Virus record (IMG/VR): IMGVR_UViG_3300029267_002897 | Location: 62,001 to 126,000 of that record | DNA: 64,000 bases | Direction: 5' to 3' (one strand) | Source of the DNA: a virus | Part shown: piece after piece, positions 1-64,000 of the stretch | How the letters are laid out: the number at the start of each line of letters is the position of its first letter | How positions within the stretch are numbered: the stretch's first letter is position 1 | Position numbers and translations under genes: made by a program | The notes under the pieces: generated by a model | What the model was told of the DNA's origin: nothing | What the model saw: only the letters and a program-made list of their open reading frames with translations | Database searches by the model: none

Positions 1-9
1 AAGAATGCA

Positions 10-192
10 AGGACTCGGACGAAAGGAGGCCCATATGGAATTCGGACTGTAAATCCGAGGGAGGTGCCGCGGCAATGGTAATCAGACCATTCGTCGTGCT
101 GCTGGCGTTCTTGTAGCGCCGTTACGCTGACCTCCTTCGGCGAGTCCTGGTAGTGGAGAGGCTTAGCGCTAGCTCTCCACTGCCCTTTTTTT
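10..192 (+). ncRNA. candidate structured RNA with long closing stem
   Basis: No convincing gene is read from this strand here. Bases 10-29 pair with 131-148 as a stem of about 17 pairs: eight pairs (10-17 with 141-148), a small internal loop, four pairs (20-23 with 136-139), a bulged A24 and five pairs (25-29 with 131-135). Inside are hairpins at 42-58 (5 pairs, 7-base loop), 74-91 (6 pairs) and 104-120 (4 pairs). A plus-strand terminator follows at once, which suggests a short plus-strand transcript. The loop CTGTAAA at 47-53 resembles a tRNA-Tyr anticodon loop, but no D-arm or T-arm fits. The RNA may extend left of the window. Function unknown. Confidence 0.5.
149..192 (+). terminator. Rho-independent terminator
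   Basis: GTGGAGAG (153-160) pairs with CTCTCCAC (173-180). The stem can extend through GG at 149-150 with CC at 184-185, and seven T follow (186-192). The T-run is on the plus strand only, so it ends a plus-strand transcript. The stop codon of the minus-strand gene at 169-702 lies inside the hairpin. Confidence 0.7.
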
Positions 193-702
193 GGCCTCTA
201 CCGGGTCCTCGAAAGCTTTCTTGAGATTGGGAGGCCAAACCCCGTGTTCTTCCTTGTACGCTTCGGCTTTCTTGAGGCGCTCTACTGTTTCCTGGTCGGG
301 AGTGAGCCACGTTAAATGAACACAACGGGCACCGCTATCGGTATAGAAATACTCCCGTCGGTCCATTAACGATTTACCAGAGAGAATTTCGTCCATCACT
401 TCTTTGAACTCCCCGTTCTGCACATGAGGACAAGTGTAATCCCCGCTCTTGGGAAGTTGCAAAGACCCGCTCTTTAGCTCGTCCTTGCAGCGGGAACAGG
501 TTTCCCAGTCGCGCCAGATAGTGAAAACACGGGAGTGTGCGCGGTAGTTCAAGCGTGGGCCGCCCCCCTTTTCTCCGGGCTTAACGAACGGATTCTCTTG
601 TTTCGCAAACACGCTCGGGTTATCGAGTTCTTCGGAGGATTCAACAATAGGGTCCCCGGCCTCGGATACCGTCGAGAGGAAGTCTTTCTCTTTGTCTTGC
701 AT
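169..702 (-). CDS. hypothetical protein with CxxC/CxH motif, downstream of portal
   Basis: Encodes 177 residues with no recognised family. A possible zinc knuckle is formed by C69, C72, C91 and H93. The N-terminal third is acidic and looks disordered; the C-terminal third is charged and probably helical. The ATG follows directly on the portal stop codon (TAG then ATG, no gap), and a GAGGATGGG stretch at the end of the portal gene can act as ribosome binding site, so the two genes are probably co-translated. The position beside the portal suggests a late head-related role, but this is only context. The stop codon sits inside the terminator hairpin of the opposite strand. Confidence 0.75.
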   Translation of the reverse strand: MQDKEKDFLSTVSEAGDPIVESSEELDNPSVFAKQENPFVKPGEKGGGPRLNYRAHSRVFTIWRDWETCSRCKDELKSGSLQLPKSGDYTCPHVQNGEFKEVMDEILSGKSLMDRREYFYTDSGARCVHLTWLTPDQETVERLKKAEAYKEEHGVWPPNLKKAFEDPVEAKKRAVES

Positions 703-2439
703 CTAGCCCATCCTCATGCTGGATTTGGCTTCCTGAGTCATGCTTGTTTGGTATTGTTCCCACCGCTGTATCACTACGGCGTAAAGCACTTGGTCAGATA
801 CCTGAAGCTCATGCAGCCTGCTCCTGCGCATTCCTTCGTCCATCTGCGCAAGCTCCTGTACAATCATATCCGCCTGCCCGATGATTTGCTGCTGGTTGGT
901 GGCGTTCCCACCGCTCTGAGCTTCCTGCAAAGCCTTTTCTGCGAGGTTGTTCTGTAACTTTTGGAGTTCGGCATTGAGTTCACGTTGACGCCGGTAGGCA
1001 TCGAGCGTTTCTTGCTTAATGCGTTCCTCTTCTTGCGAGAGGTCGATATCATTGAGTTCAGCCATTGTGGTGTCCGAAACGACTTGAGGACCGCCCTCTT
1101 TACCCTGTTGCCAGAGCTGAAGCATCATTCCCTGCTTGTTGTAGTCGTCCACCATTCGGAACTTGGTGAGGCTCACCGGTATTTTTTCCCAACCAAGGAA
1201 TTTCGAGCAGCTATCGTCCACCCACTGGAGCAAGTCCTTGAGGTCGTTGACGTGGGTTTCGAGCTGATTTTCAATGAGACGGAGGGTTGCTTCCATCCCG
1301 CTCTTCGTGAGACCCCCGTAAAGGAACTCAATCGGGATGCCAAGAGCGGCAACGATGTTCTTCTCGGCCTCTTGGACTTCCCCCAGAGTGAGTAACGCGC
1401 GTCCCTGACCCCCTACTTGGGTCATTCCGACGGGAATCGGTGCCCACATCGTGTGTAGAGGGTCTTTACGCCACATCTTAAAGTTGCGCGCCATTTCGTC
1501 GCGCCAGTTCTCGAGACTGATTTGCTGTACGGGGTCCGCGTTCCCGCTCTGTTGTGCGGGATGTATGATTCTAAATGGTACAAGGTATTCCAACGCGATA
1601 GCCTCGTTTGCTTTACGAAGCACCGCCGTATAGTGGAAGAGCTGCAACGCCGTGATAAGCGGGGGCAAACCCCACTGCGGGTTGATTCCAGCAGGGCCAC
1701 CTATCTTCATGTGGAAGACCGCATCTGGTGCAAACCGGAATGGTTTGTTCTTCTTGATGGCTTTCAAGAAGCCCATAGGCAATGTATCAATGAGAGTCTT
1801 GTGCCCGTCGTTAACGCGCTGGATGACCGACTGCGGAATCTCGTAGTAGTACACCGACTCACCCGTCATCGGATTGTGGTCGATGTCCATCTTCTTGGGG
1901 TCCCACCGGATGAAGTTGATATTCCGACTGAGCATCAACTTTCGATCTTCGACATCCTTCTCTTTGGCGCGCACAGCGGTACCGCATGCCCGACAGGTGT
2001 AGGAGAAGTGCAAATTCCGAACGCTAAATTTGTAGTTGACGTGCTGGATGTTCGTCAGCGTAGAACAGTGCGGGCATCGTAGGTACCGCACAAAGGGCTG
2101 ATACATTGAGATGAAGGCGTTTCCATAAACGAATTTGTCGAGGGTCGCCTTTATCAGGAGTTCGCGGATACGGATGACTTTCTGAAGAAGTACCTTGTGC
2201 TTTTGCTTTAGGGCGTCATTCGTCGTATCGTAGGTAACCTCAGTGATGGGATACTCACCAAACTTCCGAAGGGCGGCGTAAATGTGAGAGCTGTTGTAGA
2301 ACAGATATTCACACCACTTGAACAAATCTCGAAGCCGTTTAGGGCTGTAGAGTTGACTGTATGTGTAATACGGGTTGGAGTGCGTCGCGCCCTGCTTCCC
2401 ATAAAGGAAAGGGTCAACGATATTGTATCCCGTCGTCAT
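703..2439 (-). CDS. portal protein with inserted zinc ribbon
   Basis: Encodes 578 residues. It is read as the phage portal protein, the ring at the capsid vertex through which DNA enters and to which the tail attaches. Support: an N-terminal region typical of portals (YGNAFISMY near residue 105), a region around GIPIEFLYGGLTKSGMEA resembling the portal stem/wing, a long Gln/Glu-rich coiled C-terminus, and location in a minus-strand late block. Unusually, a zinc ribbon (C122, C125, C149, C152) is inserted in the N-terminal half. The start is an ATG with AAGGAG about 10 bases upstream. A late-promoter-like element lies 35 bases ahead. TerL is about 16 kb away, which is atypical. Confidence 0.85.
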   Translation of the reverse strand: MTTGYNIVDPFLYGKQGATHSNPYYTYSQLYSPKRLRDLFKWCEYLFYNSSHIYAALRKFGEYPITEVTYDTTNDALKQKHKVLLQKVIRIRELLIKATLDKFVYGNAFISMYQPFVRYLRCPHCSTLTNIQHVNYKFSVRNLHFSYTCRACGTAVRAKEKDVEDRKLMLSRNINFIRWDPKKMDIDHNPMTGESVYYYEIPQSVIQRVNDGHKTLIDTLPMGFLKAIKKNKPFRFAPDAVFHMKIGGPAGINPQWGLPPLITALQLFHYTAVLRKANEAIALEYLVPFRIIHPAQQSGNADPVQQISLENWRDEMARNFKMWRKDPLHTMWAPIPVGMTQVGGQGRALLTLGEVQEAEKNIVAALGIPIEFLYGGLTKSGMEATLRLIENQLETHVNDLKDLLQWVDDSCSKFLGWEKIPVSLTKFRMVDDYNKQGMMLQLWQQGKEGGPQVVSDTTMAELNDIDLSQEEERIKQETLDAYRRQRELNAELQKLQNNLAEKALQEAQSGGNATNQQQIIGQADMIVQELAQMDEGMRRSRLHELQVSDQVLYAVVIQRWEQYQTSMTQEAKSSMRMG

Positions 2440-2474
2440 CGTAGGGTCTCCTTACGTGAACAACCTCGTCATCA

Positions 2475-2483
2475 AATCATAGG
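2475..2483 (-). promoter_or_regulatory. candidate late promoter element (CCTATGATT)
   Basis: On the minus strand CCTATGATT lies 35 bases upstream of the portal start. It matches seven of nine bases of the CCTATACTT element found ahead of other minus-strand operons. Confidence 0.35.
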
Positions 2484-2498
2484 ATACAGGAGCCAGTC

Positions 2499-4595
2499 GT
2501 GGAAATCGACACAGTTTTCGTAAACAAAATCCCGCTCTTCCGGGTGCAGCGAAGTGACGCCGAGTGGTTCCGTGTGTATGGGGCAACGTACGACAAGAAA
2601 ACTCGCTGTTGGTTCTTTCCGGCTTACCCACCGTTTCTCGAAAAAGTACTACACGATATTGAAGTTGTCCATAAAGAAGGAACGTTTACGGCTAAAGCCG
2701 CCGAGTGGATTGCGAGCGTTGGAACTTTAGAGGAGAAAACGGAATTCGTTGAAGCCTACGAGTTCAAAGGTCCGTACAAGGATTCGACCCTCGAACACCA
2801 AAAAAGAGGGCTAGCGGAGATACTCTATAATCACCGCTGGGTGCTCCGTTGGGCCATGGGTACTGGCAAAACGAAAGTCGCTGTCGACGCCGTTGACATC
2901 CTCAAGGCTCGAGCCCTCGTGCTCTGTCCGGTCGTGGCTATCATGAACTGGGCAGAAGAGACACAGATGCACACGGAAGGGACTCTCAGCACCGCTCAGA
3001 TGTTGGGCTCCTCCGCCCAGGCCAAACTCGATGTGCTAGCCGACCAGTCAGACGTAGACATCTTCATAGTCTCCTACGATGTGGCCGCGCGCTACGGCAC
3101 CCCCACCCTTTACCGAGAGGCCGCAGAACTCTTCGAGAAGGCAAAATTCTACCCAACCCCGAAACTACAAAAAGCTTTACGGCGTACAAATAGCCGCAAA
3201 CTTCAAGCTCGTCTGGCCCAAGAATGGATACGGGGGCGTAAAACCAGAGAGATAGACGAAGAGGTACGCCTCCTCGTGGGGAATGACATCCAGTGGCTGA
3301 GTGATTTGCCGATTGAACTTCTGATTGCGGACGAGTCACACCGTTTCAAATCCATCCGGAGCAAGAGAACACGCGCAGTCCTGAAGCTAGCGACACTGTT
3401 ACCGCGTCGAGTGTGGCTGACCGGCACCATCACTCTCGGCGACCCTCGGGATATGTTCCCCCAGATGAAGGCCCTCGCCCGGTACATCTTCCCGGAAAAC
3501 TGGAAGACGTTCGGGCAGACTTATACAGAAGTTTCGCCTCGAAACGACAAGATAGTTATCGGGTATAAGAACCTCCACGTCCTAAACAGACGGTTACGCG
3601 AAGTCTCCAGTGAACAAGAACTCGAAGGTCTCCCTGGCATTTTCGACCAGAATATCAAGTTCGAATTGTCCTCCGAGCAGATGCAAGCCTACAACACCGC
3701 CATTACGGATATGCAGATAGAGCGCCACAACGCAGAACCTCTCGAGCTACACAACAGCGCCATCCGCATCACGAAGCTCTTACAAATATGTAGTGGTTTC
3801 CTCTATTCTCCCAAGGAGATGAACGTCTGTGACGACTGCGAAACCCTGAACGATTGTGTCGTCAACAAGATTCACCCAGGAACCCCCCTCTGTCACAAGA
3901 AAGACGAGCTGAAGAACTGGGGCGCGCGAGAGACCCTCCGGTTTCCAAGCAACCCGAAACTGAAAGCGTTAGAGGAGCTGCTCACGGACATCCTGAGCGA
4001 AGAGGGAAACAAGGTCATCGTCTGGGCGGTTTACGAGGCCGAACTCGACGACATCCAGGCGCTGTTGCGAAAGAAAAAATGGGGACACGTCCGAGTGGAC
4101 GGAAAGAATTCGGGAAAGGTTCACGTCTACAAAAAAGAATTTCAGGAGGAGAAAAACTGTCGCGTTTACCTGGCACAGATATCCACGGGTATCGCTATCA
4201 CTCTCACTGCCGCCGCGTACACGATATACTACAGCCGCACCTGGGAGCTTGAAGACTGGGAACAATCGCGGGGACGTAACTACCGTCTAGGGCAGACCTC
4301 ACGGGTAATGGTGTATCGTTTGCTGGCACGCGGGTCTTTAGAGCGGCAACAACTTGCGGCTTTAGACCGGCGTAAAGACATCGCAAAAACGTTAACGAAG
4401 GATATAAACTGCCTTTTCTGTGATAAACACGAAAAATGTTTTGAAAAGGGTATTCAACCGTGGACTAAAGGGTGTATATTAACCCCTGCGATGGGTCGCA
4501 TCGTTACTCGACCGGGGCTCATCAAGCCTACGCAGCGACGAGGGAACAATGGAAATCAAACTGGAGAAGAAGGAGCTCCTAGCTTTACTGAGTAA
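2499..4595 (+). CDS. SNF2-like superfamily 2 DNA helicase/ATPase
   Basis: Encodes 698 residues from a GTG start preceded by AGGATACAGG. An N-terminal part of about 80 residues precedes a two-lobed SF2 motor: Walker A (MGTGKT, about residue 120), a DESH box (about 278), a motif III-like LTGT, and a C-terminal lobe with the SNF2-type motif QSRGRNYRLGQ (about 588). The enzyme should translocate on duplex DNA and could act in replication, recombination or fork remodelling. Two cysteine clusters are unusual: a C-x2-C-x6-C group near residue 450 ending in PGTPLC, and a C-x2-C-x6-C group near residue 640. They may bind zinc or an iron-sulfur cluster. First gene of a plus-strand block, divergent from the portal. 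Confidence 0.9.
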   Translation: MEIDTVFVNKIPLFRVQRSDAEWFRVYGATYDKKTRCWFFPAYPPFLEKVLHDIEVVHKEGTFTAKAAEWIASVGTLEEKTEFVEAYEFKGPYKDSTLEHQKRGLAEILYNHRWVLRWAMGTGKTKVAVDAVDILKARALVLCPVVAIMNWAEETQMHTEGTLSTAQMLGSSAQAKLDVLADQSDVDIFIVSYDVAARYGTPTLYREAAELFEKAKFYPTPKLQKALRRTNSRKLQARLAQEWIRGRKTREIDEEVRLLVGNDIQWLSDLPIELLIADESHRFKSIRSKRTRAVLKLATLLPRRVWLTGTITLGDPRDMFPQMKALARYIFPENWKTFGQTYTEVSPRNDKIVIGYKNLHVLNRRLREVSSEQELEGLPGIFDQNIKFELSSEQMQAYNTAITDMQIERHNAEPLELHNSAIRITKLLQICSGFLYSPKEMNVCDDCETLNDCVVNKIHPGTPLCHKKDELKNWGARETLRFPSNPKLKALEELLTDILSEEGNKVIVWAVYEAELDDIQALLRKKKWGHVRVDGKNSGKVHVYKKEFQEEKNCRVYLAQISTGIAITLTAAAYTIYYSRTWELEDWEQSRGRNYRLGQTSRVMVYRLLARGSLERQQLAALDRRKDIAKTLTKDINCLFCDKHEKCFEKGIQPWTKGCILTPAMGRIVTRPGLIKPTQRRGNNGNQTGEEGAPSFTE

Positions 4596-4932
4596 AGGTC
4601 TCGGGTACGAATTAAAAGAAGAAGACATCGAAATCAAGACACGTCCGTTCTACGTCACCATTAAGAATGTGCGTGTTGGCGAAATGGCACAGGTAGCGCC
4701 AAAGCCCACTGCTACCGATTCCCTACAAGTTCGAACCATTGAGACTTCTGAGACTGAAGAGCTAGGAATTCGCCCCTCTCACGAGGTCAGCGACGATAGC
4801 CCCTCTATGGGGAGCATCCTGGGGCAGAGTGAAGACCTGGCACGCGCGGGTGTTCCCGGAGTACGGCCCCTCGGACCCACCGAAAGTCACGAACCACCCC
4901 CTCCTGGGACCGAGTTCGGCGACGAGGATTGA
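4549..4932 (+). CDS. hypothetical acidic protein
   Basis: Encodes 127 residues, no recognised family. About 45 N-terminal residues look folded and charged (two short helices then a beta segment, FYVTIKNVRVGEM); the rest is rich in Ser, Thr, Pro, Glu and Asp and is probably disordered. The start overlaps the end of the helicase gene by 47 bases in another frame, and its stop is one base ahead of the next start, so it looks translationally coupled. Such a layout fits a small helper of the helicase or nuclease; this is inference. Confidence 0.65.
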   Translation: MEIKLEKKELLALLSKGLGYELKEEDIEIKTRPFYVTIKNVRVGEMAQVAPKPTATDSLQVRTIETSETEELGIRPSHEVSDDSPSMGSILGQSEDLARAGVPGVRPLGPTESHEPPPPGTEFGDED

Positions 4933-4933
4933 C

Positions 4934-5788
4934 ATGGGAAAAGACTACGAGAGTAAATTCAACTACCCCCCTGACTTTACGGACCCCGATATTCCTCGAG
5001 GAGTCCTGTCCCCCTCACAGTTCGACATGTACCGGCGCTGCCCCCGGCAGTACTCCTATCGGTACGTCCAGAACCTGATTTCGGCTCCTGGTATTGCCGC
5101 GGCCCGCGGTCGCGCAGTGCATAAGGGGGCCGAGGTCACGCACAAACATACCATTGAGCACGGAGAGCCGTTGCCCCTCGAAGATGCCACGCAGAGCGTG
5201 GCGGATGCGTACGACACAGAAATCGAAGACGTGGAACTTGCGGAAGACGAGAAGAGCACCGATTTGGGACTCTTGAAAGACCGCACCCTCTACACATTCC
5301 GGACCTACTACCAAGACGCAGTTCCCAAGATACGCCCCGTCAAAGTGGAGCACGCCTTCGCGGTCAAAATCGGAGTAGTGCCGGTTCGAGGTTTCATCGA
5401 CTTGGTGGATAGCGTAGAAGAGGATGAGCTGACCGTTGATGACGACCCCGAGAATCCGCCGAGGATTGAAGTTGTCTCCGACTTGAAGTTGACAGGGCGC
5501 AAATGGCCCCCACAAAAAGTACGTCACGCACCCCAACTCACGTTTTACGCCATCGTTGAGAACACTGACCGTGTTCGTGTCGACTTGCTCCTTGACCAGA
5601 AAACCGGAACACGCTACGAACCGTTAAAGTCAAGACGTGACGTGACCGATAAACGGGTGTTGGTCGAAGACGTGGAAGAAGTAGTCGACTACATCAAAAA
5701 GGGTATCTTTCCGCGGTGCGACCCTACTTCCTGGGTGTGCACTGAAAAATTCTGTGGGTACTACAGCCGCTGTAGGGGGCCAAAATGA
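4934..5788 (+). CDS. PD-(D/E)XK nuclease, Cas4/RecB-like, probable Fe-S protein
   Basis: Encodes 284 residues from the ATG at 4934, which has a GAGG stretch just upstream; an in-frame start at 4829 would extend through the previous gene and is less likely. The order LSPSQFDMYRRCPRQYSY, GRAVHKGAE, a RGFIDLVD strand, and SDLKLTGRKW followed by PQLTFYAI is the Cas4/AddB-type RecB nuclease fold. One Cys near the N-terminus (RRCPRQ) and a C-terminal set (CDPTSWVC, CGYYSRC) match the four-cysteine iron-sulfur arrangement of this family. The probable role is an exonuclease that resects DNA ends for recombination or degrades host DNA. It overlaps the next gene by four bases. A second paralogue lies at 10930-11775. 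Confidence 0.85.
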   Translation: MGKDYESKFNYPPDFTDPDIPRGVLSPSQFDMYRRCPRQYSYRYVQNLISAPGIAAARGRAVHKGAEVTHKHTIEHGEPLPLEDATQSVADAYDTEIEDVELAEDEKSTDLGLLKDRTLYTFRTYYQDAVPKIRPVKVEHAFAVKIGVVPVRGFIDLVDSVEEDELTVDDDPENPPRIEVVSDLKLTGRKWPPQKVRHAPQLTFYAIVENTDRVRVDLLLDQKTGTRYEPLKSRRDVTDKRVLVEDVEEVVDYIKKGIFPRCDPTSWVCTEKFCGYYSRCRGPK

Positions 5789-6948
5789 CGGAACTCACCA
5801 ACTACACATCCATGGCGCAGAAGAAATTCTGGGACCTCGTGAAGAAGGAAAAGAAGGCCGCAAAGGCTCTCGTCGAAACGATCTGGGACAAGGTGCGCAA
5901 AGGCATCCCTCTTAGCCCAGATGAAGCGTGCGAATGTCTCAACGCACTCTTCATTGATTCACATGCGAGGATTCTGGCGAAGAATAAGAACCTTGCGGCG
6001 TACTACCCCACTAAGCAGTGCAACCAGAACGTCCTCAAGAAGCGGGATGAACTCTGGTGGACCGACCACTTCACCACCGGCATTTCGGCCTGGTCGACCT
6101 TGAACTGGTTCAGCGCAAAAAAGAAGGACAACGGGAAGTACAACGGTGCGTCTACGCACTTCGTGATGCCGCACCACGGGCTCCCGTTCTACATCGTTCC
6201 CCTCATGCACAAGTCCTGGCATGAGCCAAAACGGAATAACGACTCCATTTCCATCGAGATGGTCAACGCGGGAGGCTTGCGCCAGCACAAGGACAAGTGG
6301 TGTTACTGGCCGAACAAATACACCAAACCTTTGCCAGAAAATTTGGTAAAAGAGCTTCCCCCCGTCAGATTGGACGCTCCCTTCCGGGGGCATTCCGTGA
6401 TGCAACCGTTCACCGTCGACCAGATTGAGAACTGCATCATTCTGAAGCGCATCGTCATCACAGCTTTACAGGGTAAACTTCACGCCAGCCGGATGACACA
6501 GCACCAAGAATGGCGTGCGGGTAAGCCGGACATGGGGCCACTCTGGCCCTTCGAAGACGTGAACGAAGCCGCTTTCGACCGGCTGCCGGTTACGGAATAC
6601 GCGTTCATTCAGCACTACGAAGAGACCCTCGATGTTATAGGTGACATCGTAGAGGTCGACGACATCGACGAAGAAGAGGAGAATCCTGAGTACGGGCACG
6701 GTGAGCCCACACACGACGATGACGCCGATGACGATATCAATTGGAGCACCAGTGACGTTCAGTCTACTTTGTCGGCTTTGGGATACCCGCTCGAGGTGGA
6801 CGGCAAGTTCGGACCGAAGACCCGCGAGGCGGTGAAGCGATTCCAGGCCGATTGGAACAAGCGACACTACGAAGACCAAATCACGATGGATGGTATCCCC
6901 GGACCCGCTACGTGTAAGCGGATCGAAGCAACGCAGCAAGGAGCGTGA
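5785..6948 (+). CDS. endolysin: N-acetylmuramoyl-L-alanine amidase with peptidoglycan-binding domain
   Basis: Encodes 387 residues. The central part fits the Amidase_2 fold: DHFTTG (first zinc histidine region), STHFVM, then SWHEP and ISIEMVNAGG. These enzymes cut the bond between N-acetylmuramic acid and L-alanine. After an acidic linker (DDDADDD region) the C-terminus is a PG_binding_1 domain (VQSTLSALGYPLEVDGKFG, then TREAVKRFQ). This layout suits a lysis enzyme rather than a virion protein. No signal peptide or adjacent holin was seen, and the gene sits in the plus-strand replication block rather than in a lysis cassette. The start overlaps the nuclease stop. Confidence 0.85.
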   Translation: MTELTNYTSMAQKKFWDLVKKEKKAAKALVETIWDKVRKGIPLSPDEACECLNALFIDSHARILAKNKNLAAYYPTKQCNQNVLKKRDELWWTDHFTTGISAWSTLNWFSAKKKDNGKYNGASTHFVMPHHGLPFYIVPLMHKSWHEPKRNNDSISIEMVNAGGLRQHKDKWCYWPNKYTKPLPENLVKELPPVRLDAPFRGHSVMQPFTVDQIENCIILKRIVITALQGKLHASRMTQHQEWRAGKPDMGPLWPFEDVNEAAFDRLPVTEYAFIQHYEETLDVIGDIVEVDDIDEEEENPEYGHGEPTHDDDADDDINWSTSDVQSTLSALGYPLEVDGKFGPKTREAVKRFQADWNKRHYEDQITMDGIPGPATCKRIEATQQGA

Positions 6949-6952
6949 GAGT

Positions 6953-7366
6953 ATGGGAACAACGAAAATGCGAGTGGACCGTGAGTGTGGTCGTTGTGCC
7001 AAGACGAAAACACTCGAAGTGACCATGGCGGAGGCCCAAGAACTCATCGAGGAAGATGAGGTCAAGACCTCTGCCATTGCTGACTTGGAGGCCTACGCCG
7101 AGAAGCTCGACGTGAAGGTGAACCCGGAGGTCATCATCCTCCATCGTCTCGGGGACGACCCCGAAAAGTTCCAAGTCGACACCCTCGACAACCTGTGCGA
7201 GAACCCGCAAAACGCCAAGCGACATCGCGGTTGCAAGCCGCGGGTACGTGACCTCATCGACGATATCTGTGCCCGGTTGGAACGTACTCCATCCGAGAAG
7301 AAGACGAAGAGGAAGGAAAAGAAACCGAAACCCGGGCCGACCGAGGGAGAAGGAGGTGAGAAGTAA
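6953..7366 (+). CDS. hypothetical protein with N-terminal CxxC
   Basis: Encodes 137 residues from the ATG at 6953, which has AAGGAG at a good distance; an upstream in-frame ATG (6890) lies inside the endolysin gene and is less likely. It has an N-terminal CGRC pair, a middle helical acidic part, a second Cys pair further on (LCENP and RGCKP), and a Lys/Pro-rich tail. No family recognised. It is the first of three short genes packed between endolysin and ParB. Its stop overlaps the next start (TAATG). Confidence 0.7.
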   Translation: MGTTKMRVDRECGRCAKTKTLEVTMAEAQELIEEDEVKTSAIADLEAYAEKLDVKVNPEVIILHRLGDDPEKFQVDTLDNLCENPQNAKRHRGCKPRVRDLIDDICARLERTPSEKKTKRKEKKPKPGPTEGEGGEK

Positions 7367-7521
7367 TGGAGAAGTACGGGGTTGAGGAGGCGGAAACGCA
7401 ACCGAAAACTGCGGATGACGAGACGCCAAAATGTCCCAAATGCGACGCCAAACTTCGCAACCAGGACGAGACGGGAGTCCTAGTATGTCCGGTGTGCGGA
7501 ACCGCGCCGTTCGAAGAATAG
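7366..7521 (+). CDS. small zinc-ribbon protein
   Basis: Encodes 51 residues. The ATG overlaps the previous TAA (TAATG) and is preceded by a very strong AGGAGGTGAG. Two CPxC knuckles, CPKC at residues 23-26 and CPVC at 41-44, are spaced as in a rubredoxin-type zinc ribbon; little else is present. Proteins of this kind usually serve as small adaptor modules binding nucleic acid or another protein. Its 3' end overlaps the next gene in another frame. Confidence 0.75.
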   Translation: MEKYGVEEAETQPKTADDETPKCPKCDAKLRNQDETGVLVCPVCGTAPFEE

Positions 7522-7730
7522 CTGTTCCCCCGGAACAGCAGCTTCGTACTATCCGTGCATTGTACATGATTGTGTACAATGACGCGCGGAGTCTTCAGCC
7601 CCTTTCCGTGGAACTCTTCCACACATTGGGAGAAGTGTTGGAGGGTGTTCCCCCTGAAGAACTTGACCTTACCTTAATCGATAAAGAAAAACTTCTAGAC
7701 GAACTAGAGTACGATTCCGACGACGACTAA
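7485..7730 (+). CDS. hypothetical small acidic protein
   Basis: Encodes 81 residues if started at the ATG at 7485 (GGGAG upstream); an in-frame ATG at 7431 is possible but lies deeper in the previous gene. The N-terminus is basic, the middle helical (QQLRTIRALYMIVY), and the C-terminus strongly acidic (ELEYDSDDD). No family recognised. It overlaps the zinc-ribbon gene by 37 bases. Confidence 0.6.
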   Translation: MSGVRNRAVRRIAVPPEQQLRTIRALYMIVYNDARSLQPLSVELFHTLGEVLEGVPPEELDLTLIDKEKLLDELEYDSDDD

Positions 7731-7753
7731 AGCCCAACAGGGAGGAAGCAAAA

Positions 7754-8677
7754 ATGTCGGAGAAACAAACCGAAAACACGCTACCGGTGCCCCCAGAAAC
7801 AGACCTCGCAAACATCGTGCTGCCAGAATACTGGAACCGCGATAAGCCCGGGAGTCTGAAAGACCTGACCACTTCCATCAAGGAGTGCGGCCAGCAGACG
7901 CCAGTGCTCGTGCGTCCGCAGAAGGGTGGGAAGTTCCTGCTCGTGGACGGGCGGCGGCGCTACATGGTGTTGAAGGACCTCAAAATCAAGACCATCCGTA
8001 TCGCGCCGAAGACCGGGAAGGCCGAGGAGGACTACCTCCACAGTCTCGTGGTCAACCTCCAGCGGGAGGGCCACAACCCCATGGAGAAGGCTCGCGTCTT
8101 CAAAGAGCTGAGCGAGAGCGGCAAGAAGAACCGCGAAATCGCCCGCGCCTGTGGCGTGACCGAGGGCAGCGTCAGCCAGCACCTGTCCTTCTTCGAGCTG
8201 CCCGCCAAGATGCAGCGCGCCCTCCGGGATGAGAGAATCACTCCCGGCCACGCGCGCCAGCTTCTGCGCGTGAACGAAGAAGAAGACATGACCATCCAGG
8301 AGAAGTTCTTCGAGAAATGCCTGGAGGGAATGACCGTCACCGACCTGGAAGAGGTCACCGCCCACTACTTGCACCGCAAGGAGGAAAAAGCCAAGGCCAA
8401 GGCCGAAGCCAAGAAGGCCAAGGGCAAGGACGGCAAGGGCAAGGGCAAAGGCAAAGCGGCCTCCGGCAAGAGCAGCAGCGGCAGCGGACGCAAGCCCCAG
8501 ACCACCGACTACGGCGAGTACGAACTCAACATGGTCAGCAAGACGAAGGCCCTCGAGTTGCTCAACTACTACGAGGGTGTCCGCGTCAAGACCCGCAGCC
8601 CCAAGAAGAACGCCTTTTACAAGGGCGTCCTTCAGGGCCTCGAACTAGCCGCGGGCATCATGGAGTTCGAGGACTAG
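7754..8677 (+). CDS. ParB/Spo0J-family DNA-binding protein
   Basis: Encodes 307 residues; the ATG has GGAGG upstream. The N-terminal ParB-like nuclease/CTPase fold is visible as SIKECGQQTPVLVRP followed by FLLVDGRRRY. A helix-turn-helix follows (NREIARACGVTEGSVSQHL, about residue 130). A Lys/Gly/Ser-rich linker (about 205-245) leads to a compact C-terminal region. ParB proteins bind parS palindromes and spread along DNA. No ParA partner is in the window, so the protein may instead be a regulator or genome organiser. A dispersed palindrome found across the window is a possible binding site; that link is untested. The stop overlaps by three bases the stop of the convergent sigma gene. Confidence 0.85.
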   Translation: MSEKQTENTLPVPPETDLANIVLPEYWNRDKPGSLKDLTTSIKECGQQTPVLVRPQKGGKFLLVDGRRRYMVLKDLKIKTIRIAPKTGKAEEDYLHSLVVNLQREGHNPMEKARVFKELSESGKKNREIARACGVTEGSVSQHLSFFELPAKMQRALRDERITPGHARQLLRVNEEEDMTIQEKFFEKCLEGMTVTDLEEVTAHYLHRKEEKAKAKAEAKKAKGKDGKGKGKGKAASGKSSSGSGRKPQTTDYGEYELNMVSKTKALELLNYYEGVRVKTRSPKKNAFYKGVLQGLELAAGIMEFED

Positions 8678-9693
8678 GCGCAAACGTCCGACAGACTCCG
8701 CACACATTTCCGGTCCAATTCCAGCCGTAAGAATTTCAAGGCATCTTCCTTGACCTGACGCACACGCTCCGGCGTGATGCCCGTGATTGCGGCTAGCTGA
8801 TGCAGACTTTTACTGTGGGAGCGACGTTCGCCCTTGGCGACGTCGAAGTATTGCATCATGATGAACCGGTCACGCTCGCGGATGGGTATCCGATGTAGCA
8901 CAGCGTGTAATAGTCCCGCTACGTCGGAGTCGATGGTGGTCTCTTCTATATTCTGATGGGCATCGGCAATTGGGAGGTTGTCGATGGTCATAAACGAATG
9001 TAAGGAAGGACTCTCGTCGACGAGCATGAAATCGTGCGTACCCGTCGTGCATGGGTGTTTAAGACTCGCGTCGAGCATGTCTGGGTCCTCAAGTCGGAGG
9101 TCACAATGTTTACAGACATACACTCCGTACTTCTGAGCCCGACGATGTGCTTTCTGCTTATGGGAAGGGATATGTATCAGGTGACTGTTGTGTATCTCAT
9201 CCATCATTTCCTTACGTATCCACCACGCGGCGTAGGTCAAGAAACGTGTTTTCTTGCTTAGGTCGAACTTATCCACTGCAATGATGAGTCCCAGATTTCC
9301 TGCGGATACGAGCCGTTGGACGTGGATTGGATTCTTAGTAATCTTGCGTGCCGTGGTCATCACGAAACGCAAATTGGAAACGATTAATTTGTTGCGCGCT
9401 TCCATATCGCGGTCGGCACCACATGACGGACAGTACTTGGGACTGACGTGCGTTTCGTATCGAAGCGTACATCTTTCGCATACGTACACGCGTCCGTTGC
9501 TACGTTCCGGCGCGGCGGTAGCGCAGCGAGGACAGTTCTGCACACGTACTCGATGAGGGAGACGTCGTTTACAATGAGGGCACGTTTTATAGCGTACCAG
9601 TAGAGCTTTCTCTTCAGCAGCGGTTAAGATAGGGTGCTTGCCCACGTCTTCGTAGTAATCTCGGAACACTCGGTCCGAGAAGAAGTCGTCCAT
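8674..9693 (-). CDS. sigma-70-family RNA polymerase sigma factor with inserted zinc ribbons
   Basis: Encodes 339 residues from the ATG at 9693, which has AGGAGG seven bases upstream; a GTG eight codons earlier is less likely. It would direct host RNA polymerase to phage promoters. Region 1.2-like sequence (residues 12-36, LTAAEEKALLVRY), region 2 (EARNKLIVSNLRF, then FLTYAAWWIRKEM) and region 4 with a helix-turn-helix (ITGITPERVRQVKEDALKFL) are clear. Two four-Cys zinc ribbons (C38, C41, C54, C57 and C72, C75, C88, C91) interrupt the junction of regions 1.2 and 2.1. A third cluster (C194, C197, C215, H220) sits in the region 3 area. It is transcribed alone, opposite to its neighbours. Confidence 0.88.
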   Translation of the reverse strand: MDDFFSDRVFRDYYEDVGKHPILTAAEEKALLVRYKTCPHCKRRLPHRVRVQNCPRCATAAPERSNGRVYVCERCTLRYETHVSPKYCPSCGADRDMEARNKLIVSNLRFVMTTARKITKNPIHVQRLVSAGNLGLIIAVDKFDLSKKTRFLTYAAWWIRKEMMDEIHNSHLIHIPSHKQKAHRRAQKYGVYVCKHCDLRLEDPDMLDASLKHPCTTGTHDFMLVDESPSLHSFMTIDNLPIADAHQNIEETTIDSDVAGLLHAVLHRIPIRERDRFIMMQYFDVAKGERRSHSKSLHQLAAITGITPERVRQVKEDALKFLRLELDRKCVRSLSDVCA

Positions 9694-9809
9694 AGTAAGG
9701 CCTCCTGTCTTAACCACTGACTGTACTCAAAAGGTCTGGACAGCGCAAGCAGTCCGAGCTATTATCCCAAGTTGCCGAAACATCTCGGAAATAAGAGGAG
9801 AAAGCAAAA
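9694..9809. promoter_or_regulatory. divergent intergenic region
   Basis: These 116 bases separate the sigma gene from the plus-strand replication operon and should hold both start signals. Ribosome binding sites are clear on both sides. On the minus strand a GATAAT hexamer occurs near 9761, but no convincing paired -35 box was seen. Confidence 0.35.
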
Positions 9810-10871
9810 GTGAGTAAAGCAAAAAAGGCAGACGACAAACCCGATTCCGTCCCGGAAGAAGAACCGCAGCAGGAGGAACAAACCGAAACAGAAGAGGCCA
9901 ATGCCGAAGCACTGGCCCAAACGGCAGATGAGTTTGGTGGGTCCAAGCTCCTAGCCCTCTACGGAGAAAACAACGAATCATTTGTCCACCGATACGGAGA
10001 GAAAATCCTCCGGATTGAGCACGAAGGGCTCAACGAGGATAAAGTCTGGGACATCATCTGGAAGCTCCCCGACGAGATGCAAGACCCAATCTCGGACATC
10101 ATGCAACGCATGAATCCTGACCGGAAAGGGATTCTCTCTTCCAATACCCAGCCGGAGTTCACGGAACTCCGCTTGTTCCAAGGAACTGGAGCAGACCCCA
10201 ACCGCCCCGAGACTGCCATCCCCGGCCAGTTCTACATGTCATCGAAAGAGAACGTGGGGAAGGAATTCATCGGTGCGGTTCTGGCCATCTGGGAAGGCCG
10301 AACCATGTGGGGCGCTCGTGATGGGGAAAATGCCGTGCGCATGCCGGTGTGCACTTCCATGGACCGTCACAAGGGCTCCCATTACGGCGATTGCGATACT
10401 TGTCCCAACCGGCCATGGAAAGACGGCAAACCCAACGAGTGCGCCAACGACGTGATGGCCTTCATGCTCACGCAAAACTTGAAGGACATTGTACTGGTGC
10501 GCTTCCAACGCACCTCCGAGCCTGCTGGTCGGCAGCTGATGAAGTTCGTCAAGCGCGGCAAGGTCCCATGGGCACGGTGGTTCAGCATCAAATCAGAAGA
10601 GCGGAAATCTTCACAGGACAAGAGCCGCCGCTGGTACGTGATGCAAGTCGAGCCTGTCGAAGGCGAGACGGTGGACACAAAGCTCCACCCCTTCTGTGAT
10701 GCGATGTGCACCCTGGCGGAGCGAGACTTCATCTACTCCGGCATTGCGCGCATCTATCGGCAGGCCGCTCGGGCAATGGAAGACTTCGACGACGAGGATG
10801 TACCCGGAATGACTACCGACTCGGACGACGAAGGGTACGGCAGCATGGAAGACATGCCCGAGGATATGTAG
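9810..10871 (+). CDS. putative ssDNA-binding protein with cysteine cluster and acidic tail
   Basis: Encodes 353 residues from a GTG preceded by AGAGGAG. No family is certain. The N-terminus is acidic and Gln/Glu-rich. A middle domain carries a metal-binding-like set (CTSMDRH, GDCDTCPNRPW, NECAN). The C-terminal 35 residues are highly acidic (ending SMEDMPEDM), as in many phage single-stranded DNA-binding proteins, where such tails recruit replication partners. It is the first gene of the operon holding a nuclease, primase-helicase and DNA polymerase, and a strong terminator directly after it could boost its level relative to downstream genes; both fit an abundant replication accessory protein. 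The assignment is inference. Confidence 0.6.
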   Translation: MSKAKKADDKPDSVPEEEPQQEEQTETEEANAEALAQTADEFGGSKLLALYGENNESFVHRYGEKILRIEHEGLNEDKVWDIIWKLPDEMQDPISDIMQRMNPDRKGILSSNTQPEFTELRLFQGTGADPNRPETAIPGQFYMSSKENVGKEFIGAVLAIWEGRTMWGARDGENAVRMPVCTSMDRHKGSHYGDCDTCPNRPWKDGKPNECANDVMAFMLTQNLKDIVLVRFQRTSEPAGRQLMKFVKRGKVPWARWFSIKSEERKSSQDKSRRWYVMQVEPVEGETVDTKLHPFCDAMCTLAERDFIYSGIARIYRQAARAMEDFDDEDVPGMTTDSDDEGYGSMEDMPEDM

Positions 10872-10879
10872 GACCGACT

Positions 10880-10913
10880 GAGAGTGGGGTTAATAGCCCC
10901 ACTCTCTTTTTTT
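10880..10913 (+). terminator. strong Rho-independent terminator
   Basis: A ten-pair stem GAGAGTGGGG (10880-10889) with CCCCACTCTC (10897-10906), a seven-base loop and seven T (10907-10913). It sits after the ssDNA-binding-like gene and before the downstream replication genes, so it either ends that transcript or partly attenuates the operon. Confidence 0.9.
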
Positions 10914-10929
10914 CTAAAGAGGTATCGCA

Positions 10930-11775
10930 ATGACCGCCGACATCAAACCCTCCCAATTCGTTCTTGAACACGCCCCCTGGTCGGTGAGCAAGGCGGATAC
11001 CGCTAAAGAATGCCCTAAGAAATTCTGGTTTGCTTACGTCGTAAAGGAAAAGCGCAAAACCAACGTGGATGCGCTCGTCGGGAAAGCTGCCCACAAGGCA
11101 TTGGAATACGCCTTGAGTGGGCGCTCGGTTTCCAAGTCGATTGACTTCGCTATTGAAGAGTACGAACTAACTTCTCCTGAGATAGAACGTATGTGGGCCT
11201 TCCTCCCCGCGATGGAACACTTTCTGCGGAAGTTCCGTTTCTATTGCGAGAAGCATGGAACCCACGAACCAAAGCTCGAACAAAAACTCGCGGTGGACCT
11301 CGAAGGAAACATCGTTAAGAATTTCTTCGATAACGAGAATGCCTTCCTCCGCGGAGTGGTAGACATATCAGTGCGGTTTGCTTCTAAGCCCTATGGTCTC
11401 GTCATCGACCATAAGACTGGCCGAGAACGCACGCTCAGGTATTACGCGAAACAATTTCTCGCCTATCAGATTCTACTGAAGGCGCACCATCCAGAACTCA
11501 CTCGGATTATGTCCGGTGTGAACTGGCTCAAATCTGACCGGATAGAGCTGGGCAAGTTCATTGATGTGCCCGATGTCCTTGCCTTGATGAACAAGTTCGT
11601 TGCGTTTTTGAACGAAGCAACCCAAGACTGCACTGACTTCTCAGTGTACAGAACTAGCAGGCTCTGCGACTGGTGTGACTACAAGTCGAAGTGTCCTGCC
11701 TTCAGTTCGGGGACAAATGCCGATGTCGTCGACCAAACGGAAAAAGAAGAAAGGAATCAGCCGGGAACAGCTTAA
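10930..11775 (+). CDS. PD-(D/E)XK nuclease, Cas4-like, second copy
   Basis: Encodes 281 residues, with AGAGGT upstream of the ATG. Features of the RecB/Cas4 fold: VSKADTAKECPKKFWF, VGKAAHKALEYA, FLRGVVDISVRF, VIDHKTGRE and YYAKQFLAYQI. The Cys in ECPKK and three C-terminal cysteines (CDWCDYKSKC) make the four-cysteine iron-sulfur set. It is related in layout to 4934-5788 but clearly diverged. Placed directly ahead of the primase-helicase and polymerase, it probably trims DNA ends during replication or recombination. There is no sign of CRISPR genes, so a role in spacer acquisition is not supported. The primase gene overlaps its 3' end. Confidence 0.85.
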   Translation: MTADIKPSQFVLEHAPWSVSKADTAKECPKKFWFAYVVKEKRKTNVDALVGKAAHKALEYALSGRSVSKSIDFAIEEYELTSPEIERMWAFLPAMEHFLRKFRFYCEKHGTHEPKLEQKLAVDLEGNIVKNFFDNENAFLRGVVDISVRFASKPYGLVIDHKTGRERTLRYYAKQFLAYQILLKAHHPELTRIMSGVNWLKSDRIELGKFIDVPDVLALMNKFVAFLNEATQDCTDFSVYRTSRLCDWCDYKSKCPAFSSGTNADVVDQTEKEERNQPGTA

Positions 11776-14700
11776 AAAAATCTGGCGACAGATTGATGTT
11801 CGTGACTGGCTGACGCTCTTTCAAGAGCATAAACCCAATAACGCGTTTCAAGTACACGCGAGAAATACGCTGCTAGGGCGGTGTCCGCATCCCGACCATG
11901 CGGATCATACTCCATCCTTCTGGCTCCACTCTGGACCCAACGAAGATGACCGCTGCTTTGCCAAGTGTTTTGGTTGTGGCTATTTCACTTCGAATCCCGT
12001 CGAACTTATTGCTATAACCAAGGGTATCTCGGAAGCCGAGACCCTCCAGTTCTTACAAGAAAAATACAACCTCAGCTTTCTGCCGAAGAAGGCTGCCGCC
12101 GAACTCGAAGCACGCCGCAAGAACCAGCTCGTCAAGAACGCCATTTTCAGTGCAGCTAGGGACATCCTCGTAGACGCCTTGGCAAATTCCTCCGCGCACC
12201 CCTACGCGCATCAGGCGGTAGATTGGCTGATAAACCAACGGCATGTTCCCAAGTCGGTCCTAAGTTCTCTACCGGTAGGCATCATGCCTCCGCTCCTGAA
12301 TCTCCAGCAAGTGCTCTCCAATCAGTACAAACGCCGATTCAAGGCGTGGCGCGCAAACCCCACTAGCGATAAACCCGAAGACTTGACCGATGACGTCACC
12401 GTCTATCTCGAAGCTACGTACAACAACACCAAGTTCAACGGTGCAATCATCTGGCCGCTCCATGTGACGCCAAAGGAAATCGGGCGCTTGAAGCTGCGGG
12501 TACCTGTCTCCGGCTCCAAGGATTACGCCATCCCCGAAGACGACTTCGAAGAAAACCTCGGCCTCTACGGTCTTGGATGGGATGCCTACAAGTCCTTCTT
12601 CAAGCCGGGAGGCTCCAACTATGTGTACGTGACCGAGGGCGAGATGGACGCGATGTCCGTCATGGCTCAGTTCATGAAGTCAGGGAGCATCCATTTCCCC
12701 ATCGTCTCCGCTGGAGGTCTCGGAGGTGCAGCACATATTGAACCGGTGCTGAAGGAATCCGGGATTGAAAAGATATTCCTCATTGGCGACAGCCCAAAGA
12801 AAGGGAAGGCGGGCGGAGATACGGTAGTTCAGGGTTGGCTCGAGAATATTCGAGAACTGCCTACCCGTGTGTTCGTCGGTTGGGACGAGTTACTCCCCGC
12901 CGGAGACCTGGACGAAGCGGTTAACACCCAACAGCTAGGGATTGCCAAAGTTGAAGAAACCATCTGGAAGAAGAGCGATGACAATTTCACAGCACCCTGG
13001 AACTGGGCATTCGAACGCGCACGCCATGAGTTGGACGGGCTAAACCAGGAAGACCATCGCGCTCTCATAGAGAAAGCATCCGAACATGGACGATACCTTC
13101 GACACAGACTCGAAGAAGCGGCCTACGTCAAGGCCGTCTCCGAAGCTTACCCCCAAATACCTGAGCGAATACTCAAACTCGAGATTACAACTCGGGAGGA
13201 CAACGAACTCGGTTTCATCCTCCGAGTACGCGAGGCGCTGTCGGACATTTTCTTCGTCGTGGGGACCCTCCCCCGTGACAATGGCCGCGATCTTCTCCTG
13301 TTCCACAAGATAAACAAGACCTTCACTACGGTGAAGCTCGATAGCGAGCAGTCCATTGCTTCGGAGTTGGCACCTCTCGCGGGCAACCTCGTGGAATTTA
13401 CCAAAGAGAACGTGGGATTCCCGGCGTTCCTCACGCCACCGGACGAGAGTGAAGGGCTCGGGATGCGCAAGCTCAATCAGAACTTGCGGATGTACACGAA
13501 GGAAGCCGTCAATAGTCTCGCCCAAGGAGCAGTTGATACGCGCTTCGCTACCAAGTTGAATCAGGGCTATCACTGCATGCGGCAGGGAGAACATGCCACG
13601 GACCCGAAGGAGTATATTGTCTGTGGTCGAGACGTTTTCCGCGTCGACCGTGATGGTCCCGAGCCGACATACGAGTTGCTGGCGGGTCCTTCCGACCGAG
13701 GCATCGTATTCAACGGAGACTTGAGTCATGGGATGCCAGAAAGCTGGGTTCCCCACGGTCTCACCCTAGACGCACTCAACCAGGGTAAAGATGTCGACCT
13801 GAAACAACTCTACGAGGACATAGTTACGTATTACCAGTGCGGGTTCCGGTTCAAAAACCACGACATCACTGCCCGGTTCCTCGCAGCGATAATCATGCTC
13901 ATGCCCATCATGGATGTTTTCCCGAACCCCATGATGCTTTTCGTCACCGGAGAAACACACTCGGGTAAGTCGTCGCTTCTCGCGTCGTTCGCAGGCATGA
14001 ACAACCTCGACCACATCCAACTTCTCCAGCACTCCAACGGATGGACGAGCTACTCTGCCAAGGGCGTCATTCAAGCAGCCAGTGGCGACTCTCGTCTCCT
14101 GGTCCTCGACGAATTCGAACTTGACGGTAAAAACCGGCATCAGGTTCAACAGATATATGAAATCTACCGCTCCATGATTACCGGTGAAGTACGGCGCGTT
14201 GTCGGTCAGCCTCTCGGTGTCCCCATCAAACTCCATCTACGCCATCCCGTTCTGTTTGCCGCCATAACCGCGGCGGAGAAACCGCAGGACCTGAATCGCC
14301 TGATACAAATTGAGATGCATAAGACCGAGTTTCGGACTCGCGCTGACGTTCCTATCATGCGGGAGTTAGGCCGCGAAAAACTGGACCAAATGCGTCGGGG
14401 CCTATGCACAGGGATGTATCCTCACGCCCTAAAGCTCCGCAAACTTTCTGAAGAAATCATGGAAGAGTACGTGGAGTTCCGCACTGAACTTCCCGTCAAT
14501 GTGGAGTGGCGATTCGCATCCAACCTTTACCCCGTAATGGCATTGTTCAAGATGCTCGATATAGATTGGAAGCAGTTCTTCTGGGATTACGCCGCACAAC
14601 ATGAAGACGTGCTAACCGTCGCGGGCTCCGTTACCGAGTCCGAGACATATCTCGACGCTCTCCTCCAGAATTCCAACTTGTGGGACCCCGACACCAAACT

Positions 14701-15136
14701 CAGCTACTCGGTTTCACAGATGCTGATAAATAGCGAGCGCCGCGCCGAGATTAACTCCCGAGCGTGTGGAGTTTATTACGACTCACAGCAGAACTTGCTG
14801 TTGTTCCTCGTGGAACAAGTCATCCCCCGACTTCTACCGCCGCACCTACTCAATAAAGGCATTACTTCACAGCGGTTGAAAGACACACTCGGCCGTCATC
14901 GTATGGCGCTGTCTAGGAAGGAAATCAAAGAATCTGGGATTCTCCAACGTGTGGGACCCTATCTGGGCGCGGGCGTTAAGTTAGAAAACGTCGTGGTATT
15001 GAAAGTACCGGACAGCTGGCTGCGCGTCACGCAAGACTTACCCGAAGAAAAAGCGGAGGATACCCCCGATGCCGAAGAACCCTCACTCGACGAACCAGAC
15101 ATCGACGAAGACTTCGGAAGCAACGTCGACTGGTAG
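11717..15136 (+). CDS. DNA primase-helicase (CHC2 zinc finger, TOPRIM, P-loop ATPase)
   Basis: Encodes 1139 residues if started at the ATG at 11717; an ATG two codons later (11723) is as likely. Both follow GGGGAC and overlap the nuclease gene. N-terminal CHC2-type zinc finger: C56 with H58/H61, and C84, C87 (CFGC). TOPRIM: YVTEGEMDAMS near residue 303, then LIGDSPKKG. The C-terminal half holds Walker A (TGETHSGKSS, about 745) and Walker B (LLVLDEFELD, about 794). A single protein would thus prime lagging strands and unwind DNA. At nearly 1140 residues it is about twice the size of T7 gp4, with a long central region of no clear assignment. The acidic C-terminal tail (EEPSLDEPDIDEDFG) may recruit partners. 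The polymerase gene overlaps its end. Confidence 0.88.
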   Translation: MPMSSTKRKKKKGISREQLKKIWRQIDVRDWLTLFQEHKPNNAFQVHARNTLLGRCPHPDHADHTPSFWLHSGPNEDDRCFAKCFGCGYFTSNPVELIAITKGISEAETLQFLQEKYNLSFLPKKAAAELEARRKNQLVKNAIFSAARDILVDALANSSAHPYAHQAVDWLINQRHVPKSVLSSLPVGIMPPLLNLQQVLSNQYKRRFKAWRANPTSDKPEDLTDDVTVYLEATYNNTKFNGAIIWPLHVTPKEIGRLKLRVPVSGSKDYAIPEDDFEENLGLYGLGWDAYKSFFKPGGSNYVYVTEGEMDAMSVMAQFMKSGSIHFPIVSAGGLGGAAHIEPVLKESGIEKIFLIGDSPKKGKAGGDTVVQGWLENIRELPTRVFVGWDELLPAGDLDEAVNTQQLGIAKVEETIWKKSDDNFTAPWNWAFERARHELDGLNQEDHRALIEKASEHGRYLRHRLEEAAYVKAVSEAYPQIPERILKLEITTREDNELGFILRVREALSDIFFVVGTLPRDNGRDLLLFHKINKTFTTVKLDSEQSIASELAPLAGNLVEFTKENVGFPAFLTPPDESEGLGMRKLNQNLRMYTKEAVNSLAQGAVDTRFATKLNQGYHCMRQGEHATDPKEYIVCGRDVFRVDRDGPEPTYELLAGPSDRGIVFNGDLSHGMPESWVPHGLTLDALNQGKDVDLKQLYEDIVTYYQCGFRFKNHDITARFLAAIIMLMPIMDVFPNPMMLFVTGETHSGKSSLLASFAGMNNLDHIQLLQHSNGWTSYSAKGVIQAASGDSRLLVLDEFELDGKNRHQVQQIYEIYRSMITGEVRRVVGQPLGVPIKLHLRHPVLFAAITAAEKPQDLNRLIQIEMHKTEFRTRADVPIMRELGREKLDQMRRGLCTGMYPHALKLRKLSEEIMEEYVEFRTELPVNVEWRFASNLYPVMALFKMLDIDWKQFFWDYAAQHEDVLTVAGSVTESETYLDALLQNSNLWDPDTKLSYSVSQMLINSERRAEINSRACGVYYDSQQNLLLFLVEQVIPRLLPPHLLNKGITSQRLKDTLGRHRMALSRKEIKESGILQRVGPYLGAGVKLENVVVLKVPDSWLRVTQDLPEEKAEDTPDAEEPSLDEPDIDEDFGSNVDW

Positions 15137-18134
15137 CGACTACATAGACTGCAATCTTTGCGGTGCCAGGGCCTGGAAAGGCCCACTCTGTTCTGAGTGC
15201 CCCCTTTACCGCAAGAAACATTACACCGAAGGCATCGGTGCGGACCATACACCCGCCGACTACTACATCATCGCGGAGTCTCCCCACGTCATGGGGCCAT
15301 CCGGAGACCTGGATAACCACCAGGGATGGTCTCTCGATACCGAACGCATCATCCGGCAAACCGTATCGCGCTTTAAAGAGCACAACCGGATGTTTGCGGG
15401 GCTAGAAGGGCGTTATACCTATGCCATCCGCTGCGCTATCGATAAACCCAACAAGCGAATGGGCGATTGCTGCTCACCGCTCTTCCACCGAGAACTACTG
15501 AAGCACGCTCCCCAGCACCGGCCCATCGCCGTATTGGCCCTCGGCCCCGCTGTCCTACGCTCCCTCGGAGTCAAGTACGGAAAGTACAAAGAAGTGCAGG
15601 GTAAATTCTTGGAGGTGCAAGTTCAAGGACGTCGCGTTTTTATCTATCCGTCATTATCGAAACGTCAGCTCGCGGCCAAGTCCGGGTACGTCAATGTACT
15701 GGAGCGCCACGTCGAAAACTTCATCCACGGAACGTACGCACTCTCGAAAGGAGAGATAGTCCAGACCGTGGTCCCCATGGAGCAGATAGTTGAGAGCTAC
15801 ATCTTTCCCTCATCGCCCAAAGAAGTGCGGGAACTCGTCGAGTTCATCATCAACTACGCACCTCCAGGCAAAGACCCTCGACATGTGCTGCTGTCTCTGG
15901 ACACTGAAACGAACACTCTGCACCCCCATAGACAAAAGCTCAAGCTCTTGAGCGTCGTGGCTTCCTGGGAAGAAGGGCAGGCGTGCTCCATTCCCTATGA
16001 ACATCCGGAAACTCCTTGGAAGCCGGAAGCCGTGCGCCCGTATATTGCCGAGCTGGTAACATGCTCCAAGCCCAAAGTAGGCCACAACATCAAGTACGAC
16101 CTGAAAGTCTTCGAGCGTAAAGGTTTCTACATTCGTCGCATTTCTTGGGACACGATGATAGGTGAGCACCTCCTTGAAGAAGATAAGAAGGGCTACTACA
16201 GCCTCAAGGATGTCACCAAGCTGATGCTCCCGAAGTACGCTGGATACGAGGACCAACTCCACGACATTCTGAACATGCTCGAAGCCCCGACCCAGGTGCA
16301 ACAGCTCAAAAACGAAGCGGATGGTGTCAAACCTACCATTCCCAAATCCAAACTGCGGGGTGCCGCCAAGAAGTTGGCAGAGGACGATGGTTTTCTATAC
16401 GTACCGCTCAAACAGCTGAACGAGTACGGTGCTATCGACGGCGACGTAACCCGGCAGATTGCCATCATCCAGATGCGACGCATGGCGGAGGAAAACAAGC
16501 GCCTCTACAAGAAGCGTAACGAACTGTGGAAGACCAAGAACAAGTACATGCGTGCCATCGCTCGTCCAGGTGTGAAAGACCCGAATCCACTTCGACAGCT
16601 GATGATTAAGCGCGGGATTCCAGCGACGCGTGCCTTGGCCAGGATGGAAGCCACGGGCATCCGCGCAGACCACGACTATATTGACGAGCTCATCATCGAC
16701 ATGGACCAGTCTTTGCGGCAGTCCAGGCAGATTCTCAATGAGATGATTCCACCGAAGGTGCTCAAGGACCCCTTTAATCCGGGGAGCACCGCCCACCTCC
16801 GCAAGATACTGTTCGCGTCTGGCTACCTGCACCCGGAAACCCAAGAAGCAATTTGTTACCGCGGTAGGGTGGAACCTATCTACACCAGCACCGGCCTTGA
16901 GTCCACGAACCAAGCGTTCTTGCGGAGCCTCGTCACGCAATTCGAATGCCCCTTTGCCAAAGCTGTTCTCAAATTCCGAGCGACTAGCAAAGCCCGAAAC
17001 ACGTTCGTCGCCAACGTCCAGACTCTGAGCATGGAAGACGGACGGATGCACACCTCATTCCACATTGCCGGGACCTCGACTGGCCGTCTCAGCAGCTCCG
17101 ACGAGAACATGCAGAATGTCCCAGTGCGCATCGGCAAGCACAACCTCAAGAAAATGTTCATTCCTACGGACCCGGAAACCGAGGTCATCGTCAACGCGGA
17201 CGCCAAGGCCGCTGAGGTTAGAATCTACGCTGCCTACAGTCGGGACCCCAATCTCATCAAGGCGCTGAACGACGGAATGGACCCCCACAGCTTCTTCGCT
17301 TCGATGGTCTACAACCCTGCGACGGTGTTGCAGGATGTGGAACCCATAATGCGGAAAGCTGTGATGGAAACTGTCGGCATCGACGACGAGCACGCATGGT
17401 CCTACGAGGACTTCCAGAAACGCGACTACTACAAGGGCACCCCGGAAAACCCAGGACCCGACCCGGAGTACGGAAAGCGCCTGGGCAAACTGCGCAAGAC
17501 CATCAAGCGTGTGGTGTTCGGCATCCTCTACGGGGCGAGTCCCCGAAAGGTGTCTTACATCGTGGGCATCCCCCAGGAGCAAGCAGACGTCATCATCGAC
17601 ACCCTCTTCAAGATGTTCCCTACTATCAAGCACTACATCCGGCTCACCAAGGACCAGGTACGCCACCTCGAGACGGTAGAGACTTTTCTGGGTCGCCGCC
17701 GCCGCTTCAACCTGAAGGGGCTCATCTTCCACCTCCGTAACAAGGCCGAACGCCAGGCCGTCAACTTCAAGATTCAGAGCACGTCATCTGATGTGGTTCT
17801 TGGGGTACTCTGCGAATTGATGGACCCGCTGGAACAAGACTTCCACGGACGCATGCTCATCACCGTTCACGACTCTGTGGTCTTCGAAATCCCCAAGCAG
17901 TACATCTCACAGGTTCCGGACTTCATCGAGGAATACGGCGTAAAGCGTGTGGGAGAGCAGTACCCCTGGATGCCGGTCCCCTTCAAATGGGACGTGGAAG
18001 TCGGCCCGAGCTACGGGGAGCTAGCGTCTGTCGAGTCCTACCTTTCCGAGAACCCAGAGTACCGTCTGGGTGACGAAGACGAACACATCGAGCAGGATAT
18101 CCGCTCCGAATTCCAGCAGCTCGTGACGGTATAA
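15069..18134 (+). CDS. DNA polymerase I (family A) fused to uracil-DNA-glycosylase-like domain
   Basis: Encodes 1021 residues, with GCGGAGG upstream and a start overlapping the primase gene. The N-terminal 240 residues resemble a family 4/5 uracil-DNA glycosylase: four cysteines (C28, C31, C41, C44), then YYIIAESPHVMGPSG. Next is a DnaQ-like 3'-5' exonuclease with all three motifs (SLDTET near 275, GHNIKYD near 338, YGAIDGD near 452). The polymerase core has motif A (ADAKAAEVRIY, about 709), motif B (RKTIKRVVFGILYG, about 809, with Phe at the nucleotide-selecting position) and motif C (TVHDS, about 931). This is the replicative polymerase. Whether the glycosylase domain cuts uracil or only senses template uracil cannot be told. 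Confidence 0.9.
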   Translation: MPKNPHSTNQTSTKTSEATSTGSDYIDCNLCGARAWKGPLCSECPLYRKKHYTEGIGADHTPADYYIIAESPHVMGPSGDLDNHQGWSLDTERIIRQTVSRFKEHNRMFAGLEGRYTYAIRCAIDKPNKRMGDCCSPLFHRELLKHAPQHRPIAVLALGPAVLRSLGVKYGKYKEVQGKFLEVQVQGRRVFIYPSLSKRQLAAKSGYVNVLERHVENFIHGTYALSKGEIVQTVVPMEQIVESYIFPSSPKEVRELVEFIINYAPPGKDPRHVLLSLDTETNTLHPHRQKLKLLSVVASWEEGQACSIPYEHPETPWKPEAVRPYIAELVTCSKPKVGHNIKYDLKVFERKGFYIRRISWDTMIGEHLLEEDKKGYYSLKDVTKLMLPKYAGYEDQLHDILNMLEAPTQVQQLKNEADGVKPTIPKSKLRGAAKKLAEDDGFLYVPLKQLNEYGAIDGDVTRQIAIIQMRRMAEENKRLYKKRNELWKTKNKYMRAIARPGVKDPNPLRQLMIKRGIPATRALARMEATGIRADHDYIDELIIDMDQSLRQSRQILNEMIPPKVLKDPFNPGSTAHLRKILFASGYLHPETQEAICYRGRVEPIYTSTGLESTNQAFLRSLVTQFECPFAKAVLKFRATSKARNTFVANVQTLSMEDGRMHTSFHIAGTSTGRLSSSDENMQNVPVRIGKHNLKKMFIPTDPETEVIVNADAKAAEVRIYAAYSRDPNLIKALNDGMDPHSFFASMVYNPATVLQDVEPIMRKAVMETVGIDDEHAWSYEDFQKRDYYKGTPENPGPDPEYGKRLGKLRKTIKRVVFGILYGASPRKVSYIVGIPQEQADVIIDTLFKMFPTIKHYIRLTKDQVRHLETVETFLGRRRRFNLKGLIFHLRNKAERQAVNFKIQSTSSDVVLGVLCELMDPLEQDFHGRMLITVHDSVVFEIPKQYISQVPDFIEEYGVKRVGEQYPWMPVPFKWDVEVGPSYGELASVESYLSENPEYRLGDEDEHIEQDIRSEFQQLVTV

Positions 18135-18654
18135 GAACAGGTCCTAACCCGAGTGGTTCTTTGATTAAGCTGGTAACCGTAATCTGACAGAACCAACTCG
18201 GGGGCAGCTTCGCCATTCGATTTTCCAATCTGAGTGGAAGGTCATTTCCACTCACATTGTCGAATCGAACTACCAGCGTTGGAGTCATTTGCTGACAAAA
18301 GGATGCAACATCCTGACTACGTTCCTGAGCGGTACTCCTCGGCTTGCTGAGCAGTACTCGCCGCCTGCGGTAGCGACTTCTCTTCCTCCTCCAGGTCTGA
18401 GGAAGGAAGTCCACCAAGCAACGCGACCACGAAGTTGTAGTCTTCGATCCGGCGATTCCGGAAAACCATGCGCGTAACGCACATGAAAAGCCCTGAATGG
18501 GCTCACGTCACCATGTCCAGGAACCAGAGCTGTCGGAGCAGCTCTTCGACGCTGGACATGCCTCCGTTCACTGTCTGCGTTGTTTTGCGGACAGCTCCGG
18601 AGCGGTGAACAGCTCCTTCGCGCGGTGTCCGCAAAAGAGACCGCTCAAGGAAGA
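18135..18654. ncRNA. 520-base gene-free, hairpin-dense segment: candidate large structured RNA or replication element
   Basis: Lies between convergent polymerase and TerL genes; no plausible gene was found. Hairpins follow one another almost without gaps: 18148-18202 (13 pairs with one bulge, plus an inner hairpin), 18216-18269 (7 + 4 + 9 pairs, nested), 18301-18313, 18332-18357 (imperfect, nested), 18376-18410 (12 pairs, one bulge), 18430-18446, 18448-18462, 18469-18481, 18489-18503, 18512-18560 (9 pairs enclosing 7 pairs) and 18583-18636 (11 pairs enclosing a 5-pair hairpin). No T-run follows a stem, so they are not simple terminators. Which strand is transcribed, if either, is unknown. Alternatives: origin of replication, or template RNA for the phage reverse transcriptase. 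Confidence 0.5.
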
Positions 18655-20265
18655 CTACTCCTGATAGAACTTCATGTCGTTTTGTTTAATCTTCAGCGCG
18701 ACCCAACCGAAGAGACCGGCGTGCAAACAGTCGTCAGGTTTCTGTGGCGAATGCCGCCATACTTTCTTCCCCGTGTGGGTGACCTCCTCGTATTCATTGA
18801 GGATGTCATCTATCGCGGTTTGCATCTGATGGAGCGGTCCTAACTCGGCCGCTCCTTTTTTTAGTAACATGAAGTAGTTGTCGATGAGCGTGGTACGGTC
18901 AGCGTTGTAGCGGTCCTGACCGTTCCACTTCATCGCCCGAGATTGGGACCCGTATTGCACCTGGGTCACTCGATGATGGCCGAGGCTTTTACGGAGTAAA
19001 TCGTTTGCGAGTGCGCCCTCGCCCGCATCCCCAGCAACCATAGCTACTTGGTAGCCGCTACAGATGGTCGCTATCTCTTCCACGGCATGCACGGGGTTGG
19101 TCCCAGGATAGACCTTGTAGTAGCGGCACACCATCTTCTGGTCTGCGGGCCGAAAGCCCCAAATCCAGAGGACGGAGCGCGAGATGCCAGTAGTCCCTCC
19201 CCCTGACCAGTCAACGCCTGCGACATGCATCGAGTAGCCGAGGAAGTCCGAGTCTTTGGGAAATTGCACAAGCTCTTTGCCGGTGCATAACGCTTGCAGT
19301 TCCTCCAGGCTGATGAGCCGGGTACCAATGGCGTCCGAGACACCCAGGACCTCGTTTCGGAAGGTAGCGGGATTGGGAGTCTCTTCGTATTTGCGGAGAA
19401 TACGATTCCAACGTTTGAGGGCGCGCTCTTCCAATTTGGCGTCATGCTTCATGGAGAGCGGCACGTTGGACGGCATGATGAGCTGACTGATGTGAAAGCC
19501 CTTGAGCAGCACGTCTTCGTCCGGTACGTCATCGTCCGGGGGATTCATGTCAATCCACTGCCCGTTGCGCGGATTGAGATACGCGCTGCATTTGAGGCAG
19601 ATAGGACCAGTCTTTCCGAGAGCCTTCTCCGTATCGATATACTGGTACGAACCGCAGGAATCACACTTCATCACCCACTCTGTCTGAGTGGACAACTCCC
19701 AGAGGTACTGGATGGTGTTCTCCATCGTCTTGGGAGTCCCGGCGTAAGTTTCGTATTGATAATCTGACTCGGACAGTGTTTCATTCCCGACGAGCACTAC
19801 CGGGTCGTAAAGAAGGTCCTGAACCTCATCATATAAATTGCGGTCAGTCGAAGGCCCACGCAGCCGGTCCGGGTCGTCCAACGCGTAGGTGAAGAGCATC
19901 TCCGAACCGTTGGTGAACTGCTTGTGAAATACGCGGTCAGCTAGGTCAGGGTGCAGGAATTTGTTGATGCGCGGCGAATACCGCATCGTCTTCTGCACTC
20001 TAGAGTTGGAAAAACGAACTGTTTGCTCCCGTGTAGGCGTGACGAACATTGTTGAAAAATGCGGTATAAGACTGCACTCAGTAATGCTGAAGTTTGCCAG
20101 GGTCGTGGACTTCCCGACCTGGCGGCTCGTCTTCATCAGGGTACGGGGATAGCGTCCGTCGTAGAACGCTTTGTGCATCGGCCAGTCGTCAAGACGAAAG
20201 GGTTGGCCGTTGAGGTGTATCCACGCCTCAGCAACGTCGCTCAAACATGCGCTTAGTCGCGGCAT
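18655..20265 (-). CDS. terL: terminase large subunit
   Basis: Encodes 536 residues. The packaging motor cuts concatemeric DNA and pumps it through the portal. Walker A is SRQVGKST (residues 47-54) and Walker B with catalytic glutamate is LYDEVQD (about 144). The C-terminal RNase H-like nuclease starts at GVDWSGGG (about 335) and continues with AGDAGEGA. A zinc ribbon (CDSC, then CLKC about 24 residues on) is inserted between the two domains. It stands alone on the minus strand, divergent from MoxR, with 33 bases between starts. No small terminase subunit was recognised nearby, and no late-promoter-like element was found ahead of it. Confidence 0.93.
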   Translation of the reverse strand: MPRLSACLSDVAEAWIHLNGQPFRLDDWPMHKAFYDGRYPRTLMKTSRQVGKSTTLANFSITECSLIPHFSTMFVTPTREQTVRFSNSRVQKTMRYSPRINKFLHPDLADRVFHKQFTNGSEMLFTYALDDPDRLRGPSTDRNLYDEVQDLLYDPVVLVGNETLSESDYQYETYAGTPKTMENTIQYLWELSTQTEWVMKCDSCGSYQYIDTEKALGKTGPICLKCSAYLNPRNGQWIDMNPPDDDVPDEDVLLKGFHISQLIMPSNVPLSMKHDAKLEERALKRWNRILRKYEETPNPATFRNEVLGVSDAIGTRLISLEELQALCTGKELVQFPKDSDFLGYSMHVAGVDWSGGGTTGISRSVLWIWGFRPADQKMVCRYYKVYPGTNPVHAVEEIATICSGYQVAMVAGDAGEGALANDLLRKSLGHHRVTQVQYGSQSRAMKWNGQDRYNADRTTLIDNYFMLLKKGAAELGPLHQMQTAIDDILNEYEEVTHTGKKVWRHSPQKPDDCLHAGLFGWVALKIKQNDMKFYQE

Positions 20266-20298
20266 CGTAACCCCTAAGTTAAAAGGCAGGAGGAAAAC

Positions 20299-21564
20299 AT
20301 GTCAACTGGAACCAACGAAAAAGAAAAGGCACAGATGTCGTACACCGAGTTGTACGATATCCCCTCGGGGAGCATCGCCGACATCAAGGAACAACTCCGC
20401 TTCTCGATGCGGCACAAGGCCTTTCGCGGTGTCTGGTGTATCGTGGGAGAGGCCGGGATGGGCAAGTCCCAGATCGTGCACCAACTGGCTGAGGAAGAAG
20501 AGGCCCGGGTGTGTGACATCCGGACCGCGCACTTCGGTCTGATGGGGACGGGCATCCCCAGCGTCAAGGACGCCAAGGGAGTCGACTTCTTCAAAATCAA
20601 GCTGCCTGAGGTCTTCCCCGCCGAGGGGGAGAAGGCCATCGTCATGTTCGACGAAATCAACCAGGGCCAGCAGCACGCCATCTCGATGTTCTTCAGCATG
20701 ATTGAGGACCGGCAGATGTTCAACTACTTCCTGCCGGAGAGCGCCCTGGTGGTGGCCATGATGAACCCCAACACCGCACAGTACACGGTCACGCAGATCG
20801 AGAACAACGCGGCGCTGCGGCGACGGCTGAAGTTCATCTTCGCCGTACCGACCACCCGGTCCTTTCTGGACCACGCAGCCACCGACCTCTTCCACTCGAC
20901 GGAGGTCGACATCAATGCGCTGGGCGGTCGGAAGCCGTGCCACCCCGACATCCTGGAGTTCTTCGAGAACAAGGCGGAGATGATTGACGACAAGAAGGCG
21001 CGGGAACAGAACAAGCAGTACACGTGCCCCGCGACCATCCAGACGATTTCGCTCGACGCTTACCTGATGGAGAACAGCGGTATGAACCTCGGAGGAACGT
21101 TCGCCTCCGTGCGCTTCGCCGCGTCCATCGGTGAAACCGCAACGAACCAGCTCAGCGCATTCTTGCGTGACCGCTCGACGGCCATCAGTCCCGAGGACGT
21201 ACTGCGGAACTACGGGAAGGTGCGCAAGAAGGTGGCGACGCTCGTCAAGAACACCAACCAGGAAGCGCTCATGGACCTCAACATGAACGTCCTGGAGATT
21301 CTCTTCGCTAAGCAGTTCGAGGTGGACGAGGTAGCGGAGAACTTCGTACGGTTCATCGATACCCAGCCGCCGGAGAACGTCGGCGCAATCATGAACAGCA
21401 TGAAGCGCGTGGCACAATCCAACAACGCGGAGGAGTACCTGAAGACGCTGATGCGGAAGATGTACACCTTCGATGAGTGGGTCGCGGCACACAAGAAGTT
21501 GGATAAGTCTCACCGTGCGGTGGACGACGACTTCAAGAAATCCCGGAAGAAGAAGAGGCGCTAG
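20299..21564 (+). CDS. MoxR-type AAA+ ATPase
   Basis: Encodes 421 residues with a strong AGGAGG. Walker A is GEAGMGKSQ (about 51-59), Walker B VMFDEIN (about 115-121), and the sensor 1 region VVAMMNPN with the arginine-rich stretch NNAALRRRLKF follows; this is the AAA_5/MoxR pattern. MoxR proteins form rings and usually work with a von Willebrand A protein to remodel or mature a target complex. The likely partner, at 23392-24969, is separated by two minus-strand genes. The tail is very basic (KKSRKKKRR). The last 32 bases overlap the convergent gene at 21533. Possible targets include virion assembly intermediates or the reverse transcriptase operon products; this is inference. Confidence 0.88.
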   Translation: MSTGTNEKEKAQMSYTELYDIPSGSIADIKEQLRFSMRHKAFRGVWCIVGEAGMGKSQIVHQLAEEEEARVCDIRTAHFGLMGTGIPSVKDAKGVDFFKIKLPEVFPAEGEKAIVMFDEINQGQQHAISMFFSMIEDRQMFNYFLPESALVVAMMNPNTAQYTVTQIENNAALRRRLKFIFAVPTTRSFLDHAATDLFHSTEVDINALGGRKPCHPDILEFFENKAEMIDDKKAREQNKQYTCPATIQTISLDAYLMENSGMNLGGTFASVRFAASIGETATNQLSAFLRDRSTAISPEDVLRNYGKVRKKVATLVKNTNQEALMDLNMNVLEILFAKQFEVDEVAENFVRFIDTQPPENVGAIMNSMKRVAQSNNAEEYLKTLMRKMYTFDEWVAAHKKLDKSHRAVDDDFKKSRKKKRR

Positions 21565-22312
21565 TCACCTGGAACCCGACTAGCTCTTCGGCTAGCTTCT
21601 CGGCACGGTCCTTGGTGTAGAGGTAACAAGCAGCCAGCTTGGCAAGCTGTACGCCCAGAGCATTCTCTGAAAACTCAGTGTTTTGGAGACGGTTCTGGTC
21701 GACAGCTTTCCAGGCGGCTGCGACCTCTTTTTTGAGTCCGGTGGGGTCTACGGCGTAAAGTTTATCGAGCGCGCTCTCCGAGAACCGCAGTGACTTAGGT
21801 GGGTAGATGAAGCCCGCGCGCTTGAGGACGACCGCCACGAACATTTGAACGTCCTCGTCAAAGTCTGGCGCTTTACCAGGGTCGTCCGGGTCGAGTCCTC
21901 GAATCGTCTTTGCCTCGTAGACTGCCCAATCCATATGCGCGACTGCTGGTTCCTGAAGTGCCTCTGGGTCGAAAGGAATATCGTTGAAAGCCTGCACCGT
22001 ACGTTGAAACGCGATGCTGTCCCAGTAGAAAGCGGGGTTCACGATGAGCGTGATGGCGGCTTGTATCTTGTTGCGTGCCTCTTCCGGTAAGTCGAAGCCG
22101 TCCTTCTCCATGGTCACCCACAGCGTCTCTGGCTCCCAAGAAAGAACGTCCAACCCGTAGAGAGTGCGCACCGCCAGGAAGAGACCCGCTGCTGTGTCAT
22201 CATCGGGACCGCGCAACAGCTCCCGAGCGTACTCCTCCTCGCTCGCGGACTTCTCGTGATAGGCACAGAGCGTGGGAATCTTCTCTGTGAGTGCTGCCAA
22301 TTTCTCGTACAT
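21533..22312 (-). CDS. hypothetical late protein
   Basis: Encodes 259 residues, acidic and mostly helical by composition, with no recognised family. The ATG follows directly on the stop of the upstream gene at 22313-23320, so the two are co-transcribed. The C-terminal end (SASSSSGIS) overlaps the MoxR 3' end by 32 bases on the other strand. With its partner it is probably a virion or assembly protein, since the pair is preceded by a late-promoter-like element; the function is unknown. Confidence 0.7.
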   Translation of the reverse strand: MYEKLAALTEKIPTLCAYHEKSASEEEYARELLRGPDDDTAAGLFLAVRTLYGLDVLSWEPETLWVTMEKDGFDLPEEARNKIQAAITLIVNPAFYWDSIAFQRTVQAFNDIPFDPEALQEPAVAHMDWAVYEAKTIRGLDPDDPGKAPDFDEDVQMFVAVVLKRAGFIYPPKSLRFSESALDKLYAVDPTGLKKEVAAAWKAVDQNRLQNTEFSENALGVQLAKLAACYLYTKDRAEKLAEELVGFQVTSASSSSGIS

Positions 22313-23320
22313 CTACTTGTAGGGCGTCAGCTGAGTCACGAGGGTCGTCTTCAGGTCTTGTGGCAACGTGCTCAACACCTGGGCCAACTTCTCGGCGTCC
22401 ACAACTCCATCCGAGGTTACTTCCTTGGCCACGTCCTCTCCGAGGGCATCTTGCCAGAAGGTTGCTGGCAACGACGCGAGCTTAATCTTGTCGAACAGCT
22501 CCCCGTTGAGGTTCACCTGGCTAGCCGCAATCTTGGTGGTGTTGAAGACTGACAGCATGGGGTCCGGAACCTTCGACCCATAGAGCTTCTCCACTCCAGA
22601 CTGGTGGTCCAACTCATAGAGAGTTTTGGCGATTTTCGTCTGCTGCTTGGCATCCGAAAAGAACGGATTCATTCCCGAAAGGCCCACGTCCAGCTCTCGA
22701 TACGCGTCGCTGATGGTGGACCCGAGCTTGATGGCCGCCTCTCGGCGTGCGCCGATGTAGTCCCGCAGCATCTGCGTGCTGGTCACAGTAAATCCCGCGA
22801 GTTTGTGGGTAGAAGGAGATAGTTCAACACCGAAGTGTTGGGCGACTTTCACGAGATTCTGAGCAGCGGTAGCTCGGTCTTCGAAGGGCAGCTCCTTGAA
22901 TCGCTCGAGGACCACCTTCTCCGCGACCGGGACATCGGCGGCTTCTTTCACCAGGAACCGTTTCTTCTCCGGAATCAGCCAGTACTCCGGAGACGCCTGT
23001 TTCTCGATGGCGATTGGCGTTTCAAAAACGCTGTTCACTACGCCGTAAACCTCTGCCGCCTTGGTCAGCCGCGCATCGACGTCGGCCGGAACCGCGCTGG
23101 CGTGCTTGCGGTAACCGAGAGACAGAATCGTGTGCTCCCGGTTGTGAATCGGGAATTGTCGGCGGCCTGGCCAAGCGAACGCTGCATCCGGAAGCTCCGC
23201 AAGAACCTCCGGGTCGAGCTCAGCGGTCTTGGACATCTCCCGCACTTGCGGAAACTGGTCGCAGATGGTCCGCAGGACCGAAAATCCCGGATCATTCGTT
23301 TGGTCGATAATGTCGCTCAT
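22313..23320 (-). CDS. probable virion structural protein
   Basis: Encodes 335 residues from the ATG at 23320, preceded by GAGGTAGTG; an upstream in-frame ATG (23374) is less likely. A segment LPDAAFAWPGRRQFPIHNRE (about residues 42-61) resembles a short pattern seen in phage head and prohead-associated proteins, where a hydrophobic start is followed by an FPIH-type motif. The rest is helical with no clear family. Together with the next gene it forms a minus-strand pair wedged between MoxR and its presumed VWA partner. A CTATAATT element lies 36 bases upstream. Function is inferred from context. Confidence 0.65.
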   Translation of the reverse strand: MSDIIDQTNDPGFSVLRTICDQFPQVREMSKTAELDPEVLAELPDAAFAWPGRRQFPIHNREHTILSLGYRKHASAVPADVDARLTKAAEVYGVVNSVFETPIAIEKQASPEYWLIPEKKRFLVKEAADVPVAEKVVLERFKELPFEDRATAAQNLVKVAQHFGVELSPSTHKLAGFTVTSTQMLRDYIGARREAAIKLGSTISDAYRELDVGLSGMNPFFSDAKQQTKIAKTLYELDHQSGVEKLYGSKVPDPMLSVFNTTKIAASQVNLNGELFDKIKLASLPATFWQDALGEDVAKEVTSDGVVDAEKLAQVLSTLPQDLKTTLVTQLTPYK

Positions 23321-23355
23321 CACTACCTCAGTTGGGTTGTTGTTTACGCCCACTG

Positions 23356-23364
23356 AATTATAGA
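23356..23364 (-). promoter_or_regulatory. candidate late promoter element (TCTATAATT)
   Basis: Minus-strand TCTATAATT lies 35 bases ahead of the start at 23320 and matches seven of nine bases of CCTATACTT. The same bases read on the plus strand give TATAGA, so a plus-strand promoter for the VWA operon could overlap. Confidence 0.35.
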
Positions 23365-23391
23365 CAGACGTCAAAAAGGAGGCAACACATT

Positions 23392-24969
23392 ATGGGTGAG
23401 GGAAATGCACTGAGCGAAGTGCTGCAATGGGCATGCAGTCCACGCGGCGGAAATAACTTCTACGGCCGGATTCTCAACGGGTGCTCCCGAATCGTAGCAC
23501 GCGGCCTACAGACCGCTGCGGTCTCCATCACGCCACAAGGGAAGTACCTTTTCATCTACGACCCAGATTGGTTCGGCTCTCTACCTCGGGAGTCGCAGAT
23601 TCTGGTCGTGGTTCACGAGGCAGCGCACCTGGTGCTGGAGCACATCCCACGCATCATGCGCTACCGCATCAACTTCGACTCCCCCGAAAAGTTCCGGCGC
23701 TTCCAACCGGTATTCAACATCGCCATGGACATGGCTGCGAATGACGTAGCGGTTCGACCGTTCCTGGCCGAGAACCCCGCGCACTTCGCCGACCTGGAGA
23801 AGAAGCTGTGCTGGCCGGAGAGTCGCAACTACCCCCGTGACCAGTACATGGAGACCTACCTCAAGTTGCTCCTCGAGGACCTCCAGAAGAACGGCTTCGA
23901 CGTCGGGGAGTACAGCGAGGGTACCTTCGAGGGAGCCGCCCAAGGTGGAGGCGGGGACGGAGAAGAAGAGCAGCAGCAATCCGGCGGCGGTGGCGGAGGT
24001 GGAGGTGGCGGAGGCGGTAGCCAGCAACCGCAGCCGGGGGAGGGAGAGGGGGAAGGCGACGAGCAACAACAGAATCGCCCTGACCCCAAGCTCGGACCGG
24101 GAGACATCATGTCCCAGGACCCCCGGGTACCGTCCTGGTTCCGTGACCTGCTCGACAAGCAGCTCCCGCGACACCTGGATTGGAATCAGGAGTTCGATGA
24201 GATGACCGACTCGGAGCGTGAGCGTGCCATCGAGCAAGCCAAGCGCGACGGGAAGCGCATCGTGGAGTCCGCAGTAGAGCAGACCGCCAAGAGCCGGGGC
24301 ACCGTTCCCGGGCACCTCCAGCACCTCATCGACCGGCTGCTCGAAGAGCCGACCATCCCGTGGGAGATTGTCTTCCGCGGCATGATGAAATCCGCTATTT
24401 CCGCGAAGCTCCAGGAGAGCGTCGTGATGCCAAACCCCGGCATGATGCACCTCGCTGGAGAGGGTATCGAGCCCTTCCCGTACTACCAGCGAGACTTCAC
24501 CTTCCACATCGCAGTCTGCGTGGACACCTCCGGCTCGGTTTCCGACGACGAGTACACCAAATTCATGTCGGAAATCAAAGGCATCCTCGACGCGGAGCAG
24601 GGAGTGTCCGTACAGTTCATCGCCTTCGACCACGCCATCCAGCACGAAGCACTCTTGGACGAGGACAGCGAGGAGTTCGCCAGCAATCGAGCGTATCGCT
24701 ACGGCTATGGCGGTACGTGTTTCAAGCCCGCGCTCAAGCGCGTCATGGGCAAAGACGAAGACTCAGACTGGCTCGAGGGAGCTGAGCGCATCACGGAGGG
24801 CATTCCCAACGCTGACCTGGTGGTGATGCTCACCGACGGTTACGCGCCAGTCCAGAGCCCCGCCGGTCCGATTCCGGACTACGAACCACCCGTACCGCTC
24901 ATCTGGGCGCTCACCAGCAACGGCGCTGAGACCCCCGAGATGCAGCGGGTACTCCGTATCAAGGGATAA
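23392..24969 (+). CDS. metallopeptidase-like plus VWA-domain protein (DUF2201 type)
   Basis: Encodes 525 residues from the ATG at 23392 (AAAGGAGG upstream); an in-frame ATG at 23332 has no such site. The N-terminal part carries a zincin motif HEAAHLVLEH (from about residue 74). A low-complexity linker includes a run of twelve glycines (about 198-209) and many Gln and Glu. The C-terminal part is a von Willebrand A-like domain with the metal site DTSGSVS (about 379) and a later LTDGYAP. This is the DUF2201 pattern of a zinc-peptidase-like head joined to a VWA-like domain. Such proteins are typically paired with MoxR ATPases, as here. First gene of a tight four-gene operon with a reverse transcriptase. 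Confidence 0.87.
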   Translation: MGEGNALSEVLQWACSPRGGNNFYGRILNGCSRIVARGLQTAAVSITPQGKYLFIYDPDWFGSLPRESQILVVVHEAAHLVLEHIPRIMRYRINFDSPEKFRRFQPVFNIAMDMAANDVAVRPFLAENPAHFADLEKKLCWPESRNYPRDQYMETYLKLLLEDLQKNGFDVGEYSEGTFEGAAQGGGGDGEEEQQQSGGGGGGGGGGGGSQQPQPGEGEGEGDEQQQNRPDPKLGPGDIMSQDPRVPSWFRDLLDKQLPRHLDWNQEFDEMTDSERERAIEQAKRDGKRIVESAVEQTAKSRGTVPGHLQHLIDRLLEEPTIPWEIVFRGMMKSAISAKLQESVVMPNPGMMHLAGEGIEPFPYYQRDFTFHIAVCVDTSGSVSDDEYTKFMSEIKGILDAEQGVSVQFIAFDHAIQHEALLDEDSEEFASNRAYRYGYGGTCFKPALKRVMGKDEDSDWLEGAERITEGIPNADLVVMLTDGYAPVQSPAGPIPDYEPPVPLIWALTSNGAETPEMQRVLRIKG

Positions 24970-24971
24970 CA

Positions 24972-25604
24972 ATGCCCAAAACAATTTACTGCGTAAAACT
25001 TTGCCAGCGGCAGGTTCAGGGGAATGAAGAGTTGGGGACGAAGACCCCCTATCTCTACTTCCCCTACGACCGCTTCTACCTGATGAAACGTAACGACCTC
25101 CCATTGGCACAGAAGATGTTTCGCTACTTCTTCATGCTGCCGCTGGACGAGGATTTGCGCCAGGCCATCAAAAACGTGCGTGTGGACAAAACCCGAACCA
25201 TCAGTCAGCTCCGGAACGACAACCTCTTCGAGTACATCGTCGTCTCGGCAGGAGGATACATCTCATGGCTGACAGACCTCAACGAGTGGATGATTGTCGT
25301 GCCCACGCACGTTCGAGGGCGCTACAAGGACCGTGAAGCCATCAATTCGTTTGTCGGGTATGTGCAGTCTCAGGCAGTATTTCGCAATATCGACAAAGAG
25401 ATCAACATGCCCCAGGTGACGTTGTTCACTCCGACTCGAGAAATCGGACTCTTTTGTGCGGTGTGCACCAACATCATGGACTACTACGAAGGCAAGTGTC
25501 GTCCGGGGACACAGCTCTGCCTGAAGAACGTCGATACGGAATTGCCGTACGACAGCTACAACGCCCGCAGCGAGAAACAGTCTTCCGAGGAAGTAGGAGG
25601 ATAG
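24972..25604 (+). CDS. unknown protein with C-terminal four-cysteine knuckle, reverse transcriptase operon
   Basis: Encodes 210 residues; the ATG is preceded by AAGGGA and lies two bases after the VWA stop. No family recognised. The body is mixed alpha/beta with many aromatic residues. Near the C-terminus, C162, C165, C176 and C183 form C-x2-C-x10-C-x6-C, with the last part reading CRPGTQLCLK. A similar ending (HPGTPLCHK) occurs in the helicase at 2499, hinting at a shared zinc or iron-sulfur module. The gene ends five bases ahead of the reverse transcriptase and must be translated with it. It may be an accessory factor for that enzyme. Confidence 0.75.
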   Translation: MPKTIYCVKLCQRQVQGNEELGTKTPYLYFPYDRFYLMKRNDLPLAQKMFRYFFMLPLDEDLRQAIKNVRVDKTRTISQLRNDNLFEYIVVSAGGYISWLTDLNEWMIVVPTHVRGRYKDREAINSFVGYVQSQAVFRNIDKEINMPQVTLFTPTREIGLFCAVCTNIMDYYEGKCRPGTQLCLKNVDTELPYDSYNARSEKQSSEEVGG

Positions 25605-25608
25605 CCTC

Positions 25609-26799
25609 ATGTCCTACGGCTTCAGGTTCACTTCCGTAGATGAAATCCAGGTCCCCGATGTGATGGGAGAGCGAGCGCACGCAATCTTCGACGATTGCGG
25701 CCTCGCCTTCCTCCTGGGATTTCGCAACAAGGTACTGTGGTACGTCATTACGCAGAAAAAGGAGCAATATCACGTCTACTACATCCCAAAGAAGAATGGG
25801 CAGAAGCGCATAATCCACGCCCCGAGCCCGCTCATGAAGGTGATGCTGCGACAGTTCCACACCAAGATACTGGTGCCGTTGCAGAGAGACCTCGGCGAGC
25901 ACGTTACCGCGTACCGACGAGGTATTTCCACCCGGATGGCCGTCAGTGCTCACGTCCCGCAGTGCTCCATCTGCGACGCACTGCCCGTCAGCGAAACAGC
26001 ACCTACGCACAAGTGCCCCCGCAAAGGCACGTACATCAACCTCGACCTTCGAGACTTCTTTCACAGCACGCGGCGCTCTTGGATTCGTCGCTACTTCAAC
26101 GAGGTCATCGGCTACAACCATTTCGTGTCTGACCTGATGGCGAACCTCCTCACGGTGTCCGACATCCCCAACCGACGATACGGAACCACGCATCAGCGGG
26201 AAGACGAGAAGCAGTTCTACTCTGGAGTCCCACAGGGGAGTCCTGCGTCCGGTGCCATCTGTAACCTCATTGCCGATTGGATTCTCGACCGTCCCATCCT
26301 CGACTACTTAGATGAGCTGAACATCCAGATGGGTCTCGCGGGCGAATGGCGTTGGACCTACACCCGCTACGCCGACGACCTCGCCTTCACGTGCGGGGAG
26401 AACCTCCCGCTCACCGAGAAGCGGAAAATCGTCGCCAAGCTAATGAACATCTGCCACCGAGCCGGTTACGCCGTAAACAAACGCAAAACCCGAATCTCCA
26501 GCAGCTATTATCGAAAGCAACTATTGGGCATCGTATTTAACCGGCACCCCAACATCCCCCGAGAAGAGTACATTTCCTTGCGCTCCCTGACCTATAACTG
26601 CCTGGCGCATGGTTTCGATACTCAGTACCTCCGGGCCGGGAAGGAGTCTCCGGCGCAATTACAAGACTGGCTCCGCGGTAAAGTGAACTACGCCATGCAA
26701 GTTAACCCCGAGCGAGGTGCGCGACTCCGCGAGAACTTCGACGCTGCGATGAAAATGTGGGAACATGACAGCCAGATTGCCAGCGTACAAATTGCGTGA
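25609..26799 (+). CDS. retron-like reverse transcriptase with zinc-knuckle insertion
   Basis: Encodes 396 residues; AGTAGGAGG lies ahead of the ATG. RNA-dependent DNA polymerase motifs appear in order: YYIPKKNGQKRIIHAP (58-72), INLDLRDFF (motif A, catalytic D146), SGVPQGSPASGAICNLI (motif B, 205-221), YTRYADDLAF (motif C, YADD at 254-257), VNKRKTRI (motif D, 289-296) and QLLGIVFN (304-311), followed by a thumb-like region. The order matches retron and group II-like enzymes rather than diversity-generating retroelement types. Unusually, C119, C122, H134 and C136 form a likely zinc knuckle just before motif A. No intron, maturase or endonuclease part is seen, and the 5' gap of four bases leaves no room for an msr-msd RNA. 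It has a full catalytic set, so it is probably active. Confidence 0.92.
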   Translation: MSYGFRFTSVDEIQVPDVMGERAHAIFDDCGLAFLLGFRNKVLWYVITQKKEQYHVYYIPKKNGQKRIIHAPSPLMKVMLRQFHTKILVPLQRDLGEHVTAYRRGISTRMAVSAHVPQCSICDALPVSETAPTHKCPRKGTYINLDLRDFFHSTRRSWIRRYFNEVIGYNHFVSDLMANLLTVSDIPNRRYGTTHQREDEKQFYSGVPQGSPASGAICNLIADWILDRPILDYLDELNIQMGLAGEWRWTYTRYADDLAFTCGENLPLTEKRKIVAKLMNICHRAGYAVNKRKTRISSSYYRKQLLGIVFNRHPNIPREEYISLRSLTYNCLAHGFDTQYLRAGKESPAQLQDWLRGKVNYAMQVNPERGARLRENFDAAMKMWEHDSQIASVQIA

Positions 26800-28102
26800 G
26801 GTCTTCACGTTCTGCGTGGATGACGATTACCCGGAATTGCTGTTCTCCACCCTGGACACGTCGCAACAGATAGTCACCCCCGAGAATCTGAAACTCCTGT
26901 CCGAGAGTCAATTGGTCCACGACGTACTCGGCTATCCGTGCATCATGTACGTGCACCGCGGGAGTCTCCCGCATCCGGTTATCCGAATCGCTGGAGATAT
27001 CGGGGATGACGTTATCTCGCGCATACACACTTCACGCATGGGAGAGTACGTCTACATCCTCAATCGGGATTCCGCGAGAAAGTTTCACCCCTACGAGGTG
27101 TACGAAGAGTGCCCTCTCCCTCACAAATACATCATCGGGTGCAACGGCTGCGCGGAGCTTCCGGCCTATGACATGCCGCGCCTTTGTGCTATCCGACGTT
27201 ATCTCCACGATGGGTACTCGACCCCGGACTATGACGGCGCAGACGTGGACGAACTCAACGGAGAAGTCCTCCAATCTTCGGTGACGAAGATCGGCCCCTT
27301 CACATACATCAGCCCCATGCTGACGAAACCTGAAGGGTGGGACCGGGAGACGGTGTTCGCCAAACTGAAACGCCCGTTGGATGCGCACGACTTCTCCGTG
27401 GTCGCAGAGAACTCCCACCGGACCTCCGATGCTGCCGTGGAACGCAACCGTGTTAACCGTTTTCGCCGCGAAGTGTGTCCTACTTGCCTGGTGCACGCGG
27501 GATGTCTCTGTTACGCCGAGCGCTGGCAGATAGCCCGCTGCGCAGGAGCATTCGCACAAACGGAAGACGAGGCCGCGGAAGAGGTACTCTCTAAGGTGCA
27601 CATCCCCTTCAATGACGCACAGCTTCGGTATCTTCTAGCGAACAGCGGAGAACTATCCGAGCGATTCGACCGCCACATCTGCGTGGGGAGCTTCTACATC
27701 GACTACGACTGGCGTACCCACAAGAACATCTTGCGGTTCGGCCTGCGTTACCGCACTGCCAACAGCAACAACATCGACGTGGCTTTCTCGTCTTTCAAAG
27801 AGGCGAAACACGTCCTCTCGGAATACGGCTACGACCGAAGTTGGCCCGAGTGGCGCGGGCGCATGACGAAGAAGCGCAAAGCCCTTCTAGCCTGCGCCGC
27901 GCACATCGACCGCAGCCCGTACAAACAATGCGGATGGGTGAAAACAAGTTACAGCATCCTGACGATGGTCCCTAGCTACGGAGATGCCATCGAATTACAT
28001 TTCAACTGGGGCGGACGACGCCCCCTAGCCTGGACGGCAACCGTCCAGAGCTTCAGCGACTTCTACAAACACTGGAGGGAAGTACCGTACCTACACCGAT
28101 AG
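26765..28102 (+). CDS. unknown cysteine-rich protein downstream of reverse transcriptase
   Basis: Encodes 445 residues, no family recognised. Its start overlaps the reverse transcriptase end by 35 bases, with only a weak GGGAAC ahead of the ATG, so translation is probably coupled. Cysteine sets occur at C116, C126, C129 (ECPLPHKYIIGCNGC) and C238, C241, C247, C249 (CPTCLVHAGCLC); the latter is followed by an aromatic, basic stretch. The C-terminal half contains beta-rich segments (FYIDYDWRTHKNILRFGLRY). The consistent packing of VWA, unknown, reverse transcriptase and this gene suggests one functional unit in which this protein may bind the nucleic acid product or act as effector. That is inference. 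Confidence 0.75.
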   Translation: MTARLPAYKLREVFTFCVDDDYPELLFSTLDTSQQIVTPENLKLLSESQLVHDVLGYPCIMYVHRGSLPHPVIRIAGDIGDDVISRIHTSRMGEYVYILNRDSARKFHPYEVYEECPLPHKYIIGCNGCAELPAYDMPRLCAIRRYLHDGYSTPDYDGADVDELNGEVLQSSVTKIGPFTYISPMLTKPEGWDRETVFAKLKRPLDAHDFSVVAENSHRTSDAAVERNRVNRFRREVCPTCLVHAGCLCYAERWQIARCAGAFAQTEDEAAEEVLSKVHIPFNDAQLRYLLANSGELSERFDRHICVGSFYIDYDWRTHKNILRFGLRYRTANSNNIDVAFSSFKEAKHVLSEYGYDRSWPEWRGRMTKKRKALLACAAHIDRSPYKQCGWVKTSYSILTMVPSYGDAIELHFNWGGRRPLAWTATVQSFSDFYKHWREVPYLHR

Positions 28103-28105
28103 AGG

Positions 28106-29167
28106 CTAGACAGACAGTGGGTCGAAGTCCGGGCAGACAGCAAGCACTGCTGCTAAGGCTTCGTCCTCTGCCTGCTGGGCCGCAACCAACGCGGCCTCTG
28201 CCTCTTCTTTTGCTGTGACAGCATCCGCGACGTCTTGGTCCTTGAGCTGCTTCTCGCTGAGGGCCGCTGCATGATTGGCCGCCGCGTTGGAACAGAAGGA
28301 TGCAAACGCACTGTCCAGGAGGCTGCCGAAGTTCTCCTTCTCCTGGAACGTGGCCTGCGGGCCAGTAGTGAAGTCCGAGGGGTCGGAGAAGTGGGTGTTC
28401 AGAGCCGTCCAGACGGGGTTCCACCCTGGAGCCGTGGGAGGATTCGGATATGGGTTCGTATTTGCTGCATCATACGCCGCAACGATATCCTCGATGTAGG
28501 ACTGGTAGTTGTTGCGTAGGTTAGTGACCTCGGGGGTGTAGGAGCCGACAGCGCCGTAGTAGGTGACCCAGTATGTAACCCGGGCAGTCTCACAGAACTC
28601 GACTTCATTCGCATAGATTTGGACTTTCTGCTGAGCCAGAGACGCTTCCGACTGCGCCAGCGTGAGCGCCGTGTCCGACGCGGTAACTGCGTCCTCCGCC
28701 GCCTTCCGGTTCTCTTTTGCAGTCGCATAGGCATCCTTGAGTGCTTGCTCGTACGAGGGGTCCGTAGTCGGATAGTCCTCGGTGTCCGACCCTTCGAACT
28801 CCGTGATGTAGGAGTACCACGCCTTGACGGCATCATTGATGCGCGAATTGATGGCATCCTTGGCGTCAAGAGCAGTGTCGAGAGTCTTGTACTCTTTACG
28901 TAACTCCGAGGCCAGGTAGTACTGCTCCCCGTCGTCCACGGCGTCGATGCGGCTGACGTTTACATTTTCAAGGTCGTAAGGGTTCCCCACCCGAAGGAAG
29001 ATGTCGTCCTTGGGATCGACGGTATCCACGATTTGAAACACAAAGAGGTGCGTGTGCGGGAGTTCTCCAGGGTCCGTGACCGTGGAGAGGATGACGTACT
29101 TGAGCGTGCCGTCTGACAGCAGTTCCTGCTGGCGCTCCTGATTTACAATCGTGGGGGCCATCGTCAT
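28106..29167 (-). CDS. probable minor structural protein with coiled coil (paralogue family)
   Basis: Encodes 353 residues. The N-terminal 110 residues (HLFVFQIVDTV, NPYDLENVNV, DGEQYYLA, KTLDTALDAK) align with the whole of the next gene product, indicating a shared domain. The rest is Ala-rich and strongly helical (long stretches such as ALTLAQSEASLAQQK and VTAKEEAEAALVAAQQ), probably a coiled coil. Three such genes in a row on the minus strand, with a late-promoter-like element ahead of the first, suggest fibre or appendage components. Start ATG is preceded by CGAGGATTAG. It ends three bases from the convergent RT operon. Confidence 0.65.
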   Translation of the reverse strand: MTMAPTIVNQERQQELLSDGTLKYVILSTVTDPGELPHTHLFVFQIVDTVDPKDDIFLRVGNPYDLENVNVSRIDAVDDGEQYYLASELRKEYKTLDTALDAKDAINSRINDAVKAWYSYITEFEGSDTEDYPTTDPSYEQALKDAYATAKENRKAAEDAVTASDTALTLAQSEASLAQQKVQIYANEVEFCETARVTYWVTYYGAVGSYTPEVTNLRNNYQSYIEDIVAAYDAANTNPYPNPPTAPGWNPVWTALNTHFSDPSDFTTGPQATFQEKENFGSLLDSAFASFCSNAAANHAAALSEKQLKDQDVADAVTAKEEAEAALVAAQQAEDEALAAVLAVCPDFDPLSV

Positions 29168-29169
29168 CG

Positions 29170-29538
29170 CTAATCCTCGTAGGTGTAGTCGTGTGTACCC
29201 TCGAAGTCACCAACGACCTTCGGATACTCACGTACCAGATAGCCGACACGCCCTCGCGTATACGTCGAAAACTCTCGAGCGGCATCCACAGTGTCAAAGT
29301 CCTTTGTTACAGTGCGCTGTCGATAATAGTTGATGCCGTCATTTTCAGCAACTTCCGGAGTAGTAGGGACATGCTCAAGGTCAAAAGGAGTTGCTACATG
29401 CGAATAGTCATCACAGGCAACTTCGAACACAAAGATATCGGGAGAGATGTCAGAGGCGTGAAGCACCTCCATGTTTACGCGGTAAAGCGGCCCCTCCTCA
29501 ACGGTCTGAGTGACCCGGAGTTCAATCAGGGTGCTCAT
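29170..29538 (-). CDS. probable minor structural protein (paralogue family)
   Basis: Encodes 122 residues, beta-rich. It is similar along its length to the N-terminal domain of the neighbour at 28106-29167: IFVFEVACDDY, TPFDLEHV, AENDGINYYRQ, FDTVDAARE. The gene overlaps the upstream gene by four bases (ATGA) and is two bases from the downstream one, so the three form one operon. It contains one copy of the dispersed palindrome (29474-29486). Probably a small fibre or spike protein; its partner has the same domain plus a coiled coil. Confidence 0.65.
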   Translation of the reverse strand: MSTLIELRVTQTVEEGPLYRVNMEVLHASDISPDIFVFEVACDDYSHVATPFDLEHVPTTPEVAENDGINYYRQRTVTKDFDTVDAAREFSTYTRGRVGYLVREYPKVVGDFEGTHDYTYED

Positions 29539-30185
29539 TCGTATACCTCGGTGTCAGTGCCCGAGAAGGACTCTTCGTCGACATTCGTGGCGTCCACTAA
29601 CGCCTGTGCTTGTGCCCCCAGGATGGTCTGCTTGTTCGCCCCCGTCACAATGTCGCTGAACATGTCAACGTGCTCATCAATGCGAAGGGTTTCAGCAGCG
29701 CCCGCATCGTTGCGCAACGCATAGCCGATAGTTCCGGCATACCAAGGAGCCATCAGAGGCGGCACGGGGTAAACACTGAAGAGGAGGAAGTCTCCTCGAT
29801 AGAACGAGGGTATTGCAGTTGCTACTTGAATTATCTCTCCAACCTGTCCCGTGATTTCAAAATCGATGTAATCTCCCACGTAACCGAGATGCACCCACTC
29901 CGGCTGCATGGGGAGGCGCAGAGTATACCCGGCCGGAACCGTCAACGCTCCGATTTCCGATGACCGGAAAAATACCAATGGGTCCGCAACCGCGAACTCC
30001 ACGAGTTCTGTGGGCTCCGCCACCCGGAGGATGCGCTCGTCTTGCGTGTAGCTCGCTTCTTGAATGACGAGACACTCTTCCAAATCCCCGGCAGGTTCGG
30101 TGTCCGGGAACGGCTTCACCATCGTTTTCATGAAGTAGCCGTTGGCAAGAATTGCCTTGTCATATTCGATAGTTATTTTGGCCAT
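29535..30185 (-). CDS. probable minor structural protein (distant paralogue)
   Basis: Encodes 216 residues, beta-rich and acidic. First gene of the three-gene minus-strand operon. A stretch EERILRVAEPTELVEF-like (DERILRVAEPTELVEFAVAD near residue 50) echoes the LRVGNPYDLENV part of the downstream paralogue, so it may share the domain. The C-terminal end is Ala- and acid-rich. A CTATTTTT element is 31 bases ahead of the ATG. Role in the virion is inferred only from strand and promoter context. Confidence 0.6.
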   Translation of the reverse strand: MAKITIEYDKAILANGYFMKTMVKPFPDTEPAGDLEECLVIQEASYTQDERILRVAEPTELVEFAVADPLVFFRSSEIGALTVPAGYTLRLPMQPEWVHLGYVGDYIDFEITGQVGEIIQVATAIPSFYRGDFLLFSVYPVPPLMAPWYAGTIGYALRNDAGAAETLRIDEHVDMFSDIVTGANKQTILGAQAQALVDATNVDEESFSGTDTEVYE

Positions 30186-30215
30186 TTACATTTGACCTTC
30201 CCGTGTTTTTCTGTC

Positions 30216-30223
30216 AAAAATAG
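30216..30223 (-). promoter_or_regulatory. candidate late promoter element (CTATTTTT)
   Basis: Minus-strand CTATTTTT keeps the CTATnnTT core and stands 30 bases from the start at 30185. The plus strand of the same 44-base gap holds TTGACC (30192-30197), a possible -35 box for the resolvase gene. Weak evidence for either. Confidence 0.28.
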
Positions 30224-30229
30224 TAGGCC

Positions 30230-30814
30230 ATGCCCGATACAACGTCAAGAAGCTACGTAGGGGTCGACCCCGCTTTACGCCACACCGGTTTAGCAATCAT
30301 CAAGGTCGACGAAACCTCCGTGCAGCTCCAAACACATGTATTGCAAAGCCAGCAACGCGGCATTCTCCGGTTGCAGGATTTACGCGACCAACTGCGTATG
30401 ATTCTGCATTCCGTGTATCTCAAATACACGATTACCGGTGCGTGCATTGAAGGTCCGGCACTCGAGGCAATCAACCGCGCCGATGACCTGGGACAAATAC
30501 GCGGGGTTTACGCCGTAGCGGTCGCGGACTTCAGCTGCCCGATCTACGTCGTACCCCCAACGCAGCTGAAGCGCTACACGACGGGGCATGGCTCGTGCGG
30601 CAAGCAGAACATGCAACTGGCCGCCGAAAAAGAATGGGATAAGCAGCTGACCGACGACGAAGCCGACGCCGCTTGGTTAGCGCATATGGCGCACGCACTC
30701 TTCGGGAAACCCACTCCTACCTTGCGTAAGCGTCATCAAGTCGAAGTAATTCACGGTATAAGAAACCCCAAAGGAAAGGACCGTTCCGCACCGCAGCGGC
30801 AGACCGATTTTTAG
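30230..30814 (+). CDS. RuvC-like Holliday junction resolvase
   Basis: Encodes 194 residues. The RNase H-like RuvC fold is shown by GVDPALRHTGLAII (catalytic D13), CIEGPAL (E74), VPPTQLKRYTTGHG with GKQNM, and DDEADAAWLA (D143/D146). These are the four acidic positions expected for metal-dependent cutting of branched DNA. In phages such enzymes clear junctions before packaging or during recombination. The basic C-terminal tail (RNPKGKDRSAPQRQ) may bind DNA. It is twelve bases ahead of the ribonucleotide reductase gene. Start ATG has only a weak GTAGG upstream. Confidence 0.85.
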   Translation: MPDTTSRSYVGVDPALRHTGLAIIKVDETSVQLQTHVLQSQQRGILRLQDLRDQLRMILHSVYLKYTITGACIEGPALEAINRADDLGQIRGVYAVAVADFSCPIYVVPPTQLKRYTTGHGSCGKQNMQLAAEKEWDKQLTDDEADAAWLAHMAHALFGKPTPTLRKRHQVEVIHGIRNPKGKDRSAPQRQTDF

Positions 30815-30826
30815 GAGGAACAACAG

Positions 30827-33505
30827 ATGCCGAAAGTCGCACGACTTTTCACCGAAGTCGACACCGATGTTTACGATGACGTTTCTTGGACCACAGAAGA
30901 TGTGCGTACATACTCAACAGACGGTGACATCGTTTACGAGTGCCGCAACGCTGAATTCCCCGCTACCTGGTCCGACCAGGCCAAACAAATCGTTGCTAGC
31001 AAATACTTCCGGGAATCACGGATAGCGGAAGAAAAAGAGGTGAGCGTCAAACAGATGGTGGAACGCGTAGTTTCCGCCATCAAGAAGAGCGGCCAGGAGC
31101 AGGAATACTTCAAGGAGGAAGAAGACGCCGACATCTTCGCCAACGAGCTGCGCTACATCCTGGTTAACCAACTCGCCACCTTCAACAGCCCAGTCTGGTT
31201 CAACGTCGGGGTTCCGGGAGTAGAAAACCCTCAGGCATCCGCGTGCTTCATTAACTCGGTGGAAGACAGCATGCCCTCCATCCTCCAGCTAGCCCAGACC
31301 GAAGGCATGATTTTCAAGGACGGCTCCGGCAGCGGAGTCAACCTCTCATCTCTCCGCGGCTCCAACGAGTCTATCCGGGGCGGCGGGAGAGCCTCCGGTC
31401 CTGTGTCCTTCATGCAGGGCTATGATGCGTTCGCCAACGTCATCCTGTCCGGAGGGCGCACTCGACGCGCGGCCCGGATGGTCATCCTCAACATCGACCA
31501 CCCCGACATCGTGAAGTTCATCACCTGCAAAGCTGACCAGGAGCAGATTGTTTCCATCCTGGCAGAGGCCGGGATGTCCACAGAATTTCACGACATCGAC
31601 AGCGCCTACTCCATCGCCAAACACCAGAGCGGTAACAACTCCGTTCGTGTAACTGATGATTTCATGCAACTCGTAAAGGACGTGCTGCACGGCTACAAGC
31701 CCGACGAGTTCTGGGAGCTGAAAAACCGGGTTGACGGAACCGTCGCGGACGTTGTGTCAGTGAAGGAGCTGTTCCACCAGCTAGCCGAAGCTGCGCACGC
31801 TTGTGGGGACCCGGGTATTCAATTCCACGATACCGTTAACCGCTACAATACCTGTGCCGCAGACGGCACCATCGAGGCCAGTAACCCATGCTCTGAATTC
31901 ATGTGGCTCAACAACTCCGCATGCAACCTGGCAAGCATCAACCTGGATAAATTTCTCGTGGATGCACGCACTTTCGACCACAAACACTTCCGGCACGTTG
32001 TAGACGTGATGATTCTCGCACAGGATATCCTGATAGAAACCGCTGGATACCCCACCGAAGAGATTGAGAAGAGCAGCCATGCCTATCGCCCTCTTGGATT
32101 GGGTTACGCCAATCTCGGAGGCCTCCTGATGCACATGGCACTCCCTTACGATAGCGAAGAGGGACGCGACGTGGCGGCGTCGATTACAAGCATGATGACC
32201 GCTGAAGCCTACATCATGAGCAGCCGCATCGCCGACCAGCTGGGACCCTTCTCACGCTACGAAGCTAATAAAAACTACATGGAAGACGTGCTGGACACCC
32301 ACGCGTCTACTACTCGTAGCTTACGCAAAGACGTGCTGGGATTGTCCGGAAAAGCAGTAAGTCTCTGGCAAGAGGTACTCGGGGTAGGCATCGGGCGAAG
32401 GAAATCAGTCGACAAGGGAACGGGATTCCGGAATGCCCAGGTAACCCTCCTCGCCCCAACCGGCACCACCGCCTACATGATGGACTGCGCCACAACAGGC
32501 ATTGAACCGGACATCGGGCTCCAGAAAACAAAAATCATGGTCGGCGGAGGCGTCATGTCCTACGCCAACCCTAACGTAACTTCGGCGCTGATGTCACTGG
32601 GATACGAAAGGGACATTATCCACACCCTCCTCGACTACATCGAAGAGCATGGGCATCTCGAGGGTTCACAGCTTCCCGATAATCATCTTCCCGTATTCGA
32701 CTGCGCACTCACAATGCCGGGACAAGAGCGGTGTATCACCATCGACGGACACATCAACATGGTAGCCGCAGTGCAGCCCTTTCTGTCCGGTGCCGTTTCT
32801 AAAACGTTCAACATGTCGACCAACAGCACGGTTGCAGACATCGAGCGCACCTTCTTGAAAGCCTGGGAGCGGGGCCTCAAGTGCATCACCATCTACCGAA
32901 GCGGTTCCAAGATGAGTGAGCCCCTGCGCATCCGGGAGCTCAAAGAAAAGGAGATTGTCCGACAAGTACCCCAGCGCCAACAGCCCCCAGACGACGTTGA
33001 AACCTTACGCCACAAGTTCACCATCGGAACGTACCACGGGTACTTCCACGTCGGCCTCGACCCCCTCACCGAGGAACCAATCGAGTTGTTCATCCGGATG
33101 GCACGATTCGGGTCAACAGTCGGAGGACTTCTCGACAGCTATGCTACATTGTTCTCCAAAGCATTGCAGTACAACATCCCACTAGAAGAACTTATCTCCC
33201 ACATGGAAGCGTCGAAATTCCCTCCGGCCGGGTTCACTCCTAACCCAAAGATACCAACCGCCAAATCCATCATGGACTACATCGCCCGGTGGATGAAAGA
33301 ACGGTTCTTAGACGAGGGAGAGCAAGAAGAAGTCGCACATATGGAAGGAGGAGACGACGAACTCCTGTCATCCATCATACCAGAAGACGATGACATCCCA
33401 GACTTGAGTGAGGACATGTGCCCCCAATGCGGACATCCGCTCGTACGGACAGGCCTCTGTTCAACGTGTAGGAACTGCTCGTATAATGATGGGGTCTGCG
33501 GTTAG
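30827..33505 (+). CDS. nrdJ: class II (adenosylcobalamin-dependent) ribonucleotide reductase
   Basis: Encodes 892 residues with TAGGAGG ahead of the ATG. It reduces ribonucleotides to deoxyribonucleotides using vitamin B12 radical chemistry, so no separate radical subunit is needed, and none is present. The order fits NrdJ: FNSPVWFNVG near residue 120, the substrate cysteine in SACFINSVEDS, active-site NPCSEFMWLNNSACNLASIN (about 355), LAPTGTTAYMMDC (about 545), the C-terminal TSCPD-like region and a terminal zinc ribbon (CPQCGHPLVRTGLC, CRNC). It works on triphosphates or diphosphates; which cannot be read. The host must make or import cobalamin for it to act. Confidence 0.92.
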   Translation: MPKVARLFTEVDTDVYDDVSWTTEDVRTYSTDGDIVYECRNAEFPATWSDQAKQIVASKYFRESRIAEEKEVSVKQMVERVVSAIKKSGQEQEYFKEEEDADIFANELRYILVNQLATFNSPVWFNVGVPGVENPQASACFINSVEDSMPSILQLAQTEGMIFKDGSGSGVNLSSLRGSNESIRGGGRASGPVSFMQGYDAFANVILSGGRTRRAARMVILNIDHPDIVKFITCKADQEQIVSILAEAGMSTEFHDIDSAYSIAKHQSGNNSVRVTDDFMQLVKDVLHGYKPDEFWELKNRVDGTVADVVSVKELFHQLAEAAHACGDPGIQFHDTVNRYNTCAADGTIEASNPCSEFMWLNNSACNLASINLDKFLVDARTFDHKHFRHVVDVMILAQDILIETAGYPTEEIEKSSHAYRPLGLGYANLGGLLMHMALPYDSEEGRDVAASITSMMTAEAYIMSSRIADQLGPFSRYEANKNYMEDVLDTHASTTRSLRKDVLGLSGKAVSLWQEVLGVGIGRRKSVDKGTGFRNAQVTLLAPTGTTAYMMDCATTGIEPDIGLQKTKIMVGGGVMSYANPNVTSALMSLGYERDIIHTLLDYIEEHGHLEGSQLPDNHLPVFDCALTMPGQERCITIDGHINMVAAVQPFLSGAVSKTFNMSTNSTVADIERTFLKAWERGLKCITIYRSGSKMSEPLRIRELKEKEIVRQVPQRQQPPDDVETLRHKFTIGTYHGYFHVGLDPLTEEPIELFIRMARFGSTVGGLLDSYATLFSKALQYNIPLEELISHMEASKFPPAGFTPNPKIPTAKSIMDYIARWMKERFLDEGEQEEVAHMEGGDDELLSSIIPEDDDIPDLSEDMCPQCGHPLVRTGLCSTCRNCSYNDGVCG

Positions 33506-33514
33506 GAGGAACCC

Positions 33515-33718
33515 ATGGAAGAAACATGTCTCATCGATAGCTGCCAGACCACCGATACCAAAGGCGCGCTACGCCTGCTTCTCGGTAACCGCAGCCAGGG
33601 TTTCATCTGTAAGGAGTGCCTCAAAGCTCACAACGGATTGAAACTACACCTCATCGTGGACCCCGAAAAGGTCCAGGTACAAGGCATCATCCCCATCGCC
33701 AATCCCTTTACGGAGTAA
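33515..33718 (+). CDS. small protein with four cysteines
   Basis: Encodes 67 residues. TTAGGAGG lies ahead of the ATG. C5, C10, C32 and C35 (FICKECLK) could bind one zinc ion. No family recognised. It follows the reductase by nine bases and probably belongs to the same transcript. One copy of the dispersed palindrome (33707-33719) covers its stop codon. Confidence 0.7.
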   Translation: MEETCLIDSCQTTDTKGALRLLLGNRSQGFICKECLKAHNGLKLHLIVDPEKVQVQGIIPIANPFTE

Positions 33719-33719
33719 A
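33707..33719. repeat. dispersed palindrome copy TTTACGGAGTAAA
   Basis: Matches 12 of 13 positions of TTTACGSCGTAAA. It covers a stop codon and stands just ahead of the GTG of the next gene, so a bound protein could affect that gene. Confidence 0.5.
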
Positions 33720-33721
33720 CC

Positions 33722-34204
33722 GTGCCCCTCCCCGCAGGCCTCACTTCTTACATCGCGGAGCTCAAGGCATACGACTTGAAACCTCTGCCGACACCCGCCG
33801 ATGCGGCGAGGGCTTTTGCTAAAGCCTTCGCCAATTTTTTTGGCTTTGCCGGTCTTGACAGCGTGCCTATTCTGCCGACTACCAATCTACTTCCGAGCGC
33901 AGTCCAAGCAATGACCGAGGTATTAGTCCCTGCGTTTACAGCCCCTAAAGACCCCGCAAGCAGCTGCCTCCTCATGCAGCAGGCCTTCATCGCCTACTGG
34001 AACGCCGCTCCCATCAGCGCCATGTGGCCAACAGCCACTGCTGTAGCACCGGTAGCACCCCAACTAGCCGACATTCTAGTGGCATCAATGGTCCCACCCC
34101 TCCCGGGAGCTAAAGCCAAATTGGCGAATGGAATTATGCAATGGGTGACGTCAGGCGTGGACGTCACACTATCAACATCCCCTGACCCCTTCAAATTTCA
34201 ATAA
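33722..34204 (+). CDS. hypothetical Ala/Pro-rich protein
   Basis: Encodes 160 residues from a GTG three bases after the previous stop. Rich in Ala, Pro, Leu and Thr, with WNAAPISAMWPTATAVAPVAP around residue 93. No signal peptide or clear membrane segment, although several weakly hydrophobic stretches exist. No family recognised. It is the last plus-strand gene before the convergent tail-fibre run and could be a virion-associated protein expressed late. Confidence 0.6.
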   Translation: MPLPAGLTSYIAELKAYDLKPLPTPADAARAFAKAFANFFGFAGLDSVPILPTTNLLPSAVQAMTEVLVPAFTAPKDPASSCLLMQQAFIAYWNAAPISAMWPTATAVAPVAPQLADILVASMVPPLPGAKAKLANGIMQWVTSGVDVTLSTSPDPFKFQ

Positions 34205-34207
34205 TTG

Positions 34208-36868
34208 CTAGGCAAACGCACTGCGCGATATCGTGGGCGCTGCGATGATAAGGTAGTACACGTTCGTGGTAGACACGGTACTAATTTGCAGCGTACCCGT
34301 AGATGTATTCGCTCGGAGGTCAACTTCGCTCCCCGACCCATTACCTCTCCCGATAATGTCCGTACCGCTAATCGCACTTTTGTATGTACGTTCAAAATTA
34401 AGCACAGCGCCTGCACTATCTAGATAAACAATCTTGCTATTTGCAAAAAGGTCTTCTTGGTAGTTTTGCCCCGCGTTGGTCAGCAGTCCCGCGTTCGCGT
34501 CAAGTACGACATCGAACATCACATAGCGGGTACGCCAATCCAAATCATCGTTTATATCCACCCAACCTGCCGTATCGATGATGGTGCCTCCCATGATGTA
34601 CGGCGACGGAATAACCTCATTCTTATCGCTATAGCGCGGGATAACATCGTAATAATCATCCCATCCAGTCTTGTAGTCCTGCGAATCTGCACCAGTGCCC
34701 CAGGTACTCGAGCTTGCAGGGTCCCGCAAATACACGCGAATTCCGTAGTTCGTGTACACTACAATATGCGCAGCACCGCTCTGCACCCGGCTCCATTGGA
34801 AAGTGGTATGGCTCCACGTACAGTTATACGCATCGATGAAAATAACGCCTTCAGCATTGCCCGGCTTGCTAATCTCGTCCATGTAGTAGCGCGAGACTCT
34901 TGGCTGCGAACCGGAAGAATTGGTCTTTAACCAAGACTTTACGCCCTTGTCATGTTCATCCGACGCACGGAGCAACAACCGCCCATTGACTCCTACCCCC
35001 GTAGAGTCGTACGCGAGTACTACATCCCGCTTGGACACTCCACCGTCTTCCCAGAATACAAGCCCTCGGAATTCATGCTTCCAATTGGAATCCCCACTAT
35101 CGTAATGCGCCCAGTACGTCAGGTCCGAAGTATCCCAGTCAATCGGGTCCCCTGCGCTCAAACCACTCTTGATATCGAATCGCCAATCACCCTGCGCGGT
35201 CTCAACAACTCGAATCACAGTCCCCGTACCGATGTCATCGGGAGCCGCATTCTGTACGGCGAAGGACGTAGCTTTGGCACCAATGAGCATCATGTGCGCA
35301 CCGCCCATGTACTCGTAGTGCGAAACGGTCCCCCACATGAAATCGGTGTGGGTAGTGGCACCAACTGCCGTGTTTTTCAAGTACAGGTCCCAAACAACCC
35401 CTGACAACGGCAGGTAGAGGTAGCTGTTCAGATTTACCCTCTGGTTGAGATTGACAACGCCATTAAATGTTTCTTCGCCGTCAAAAGTCCAGTCCCCCGT
35501 AACATTCTCGTCGTAGGCCAAGGACGCTTTACGGTTCAGGACCGTCTGCGCCGTCTCAAAAGTACTGCGGACAGACCCATCTATCCAAGCCCAAAGATCG
35601 AGGCTGTCACCAGGAGGAGTGCCGTCGTACGCATCCACACCAACACGCCGCGCACCGCTCATGTTCAACGTGTCATCGGCCTCTGCCAGGTCCAGAATCA
35701 TCCCGTTGATGCAATCTTCAATAACCGATGACGGAGCAAAGGACGGAGTGAGCCCCCCATACCAGTCTTTCGTCACAGACACGAGAACGCTCGATGCGGC
35801 TGCCGCCAGGGCGTTAAGCGTATAGCCGTTCTCTCCGAAGTGCACCGTTCCGGACTGCGGGTCCGACACGATAGTACCGTCCAGGAAGATGAGATCGTCA
35901 CCGATGCGCTTACAGATGGGGATGCAAAGCGGAATCTTCTCCTGCTCATCCGACGTGATGAACAGCTGACCAAACCGAACATGTGTGTTCGGCGGGAACG
36001 TAGTCACAGGGTCAATCGTATCAATGGTCGATTGCTTACGCCCTCCCACCGCCGGGGTCGGGTCGTACATCATGTCGTAGAAGATGGCGAGCGTATCACC
36101 GTCACTCAAAGATTCACTCGTGAAAAAGTCCGAGAACGCCGTGGGCGTAATGTGGTGCATCTCACGTTCCCAGGTCTTCTGGAAACGGTAGATGGCGTCA
36201 CTCGTTGGCAGCGTGATGTAGACACTATTGAGCCCCACCATGCTATAGGTGATGCCCATCGTCGTGAGGTCCGCAACTATCAGTGTCAGGGCATCATCCA
36301 CGTCCTGCGCTTGCGTGTTCCCGTCATCCCGAATAGTAATGGTCAGGATGTTTTTCGGGTCTCCGGAAACAACAGCTTCGCACACGTTGTTAGGAATTTC
36401 AGCTGGCGGCTTCTCTTCCCAATGAATCTCCCGCCAGTTCATCCCCTCGTAAGCGAAGAGCTGTGCGATGAAATTGAAATCGACATCGCTGGGAGAGACC
36501 CCCCATGTGTATGTCTTCGTCTCTTTGCTGTCCGTTGCTGGTGTGCTGAGAGGCTGGACGACAATCTCATCTGAGATGGTGAACTTCCCAGTCGTCGCAT
36601 CCCACGACACGCTGGGCATGTTAGCCCCACTGGCAACACCGACATCCGAACCCGCAGAGATCATCCAGCGCATATCGGAGTCTTGGAGATACTTCTGGTC
36701 CTCTCCTTCGGTTCTTAGAATCTCGGTGCGACTGCGCAGGTTTTCAGGCGGACGACGAAAGACCGTTTCGCTCGCGGGCTCCCCGTCGTTGTAGCGCTCA
36801 ATCGCATCTGGGTCGTCGCGCTCACCGGAATCTCCACCTTGCCTGAAATCAATATTCTGGTCGGCCAT
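34208..36868 (-). CDS. putative tail fibre or baseplate-attached fibre protein
   Basis: Encodes 886 residues. An N-terminal segment RRPPENLRSRTEILR resembles the attachment pattern R-x-P-x2-NL-x2-R seen at the start of phage fibre and gp10-like baseplate proteins. The middle is beta-rich with SGARRVGVDAYDG-like and GDWTFDGEETFNGVVNLNQR stretches, the latter typical of fibres with repeated beta-turns. The C-terminus ends in a beta-rich, Ser/Thr-rich domain. It is the most downstream gene of the long minus-strand tail operon, where host-binding proteins often sit. Exact role unproven. Confidence 0.7.
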   Translation of the reverse strand: MADQNIDFRQGGDSGERDDPDAIERYNDGEPASETVFRRPPENLRSRTEILRTEGEDQKYLQDSDMRWMISAGSDVGVASGANMPSVSWDATTGKFTISDEIVVQPLSTPATDSKETKTYTWGVSPSDVDFNFIAQLFAYEGMNWREIHWEEKPPAEIPNNVCEAVVSGDPKNILTITIRDDGNTQAQDVDDALTLIVADLTTMGITYSMVGLNSVYITLPTSDAIYRFQKTWEREMHHITPTAFSDFFTSESLSDGDTLAIFYDMMYDPTPAVGGRKQSTIDTIDPVTTFPPNTHVRFGQLFITSDEQEKIPLCIPICKRIGDDLIFLDGTIVSDPQSGTVHFGENGYTLNALAAAASSVLVSVTKDWYGGLTPSFAPSSVIEDCINGMILDLAEADDTLNMSGARRVGVDAYDGTPPGDSLDLWAWIDGSVRSTFETAQTVLNRKASLAYDENVTGDWTFDGEETFNGVVNLNQRVNLNSYLYLPLSGVVWDLYLKNTAVGATTHTDFMWGTVSHYEYMGGAHMMLIGAKATSFAVQNAAPDDIGTGTVIRVVETAQGDWRFDIKSGLSAGDPIDWDTSDLTYWAHYDSGDSNWKHEFRGLVFWEDGGVSKRDVVLAYDSTGVGVNGRLLLRASDEHDKGVKSWLKTNSSGSQPRVSRYYMDEISKPGNAEGVIFIDAYNCTWSHTTFQWSRVQSGAAHIVVYTNYGIRVYLRDPASSSTWGTGADSQDYKTGWDDYYDVIPRYSDKNEVIPSPYIMGGTIIDTAGWVDINDDLDWRTRYVMFDVVLDANAGLLTNAGQNYQEDLFANSKIVYLDSAGAVLNFERTYKSAISGTDIIGRGNGSGSEVDLRANTSTGTLQISTVSTTNVYYLIIAAPTISRSAFA

Positions 36869-36880
36869 CGACGCTCTCCT

Positions 36881-37441
36881 TTACGATGACTGCACAGTCA
36901 GTCCGAGGTGCCAATCGTAAATCACTGCCATCGTAGCGCCCTTCTCGAAAACAGGGTGCGTCTGACGGGCATACAGTCTACGTCCCGGAATCAGCTCCCA
37001 ATTGGGAACCGAAGCAGCCGCAGGGTCATCATATTCTCCCCTCACAAACAACCCGGCCTCCGCGAGCATCGCTCCAGTAGCCTCTCCCGCTGGGAGTTGC
37101 TTTACGACGTTAATTTCGAACAGGGACGGGATGTAAACGCGCTCCGTAGGAAGGCTCAATTGCCCGGTCCACACGGGAGCCCCCAGCTGAGTCTGCGTAG
37201 CGATAGCGGGAGTCGGGTCCTCGCCCGCACTCAAAGACCAAATGGTGTTCCAGTACGGGTTACCTTGTGGTCCCGGGTCGCCGCTGATTTGAGCCAGCAA
37301 TTCCAGTACGATATCACGGCCCCCATTGACGATTTGGTTCATCTTCGTGTAACGAAAGAGGAACTTCGGACGTTTCCCCTTGACGTCGTACGCTCGAACC
37401 TGGAGCCGCCCGTACAGTTGCATTAGGTCTTTAAATTCCAT
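36881..37441 (-). CDS. putative tail/baseplate accessory protein
   Basis: Encodes 186 residues. A C-terminal pattern EAGLFVRG, then RRLYARQTHPVFEKGATMAV, then YDWHLGL resembles small proteins found near fibre and baseplate genes in many tailed phages. No enzymatic motif. A perfect CCTATACTT element lies 46 bases ahead of its ATG, so this gene and the fibre gene downstream may have their own late promoter. Confidence 0.6.
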   Translation of the reverse strand: MEFKDLMQLYGRLQVRAYDVKGKRPKFLFRYTKMNQIVNGGRDIVLELLAQISGDPGPQGNPYWNTIWSLSAGEDPTPAIATQTQLGAPVWTGQLSLPTERVYIPSLFEINVVKQLPAGEATGAMLAEAGLFVRGEYDDPAAASVPNWELIPGRRLYARQTHPVFEKGATMAVIYDWHLGLTVQSS

Positions 37442-37482
37442 GTGTTTCTCTCCGTAGCACGAGTAAACGTACCACGTACGTC

Positions 37483-40443
37483 TTAGTAAGTATAGGGCAC
37501 CCCGTTTGGATAATCAGCATCAATGTGTAAACTCAGCGCGCGGTCAATGAGTTCTGTAACCATAGGAATCGGGGTGAGAGTTTCGCGCACATACCCAGGT
37601 GACGGGAGACCAATGGCAAGAGGCGTGTACCCAATGGTTGTGTCGGGGGTCCCCAACGTCAGGTTAGTAAGCGCGATGACTAGTGCGTCAAAAGTCACCG
37701 AGCCCGCAGCATCCCACGTCGTAATGGGAGTCACGCGCCACGCGGTCGGAGAGGTAGGGTCGTAGTCAAACGTGTAGTCGACTCCTTCCAGCACTTCACG
37801 TCCGCCCACCGTCGCGTTTATTTTGAGGGCGATTATTCGCTCATTCGACGCAATAGGAAGCGCGAACCATGGCGGCGGAGGACTGGACACTCCAGCAGGC
37901 TCATCGTCATATCGCACATACCGGAAATAGTCCCCGATGCTGAAGGGGTCACCGATGTGCCAGTAGTTTTCATCCGCTACTTGGATGTTATCGCCGTGCT
38001 CTCCCGAAAGGTCGAGCATGATGTTCATCAGGAACTCGTCCCACAGTTCTGCGGAATCGAAGAACGCATCTCCCGGTTCCACATAAGGATACGTGTACGC
38101 CGGTTTCACCACCAGAATTAGTTCTTCCAAGTCCGCCAAGAACTGTGTATCAAGCTCTACGCTGTCATCAATTCCGATGTAAAACATATGGAACTTGAGA
38201 TACCGGTCGAACAAGATGAACGCCGCATTATGCCTATGTAAGAGCGCGGGGTCAGACGTGTACGGGTCCGTCGGAGCAAACACATTCCCGTAGTCATCCG
38301 CACCAATGAAGAAACCGGGGTCTCCGATTTGAGCATCATCGGGAGGCCCGATGATGTTGGGAAACAACACGTCAGACGCTAGCCGCCGCCCTGCCCCCTG
38401 GTCAGGCCACAGAATCTCCGGGATGTACTTGTTCACCCACCACTGCGGGTCTTCGATGTAATCCACTACGCGGAAAGCGTCCGTCAGATAGTCGAATGCT
38501 GAAAAGGAAGTGACGTCGTAATTGTCCGGGTCGAGCACTAAATCCAACATCGGAACGCCATAGGGGTATTGATACTGCCGCTCAAGCCCCCCCGCTGTCT
38601 CAGTGTACACCGTCTGGACATTCGAACGGGTAACGGCCCACTCCAGCGGAGGACCCTCATCCGCCAGCCCGAAGGTGGTCTCGAGAAGGACCGTATTCTC
38701 GTCTACAACCTCTAGAATGCGGAAAGAGCCTCTGTTCGCGTCATTGGCAGGGCTGGGGAACACAACGTAACCCCCAACATCCAACTCCGAAAACGAGTAA
38801 GACGGCGTAGTGAAATGATTGAAGAGCGAAATTATTTGGCCATCAAACCCTGTACCATCTGCCCCATCATCGTAGTCCCGCAGGATTTCCCCGTCCGACT
38901 GGATAACTGGGAATCCCGCCGCGACATTCAGTGCGGCGTTTATCCGATACAGGATAGGTCCCGACGCATAGAGATACATGATACCGCGCAGGAATTTCTT
39001 GTAGGTGTCGGAGGACACCTCGAAGCGGTTCAGCATGTAACCGAAATTGTTGTAGAGCGTGAAGCGGTCAATCTCGATTTCAGGAACCCACAACGATATC
39101 TGACGCACCTGAGCTTCCGTGCGCTCTTCGACTTTGCCTCCAGACCCAATCAGCACTTCTTTCATGTGTTGGAAATTACAAGTATGGAAGGGCGACGACG
39201 GGTTCCAGTCCGGCTGTGTCAGGTCGCCGGGAGGGGCCGGAGCCGTGTACGGGATGGTGTGAATGAGCCCGCGCAGATAATCGACGGTATAGTCAACTCC
39301 CTCTTGAACACGAAAGCCATCATTCCGGGACGCAAAAACCTCTACCGTTCCCGGCACAATGTGTTTGTACCCCAGGACGGTAGTAGCCGGAGTCGCGTAC
39401 GCCGGAGGGTTGTTCACGTTTACGCCCACCTCCTCGTAGTCCGAGGGCCAGCGCACCACCGAGTATACGATGGGAGCGTCGTAATCGAGCGGGAAGGGCG
39501 TATCCGCGTTCCCAATAAGTTTGTCCGAGCTGATGAAGTCCAGTTCGTAATCCTCCACGAAAGACTCGAAATAGAGCCCTTTGTAGTGTCTCCATTTCAA
39601 GTTAGCCGCACTCGTCGCCAACACCGCACCGTAAGTCAACTCCAGAAAGACCTGGGTCGGAAACAGGGGATTGACATCCTTTACGACGTAATACCCTCGA
39701 TAACCGCTATTCGAGGGGTCTTCGTAAATCTCGATGATGTCTCCGATATGTGCCTCGGTGAAGGCGGCAGGGGACACCACGTCTTTAAACACCAGGTCAC
39801 CGCCGAATATGAATTGCCCGTCTGAACCTTCTTGCTGCTGGGCTCCGGCGTACGCCAGCAGGCGTAGGACATCACCTTTCTTTACGTCCGTATCATCACG
39901 CCAATCCAATCCTTCCGGACGTTTAAGGTCGGCAAACTGATTGCCCACTTCGATGGTTGCCCAACGCCAAGCAACCCCAGGACGCGGGAGCCATTCACCA
40001 GTGTCGATATCCTGAAAGGTTCGGAACGGGTCGTTAACGAATCGCAGGAGCCCGTCGTCATTCTCGACATCGAAGTCGACGTCTTTTTCGAACGTGATGT
40101 CGGGCTCGAAAATCGTATTCTGCAAGACGCTCACGTCTACCGTTGAACCGGGCATATCGTAGAGGTAACGGTCTTCTGACGTTGATTCGCCCTCCAAGAA
40201 GGAAATGTCGTTCTCTCCTATCAAGAAGAGTTTCCAGTACTCCTTGTTGAAGATGGGACAGTCCACCAGGCCGGTACCGAGGACGGTGCTCATCAGGTCG
40301 AGGTACACTTGACCTAGCAACTGTTCTGACGCTTGGTAATAGGCCTCGAGGTCCTTGGTATCCCGGAAAAAACGCTGCCAGAAACCAGAAAGGCCCTTGA
40401 AAAGGGACGGACCGTAATCGCCGATGTCAAATGGGTGTGGCAT
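37483..40443 (-). CDS. large virion protein, probable baseplate component
   Basis: Encodes 986 residues. It starts with PHPFDIGDYGPSLFKGLSGFW and has a mix of acidic and aromatic-rich beta segments, without clear enzymatic motifs. It is three bases downstream of the baseplate J-like gene and ahead of fibre-type genes, where a wedge or fibre-connecting protein is expected. No family assignment from sequence. Its 3' end holds the late-promoter-like element of the next gene. Confidence 0.6.
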   Translation of the reverse strand: MPHPFDIGDYGPSLFKGLSGFWQRFFRDTKDLEAYYQASEQLLGQVYLDLMSTVLGTGLVDCPIFNKEYWKLFLIGENDISFLEGESTSEDRYLYDMPGSTVDVSVLQNTIFEPDITFEKDVDFDVENDDGLLRFVNDPFRTFQDIDTGEWLPRPGVAWRWATIEVGNQFADLKRPEGLDWRDDTDVKKGDVLRLLAYAGAQQQEGSDGQFIFGGDLVFKDVVSPAAFTEAHIGDIIEIYEDPSNSGYRGYYVVKDVNPLFPTQVFLELTYGAVLATSAANLKWRHYKGLYFESFVEDYELDFISSDKLIGNADTPFPLDYDAPIVYSVVRWPSDYEEVGVNVNNPPAYATPATTVLGYKHIVPGTVEVFASRNDGFRVQEGVDYTVDYLRGLIHTIPYTAPAPPGDLTQPDWNPSSPFHTCNFQHMKEVLIGSGGKVEERTEAQVRQISLWVPEIEIDRFTLYNNFGYMLNRFEVSSDTYKKFLRGIMYLYASGPILYRINAALNVAAGFPVIQSDGEILRDYDDGADGTGFDGQIISLFNHFTTPSYSFSELDVGGYVVFPSPANDANRGSFRILEVVDENTVLLETTFGLADEGPPLEWAVTRSNVQTVYTETAGGLERQYQYPYGVPMLDLVLDPDNYDVTSFSAFDYLTDAFRVVDYIEDPQWWVNKYIPEILWPDQGAGRRLASDVLFPNIIGPPDDAQIGDPGFFIGADDYGNVFAPTDPYTSDPALLHRHNAAFILFDRYLKFHMFYIGIDDSVELDTQFLADLEELILVVKPAYTYPYVEPGDAFFDSAELWDEFLMNIMLDLSGEHGDNIQVADENYWHIGDPFSIGDYFRYVRYDDEPAGVSSPPPPWFALPIASNERIIALKINATVGGREVLEGVDYTFDYDPTSPTAWRVTPITTWDAAGSVTFDALVIALTNLTLGTPDTTIGYTPLAIGLPSPGYVRETLTPIPMVTELIDRALSLHIDADYPNGVPYTY
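37488..37496 (-). promoter_or_regulatory. candidate late promoter element (CCTATACTT)
   Basis: A perfect CCTATACTT on the minus strand, 46 bases ahead of the start at 37441 and inside the last codons of the upstream gene. Two other exact copies exist in the window, both upstream of tail genes on the same strand. Confidence 0.5.
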
Positions 40444-40446
40444 CGT

Positions 40447-42588
40447 CTACCCCAGCAACGCAAATGTTATCAGGTCTGCCCGCGTCCGGTACACTACCGT
40501 TCGGTCAGAGATACCGCGCAGGACATAGTAGTTACTGAGCTCGCTGTCTGTGGCAATCTCAGTGACTCCCTGCTCTTGCATCTCGTCAGGCACGATGATG
40601 TCTGGGCCATTCTCCAGCGTCACCCCGTTCGATGGAAGCGAGAAGATGGAGACAACATCAGTGGTCTTGAACTCCAAAATTTGCCCGTCTGGAGAGTTGA
40701 GCGTGTAGTAGATGTCGAACGGCGGAATCGACCCAATCTCATCGTATTCGTTCCGCAACTGCGTGGCGATGTCCGACATGTCGAGGTTGTCGTTGGGGTC
40801 GAACTGATTAATAAACGAGGCCACCGTTTGCGCAGCATCTGACTCGTCCAAAAACCGCGTAGCTGTCGTCTTGTGCTTGTATGGTATCGTCATCGTCACC
40901 CAAACAGGATGACGCGCTTTGAGTAAATGGTTAGCGGAAGTGATTCGCGTGTCCGGGCCTTTTATCCAGTCATGAATGGAATTGAAATCTCGCAGAGACT
41001 GGTATGCGACCTTCAGGTTCTTCCCGTCGAATTTGTCCATCTGCGTCAGGTACCCGACACGGATGAAAGTAACGGCTTCCGCCGACTGTCCTTTCTCCGG
41101 ATTGATGACCTCAACCTGATATTCAGAAGTGCCAAGAACAGAGCCCGCGATAGGGGTCCCGTTCACGCGGTTAGTGAACCGCAACGTTCCCGTCGAGGGG
41201 TCAATGAGGTCTGCGTCTGCGCTGTCCGGGTCCGTGATTTCAACAGAAAGAATATCCTGCTTGGGCCTCCCGGAAAGAACCATGACTCCCGACTCACTGA
41301 TACGCCGCGACGTTCCCGGTGGAATGTGGGAGTAAGCGGGGTTGGTGCTGTAAGCCGCAATCCTCTCGTACACCATCCCGGGACCCGGGTCGAAATCCAG
41401 TTGGTCGAAATCAGGAGAGAACCATCCGATGGAATAGCGAACCTCGTTGTCGAGCATCTCATCCGACGCTTCCGGAAATGGCGTCTGCTCGCTCACGAAA
41501 ATTTCGTGGTCTGTCACTCGTACAATCTGGAAGCCTCGGGGAACTCCGATGATGCCATCCCGCAGGAACAGTATGTGCCCAGCTTGCACGCCCAAGGACG
41601 TGAAAGTTGCGGTGTCGTACGTCAGTTCCGGGTCTCGGAATACATTGATAACATTGTCCGGCCGCGGGTAGAGGCCACCCACAACCCCGCTTTCTTCCAC
41701 CCGGATGAGAGGAATCTCAACATAGGTGTCGTAGAACCCTCCGGTGTGCAGCTGGATGTGCCGCGCTATCTCCGTCTTCTTGTCCCGAATCATCTCGGGC
41801 TCACCCATCCCAACCGTGAATGTCGTCTCGATATCAGGAAATCGCTCCAGGAGAGTCGCGTCACACGAGCGATTATTGATGAGGTTACGAACCGTGATAG
41901 CAGTACGTGCCCTGACAATCAGGTCTTCCGTCGCTTCAGTACCCGTCCCACCTTCCGCTTCCTCTTTGTTCTCTGCGTAGGAGAAGTAAGGAATGCCGCC
42001 TGGTGCCTCAACTTGATAGAAACGCCCTGGCGTAATGTCGTACGCGGCATCCGCACGCGCAGCACGCAATGGCACCGACACCACATAATCAATGAGCGTC
42101 CCCTTTGCATCGAACTGCGGCAACATGGAGCTTCCGGCAATCACATAAGGGTCCGATTCCGCATCAATGTAGAACGCCAAGGTCGCTGTGCGCCAGAACT
42201 TGGTGTCCTTGGTGATGTTGACGGTCGCACGCTCACTGAAATGCAAGAGACCAGTCACGAATGAATAGGAGCCGCCCCGGCGAGTGACGAACCAATTGGA
42301 CATCACCTCGTCCACCATCTGGGCGTAATCCACGGGGTCTCCCGTCAGCGTGCCGCCTTCGGAGAGGTTTTCAAGCTCCTCTTCGATGAGCATGATGGAT
42401 TGCGACACACTGATGCGGTCCGCTTCCCCGCGAAGGTAGGCGTAAAGGTAGGCGAATGCCTTAACCGCCAGGTCCCGTAACGCTCCCCCACGGTTGAAGT
42501 CCCCCTCCGGTACTTTCTCACTCAGGTATTCAGCGAGAAAAAGTTCCGCATCATCGATGTCGCTTTGCGACAGTGTGATTTGTGCCAT
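40447..42588 (-). CDS. baseplate J-like wedge protein
   Basis: Encodes 713 residues. The N-terminal helical part (SEKVPEGDFNRGGALRDLAV then FAYLYAYLRGEADRI, about residues 23-60) is the pattern of baseplate J/gp6-like proteins of contractile tails. A central part with PGRFYQVEAPGG, ATEDLIVRARTAITVRNLIN and ERFPDIETTFTVGMGEPEM supports this (compare the conserved domain after the first third of gpJ). It sits just downstream of a gp25-like gene, as in other contractile systems. It should form the baseplate wedge ring that triggers sheath contraction. Confidence 0.75.
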   Translation of the reverse strand: MAQITLSQSDIDDAELFLAEYLSEKVPEGDFNRGGALRDLAVKAFAYLYAYLRGEADRISVSQSIMLIEEELENLSEGGTLTGDPVDYAQMVDEVMSNWFVTRRGGSYSFVTGLLHFSERATVNITKDTKFWRTATLAFYIDAESDPYVIAGSSMLPQFDAKGTLIDYVVSVPLRAARADAAYDITPGRFYQVEAPGGIPYFSYAENKEEAEGGTGTEATEDLIVRARTAITVRNLINNRSCDATLLERFPDIETTFTVGMGEPEMIRDKKTEIARHIQLHTGGFYDTYVEIPLIRVEESGVVGGLYPRPDNVINVFRDPELTYDTATFTSLGVQAGHILFLRDGIIGVPRGFQIVRVTDHEIFVSEQTPFPEASDEMLDNEVRYSIGWFSPDFDQLDFDPGPGMVYERIAAYSTNPAYSHIPPGTSRRISESGVMVLSGRPKQDILSVEITDPDSADADLIDPSTGTLRFTNRVNGTPIAGSVLGTSEYQVEVINPEKGQSAEAVTFIRVGYLTQMDKFDGKNLKVAYQSLRDFNSIHDWIKGPDTRITSANHLLKARHPVWVTMTIPYKHKTTATRFLDESDAAQTVASFINQFDPNDNLDMSDIATQLRNEYDEIGSIPPFDIYYTLNSPDGQILEFKTTDVVSIFSLPSNGVTLENGPDIIVPDEMQEQGVTEIATDSELSNYYVLRGISDRTVVYRTRADLITFALLG

Positions 42589-42592
42589 CCGC

Positions 42593-43039
42593 TTACCTCG
42601 TAGCCAAATCCATCAGGCGCAACGTCAACCGCTCTTCTTCGCGGTTAACGATTTCGACCCAAATTTCTACCCCATCACCCTGGTCATTCAGCTTGAAACC
42701 AATCAGTCGTGCGTTCAGTAGACTCTCGTTGGCGTCGTAGTCTCCTTCGAGGTCCTGCTCTCGCACTTGCTCATTCGTCTCATCAATCGAAACCGTGATT
42801 ACGTCCTGCACCTCAGGGGAGCGAAGACTCAAGTTTCCGCCGACCATGTTAGCGAATTCAGTTCCCGCATCCGGGTCTCGCGGGTCACTTCCCAACGGAG
42901 TCATAAACGTTTTTGCCCATCGATTAACCAAGGCTTGCGGTCCTTTGACCTTGAGCGCGGCTTTGAACCCGAACGTGAAGACCTTCAGACCTTTGGATGC
43001 GTCTTGCGGAACTGGTTGAAAGTGAATGTCGTAAGGCAT
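42593..43039 (-). CDS. baseplate gp25-like protein
   Basis: Encodes 148 residues. FGFKAALKVKGPQALVNRWAK and FMTPLGSDPRDPDAGTEFAN, followed by a domain ending GVEIWVEIVNREEERL, fit the size and layout of GPW/gp25 baseplate proteins that link sheath to baseplate. Adjacent to the J-like gene. Start overlaps the previous gene's stop. The similarity is by pattern and gene order, not a database match. Confidence 0.65.
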   Translation of the reverse strand: MPYDIHFQPVPQDASKGLKVFTFGFKAALKVKGPQALVNRWAKTFMTPLGSDPRDPDAGTEFANMVGGNLSLRSPEVQDVITVSIDETNEQVREQDLEGDYDANESLLNARLIGFKLNDQGDGVEIWVEIVNREEERLTLRLMDLATR

Positions 43040-44454
43040 CAGTAAAGCTCCTCGGTATCCACTCCGCCACCTCGACTATCCGCAAGCGTTGTAGCCGAGG
43101 TGTCTTCCGGGTAGTCCGCAGGCACAATCGTTGGGTTCTCCAGAGCCACTTCAAGCTGCTTCCCTATCCCCTGGCGCTGCTTCTGTACAATACTCTCGTT
43201 AGCTGCCCGAGTGGCCGCCTCATCTCGATAGTCTGCGCGAGACTTGTTGATTTCCTCGTGTGTACGATGCACCCCGGACAGGATATGGATCGAGGGATTT
43301 GTCATAATACCCCGAGTCACCCCCCGCGCATCTGGCCCCAACGACTGTATGATTTCCTCTACCCACTGTAACCGACCTTCAACTCCAGGCCGCTTCTTGA
43401 TGAAACTGAGGTACTCATCAACATGCCCCTGTTGCGAGACGAGTTGGAAGAACGCATCCCAATTGCTCTCCTCTTGGAAATGCGGGGATACGTCCACGAT
43501 GTCGGAGCCGCTGTCGATGATATGGCCGTGCATCGTATACCCCGTAAAGGAAGCGTCGGCATTCTTGCTCGTAGTATGTTCGACCGTCTGTAATTCCGGA
43601 ATTGCATTCTGCAATTTGCGAACGAGAATGGCTAACGTCCGGTATTGGTAAACCGAGTAATCCCAATGCTGCAACGTCCCTTCAGTGCCGGGCGGCGTCC
43701 CCCCCGGAAGCCACGTCGCGGTCGCCGGGCGATTGCCCTGCGCATCTCCAGGCATGTATAGGGCCTCTTCAAGCCCAATTGAAATGCACGTATCGCTGAG
43801 CACTCCAGAAGAATTGATGATGTCGTTACAGTCCGCCATCACATACAGATTGCCTGCGCGGTCAATCAGGAAATGTACTGCGGTGACAGGTTGCGGGGCA
43901 CTCACAAGCGCTCGGAGTGCGGACGAAAAGCGGTCCCACTGGGCATACCCTAGTGCCGTATTCGTACCGGTAGGTATCCAAACCAGAGATTCCAAGCTCC
44001 CAATCTCAACAAAGTGCGAGATGAGGCCGTTCCGCTGGTTCATCTTCCCCATCCACTTACCGCTGGACTGAAAGGCATGCCATTGCTGTCCGAACGAATG
44101 CAGAACGATTTGCTTGATTTCGCGGTTATCGTCTTTCGTCCATGGCACATACGAACCAGGAGCAGCATAGGTGTAGCGCACCTTCACGTCTGACGGAAAA
44201 CCTTCTGAGTTCAACACGCGGTTGCGCCGCGTAACTTCCGGGGAAGCCAGAGTCCCCGCATTCAGGAAGCTCATGACATTCTGGTAGAGGTACCCGGAGA
44301 AGTCTCCTAGTACCTCGAGCCAGGAAGGGGCGTCAGGGGCTCCTGTCGCATCCTCCGCGTTGAAGATAGTGTGGTCTGCCAGGTACTTACCCGACGTCAG
44401 ATTCTCTTCTTCTGCCGCGAGCAGCTTCTCCAGCTGGTTATCCGTCAACGCCAT
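43039..44454 (-). CDS. tail-associated N-acetylmuramoyl-L-alanine amidase-like protein
   Basis: Encodes 471 residues. Residues about 110-320 match the Amidase_2 fold: IVLHSFGQQWH (zinc His), HFLIDRAGNLYVMADCND, ISIGLEEALYM and MHGHI (late zinc His). It would trim peptidoglycan during genome injection, being placed in the tail operon rather than with a lysis gene. N-terminal and C-terminal extensions with no known family probably anchor it in the baseplate. The end has a Gly/Asp-rich tail. It overlaps the sigma-like gene by three bases (TGATG type). Confidence 0.75.
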   Translation of the reverse strand: MALTDNQLEKLLAAEEENLTSGKYLADHTIFNAEDATGAPDAPSWLEVLGDFSGYLYQNVMSFLNAGTLASPEVTRRNRVLNSEGFPSDVKVRYTYAAPGSYVPWTKDDNREIKQIVLHSFGQQWHAFQSSGKWMGKMNQRNGLISHFVEIGSLESLVWIPTGTNTALGYAQWDRFSSALRALVSAPQPVTAVHFLIDRAGNLYVMADCNDIINSSGVLSDTCISIGLEEALYMPGDAQGNRPATATWLPGGTPPGTEGTLQHWDYSVYQYRTLAILVRKLQNAIPELQTVEHTTSKNADASFTGYTMHGHIIDSGSDIVDVSPHFQEESNWDAFFQLVSQQGHVDEYLSFIKKRPGVEGRLQWVEEIIQSLGPDARGVTRGIMTNPSIHILSGVHRTHEEINKSRADYRDEAATRAANESIVQKQRQGIGKQLEVALENPTIVPADYPEDTSATTLADSRGGGVDTEELY

Positions 44455-45164
44455 CAGTACTGCCCGCGCTGTATCCGTTGAAGGTCGTTAGTGAACTTCC
44501 GCTTGCGGTAGCTCAACTGTCCTTGGGTCAACTGATGCTTACGCATGAGCTGCTGATTCGTCATCGGGCGCTGGTTGTTATACCCCGTAATGTCCTCAAA
44601 GAGTCGGCGATTGGTGGGGCTGAGCCCGTGATAGTAAAAGTCCACAACCGGCTCTTGTGTCTCATCTCCTTCAATGTACGCACCCTCGGATTCCACCAGT
44701 TCGCGACGAGCAAATGAGTGCTGAAAGTCCGTAACCTTACGCTGGGGCCACCCAAGTTGGTCCGCCATCTCGTCTACGGTAGGGTCGCGCCCTAACGTAT
44801 CCACCAAACGATTCTGTGCAATCTGGAATGCATTGTAGTTGAGCTGCTTATTCTCCGGCAGACGTGCCACGTTCTGGTACGGGTAGACGTGCCGTGAGAG
44901 TTTTCTAATCTGACTCGTAACGTGAGTGGCGACCGCAGCTCCGCGATTGGGGTCGTACTTCTTCAACGCATCAACAGTGAGCATCCGCGCTTTCGATTCT
45001 AGTGCAGGCCGCGGAACCGTCGACCCCCACTTTCCCACCTCTTTTTGGATGATGGGGTTCAACTCATGAAGCAACGCATTCAGCGTGGAGGGGTCCTGAA
45101 AACGCTTCTTTCGGGCCTCATGCCACAGTTCAAGGTCACGTTGATGTCGATTTTGCATCGTCAT
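44454..45164 (-). CDS. sigma-70-like factor in tail operon
   Basis: Encodes 236 residues. ALKKYDPNRGAAVATHVTSQ and IRKLSRHVYPYQNVARLPEN (residues 66-105) match region 2 of sigma factors, where DPxxG and the aromatic run form the core. A region 3-like LGRDPTVDEMADQLGWPQRKV (125-145) follows. The C-terminal third has a helix-turn-helix-like QQLMRKHQLTQGQLSYRKRK, in the place of region 4. It is read from inside the tail operon and could drive late transcription from the CCTATACTT-like promoters. Weak ribosome binding at the ATG suggests coupling to the preceding gene. Confidence 0.75.
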   Translation of the reverse strand: MTMQNRHQRDLELWHEARKKRFQDPSTLNALLHELNPIIQKEVGKWGSTVPRPALESKARMLTVDALKKYDPNRGAAVATHVTSQIRKLSRHVYPYQNVARLPENKQLNYNAFQIAQNRLVDTLGRDPTVDEMADQLGWPQRKVTDFQHSFARRELVESEGAYIEGDETQEPVVDFYYHGLSPTNRRLFEDITGYNNQRPMTNQQLMRKHQLTQGQLSYRKRKFTNDLQRIQRGQY

Positions 45165-45166
45165 GT

Positions 45167-48100
45167 CTACAATTGCGGTGTTGCGTACCGCCCCTCACCA
45201 CGTACGATAGCACGATAACGCCGTAAAGCTGTATCCCAGTCCTGCCGTGTCTGGGGCACACCAAAACCTGCTGTAATTATATCCCATGTGCCGTCTGCGT
45301 TCGGCGGATAGTCCGGAGCGTCCCCTACATTCGTGATTCTCTGGATAATCGAATCCGCAGGATTCCCCGGTCCCTGGAGAAAAGCATCTATGCGCCCCCA
45401 GAAAGTTGCGCCTCCCCGAACCTGCCCACGTCCTCCAGCACGAGTAGAACTAAAGAACGAGGTATCCATTCCTTTAACGACTCCCCCTTCCTTCGCTAAA
45501 TCTCCAATACTCTTCCCGTGCCGAAGCTCTACGAAATCCCGTAAGGTACATACCGGGCGTGCGATGTACAGCATCGCAGCATCGGCCGAACGGAATTGGT
45601 CATAGAACTTGGGCTTCGGAGTAGTGAGAACACCCTTGGCGTAGTCAAATGCCGTGCCACCGCTCGGGTCCAGGGGCTTACTATCAACATCCGTCACCGC
45701 AACGGTCTCTTCCCAGTCGAATGCCGCCTTTTTGCGCACGCTCGCAAAGAAGACCTGACGGTAGAAGTCATCAGCAGTGCTCCACCGCTGGAAGACCTCT
45801 GCGACATCAGGGATGGGCTCCGTAGGCCCGCAGTCGTAATTAGATACTTCCTGCTCCGCCACCGACTCCTCTACGCCTTGACGCAGAATCTTGATGAACT
45901 CCGGGAAAGACCTACAGAACGCGAAATTGATGGACGTGGACATATTCGGGGAGCCCGCAGCTGCCGACAAGTTATGCGTCACCTGCGTGACATACCCGAA
46001 CACGTCAAAACCCGAGGTCTTCTCGTCGAAGATGACTGCGGGGAAGCCTGGGACGATATAGGGATTGAATACCGTCGTGACGCCGCCTGCACGCTTCTCG
46101 AAGCGAGAACGGTAAAACTCGTAGCGAGCGTAAAGGCGGAACAATCGCCCGAGCGGACTATTGACGCCGCCCGCCAAACTAGCTTCCGAGAATACACTCT
46201 GAAGCGCATCTTCCGCAGGGGCGTTAGTTTCAGCTTGCGGCTGCGCATCTGTGTCTTCCGGCTCGGCCACTGCGGGAGTTTCCTCAACCGTCTGTGGCGG
46301 AGTCAGGTCTCGAGACTTCCACTTGGTAAACGCCGCTTTAAAACGTTTCCAGGACTTCGTAGCACTCTCGTGGATGGTGACTCCATCCGAACGGTAGACG
46401 TTATCGTCCCCGGGCTTGAACTTGAACTTCCAAATGAGGGAGCCGTCCGACGCACCAAATTTGAATGCTAGAATCCCACGCTTCGTGTTCACATTAGACA
46501 GGTCATTGGGGTCCCCCGGGGAACCGGTAACTTGCTTCGGACGTTTCACCATGTAGTGGTGTAATAGTGCGATTCCCATCTTCAGGTTATCGTCGGGGTC
46601 CAGACGATTAACCTGGTCCAGAGTGCGCCCTTCCCACCCAAACTTTCGCTTCGCCAATTTGTAGGCGAATTCCACGGTATCTACGGTGCGCTTGCTCTTA
46701 CCCGTATGCGGATTCGTCCACTCCCCGGCAACCTGGAGCTGCATCAAACCGCCGCCCCCGTCCCACGAAATGTTGTTCGGAACAAATCCTGATTCCCGCT
46801 CCACAATGCCATACACCATCGCCGCCGGAATGTTGTACTTCCCCGCATACTTGGAAACGATAGGCTTCATCGCCTCCTTGATTTTCTTACGCCCCATCCG
46901 GTTCCAGTCTCCGGCTTCGTACGCCGTCTGGGCAGACGCTTTGTATTTCTGCTCCAGAATGTAGAGCCACGGAGGAGCATTCCGCTGCTCGGTAACTGGT
47001 CCTTTGTAAATCTCTTCTGGATATATCAAGAAATTCTTGGTGTTCTGCTTGGGGTCTGTCAGGTAGAGCTCCATGCGCTTTGCGACTACGGGAGGATACC
47101 CAGTAGTCAGAAGCTCTCCCACTAGAGCCTGGATACTTCCCTGAGCTTGTGCTGACACAATATTCGACATGTACTTCTCGCCCAGGTAGAGCCGCGTCGG
47201 CTGCGACATGTACCCTTCCTGGAACGTGTACTGCGTAATCATCGACGGGAAAATCATGTTACAGCGGGGCGGGATGGCAAACACGCACTGAGGCTTCACG
47301 AGATGATGCAGAATACCTCCGAAAGTATTCGCGCTATTGCGGATGACGCTGCCATTCTTCCGACGATTCGCCGCGCCCTTCAACAACCCTGTTTTCTTTT
47401 GAATACTCACAACGGGCGGACCCGGAATCGTGACGATCTCGAAGAACATGGTGCTATAGATGGTCTGCAACAATTGCCACATGCTGCCGGAATGTCCGAT
47501 GCTCTGTCCCAGATGTTGTTGGAGTGCGTTCATCACCTCCGTGGATTGCGTCGCTTTCAACAACGGGAAGCAGCCCTCAATAGACTTTGCGTCGTCACTA
47601 TCGAAATAAGGAAGTCCCGCCCACCGCCGCCGGAAGTCCGTTAAGTTCATCCAACGCGCAAAGAAATTGCGTCCAGCGACTGAAGCTGCATTAGCGGGGA
47701 GCTTCCCGGGCTCCGCGGTACTCGCACTCTCCGCCGTCACATCAATTGGGGCGAGCAGAGCCTTGAATACGTTCGACACAAACTCAAAGGGGCTGCGGAC
47801 AAAACCCTCTGGTCCCGTCGAGACTGTGCCACTGTCCGAACTCTCCGTCTGGCGCACAAGCCCCTCGAGAAACAACGATGCCGGGTAGTAGACCATAGAC
47901 TGCGAGTACAGGTTGGGGTTCTGCGCCGTAGCAGGAGAGGAGTTGACCACGATGTCGTCAACCGCCGACATGTAGTAGAAGTACAGTTGCTCCATGATTT
48001 GTGTCTGAGCGCGGCACTGTACCTCAATGAAACGGCTCGTCCCCATGTTGGTGTATGACCAGCCAACAATCTCAAACTCCGCCAAGAATTTGAACTCGGG

Positions 48101-48337
48101 ATTCGACGGGTCAAACCACTCGTCCAGGTAGAAAACCTCAACCTGAATGCGGTCCTCAAATCCAAGGCGCTGAAGGATTACATGCGGCACCATGGTAATG
48201 CGCAGTTCCGGGATTTGCCACACCCCAAACTGGCACTGCACCGAGACTACCGGAACCTCCACGCCGTTGAAATAGACCAGCCACGCCGCCTGGTGCGGGA
48301 CATTTACGGTGTAATTAGTGAAGTCTCGCTGCGCCAT
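45167..48337 (-). CDS. large tail/baseplate hub protein with lytic transglycosylase domain
   Basis: Encodes 1056 residues from the ATG at 48337 (overlapping the previous stop, TGATG); an earlier ATG at 48385 lies in the preceding gene. A middle segment, residues about 485-620, shows a goose-type/soluble lytic transglycosylase fold: IPAAMVYGIVERESGF (catalytic Glu), GGGGLMQLQVAG, then MGIALLHHYM. The flanks are beta-rich with no clear family; the C-terminal Gln/Pro-rich linker (PQTVEETPAVAEPED) separates a further domain. It should cut glycan strands at infection, complementing the amidase next door. No signal peptide. Confidence 0.75.
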   Translation of the reverse strand: MAQRDFTNYTVNVPHQAAWLVYFNGVEVPVVSVQCQFGVWQIPELRITMVPHVILQRLGFEDRIQVEVFYLDEWFDPSNPEFKFLAEFEIVGWSYTNMGTSRFIEVQCRAQTQIMEQLYFYYMSAVDDIVVNSSPATAQNPNLYSQSMVYYPASLFLEGLVRQTESSDSGTVSTGPEGFVRSPFEFVSNVFKALLAPIDVTAESASTAEPGKLPANAASVAGRNFFARWMNLTDFRRRWAGLPYFDSDDAKSIEGCFPLLKATQSTEVMNALQQHLGQSIGHSGSMWQLLQTIYSTMFFEIVTIPGPPVVSIQKKTGLLKGAANRRKNGSVIRNSANTFGGILHHLVKPQCVFAIPPRCNMIFPSMITQYTFQEGYMSQPTRLYLGEKYMSNIVSAQAQGSIQALVGELLTTGYPPVVAKRMELYLTDPKQNTKNFLIYPEEIYKGPVTEQRNAPPWLYILEQKYKASAQTAYEAGDWNRMGRKKIKEAMKPIVSKYAGKYNIPAAMVYGIVERESGFVPNNISWDGGGGLMQLQVAGEWTNPHTGKSKRTVDTVEFAYKLAKRKFGWEGRTLDQVNRLDPDDNLKMGIALLHHYMVKRPKQVTGSPGDPNDLSNVNTKRGILAFKFGASDGSLIWKFKFKPGDDNVYRSDGVTIHESATKSWKRFKAAFTKWKSRDLTPPQTVEETPAVAEPEDTDAQPQAETNAPAEDALQSVFSEASLAGGVNSPLGRLFRLYARYEFYRSRFEKRAGGVTTVFNPYIVPGFPAVIFDEKTSGFDVFGYVTQVTHNLSAAAGSPNMSTSINFAFCRSFPEFIKILRQGVEESVAEQEVSNYDCGPTEPIPDVAEVFQRWSTADDFYRQVFFASVRKKAAFDWEETVAVTDVDSKPLDPSGGTAFDYAKGVLTTPKPKFYDQFRSADAAMLYIARPVCTLRDFVELRHGKSIGDLAKEGGVVKGMDTSFFSSTRAGGRGQVRGGATFWGRIDAFLQGPGNPADSIIQRITNVGDAPDYPPNADGTWDIITAGFGVPQTRQDWDTALRRYRAIVRGEGRYATPQL

Positions 48338-48834
48338 CAGCCACCCCGCTGTTCGACGTATGCAACCATCAGGATTATGGCACACCTGGCTGCTACTCGA
48401 AACACCGGGTTGAGCGACTGGAGGGCACTTTTCATGAGGGCAAGATGCTGCGGGCTTACAGCGAAATCCAACAGCGAATTAGCCACGTTCAGGTAGTCCC
48501 GGTCCCAGGCCACAAGCTCCCTGTCAATGGGAATGCTGTTGCGTTTCTCACAGATGGTCACCTGTAAAGTGCGCTTCGCGTTATTCAGCTCGGTGAAAAT
48601 GGGGCCGAGGTTACTGCCTAGCGTACGGAGAATGACCTCTCGGGTCTGCACGGCCACGAGAGGGGTATCTACAATATGCGTCAACAAGCGGCCACGAAGA
48701 GACTCCGAACCCGGCACTAAAGAGTAGGCCCGGGACATCACGATTTCGATGGGAATCATGGGACCTCGATGACAGCGTTTGGTCACCGGCCCTACCGGAC
48801 GTCCAGAAGTGTTGAATTCCCACTCGTACGGCAT
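48337..48834 (-). CDS. hypothetical tail protein
   Basis: Encodes 165 residues, mixed, with MPYEWEFNTSGRPVGPVTKR at the start and a helical C-terminal half. No family recognised. It overlaps both neighbours by one base at start and stop, typical of a compact virion operon. Probably a small tail or baseplate component. Confidence 0.6.
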   Translation of the reverse strand: MPYEWEFNTSGRPVGPVTKRCHRGPMIPIEIVMSRAYSLVPGSESLRGRLLTHIVDTPLVAVQTREVILRTLGSNLGPIFTELNNAKRTLQVTICEKRNSIPIDRELVAWDRDYLNVANSLLDFAVSPQHLALMKSALQSLNPVFRVAARCAIILMVAYVEQRGG

Positions 48835-49271
48835 CAGATTCTACCCCAGACGACGGGAATCTCCTTCGTCGCAATCTGCCCATAATTATCCGGACCAGTG
48901 TACCGGATAACTACTTTGGTTGCCACCGGCCACGGCAGCGTTTTCTGGATGTAGAAAGTGAGTGCGTGACCTTCTGTGCGCCGAACTTTGCTGTTCACCC
49001 CATCGTAGGGAGCTACGAAAGCGCTCCCATCATACGCAAGATTGTACGTGCCGCCACCGTCTTCACTAATCTCAACCTGGGTACCAGGGAAATCAATCCA
49101 GCTAGTGAAGCAATACGTCGTAAACTTGAGCGTCACGTCTGTCGGAACGTTCACGCTCTTGTCCAACGGTCGAGAAGTCAGGAAACGCGGCTCCGTCTTC
49201 GGGTCACCATGTCCGAACTGGGACTGCCCGAACGGAATGATGCCGAGACCACCGATAAATCTGTCGACCAT
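48834..49271 (-). CDS. beta-sandwich virion protein (Ig-like)
   Basis: Encodes 145 residues. The sequence FLTSRPLDKSVNVPTDVTLKF, QVEISEDGGGTYN and LTFYIQKTLPWPVATKVVIRY has the strand pattern and PxDVTLKF-type motif of bacterial Ig-like domains. Such proteins decorate the tail or baseplate. The 5' side carries a perfect CCTATACTT inside an inverted repeat, so it may be the first gene of its own late transcript. Confidence 0.6.
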   Translation of the reverse strand: MVDRFIGGLGIIPFGQSQFGHGDPKTEPRFLTSRPLDKSVNVPTDVTLKFTTYCFTSWIDFPGTQVEISEDGGGTYNLAYDGSAFVAPYDGVNSKVRRTEGHALTFYIQKTLPWPVATKVVIRYTGPDNYGQIATKEIPVVWGRI

Positions 49272-49273
49272 TC

Positions 49274-49303
49274 ATAGCACCTCTAGGGAAGTATAGGTGC
49301 TAT
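49274..49303. promoter_or_regulatory. inverted repeat with embedded late promoter element
   Basis: ATAGCACCT (49274-49282) and AGGTGCTAT (49295-49303) form a perfect nine-base inverted repeat with a twelve-base spacer. The CCTATACTT element (49289-49297, minus strand) overlaps its right arm, and the stop codon of the upstream gene lies in that arm. It may be an operator, an attenuator or a processing site. The distance from the element to the downstream start is 17 bases. Confidence 0.5.
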
Positions 49304-49911
49304 CTCCGGCGCTTACGAGGCTTTTTGGCAGGCTTCTTCTTGGGCTTGGGGGCTTCAGCCTCTTCTTCAACGCCGTCCTCGTCGTCCTCGTCGTCCTCGT
49401 CGTCATCCAAATCGAAAACGACAATCTTGGCCTCGATGAAGTTCTCCAGGTCGCGTGCCGCAATCACATCGTCTGGAATCAACGAGAACTTGATTTGGTA
49501 CGGAGTAAACTCGACCTCTTCCTGGAGAAGCTCTTTGTACTGCTCATTTTGCTCCTCTTGTTCCTTGACCCCCTCGGGGAACTTCTTCTTGAGCTTCTTC
49601 AGTTCCTTGTCAAAGACTATCTGGTCAGCGATGTCATACGACTGCGCACCTACAGGACCCCGCATGATTGGACGATTCTTCTCGTCCTTGTCCGCATGCT
49701 TCTTGCAGAGTTCGATACGCGCCTCTTCCCACTCCTTGACCGCATCGCTCGGTTTTCGCGCCTCTTCCAGAGCTTCGATGAACTCCTTCAATTTATTGCG
49801 GTTGCGCGCAACGGCGTACGCTAAGCGCTTGTTCTTAGCATCGCCGTACCGTCCAAGCGCCATATTCAAGTTGAGAACATCGAGATTCGTGAGCGTCTTA
49901 GTTACAGGCAT
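49300..49911 (-). CDS. hypothetical virion-associated protein with acidic and Lys-rich tails
   Basis: Encodes 203 residues starting at the ATG at 49911, since AAGGAG is six bases ahead; an ATG two codons earlier directly abuts the AAGGAG. The N-terminal two thirds are helical and charged, ending with an acidic tract (DLDDDEDDEDDEDG) and a basic Lys/Pro/Arg-rich tail (KPKKKPAKKPRKRRR). The pattern resembles tail assembly or DNA-associated proteins, but no family is recognised. A hairpin containing a dispersed palindrome lies just upstream. Confidence 0.6.
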   Translation of the reverse strand: MPVTKTLTNLDVLNLNMALGRYGDAKNKRLAYAVARNRNKLKEFIEALEEARKPSDAVKEWEEARIELCKKHADKDEKNRPIMRGPVGAQSYDIADQIVFDKELKKLKKKFPEGVKEQEEQNEQYKELLQEEVEFTPYQIKFSLIPDDVIAARDLENFIEAKIVVFDLDDDEDDEDDEDGVEEEAEAPKPKKKPAKKPRKRRR

Positions 49912-49927
49912 TCCCATCTCCTTCTTG

Positions 49928-49943
49928 CTTTACAGCCGTAAAG
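49928..49943. repeat. dispersed palindrome copy CTTTAC-4-GTAAAG
   Basis: CTTTAC and GTAAAG flank AGCC in the gap before the gene at 49300-49911, only 17 bases from its start. It is related to TTTACGSCGTAAA but with a 4-base spacer. Confidence 0.4.
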
Positions 49944-49996
49944 GGATGTTAACCACGCTAAACGCGATTTGTCTAGTAAGAAACCACGCCTAGAGG

Positions 49997-51442
49997 CTAA
50001 AAATACTTATTGCCGTCGATGTCGACTGTCGACTCAAACTCACCGGTTGGAATGGTAGCAAGATTGTCGAAATTATTATTTTTAATTTGGCCGTTATTGG
50101 GGCGCTGCCCCGCAGTCGTCCTGTTCGAGCCTACTGCGGTATGCTCCGCGCTGGATGACGCCGTAATAATGTTGCCGTGAATAATAAAGCCCTGCGGCCC
50201 AGCGTGAGTCCCGCTATTCTCAAAATAGATCCCGTGACCACCCCCTGTACCGTCGTGGTCCAGAGCCGAAATGGTGTTATCTACAATCTTCAACCTATAC
50301 GGAGAATTCGCAGAATCGTTCTGTATCCAGATGCCGTTCCGACAGTCCCAGGCTCCGAGATGGTTATCCGAAATTTCCATATCGTGAGCATAACGTCCAA
50401 CTTCGAGAAGCCCACTGGTACCCGCGGCACTCACGTACCCGATGTAGCGGCAATAGTAGTGGTTGTCAGTAAACAGAATCTTAGCGAGATTGAACCGCGT
50501 CAAGAAAGTGTTATTGGTCCACTTGGACGAAGAAGCATATTCACATTTGAAGTGATTGTTCGCCACCCGCACTTGTCCGCGGTCCCCGTAGGCACTCCCG
50601 TTGCTCCCCCCGATATCAAGCACTGTCACCGGATCGCTGAGCGTGATGTCAAGCGTGTTGTTCTCGACGACGCCGCGATTCACACCGCCGTTCCCCCCTA
50701 ATGAAGTTGCGCCACCGAGGTAAATACGACAGGCATCGTAGGACCCAGAAGCCCCAAAAATCTTGTTTCCCTTGATTTCGAAGTCATTGGTTTCGGTGCT
50801 GCTATTTGGAACATAAACGAAGTACCCAGTAGTACAACTGGGATCGTAGTTGTTGAGAATCCTAAAGCGATGGGACCCCGCACTTATATAGATGAGGTAC
50901 TTGCTATCGCTCACCGGTCCGGATGCAAAGTAACAACCCGAGATTTCAACATCGCTAGCAGAACTCAAATAGATGACTGCCGTGCCGATAGTCGCCTCGT
51001 TGAACTGGCAGTTACGAATCACACTGCGGTCAGCGCTCGTCCCCAGACGGATGATATAAGGTGCGCCAGACGCGGACCACCCGGTCCCCCGGAATTGCAC
51101 ATTTTCGATAATGCACGCAGCGTTGAAATCAAAGAAGCAGTCCGCGTCGTCCGCAGTGAAGTCGATGATAGTCGAGTTAGGAGCCGCGCCGATAATACGA
51201 ATCTCCTCGGAGATGACAGTCGAAGCCGTCCACGAAATTTCGTGCGTTCCCTCTCCAAGGAAAATGGTGCCCCCGGCGCGTTCCGTATTTACCAGGTGCT
51301 CCAGTAGCTCCTGGAGGTTACTCCCAGCCCTAACGAAATAGGTATCCCCGAGGTTGGACCAGTACTCCCCGATGAACGCCTTCTCTACTTCATCGATTTT
51401 GAAGCGGTATTCTCCGCCTGAGGTATCCAAATCCCAGGTCAT
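49997..51442 (-). CDS. right-handed beta-helix tail spike-like protein
   Basis: Encodes 481 residues. An N-terminal RAGSNLQELLEHLVNTERAG with GGTIFLGEGTHEI is the start of a pectate-lyase-type beta-helix; repeated motifs such as IIENVQF, VIRNCQF, VEISGCYF and FEIKGNKIF (one turn each) follow. Such proteins often bind or cut host surface glycans. No catalytic residues can be assigned. Upstream there is a 51443-51530 gap with a partial palindrome. Confidence 0.75.
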   Translation of the reverse strand: MTWDLDTSGGEYRFKIDEVEKAFIGEYWSNLGDTYFVRAGSNLQELLEHLVNTERAGGTIFLGEGTHEISWTASTVISEEIRIIGAAPNSTIIDFTADDADCFFDFNAACIIENVQFRGTGWSASGAPYIIRLGTSADRSVIRNCQFNEATIGTAVIYLSSASDVEISGCYFASGPVSDSKYLIYISAGSHRFRILNNYDPSCTTGYFVYVPNSSTETNDFEIKGNKIFGASGSYDACRIYLGGATSLGGNGGVNRGVVENNTLDITLSDPVTVLDIGGSNGSAYGDRGQVRVANNHFKCEYASSSKWTNNTFLTRFNLAKILFTDNHYYCRYIGYVSAAGTSGLLEVGRYAHDMEISDNHLGAWDCRNGIWIQNDSANSPYRLKIVDNTISALDHDGTGGGHGIYFENSGTHAGPQGFIIHGNIITASSSAEHTAVGSNRTTAGQRPNNGQIKNNNFDNLATIPTGEFESTVDIDGNKYF

Positions 51443-51490
51443 GAAGACAGTCCTTTTGTGTGGACGAGTATTGCTACTCTAGTGGAAAGC

Positions 51491-51503
51491 TTTACGGGGT
51501 AAG
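51491..51503. repeat. dispersed palindrome copy TTTACGGGGTAAG
   Basis: Lies in the 88-base gap between two tail genes, 48 bases ahead of the start at 51442. Two positions differ from TTTACGSCGTAAA. Confidence 0.35.
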
Positions 51504-51530
51504 GGCTGGTGCACATCCATCAGTCACTGA

Positions 51531-54500
51531 TTAGTCCAGGACTTCGGTGGCATCCAACGTGGCCGACCAGGAGATGCCGATTCCGGCAAGATTCTCCCCC
51601 GTGACGCGCACTCGGAGGTTACCCGCGTTGACATCTACGTCCACGTCCCAGTTGCTCGGGTCACCCGTCCCACCGTCTTGCTGGGCAAAGTTGTTGCGGT
51701 TTTTACCGAAGACATTAGAGTCGTCGGCCACAAAGTCAAGCTCCCAACCAGAGAAGGTATCCACGCCGTCAACCTTCCCGATGACCACCAGCTTGCAAGC
51801 ATAGACCTTGTTGGCCGTCAGAGCCAAGCCCGTGGTACCAGTGCCGTTCTTCAACGTCGTCTGCGTCGCATCCGACGTCTTGTGGAACAGATGCGTCCGG
51901 CTGCTCTGCGCGTCTCCGGCGGCAGCATTCGCACCGGAAGAGACCGCCACCGAGTCAACCCAGCTGTCAGCAGCATCCGCACCGAAGAAGTAGGAGCTCT
52001 TAGCATCAAAGTTCACGCTCTTATCAGCTGCGATATTCACGTCACCGCCACTACCGCCAGTACCGACTGCCGCGTCAATATCGATATCCCCGCCATCCGT
52101 GCCATCGTCCAACGTCTGGAAGGTCAGGGAACCACCCGTCGCCTTGATATAGGAGGCCGCGGCAACATCCATCTCCATCTTCTCGATAGTCGCATCGAGG
52201 TAGATGATATTCGAAGTGTCATTCGCCAGGATGTTGAAGTTCTGGCCGCTACCGGCGAATCCGGAAATCAGGAAGCCGTCCGAATCATCGCTGGTGATGT
52301 TCCCGAGAGCGACCTCCATGCTGAACGCACCATTCAGGTCCCACTTGAGGTCCTTCAAGTCGACGGTCACGGTGGCAGCCGCAGCTCCGAAGTTCTCGTA
52401 CGCCTCGTTGAGGTCCGTAGTGCCCGCACTCAGGTACGCCTGGGTAAGCGCGTTGAAGATGGAGACTTCACCGAAATAAGTCTCGTAGTTGTCCCACTCT
52501 GCGGCGGAACCATCCGAGAGCAACACGTAACCTTGCGCCCAAGTGGACCCGCTGTTGCCGTTATCTACGAAGTGGATCGTAGCATCCCCGTTTGCGCTGG
52601 TAGCCGAAATGAGAACCGTCGAGGAGGGGTTACCACCACCCGCAGCTCCGGTATTATTCGCACTCAGCGTCAACGCCGAAGTGGAATTATCGCCGGTATT
52701 CGTAGCCTTGACCGCCATATCAACGCTTGACGTATCCGTGTCTCCCGTCACGCTGAAGAACGACGATGACGCTCCGCTCGTGCGATTTGCGGTGACCTGA
52801 ATGTCCCCATTTAGGGTGTCTACGGTCGCATCCGCAGTTCCCGAAACATCAACATTGAACGGCTGCCCGCTAACCGGGGTAATGGAAACACCCCCCGCAG
52901 CTGTACCTTGGATAATGGTTGTGGCATTTCGTTGCACCTCAAACAAGTCCGCAGCAGTAGCGTCTTCGTTGTACCGAATTTTAAAGTCGTTGTCGGCACG
53001 TAGAGTTACGTTACCACTCCCCGTCGTAGCACTCGCCCGGAGCAAAATGTCCGAATCTCCACTCCCAGTATTCGTGCTGTAAAATGAAATCCCCGAATTC
53101 CCCGAACTGGCGTTATCCACCTGAGCGCCAAAAGTAGCGGCGTCTGTCGCGTGGGAAACATCAATCTGCGCGTACACTCCCTGGAACCCCGCAGAGATGT
53201 TTCCAATATAAAAATCAGAAGAGCCTCCATTTGCGTTGAACGCGATATCCCCACTGCCGAAAGTGGCGAGAGTCGCAGCACCTTCTTTGATGGTGAATGT
53301 CTTGCCGCCTGCGGATGCGTTGTCAAATGTGACAACAGCATTGTCCACAGCACTGGCGGTGATATTTCCCGACGTAGCAGTAGCAAACGCCAAGTTACCA
53401 CCGGCAACCGACCATCCCGAATCCGCATCTGCGGTCATTGTGATTGCGCCGCCAGTCGCTGATGACCCAATAACTGCATCGATAAGGACGTTACCGCCGT
53501 TCACTCCACTGGTAGTCGTCGAGAGCGTAAGGTTCGCACCTGCAACGGTAACGTTGGATGCCGCGGTAGAATCGAAACTAAAGTTGCCACTTGAAATGTT
53601 GACATCGAAAGACCCAGTAGCATCAAAATCAAAACCCCGAGAACCGGCGTTGAAGTCCAGACCACCGGCACCATCACTCGCGGTAAACGAGATAGCGACA
53701 TCCGCCAAAGAAGAAGCGACATCGATTTTTCCCGCCGCGTCTACGTCAATACCGCCCGCCGTAGCGTTCACATCGATGGCGTTCGTACCAGTTCCCGAAG
53801 ACTCGATAGTCAGGACATAAGCCCCCGCACCAGAAACCGCCAGGTCCAGATTTGCACCCGCCGCTTTCAGCCAGGAATTGTTGACGGAATCCAGGGTCAC
53901 GCTCGCAGTGCCCGCAGCGTCGATGTCAAGACCATCGCCTGCGGTCTGCGGAGTCAGGTTATCGCTTCCGTCCTTGTCCCACAGGCTCTCACCGCTGATA
54001 GCCGAATAGAGCTGCCCGAGAGCGTTGAAGATGGAGACCTCACCGAAGTCGGTCTCGAAGGTATTCCATTCCGCGTTCGTACCGTCACTCAGAAGCACAT
54101 AACCCTGCGCCCAACTGGAGCCGTTGTTGCCCGCGTCATAGAACTTGACCCCGCCGGAACCAGCCTGAACCAGCGTATCAGAAGTGGTGTACGTGGCTCC
54201 AATCGTCAAGGTCGAAACCTGAGCCGTGTGCTCACCAATACTGTAACTGAAGTCCGCACCAGTGACTGCGTTACCGCCAATCTTCACGTACCCCGTCGTG
54301 CCGGTCAGCGGGATTGTGTACGCATTCAAAGTGGCGTCGGCTGAGCCGCTGTTCTGCGCGTAGATGTCGAGGATGACCGGGTTCGTGTTGTCCGTTCGGA
54401 GAACACCGAGGATGGAGTCACTCGCACCTTTGATATCAAATTGACCTTGGGCCGTAACATCGAAATGACTCCCGGCATTGACATCCACGATTCCCGACCC

Positions 54501-56594
54501 AGAAGTCAGAACCAGATTGTTTCCGGAACCGTTTGCCGACAATTGAATCTGGCCGTCCACGGTCTGGAAGTTGACAGCACCGGTGCCCGCCAAATACCCG
54601 TTGATGTTGCCCGAACCCACCGTATAGAAGTTAATGTGACCGAGAGCTGTGTCTGTATTGTTCAACGTGATGGAGCCATTACTCGTATCGATGGTTACGT
54701 TGCCGCCCGCATCGATGTCGATAGCGCCAGCCGAGTCGATGTCAATAATGCCACTGGTAGCTGTACCGAGAATTAAGTTAGCGCCGGTCACTTCAATCGT
54801 GCTCTGTGCATTCCCCAGAATCGTGAACGAATTCCCGCCGCTAGACGCACCAACCTGTACATTTTGGGTGCCGGGAGTACTCCCCAGGTAAATCCCACCC
54901 CCCGAACTCACATCGACATAAACGTCATCTGCATCCATATCGATTTTAGTACCTACTCCTGTGGGGGCAGTAACAAGAATGTTACCGCTTGTCGTCGTGG
55001 ACAATGTAAGGTTAGCGCTGTCGACGGTAAAGTACGAAGCTCCCGCCGCATCGATGCTCACGGCCGTACCAGAAGTCGTATTACCAACGTTGATGCTTTG
55101 CGCAACGGCGTTATCGCCGATGTTGATAGTGGAAGCGGTGGAACGCACATTGACAGTAGGCGCGGTCAACTCGATGGTGCCGCTACCCGTAACCGTGAAG
55201 TCTTCTACGATGGCCGTCACGTCGAGGTCACTCGTGGTGTCTCCATCCGCGAACGTCCAATTGTCGGATGCCACACTCCCCGAGGGATAAATGACAATGG
55301 CCCCAATCCCAGCGTCCAACTGGAGAAGCCCATTAGCCCCGGAATCGTACGCATCCTGGAGGTCCCAGGCCTTGATGGCGACATCAGTTCCTGAAATCTC
55401 GAGGGTCACGTCATCGACGCTCACAGCAATGTCGTTGGCCTGGAAGTCGATACCTCCTCGCGCCTCAACAGTGCCGTCACCGATGTGGAAGGTGTCACCG
55501 TTTAACGTGAGACCCGTACCGGCCGTATAGGTCCCCGCACCCGAGAACTGTGCGAACTCGAGAGGAGTCGTGTCGACCGTGATGGTACCGCTCGTGATGA
55601 GCACCCAACCAGTATCGGCGAGGTTCGAACCTTCCCCTATGAAGGTGAAACAACCGTCATGCACTTCTCCAGCCGGGGAGCCATCGAAGTCCGCGGTACG
55701 GGTCATCTTCCAGGGGGTGCCCGCATCACCTACCACGGTGAGTTCGTAGATGCCGTTGTCCGCGTCGGATGCGCCGCCACCCTCGTTCTTCACGAGAATG
55801 CGCTCACCCACCGCGAGGTCGGTAATCCCGTCAATCCCGACGCTGTTAATGGACCCGTTCGCATCCGCCTCCAGGTACGCACCTACACCGGAACCTGTTT
55901 TAGTATTGGCTGGGAGAGCGGCGACTGTGGCAACCCGGCACGCCTCCTTGATGGTGAGACCCTGCGCAACGGAATCGACGTAATCTTTGCTCACGATGTC
56001 CAGGGCATTCGTGAACGTCTTGGCCGAGTCGTACTGCACGATGGACGTGAAATCGACACTGCCGTCCCGGAGGATGACATCCGCCGCCGCAATTCCACTA
56101 TCGGCAACCTCACCTCCCGCAGTCATTTCCGCAAGGTTACCCGCCACGGCACCCGCCACCTTGTCAATCTTGGCTCCCGCGCCCCCAGCTGCACCATCCA
56201 GTTCAGTCTCGGTGTAGTACCGGTTGTCGAGCTGGCCGCCGTCCAACTCGGTCTCAGTGTAGTACCGGTTGTCGAGCTGCCCCCCATCGAGTTCCGTCTT
56301 GGTGTAGTAGTCCGGCACAATGTTGTGCCACTTGCTATCCCCAGTCTGGTACTGAAGGATGTTCCCGTCCGCCAGCCCGGAGATGTTGGTATCCGTCAGC
56401 GCAGCGAGGGTGGAGCTACTCACACTGGAGTAAATTTCGTGCAGGATGCCGACGAGAGAAGTCTCGCTGGTGTCCCCAGCCAAATCGGTCCACTCGGAAG
56501 CATCGTTGGCGAGCGCGAAATTGCCCCCAAAGTTACTGCCAATGTACCCGTCTTTGAAACTGAAATCACCATCGGTTTGCCAATTGAACGCCAT
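51531..56594 (-). CDS. giant tail fibre protein with repetitive beta structure
   Basis: Encodes 1687 residues, with AAGGAG ahead of the ATG. The N-terminus carries a YYTETELDGGQLDNR-type repeat (about residues 95-130), seen in phage fibre shafts. Most of the protein is a long run of short beta repeats rich in Gly, Ala, Thr, Ser, Asp and Asn (for example TLSTTTSGNILV, DVNAGSHFDVTAQGQ). It includes two copies of a segment reading WAQGYVLLSDG-x-AEW-x-FGEVSIFNAL. The last 90 residues share a domain with the end of the protein at 56694-58211, ending LD. A probable receptor-binding fibre. Upstream is a perfect CCTATACTT. Confidence 0.8.
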   Translation of the reverse strand: MAFNWQTDGDFSFKDGYIGSNFGGNFALANDASEWTDLAGDTSETSLVGILHEIYSSVSSSTLAALTDTNISGLADGNILQYQTGDSKWHNIVPDYYTKTELDGGQLDNRYYTETELDGGQLDNRYYTETELDGAAGGAGAKIDKVAGAVAGNLAEMTAGGEVADSGIAAADVILRDGSVDFTSIVQYDSAKTFTNALDIVSKDYVDSVAQGLTIKEACRVATVAALPANTKTGSGVGAYLEADANGSINSVGIDGITDLAVGERILVKNEGGGASDADNGIYELTVVGDAGTPWKMTRTADFDGSPAGEVHDGCFTFIGEGSNLADTGWVLITSGTITVDTTPLEFAQFSGAGTYTAGTGLTLNGDTFHIGDGTVEARGGIDFQANDIAVSVDDVTLEISGTDVAIKAWDLQDAYDSGANGLLQLDAGIGAIVIYPSGSVASDNWTFADGDTTSDLDVTAIVEDFTVTGSGTIELTAPTVNVRSTASTINIGDNAVAQSINVGNTTSGTAVSIDAAGASYFTVDSANLTLSTTTSGNILVTAPTGVGTKIDMDADDVYVDVSSGGGIYLGSTPGTQNVQVGASSGGNSFTILGNAQSTIEVTGANLILGTATSGIIDIDSAGAIDIDAGGNVTIDTSNGSITLNNTDTALGHINFYTVGSGNINGYLAGTGAVNFQTVDGQIQLSANGSGNNLVLTSGSGIVDVNAGSHFDVTAQGQFDIKGASDSILGVLRTDNTNPVILDIYAQNSGSADATLNAYTIPLTGTTGYVKIGGNAVTGADFSYSIGEHTAQVSTLTIGATYTTSDTLVQAGSGGVKFYDAGNNGSSWAQGYVLLSDGTNAEWNTFETDFGEVSIFNALGQLYSAISGESLWDKDGSDNLTPQTAGDGLDIDAAGTASVTLDSVNNSWLKAAGANLDLAVSGAGAYVLTIESSGTGTNAIDVNATAGGIDVDAAGKIDVASSLADVAISFTASDGAGGLDFNAGSRGFDFDATGSFDVNISSGNFSFDSTAASNVTVAGANLTLSTTTSGVNGGNVLIDAVIGSSATGGAITMTADADSGWSVAGGNLAFATATSGNITASAVDNAVVTFDNASAGGKTFTIKEGAATLATFGSGDIAFNANGGSSDFYIGNISAGFQGVYAQIDVSHATDAATFGAQVDNASSGNSGISFYSTNTGSGDSDILLRASATTGSGNVTLRADNDFKIRYNEDATAADLFEVQRNATTIIQGTAAGGVSITPVSGQPFNVDVSGTADATVDTLNGDIQVTANRTSGASSSFFSVTGDTDTSSVDMAVKATNTGDNSTSALTLSANNTGAAGGGNPSSTVLISATSANGDATIHFVDNGNSGSTWAQGYVLLSDGSAAEWDNYETYFGEVSIFNALTQAYLSAGTTDLNEAYENFGAAAATVTVDLKDLKWDLNGAFSMEVALGNITSDDSDGFLISGFAGSGQNFNILANDTSNIIYLDATIEKMEMDVAAASYIKATGGSLTFQTLDDGTDGGDIDIDAAVGTGGSGGDVNIAADKSVNFDAKSSYFFGADAADSWVDSVAVSSGANAAAGDAQSSRTHLFHKTSDATQTTLKNGTGTTGLALTANKVYACKLVVIGKVDGVDTFSGWELDFVADDSNVFGKNRNNFAQQDGGTGDPSNWDVDVDVNAGNLRVRVTGENLAGIGISWSATLDATEVLD
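52448..52566 (-). repeat. internal duplication in fibre gene, copy 2
   Basis: This stretch and 54019-54138 encode nearly the same 40-residue segment (WAQGYVLLSDG then AEW then EVSIFNAL). The segments are close in DNA sequence, so a duplication inside the shaft is likely. Confidence 0.75.
54019..54138 (-). repeat. internal duplication in fibre gene, copy 1
   Basis: Pairs with 52448-52566, in the same orientation and about 1.5 kb apart. The encoded segment ends at an Ala/Gly-rich shaft on either side. Confidence 0.75.
56208..56310 (-). repeat. tandem YYTETELDGGQLDNR repeat
   Basis: Three adjoining copies, the last incomplete, of about 45 bases each (YYTKTELDGGQLDNR, YYTETELDGGQLDNR, YYTETELDG). 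Repeats of this type occur near the N-terminal part of many phage fibres. Suggests slippage or recombination in the shaft. Confidence 0.85.
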
Positions 56595-56641
56595 TTCCCA
56601 AACTCCTTGTAGGCAAGGTACGTACCTTCAGGTTCCGAATG

Positions 56642-56650
56642 AAGTATAGG
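56642..56650 (-). promoter_or_regulatory. candidate late promoter element (CCTATACTT)
   Basis: Perfect copy on the minus strand, 47 bases ahead of the giant fibre gene. In the same 99-base gap are a hairpin (GGCTGT 56653-56658 and ACAGCC 56662-56667) and a dispersed palindrome (56680-56692). Confidence 0.5.
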
Positions 56651-56679
56651 AGGGCTGTTTTACAGCCACAAGGCACGGA

Positions 56680-56692
56680 GTTACGCCGTAAA
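56680..56692. repeat. dispersed palindrome copy GTTACGCCGTAAA
   Basis: One base away from TTTACGCCGTAAA; in the intergenic gap directly next to the stop codon of the upstream gene and about 85 bases ahead of the fibre start. Confidence 0.5.
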
Positions 56693-56693
56693 T

Positions 56694-58211
56694 TTAACGG
56701 TCCAGCGTGTAGAGTTCCGCCAGCAGGAGACGACAAGACCACCAGACGATACCATCCTGCACCCCCACCGAAATACCCAAGCGGTCCACAGAGACGATGT
56801 TGATGTCGACATCCCAATTGTCAATATGGCTGTTCGGGTCGCGCCCAACTATAGTGATGTTCTTTGAGATGAGGCGATAGTCATCGATTACAAAGTCGAG
56901 AGCGTACCCCGCTACCGCCGGAGTCAACGCGTCTTTTTCTTTGCCAACTAGATATCCTCTACCTATATATGCTCGTTCGGTCCCGAGCACGAGAGACACG
57001 AGAGCCGAACTTGTTTGCCGCCCGTAGTTCGTGAGATAGATGGGTGCCCCATCCGTATCCCGGGCATCTCCATAGAGGTGAATGTCCGTAATCTGGAGAC
57101 TACCAGTAAGCGGAGGACCTCCCGCATCCCGGTAACCAGAAGCGTGTACCTTCGAGAAGTCCCAAAAAGTTCTGGCCCCTCGACCTGTGGCAGTCGAAAA
57201 TTCTTGGTCTGCGACGCAGAAATCTCCGAATGCAAATGTGAACTTTTCTGCGGCGACAGCATTTAGGTGCCCTAGCTGGACCGCGGTAGGGCCGCCCTCT
57301 CCTCGAATGAATGGACTATCCCCGCCCCGAGCAAAATACTGCGGGTCGTTGACGTTGGAATTGATGATATAGCCCGGGTCGTAAATGTTCCCGTATTGAA
57401 GTTCCTCGTGCCACTCCCCGCTCATGGGCATGAGCATCCATTGGGGCACACCTCCCTCGAGTCCGAGGTACATCACTCGGCAGACCGAACCGGGTTCCGT
57501 CGTCATGCATGTAGGTGCGCTATACGCCGTAAGGCGTCCCGCGATATGGATTACGCCGTCCACCGTTGACACCAGGGCATACTTGTCTCCCGGGAGAACG
57601 CCGTGCGCAAACATGAAGGAATCGCCAGGAGTAGGCAGACTCGCCAGCGTCGGGAGGCTGAATTGAACCTGTCCTGGTGCACCCGTCCCCGTTACGAACA
57701 GCGTGTACTTGTCCGCGACGGTAACGTTGTAGTTCGCAGCTCGGAAGGAGACCTTCCAGTTGACACCGCCCGGACCCCCGCCACCGATGTTGGCTTCCAC
57801 CCATGACATCCAAGCCAGCAGCTTTTCGCCCCACCCAAGTTCAGGGGTGCCCTGACTGTTGTCCTCGATGGTCTCGTTCATCGCGGGGGCACAGAGCCCG
57901 CTGACGGAGAACGCAATGCCGAAGAAAAGGAGTCGCACATCTTCTGTGGGCATTCCGGCATTTACTGTCAGCTTGGCGATGTAACCCCCACGCACCTCTG
58001 CCGCTATCGTCGCAACTTGTGAAGTAGGATTTACTACCGGGACCGCGGACCCCGGAGGTTGAATCACTTCCCAAAGATACGTGAGCCCCCCGTTCTCTGC
58101 CTCAAGAGAAACCGGGACCCCTGCGATACTCGTCGGCGCGATATCTCGGCGGGCTAACCCATAGGTGCCCGTGGTGAGCTGATTAATCCTGAATTCGGCA
58201 GCGTTGGCCAT
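56694..58211 (-). CDS. tail fibre/adhesin-like protein with PKD-type domain
   Basis: Encodes 505 residues. Near the N-terminus GVPVSLEAENGGLTYLWEV and VATIAAEVRGGYIAKLTVN make a PKD/REJ-like beta-sandwich. The middle is Gly- and aromatic-rich and beta-structured. The final 90 residues share a domain with the end of the giant fibre protein: both keep the order GKE/GKV, LDFV, NWDVD(V/I), a short beta segment and a terminal LD. This C-terminal module may be a trimerisation or receptor-binding part. Ribosome binding site AGGAGGCG ahead of the ATG. A CCTATTATT element is 29 bases upstream. Confidence 0.7.
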   Translation of the reverse strand: MANAAEFRINQLTTGTYGLARRDIAPTSIAGVPVSLEAENGGLTYLWEVIQPPGSAVPVVNPTSQVATIAAEVRGGYIAKLTVNAGMPTEDVRLLFFGIAFSVSGLCAPAMNETIEDNSQGTPELGWGEKLLAWMSWVEANIGGGGPGGVNWKVSFRAANYNVTVADKYTLFVTGTGAPGQVQFSLPTLASLPTPGDSFMFAHGVLPGDKYALVSTVDGVIHIAGRLTAYSAPTCMTTEPGSVCRVMYLGLEGGVPQWMLMPMSGEWHEELQYGNIYDPGYIINSNVNDPQYFARGGDSPFIRGEGGPTAVQLGHLNAVAAEKFTFAFGDFCVADQEFSTATGRGARTFWDFSKVHASGYRDAGGPPLTGSLQITDIHLYGDARDTDGAPIYLTNYGRQTSSALVSLVLGTERAYIGRGYLVGKEKDALTPAVAGYALDFVIDDYRLISKNITIVGRDPNSHIDNWDVDINIVSVDRLGISVGVQDGIVWWSCRLLLAELYTLDR

Positions 58212-58240
58212 CTGCTTGTTCGCCTCCTGTACGTCTCTCT

Positions 58241-58249
58241 AATAATAGG
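58241..58249 (-). promoter_or_regulatory. candidate late promoter element (CCTATTATT)
   Basis: Minus-strand CCTATTATT, seven of nine bases like CCTATACTT, 29 bases ahead of the start at 58211. Confidence 0.4.
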
Positions 58250-58254
58250 AACAA

Positions 58255-59337
58255 TCAGGTGGCCTCAAACTCTTTGTTCAGTTCTATCTCCCAATCTTCC
58301 AACGCGTCCGTGTATGAGTACGTATCCTCTCCTGCTTCAGCTGTCTGTTCGGTCACTGGACCGTATGTCGGGGCAGACGCCGTACCTTGCGGAGTAGGGA
58401 CAGTCCCTCCGGTCTGCTGCTCTCCACTCGGCTTCGTCATCTTGGGACGAATATTCTGGTAGGTGGTCTCCACCAATTGATAATCGGGAGGAAGAAACGT
58501 CCCGGCATTAGTGGTCGAAAGGTCCGTTGGCTGGGAAAGTCCCCCATAAACAAGGTGCACTTTTTTAACAAGCAGTTGAAACGAAAATGGAATCGCCATT
58601 TCCATCTCAGCGTTGAGCGAGAAGTTGAAATTCAACATCGCCCCGGACACAATCATGGAGTCATAGCGGATGTAGAAGAGAAGCCCCCGTCGAGCAAGCT
58701 GCGTGCCCCGTGCGATATCCCGGAAAAGTCGGAACATCCGCATCGCCCAATCATCCTGGTAGGTGTTCATGAGCGTGCCACTAAAACTGAAGACCGGTGC
58801 CTGCTGCCCGAAGAAAAACGCTACGTAATTGTCCGAAAGGGTTTCAACAACCTGAAACTTCTCGTTGATGGGATGGTCCACCCGTTGCAGCAAGAAGTCG
58901 ATGTACCCCATCCCTCCAACTTCTCGCCCGTTTCCGATGAGCTGCCGTGCAACGTCTTGGGTTTCTGCGTCAGCGAAGGAATTCAATATTTGTTTGTACT
59001 TTGCCTGTATCTGTCCCGGGTTCTTTCCGCGGATGCGCACATACATCCGAGCGAGCGAATCGAAGAACTCATGGGGCCGACCCTGGCGATGCCGCATGTA
59101 CTTGGGGGTAGACGCAGGCCATGCCGCATACACTCCCTGTGCATTGGGGTCACGCCCTTGAACCTTGTTAGCCCCCTGTCGATATTGCTGCTCGAGGAAG
59201 GGCTCCGCGCCTGCAAACTGGTTGCCGGAAAGAAGGCGCTGAAGATACGCCTCGTCCGTTGCTCCGCTATTTATCTGGTCGAGAACATCTGTGATTTCTC
59301 GAGAGAGCGGGACGATGGTTGTCGTTTTTTTCGGCAT
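58255..59337 (-). CDS. tail structural protein
   Basis: Encodes 360 residues. A central segment PVFSFSGTLMNTYQDDWAMR, then LLFYIRYDSMIVSGAMLN and MAIPFSFQLLVKKVHL has the strand pattern of Dit/hub-like and other tail-end proteins that follow the tape measure gene. The last third is Pro/Thr/Gly-rich. It overlaps the upstream small gene by one base. Exact family uncertain. Confidence 0.6.
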   Translation of the reverse strand: MPKKTTTIVPLSREITDVLDQINSGATDEAYLQRLLSGNQFAGAEPFLEQQYRQGANKVQGRDPNAQGVYAAWPASTPKYMRHRQGRPHEFFDSLARMYVRIRGKNPGQIQAKYKQILNSFADAETQDVARQLIGNGREVGGMGYIDFLLQRVDHPINEKFQVVETLSDNYVAFFFGQQAPVFSFSGTLMNTYQDDWAMRMFRLFRDIARGTQLARRGLLFYIRYDSMIVSGAMLNFNFSLNAEMEMAIPFSFQLLVKKVHLVYGGLSQPTDLSTTNAGTFLPPDYQLVETTYQNIRPKMTKPSGEQQTGGTVPTPQGTASAPTYGPVTEQTAEAGEDTYSYTDALEDWEIELNKEFEAT

Positions 59338-59570
59338 TACTGCTCAACCCTGAACGGAGTGGTCACCGGGTACTCCTCAACCGTAATCGGTGAGGTCTCA
59401 TTGACCAACAGGTATGCCCGCTCCACCAGCGGAGGAAGGATGACCGACGTCTCCTCTCCACCTAATGACGTGTTTCGGAGCAGCGAGTTATTGATGTACT
59501 TGACCCACGCTTCTCCTCGTGGAGGAAGGTCGGCTTTACGCGGTAAAGTCTTGAGCGGTTCGATGGCCAT
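59337..59570 (-). CDS. small conserved-looking tail protein
   Basis: Encodes 77 residues with a hydrophilic N-terminal half and a beta-like C-terminus (RAYLLVNETSPITVEEYPVT). No family. Placed two bases after the tape measure stop and overlapping the next gene by one base. A palindrome copy (59535-59547) lies in its first codons. Confidence 0.55.
   Translation of the reverse strand: MAIEPLKTLPRKADLPPRGEAWVKYINNSLLRNTSLGGEETSVILPPLVERAYLLVNETSPITVEEYPVTTPFRVEQ
59535..59547. repeat. dispersed palindrome copy TTTACGCGGTAAA
   Basis: One copy near the start of the gene at 59337-59570; an identical copy is at 29474-29486. One position off TTTACGSCGTAAA. Confidence 0.45.
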
Positions 59571-59572
59571 GT

Positions 59573-62500
59573 CTATGCCTGCTGTTTGTTACGGAGCCAT
59601 GCTTCCATCCCGGCTTCCTTGAGTAGCATAGCACCCTCTTTGAAAGTTTGCGCCGTCTCTACATTGAAATGCTTGAACACTTCTGCGAACTCACTCTCTG
59701 CGGCCCCGACCGCCTTCTTGGATTCGCGTAACTTGTCCGCCTCAGCGCCGGTAGCCTCGCGGATAGTCTTCTCCTCTTCGGCAGCAACCGCACCTTCACC
59801 CATACGACTGAGAGCCCGCATCAAGCCAAGCCGTTCCTGCTCTCCTCCGCCTCGTGCAGCCTGGATGCGCTTGACGAGGGCTCCATGTCCCGCTGCGGTG
59901 AGCTTCTGTAAATCCGCTTCCCCCAGTTCCGTAAGACTCCCAATACGTCCGACCTCTACGCCCCCTCCCGTAATCCCCTGTATCTGCTCCATCCCGGCAC
60001 GCATCTGCGTCATCGCAATCGCACCACGCTGTACATCCTGATACGCCAGAAGGCCCGCGGCCGCCGCTCTGCCGCCATAAGCCTGCATTCCCTCTTGCTG
60101 CATCATGGCCCCAAAACGCTCACGGATGTCTTCCGAAACTTGTTCGCCTCCCACGTATCCCCGCTGCACTTTTTGAAGCGCTCGCCGGTACTGAGCTCGC
60201 GCCTCGGGGGAATCTTTTAGTCCCTTTTCACGGTAGAACTCTTGACGCGACCGTTTCTCCAAATCTCGTCGCTGTTCCGTCGTCATTTCGCCGCCGAACG
60301 CCAATGCCGACATCAACATGTCACTGCCGGTAGCACGTTTGGAAAATTCACGAAACGCCTCGGATTCTCCCCCTTCTGGAATGCCCATGAGACCTTCGAA
60401 CTTGCGCATACGTTCCTGCGCCCGTTCCATCTCACCCGCCGTAAGTGCATTGACCCGCGCCATCTCGGAGCCGAGAACAGTCTCCTCCGTCCGAGCTAAC
60501 GCCTCTTTCGCTGCGGCATCTCCCGTCTGGGAAGCAGTCCCCAAAGCCATCGCTATCATCTGGTCCTTAACTTCAGTGGGAAGCGTCTCAAACTCTTCCA
60601 CAACTTCTTCTTCGCTCCGACCAGTTCGTGCCGCGATTTCCTTGACTATCTCGTTACGCATCCCTCCCGCAGTGATATGGGTCTGCCACGCATCAACAAT
60701 CGAGGCCCCTTCTTTTGCTCGGGCAGCAATCCGAGCCCCGCTCCCTCCCACAACGTGGAACGCTTCTCCCGCAGAAAGTCCAAACGCTTTCTCAACTTGC
60801 TCGTAAATATTCCCGGCAGCCTTACCTGTCGTAGAAATACCCCGAGCTTTCCGGAACATCTGCCGCGTAGGCTCTTCTCGTTTACGCGCTTTTGCTGCGA
60901 GACCTTGGTAGCGCGCCGTCATCCCTTCTGCGCCCTCAATCCCAAGCGCGGTACCGATATCCTCCGCCATCGTCAGACCCGCACCTACACGATTCCAGAT
61001 AAGGTCTTCAGAATCAAAACCCCCAATAGCTCCAACGATCCCCACAGGGGTAGCCCAGTCAAGAACTCCTCCTGCCAATGGGGCAAAGGCATCCATTGCG
61101 CGAGCCGCTCCGCCCTCCACGCCTCCCCCGCGCATCAGTTCTCCGTACACATCGCGTCCGAATTGCCCGTAGTCGTAATGTTCCGCCCCCAGTCCACCGC
61201 CCCCACCTCCACGTTGGAACTGTCGTAGCGTAGCCCGTTCCTCCCATGTGCGCTGAGCACGTTGCTCTCGTCGCGTCCCTGCCACGAATTCTTCTGGGGT
61301 CCGGCGATACATCCGACCTTCTTCTCGCGCAGATTCACGGTCACGCCATTCGGTAAACGCGTCCCAAGCACGTCCGACAGGCGCAGTTACGCGTGTGAAA
61401 GAGCCCGTCATCCGGTCCTGCCACTGTTTCATTGTGACATCGGAAGGAAGGGCCGCTGCTGCCAACTGCCCGAAAACGCCTGGAGCCGCATCTCGAATTT
61501 GCTGGCGTTGGTCACGTGCAAGCTCTTCCTGGCGCCGCTCAATCATCTGGCGTTGGTTCCGCCAGTACACGGGGTCGCTAGCCTCAACCATCATCTGCTC
61601 GGCAATTTCCTGACCGAACATAGCTTGTGCCCCAACTGCGAATGCCCCAGCCCCCTGTAACCCCAACCGCTCTCCGGTAGCCTGCGCAGAACGAAAGCGC
61701 ATCGCGTTCATCTGGAAAGGAGACATCGCAGCCGCGGCTTGCGACTGAATCATGCGCTGTTGCAGCGGGAACATTGCCAGAGCACCTACCCCACCCTGCT
61801 GAACCGCAGCTCCCATGTTCTGCACCGCGTTCATAATCATTCCCTGTGCACCACCCTGACCACCCATCATCTGGTTGAGCGCACCGTAGTTGACGCCCCA
61901 GCCTCCAGGCCCGTACTGGCCCGCGCCCGCTCCGAAAAGCGGCATCGAGAGCATCGCAGCTTGAGCTTGCATATTGCGCTGTGCAATCCCCTGTACGCCG
62001 CCAAAAAGCGCCTGCTGCATCGGAGAGAAGGTGCCCCCGGCAACACCTTGTCGTGCCGCAGCCCCGGCAAACATGCCGTAATTCATTCCAACCGCAGGGG
62101 CGAGTCCCGCTTGCTGGAAGGTCATCGCCCCCGGCATTCCGTACTGCTGCTGAAGCCCTTGCACAGAGGTCCCCGCAGCCCGAGAGAACATCCGCATGTT
62201 CATCGCGGCGTTCTCCATATCATTGACGTCGAATCCCAGCTGTCGGAGTTGTCCCATCTGGCGAACAACATTCACCACGTCGGGTTCTTGGGTCAGCTGC
62301 ATGAAGCGGCTAACCACACGACTGACTCGGCGCAGGTTACTCTGAATTCCGGAGATACCCTGCTCCATGTCCATCAAACCCGCCTGACCCGACATCTGCG
62401 TGATGCGCATCAGGTCCTGGCGGTTGAACATATTGCCGGTCTCACGCTGGAATCCTTCGTCTCCCGCCATCCGCTGGATTCCGCCCGCCAATTGCTGCGC

Positions 62501-63301
62501 GGCCTCTGGGGCTAACCCACGCCCTAACGGATGGAGTTGTGGGCCAGAAACTACCCAATCACGCGACGAGGACTGCAACGCAGCTCCCATTTGGCGCTGC
62601 TCTATCTGCGGACGCATGGGCATCATGGCCATCTCACCCATGGCCGGGGCAGCTCCCGTCATCTGCGCAAGACCCGCACCCGCAACGGCCCCGATAGCCC
62701 GTCCCGCAGGCCCAAACCGACCACCCAACATTCCTCCTGCCAATGCACCGAGACCGATACCTGCACCTTGGCCCAGCGCCTGAGGCATCTGAGCCTGGAA
62801 TGAGAATAACTGGTCAGCCCGCTGCTCCCGCTGCATCGCCTCTTGTTCCCACGCCGTACGGAACATTGGCTGTGGAAGCCGCGGAGTGAAGGGCGTCTGC
62901 GCCATCGGCATGATAGGCATCGGAGCAATAGGCGCTATCGAAGGGGGAGGTGCAGGAGGACGGAACACTCCAGTCGAAGGTGGTGTCATCGTCAGCGGGG
63001 AAGGGAGCATTCCTCCTGCGTACTGTTGCGCCCCCGGCATCGTCCCGGCCATCATCGCTGCCTGATAGACGCCCATGGACTGCTGCTGCTGAATCTGGTG
63101 CAACTGTTGTTGGAACTGTTGCCCAAACGAAAACGCAGAGCCACCTCCCAACGCTACCGGGGTCGTATGTTGTGCTTCCGCAAGTTGCTGACTCGCTTGC
63201 TGGGAGAGTCGAGCCGCGATGTCCGAAGGGGTAGAAACCTGCGGCTGCTGTCCTGGCATCAACCCGAGGTTCGCCTGCATAGGGTTGTAACCATTAGCCA
63301 T
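59573..63301 (-). CDS. tape measure-like protein
   Basis: Encodes 1242 residues, unusually rich in Met, Gln, Ala and Gly. Two Pro/Ala/Met-rich N-terminal stretches are followed by a glycine-rich hydrophobic segment (GAGIGLGALAGGMLGGRFGP, about residues 178-197) that may cross a membrane, then long helical segments. Size, composition and position after a small assembly gene and before hub-type genes fit the tape measure that sets tail length and is injected with DNA. At 1.5 angstrom per residue it would correspond to about 190 nm. No peptidase or muramidase motif is seen in it. Confidence 0.72.
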   Translation of the reverse strand: MANGYNPMQANLGLMPGQQPQVSTPSDIAARLSQQASQQLAEAQHTTPVALGGGSAFSFGQQFQQQLHQIQQQQSMGVYQAAMMAGTMPGAQQYAGGMLPSPLTMTPPSTGVFRPPAPPPSIAPIAPMPIMPMAQTPFTPRLPQPMFRTAWEQEAMQREQRADQLFSFQAQMPQALGQGAGIGLGALAGGMLGGRFGPAGRAIGAVAGAGLAQMTGAAPAMGEMAMMPMRPQIEQRQMGAALQSSSRDWVVSGPQLHPLGRGLAPEAAQQLAGGIQRMAGDEGFQRETGNMFNRQDLMRITQMSGQAGLMDMEQGISGIQSNLRRVSRVVSRFMQLTQEPDVVNVVRQMGQLRQLGFDVNDMENAAMNMRMFSRAAGTSVQGLQQQYGMPGAMTFQQAGLAPAVGMNYGMFAGAAARQGVAGGTFSPMQQALFGGVQGIAQRNMQAQAAMLSMPLFGAGAGQYGPGGWGVNYGALNQMMGGQGGAQGMIMNAVQNMGAAVQQGGVGALAMFPLQQRMIQSQAAAAMSPFQMNAMRFRSAQATGERLGLQGAGAFAVGAQAMFGQEIAEQMMVEASDPVYWRNQRQMIERRQEELARDQRQQIRDAAPGVFGQLAAAALPSDVTMKQWQDRMTGSFTRVTAPVGRAWDAFTEWRDRESAREEGRMYRRTPEEFVAGTRREQRAQRTWEERATLRQFQRGGGGGGLGAEHYDYGQFGRDVYGELMRGGGVEGGAARAMDAFAPLAGGVLDWATPVGIVGAIGGFDSEDLIWNRVGAGLTMAEDIGTALGIEGAEGMTARYQGLAAKARKREEPTRQMFRKARGISTTGKAAGNIYEQVEKAFGLSAGEAFHVVGGSGARIAARAKEGASIVDAWQTHITAGGMRNEIVKEIAARTGRSEEEVVEEFETLPTEVKDQMIAMALGTASQTGDAAAKEALARTEETVLGSEMARVNALTAGEMERAQERMRKFEGLMGIPEGGESEAFREFSKRATGSDMLMSALAFGGEMTTEQRRDLEKRSRQEFYREKGLKDSPEARAQYRRALQKVQRGYVGGEQVSEDIRERFGAMMQQEGMQAYGGRAAAAGLLAYQDVQRGAIAMTQMRAGMEQIQGITGGGVEVGRIGSLTELGEADLQKLTAAGHGALVKRIQAARGGGEQERLGLMRALSRMGEGAVAAEEEKTIREATGAEADKLRESKKAVGAAESEFAEVFKHFNVETAQTFKEGAMLLKEAGMEAWLRNKQQA

Positions 63302-63684
63302 CAGCCTTCGTCCTCGTCGTCCTCATCATCTTCACCAGTAGGGATATCCTTGTCTTCAACCGTCATAGCCTCTAACCGCTTGAACATGCGTGCAATATTG
63401 ATTGCCTCTGCGGCTTCCTCAGCACTACGACGTTCGCGTCGAGTGGTGTACTCGAAATTATACCTGAACTGGTAAAGCTCTTCTTTGTAAGATTCTAAGA
63501 GGTCATCTATATCCTTACTCTTGAGTCCGGCGATGACTCCCAGCATCCGGACAAAGAGCGACACGAGCGTGAACTTCTCGTTCCGCTCTCGGAGAATAGA
63601 CTCCGCCAGAAGTTGTTCCTGAAACGAGCCGCCTTTAGGCAAGGGAGCATTATGCACGTAGGCATACGCCCGCGTGTGCCCCAT
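63301..63684 (-). CDS. tail assembly chaperone-like protein
   Basis: Encodes 127 residues, largely helical with a highly acidic end (TGEDDEDDEDEG). Directly upstream of the tape measure with a one-base overlap (TGATG), the usual place of the tail assembly chaperone. No frameshift site was clearly seen. Confidence 0.6.
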   Translation of the reverse strand: MGHTRAYAYVHNAPLPKGGSFQEQLLAESILRERNEKFTLVSLFVRMLGVIAGLKSKDIDDLLESYKEELYQFRYNFEYTTRRERRSAEEAAEAINIARMFKRLEAMTVEDKDIPTGEDDEDDEDEG

Positions 63685-63692
63685 TGCCGAAT

Positions 63693-64000
63693 TTAAAAAT
63701 CCTGCGGGGCACCCTCCGCGAAGACAGCGCGAATCTTCTCGTCAAACTCAAAAACCAACGCCATAAGTCGAGCCACAACCGTGTCGTTCAGCTTATCGAC
63801 CATCTTCAAGCGCTGCTCGAACGCATTGTCAATCTCTTCATCGCTGGCTTCCATCGGGTCATCTACATGGGGATATTTGCGTTTCCCGACAGACACCAGA
63901 GACCCGACCATGTTGTAGCGACTAATGAAATCCTGGATAGATGCTGGAAGGTCTAACCGCTTGTTCTCCAGCTCCTGGTAAACCCGACGCGTATCTAGGT
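63693..64000 (-). CDS. partial gene at window edge, hypothetical tail protein
   Basis: The reading frame stays open to the right edge of the window, so the start lies outside; an internal ATG at 63911 is not necessarily the start. Visible part is helical and acidic (YQELENKRLDLPASIQDFIS near the edge, DPMEASDEEIDNAFEQRLK further on). No family recognised. It precedes the chaperone-like gene by eight bases and could be its longer partner. Confidence 0.55.
   Translation of the reverse strand, partial: LDTRRVYQELENKRLDLPASIQDFISRYNMVGSLVSVGKRKYPHVDDPMEASDEEIDNAFEQRLKMVDKLNDTVVARLMALVFEFDEKIRAVFAEGAPQDF

Follow-up and report, generated by a model that had tools for sequence, protein, structure and literature searches.

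A phage polymerase-terminase gap that very probably carries two retron-type non-coding RNAs

Introduction

Retrons are known mainly as bacterial anti-phage defences. The non-coding RNA (ncRNA) of Retron-Eco1 (Ec86) tolerates change nearly throughout, except at the priming G that follows a1 and in the triloop of the second of its msr stem-loops (PMC11754653). Retron-Eco2 (Ec67) has the inverted repeats IRa1/a2, a branched G and a long msd DNA hairpin (PMC12405507), and retrons are also known from prophages (PMC8867640), where they travel as accessory cargo and have the ncRNA adjacent to the reverse transcriptase (RT). Two further kinds of phage element offer comparisons, namely diversity-generating retroelements (DGRs), in which a phage-borne RT uses an RNA template, and GOLLD and ROOL, which are large structured phage-associated RNAs.

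Here we analyse a hairpin-dense segment (18135-18654) within a 64,000-nt stretch, hereafter the window, of a virus record of 179,063 bases (IMGVR_UViG_3300029267_002897, positions 62,001 to 126,000). From its sequence we conclude that the segment is very probably an array of two retron-type ncRNAs on the + strand, which would serve as template for the phage's own RT. The units appear to conserve the hallmarks of retron ncRNAs, that is a1/a2 repeats, the position of the priming G and the msr stem-loop with its triloop. As in Retron-Eco1, a1/a2 inverted repeats enclose two msr stem-loops, of which the second has a 3-nt loop closed by G-C, followed by a large msd hairpin and then a2; the G after a1 and the msr triloop, which are exactly the positions where Eco1 tolerates no change, are conserved here, and the RTs are homologous (E 1e-31). 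The triloop is however NNA here and UUU in Eco1, and of the conserved UAGC around the Eco1 branch G only the G is kept. The a1/a2 repeats, branched G and msd hairpin are shared with Retron-Eco2, whose RT is the best PDB sequence match of the window RT, but Eco2 differs in having only one msr stem-loop and in the fusion of its RT to Toprim, which the window RT lacks.

What sets the system apart from known retrons is its arrangement. RT and ncRNA units stand about 7 kb apart in equal orientation, several ncRNAs occur per genome, some arrays combine one msr with many msd-a2 cassettes, and the system belongs to the conserved gene set of large, uncultivated phages, with no recognised effector. In contrast to prophage-borne retrons, the RT neighbourhood and the position of the array are conserved over a phage clade whose terminases are ~48-74% identical. 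The usual retron arrangement, with the ncRNA next to the RT gene, is thus not found here; because this adjacency is a usual order and not part of the mechanism, we file the system as a retron variant rather than as a typical retron. The distance between RT and ncRNA and the departure from the Eco1 UAGC nevertheless weigh against the retron reading.

Results

The segment is the exact non-coding gap between two convergent genes, whose stops face each other:

15069..18134, + strand: family A DNA polymerase, the upstream neighbour (PF00476; stop ends at 18134)
18655..20265, - strand: terminase large subunit, the convergent neighbour (PF05876, phrog_675)

Folded as RNA, it reaches -219.9 kcal/mol on the + strand (z -7.58) and -231.8 kcal/mol on the - strand (z -9.61), and none of 100 dinucleotide shuffles folded as well as the real sequence. 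All three 150-nt windows over the segment are among the most structured of the 64 kb, in which a few isolated 150-nt windows score equally low. The initial annotation, made from the letters alone, had described a non-coding stretch between polymerase and terminase, with hairpins denser than chance, no plausible gene and no T-run after a stem. This description was borne out: its gap coordinates are exact, the large stems it listed are present in the folds, both strands fold far better than shuffles, T-runs are absent and no ORF in the gap is conserved among relatives. At Rfam gathering scores the segment has no match, relaxed thresholds yielding only noise (E = 2.8-4.7), and 14 related loci likewise gave no match to Rfam covariance models at gathering level. 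No match to the gap sequence turned up at the DNA level among phage isolates. Elsewhere, positions 1-180 of the window are structured and include a stretch resembling a tRNA anticodon arm, GGACTGTAAATCC; a tRNA scan of the window called none.

On the + strand the gap resolves into two units, U1 and U2, preceded by a stretch of other structure:

18135..18275, no strand assigned: two more strong hairpins, located after the polymerase stop and before U1, with the unit layout absent (fold)
18276..18424, + strand: U1, retron-like ncRNA unit of 149 nt (a1/a2 pairing around a triloop hairpin; enclosing stem recovered by minimum free energy (MFE) folding)
18276..18281, + strand: U1 a1, GCGTTG, pairing with CAACGC at 18419-18424
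18282..18282, + strand: U1 candidate priming (branch) G directly after a1, assigned by analogy with Retron-Eco1 (PMC11754653)
18284..18296, + strand: U1 first msr hairpin, GTCA-TTTGC-TGAC (fold)
18300..18314, + strand: U1 second msr hairpin, AGGATG-CAA-CATCCT, with a G-NNA-C triloop (triloop census, covariation across units)
18315..18418, + strand: U1 putative msd (template) region between msr and a2, with large hairpins in the fold
18419..18424, + strand: U1 a2, CAACGC, with AAG just before it (fold)
18437..18658, + strand: U2, retron-like ncRNA unit of 222 nt (MFE fold with enclosing stem, two small hairpins and large hairpins)
18437..18445, + strand: U2 a1, GTAGTCTTC, followed by G at 18446; perfect pairing with GAAGACTAC at 18650-18658
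18448..18462, + strand: U2 first msr hairpin, TCCGG-CGATT-CCGGA (fold)
18467..18485, + strand: U2 second msr hairpin, CATGCGCG-TAA-CGCACATG, with one C.A mismatch on the + strand (fold)
18486..18649, + strand: U2 putative msd region, with large hairpins in the fold
18650..18658, + strand: U2 a2, GAAGACTAC, with AAG just before it (fold)

In both units MFE folding recovers the a1/a2 enclosing stem, a G follows a1 and AAG precedes a2. The last 4 nt of U2 lie within the 3' end of the terminase gene, so that the end proposed initially, 18654, is right as the boundary of the gap and falls short for the second unit, which runs into the terminase stop region at 18658. U2 was recognised by inspection and lies outside the hits of the strict scan described below, which missed it because its triloop stem has one mismatch. 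That it was found by eye, and that this mismatch wobbles on the other strand, count against the retron reading.

Relatives were collected by terminase searches, which yielded 18 and then 80 viral contigs (individual records are given as L numbers). The convergent order of terminase and polymerase is kept in nearly all of them, while the gap between the two genes ranges from 0 to more than 1 kb and is apparently non-coding, some larger gaps including short genes. The gaps have hardly any sequence in common, yet they share hairpins with 3-nt loops. Across ~35 related phage loci a recurrent unit can be read on the polymerase (+) strand, in the order a1, G, small hairpin, G-NNA-C triloop hairpin, large variable region, AG and a2. 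The triloop hairpin lies ~15-27 nt after a1 and the variable region averages 109 nt; units measure ~100-220 nt, with up to ~10 per gap. A strict scan of 25 kb of gaps, which like the covariation counts below selects partly for pairing, found 55 units on the polymerase strand and none on the terminase strand, against 0.05 per shuffled set.

Counted independently of any unit model, perfect stems of at least 6 bp with a triloop numbered 115, whereas shuffles gave 14.4, and a single loop family, with a G-C closing pair, is dominant among triloop hairpins; one subgroup (L054, L056, L058 and L060) has a 5-nt loop in the corresponding hairpin. When the best a1/a2 pair was chosen around each triloop hairpin with the flanking bases left unconstrained, 61 of the 103 assignments had a G directly after a1 and 50 had AG directly before a2. 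The linker between a1 and triloop, which was never part of unit selection, folds better than its own shuffles in 63 of 73 units. Across units the triloop stem carries 81 two-sided changes against 22 in shuffles, with 97% of cells paired; because this stem was itself among the criteria by which units were selected, the loop census is the cleaner evidence. Between two fairly close relatives, compensatory changes over the whole gap were only modestly above expectation, which counts against the retron reading. Class D units aligned by sequence alone give a poor consensus fold outside the triloop hairpin.

The same genome carries further units at other sites: three in tandem at ~132.0-132.5 kb (L128 6041-6464), one or more at 13.1-13.4 kb (L125 13122-13350) and others at 22.1-22.5 kb beside tRNA genes (L126 2142-2478). 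The low-information covariance model R1 is a poor detector of such units, because its recovery in the phage's own genome was limited to those near tRNAs. A tmRNA and several tRNAs are also encoded in this genome (L128 9829-10207; L125, L126).

The strand on which the parts of a unit act was addressed through wobble pairs. Triloop hairpins with exactly one non-Watson-Crick pair had G.U in 17 cases and A.C in 3, as read on the polymerase strand. In all other stems, mostly msd, the bias is opposite, with 314 G.U against 462 A.C on the polymerase strand (p 1e-7) under a symmetric score that weights both pairs alike; it was this score, and not an ungapped strict-stem test, that resolved the asymmetry. 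Consistently, 52 of 73 msd regions reach the better fold when read on the terminase strand. For the first msr hairpin the strand bias is not significant, which counts against the reading that follows. Wobbles in the triloop hairpin would fit an RNA made from the polymerase strand, and those in the large hairpins the opposite strand, as in folded cDNA. Such a pattern is expected of a retron, because its msr acts as RNA and its msd as opposite-strand cDNA, and would arise neither from a cruciform nor from a single RNA. We also considered the units as a four-way RNA on the terminase strand and dropped this candidate, as the wobbles of both the triloop hairpin and a1/a2 point to the polymerase strand.

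A GGTATAA-like motif lies downstream of the polymerase stop and just ahead of the first a1 in 11 loci, against 0.21 expected, and it also precedes a unit at another site in G022; it suggests a candidate promoter on the polymerase strand. The window encodes two sigma-70-like proteins and a ParB-like protein (8674-9717, 44454-45164 and 7754-8677), and the phage promoters may be read by the phage's own sigma factor.

The putative enzyme is encoded downstream, between two conserved neighbours:

24972..25604, + strand: conserved 210-aa protein with four invariant Cys, directly upstream of the RT and RT-linked in relatives
25609..26799, + strand: retron-type RT, 396 aa, YADD (Pfam RVT_1; NCBIfam retron_St85_RT, 1e-37; PADLOC retron RTs)
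26765..28102, + strand: conserved 445-aa protein, overlapping the RT 3' end and conserved in relatives

Retron enzymes are the nearest matches of the RT in NCBIfam, PADLOC and PDB, its PDB profile matches are all led by retron RTs, and the active site is intact (xxDD, as YADD, YSDD or YCDD) in 17 relatives. RTs of phage isolates all lie at or below ~25% identity to it, and their terminases are only ~30% identical to that of the window. Only 4 nt separate the upstream ORF from the RT. As to an effector, neither of the two conserved neighbours of the RT has a recognisable domain; the 210-aa protein has no Pfam-like, PDB or fold match, and structures predicted for both, with low to moderate confidence, included one compared with the PDB, without a match. 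The conserved block reads RT, 210-aa protein, VWA protein, two opposed genes, AAA ATPase, terminase, (array) and polymerase. An AAA ATPase and a DUF2201 metallopeptidase/VWA protein (window 20299-24969), conserved beside the RT block, recall MoxR-VWA pairs. Polymerase genes of some relatives contain intein-like insertions ending in VNHN (L114 2741-3948, ~1.2 kb; L002 8765-9066; L116 6920-7218).

An RT stands at the corresponding place in 33 of 50 related records, and most records without one stop short of its position. Four records in which the position is covered and the RT absent (L077, L086, L091 and L092) are also free of units, except that L086 gave a single weak match under relaxed criteria. 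Conversely, L032 and L044 have no gap, keep the RT and carry units elsewhere (L140 14689-14976; L133 11135-11307), and inspection of L136 near 19470-19670, in the same set of gapless phages, revealed a further unit. Statistics on this co-occurrence are confounded by shared ancestry. Four distant, RT-bearing relatives (L063, L066, L071 and L075) have no such unit in the gap, which counts against the proposed link; they may use another structure or place for the template. Their RTs are ~32-34% identical and have no insertion.

Arrays in several phages have just one a1-msr, behind which come multiple segments that all end in a common a2. There are nine such msd-a2 cassettes per a1-msr in L034, five in L085, four in L035 and three each in L027, L031, L038 and L054. 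Within an array the a2 copies are nearly identical and the intervening segments differ; in L034 the a2 copies depart from full complementarity to a1 by a change that is compatible with pairing, as G.U, solely on the polymerase strand. One primer RNA could therefore yield several different msDNAs.

Discussion

A phage RT with a retron-type sequence, units laid out as retron ncRNAs and the co-occurrence of the two support the proposal that the segment provides the template of this enzyme. The initial annotation had raised this possibility next to a GOLLD- or ROOL-like large RNA and a hairpin-rich replication origin, and it is the only one of the three with good support.

By analogy with known retrons, the units would be transcribed from the + (polymerase) strand and the a1 and a2 ends would pair. 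The RT would recognise the triloop of the second msr hairpin, prime from the G directly after a1 and, with the msd as template, make a branched single-stranded DNA linked to RNA (msDNA), which would then fold into hairpins of the mirror strand. Where a single a1-msr serves up to nine msd-a2 cassettes, several msDNAs would be produced. For transcription, reverse transcription and the use of each and every cassette we infer these steps from sequence.

The alternative that fares best is a set of tandem structured phage RNAs with a role unrelated to the RT, such as a packaging RNA or a decoy, acting from either strand. Both the position next to the terminase and the RNA layout are conserved, as such a role would have it, but the layout agrees point by point with that of a retron ncRNA, the strand bias flips between the triloop hairpin and the other stems, units leave the terminase in gapless phages while the RT stays, and relatives without RT are also without units; we consider it unlikely. 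A DNA-level element, in which replication origins, recombination sites or packaging sites act as cruciforms or single-stranded hairpins, would account for dense hairpins between convergent replication and late genes and for strong stems on both strands. A cruciform should however be neutral as to strand, whereas the G.U/A.C asymmetries are strong and change direction from one part of the unit to another; as triloop, priming G and spacing are conserved and units occur at other sites of one genome, we regard this explanation, including the origin suggested initially, as very unlikely. Weaker still, to the point of being hard to credit, are REP/BIME-like palindromes or bidirectional terminators, since convergent gene ends with strong hairpins would suit them but T-runs are absent, units of 100-220 nt with long-range a1/a2 pairing recur up to ~10 times in a gap, and units are also found away from convergent ends. 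A large ornate RNA of the GOLLD, ROOL or OLE kind would likewise be phage-borne, large and structured, but the region, with no gathering-level Rfam match in the window or the 14 loci, splits into independent units of ~150-220 nt, and its probability is negligible.

As to what the retron-type array is for, the fast-changing, repeated msd cassettes suggest a role in an arms race, perhaps as decoys for host-retron effectors or in the exclusion of rival phages. For the msDNAs we tentatively prefer a role as decoys or sensors, in conflict with host retrons or with rival phages, to a core part in replication, while holding that this assignment could well be wrong; the conserved RT block could equally indicate a core role. 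Self-directed recombineering or a DGR-like use is not supported, because the msd regions have no match in the rest of the genome: a search for a DGR variable repeat found no array match longer than 19 nt in the rest of the fetched genome. The window RT also differs from those of DGRs in matching retron models.

With about even confidence we propose a broader picture, in which a clade of large phages has a retron within its conserved gene set. The ncRNAs of this retron would stand in arrays at a distance from the RT, with several in each genome, and many interchangeable msd-a2 cassettes would share one primer/msr module (1:9 in L034, 1:5 in L085, 1:4 in L035), so that one enzyme would give a battery of msDNAs, probably an arms-race arsenal. 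Our literature search, which covered open-access papers and left subscription papers outside its scope, found no description of phage-encoded or multi-msd retron arrays. One primer RNA for several DNA templates would be a new retron architecture, of practical use for making many single-stranded DNAs from one transcript. If true, the usual role of retrons would be reversed in a phage lineage that has a retron of its own with arrays of diverse template RNAs, and this would raise the question of whether the msDNAs are decoys for host retrons, weapons against rival phages or parts of replication. The contig of the closest relative (L101 = QMZE01000001.1; L002) has the same extent as one binned into an Archaeoglobales MAG, which may reflect either the host or a binning error.
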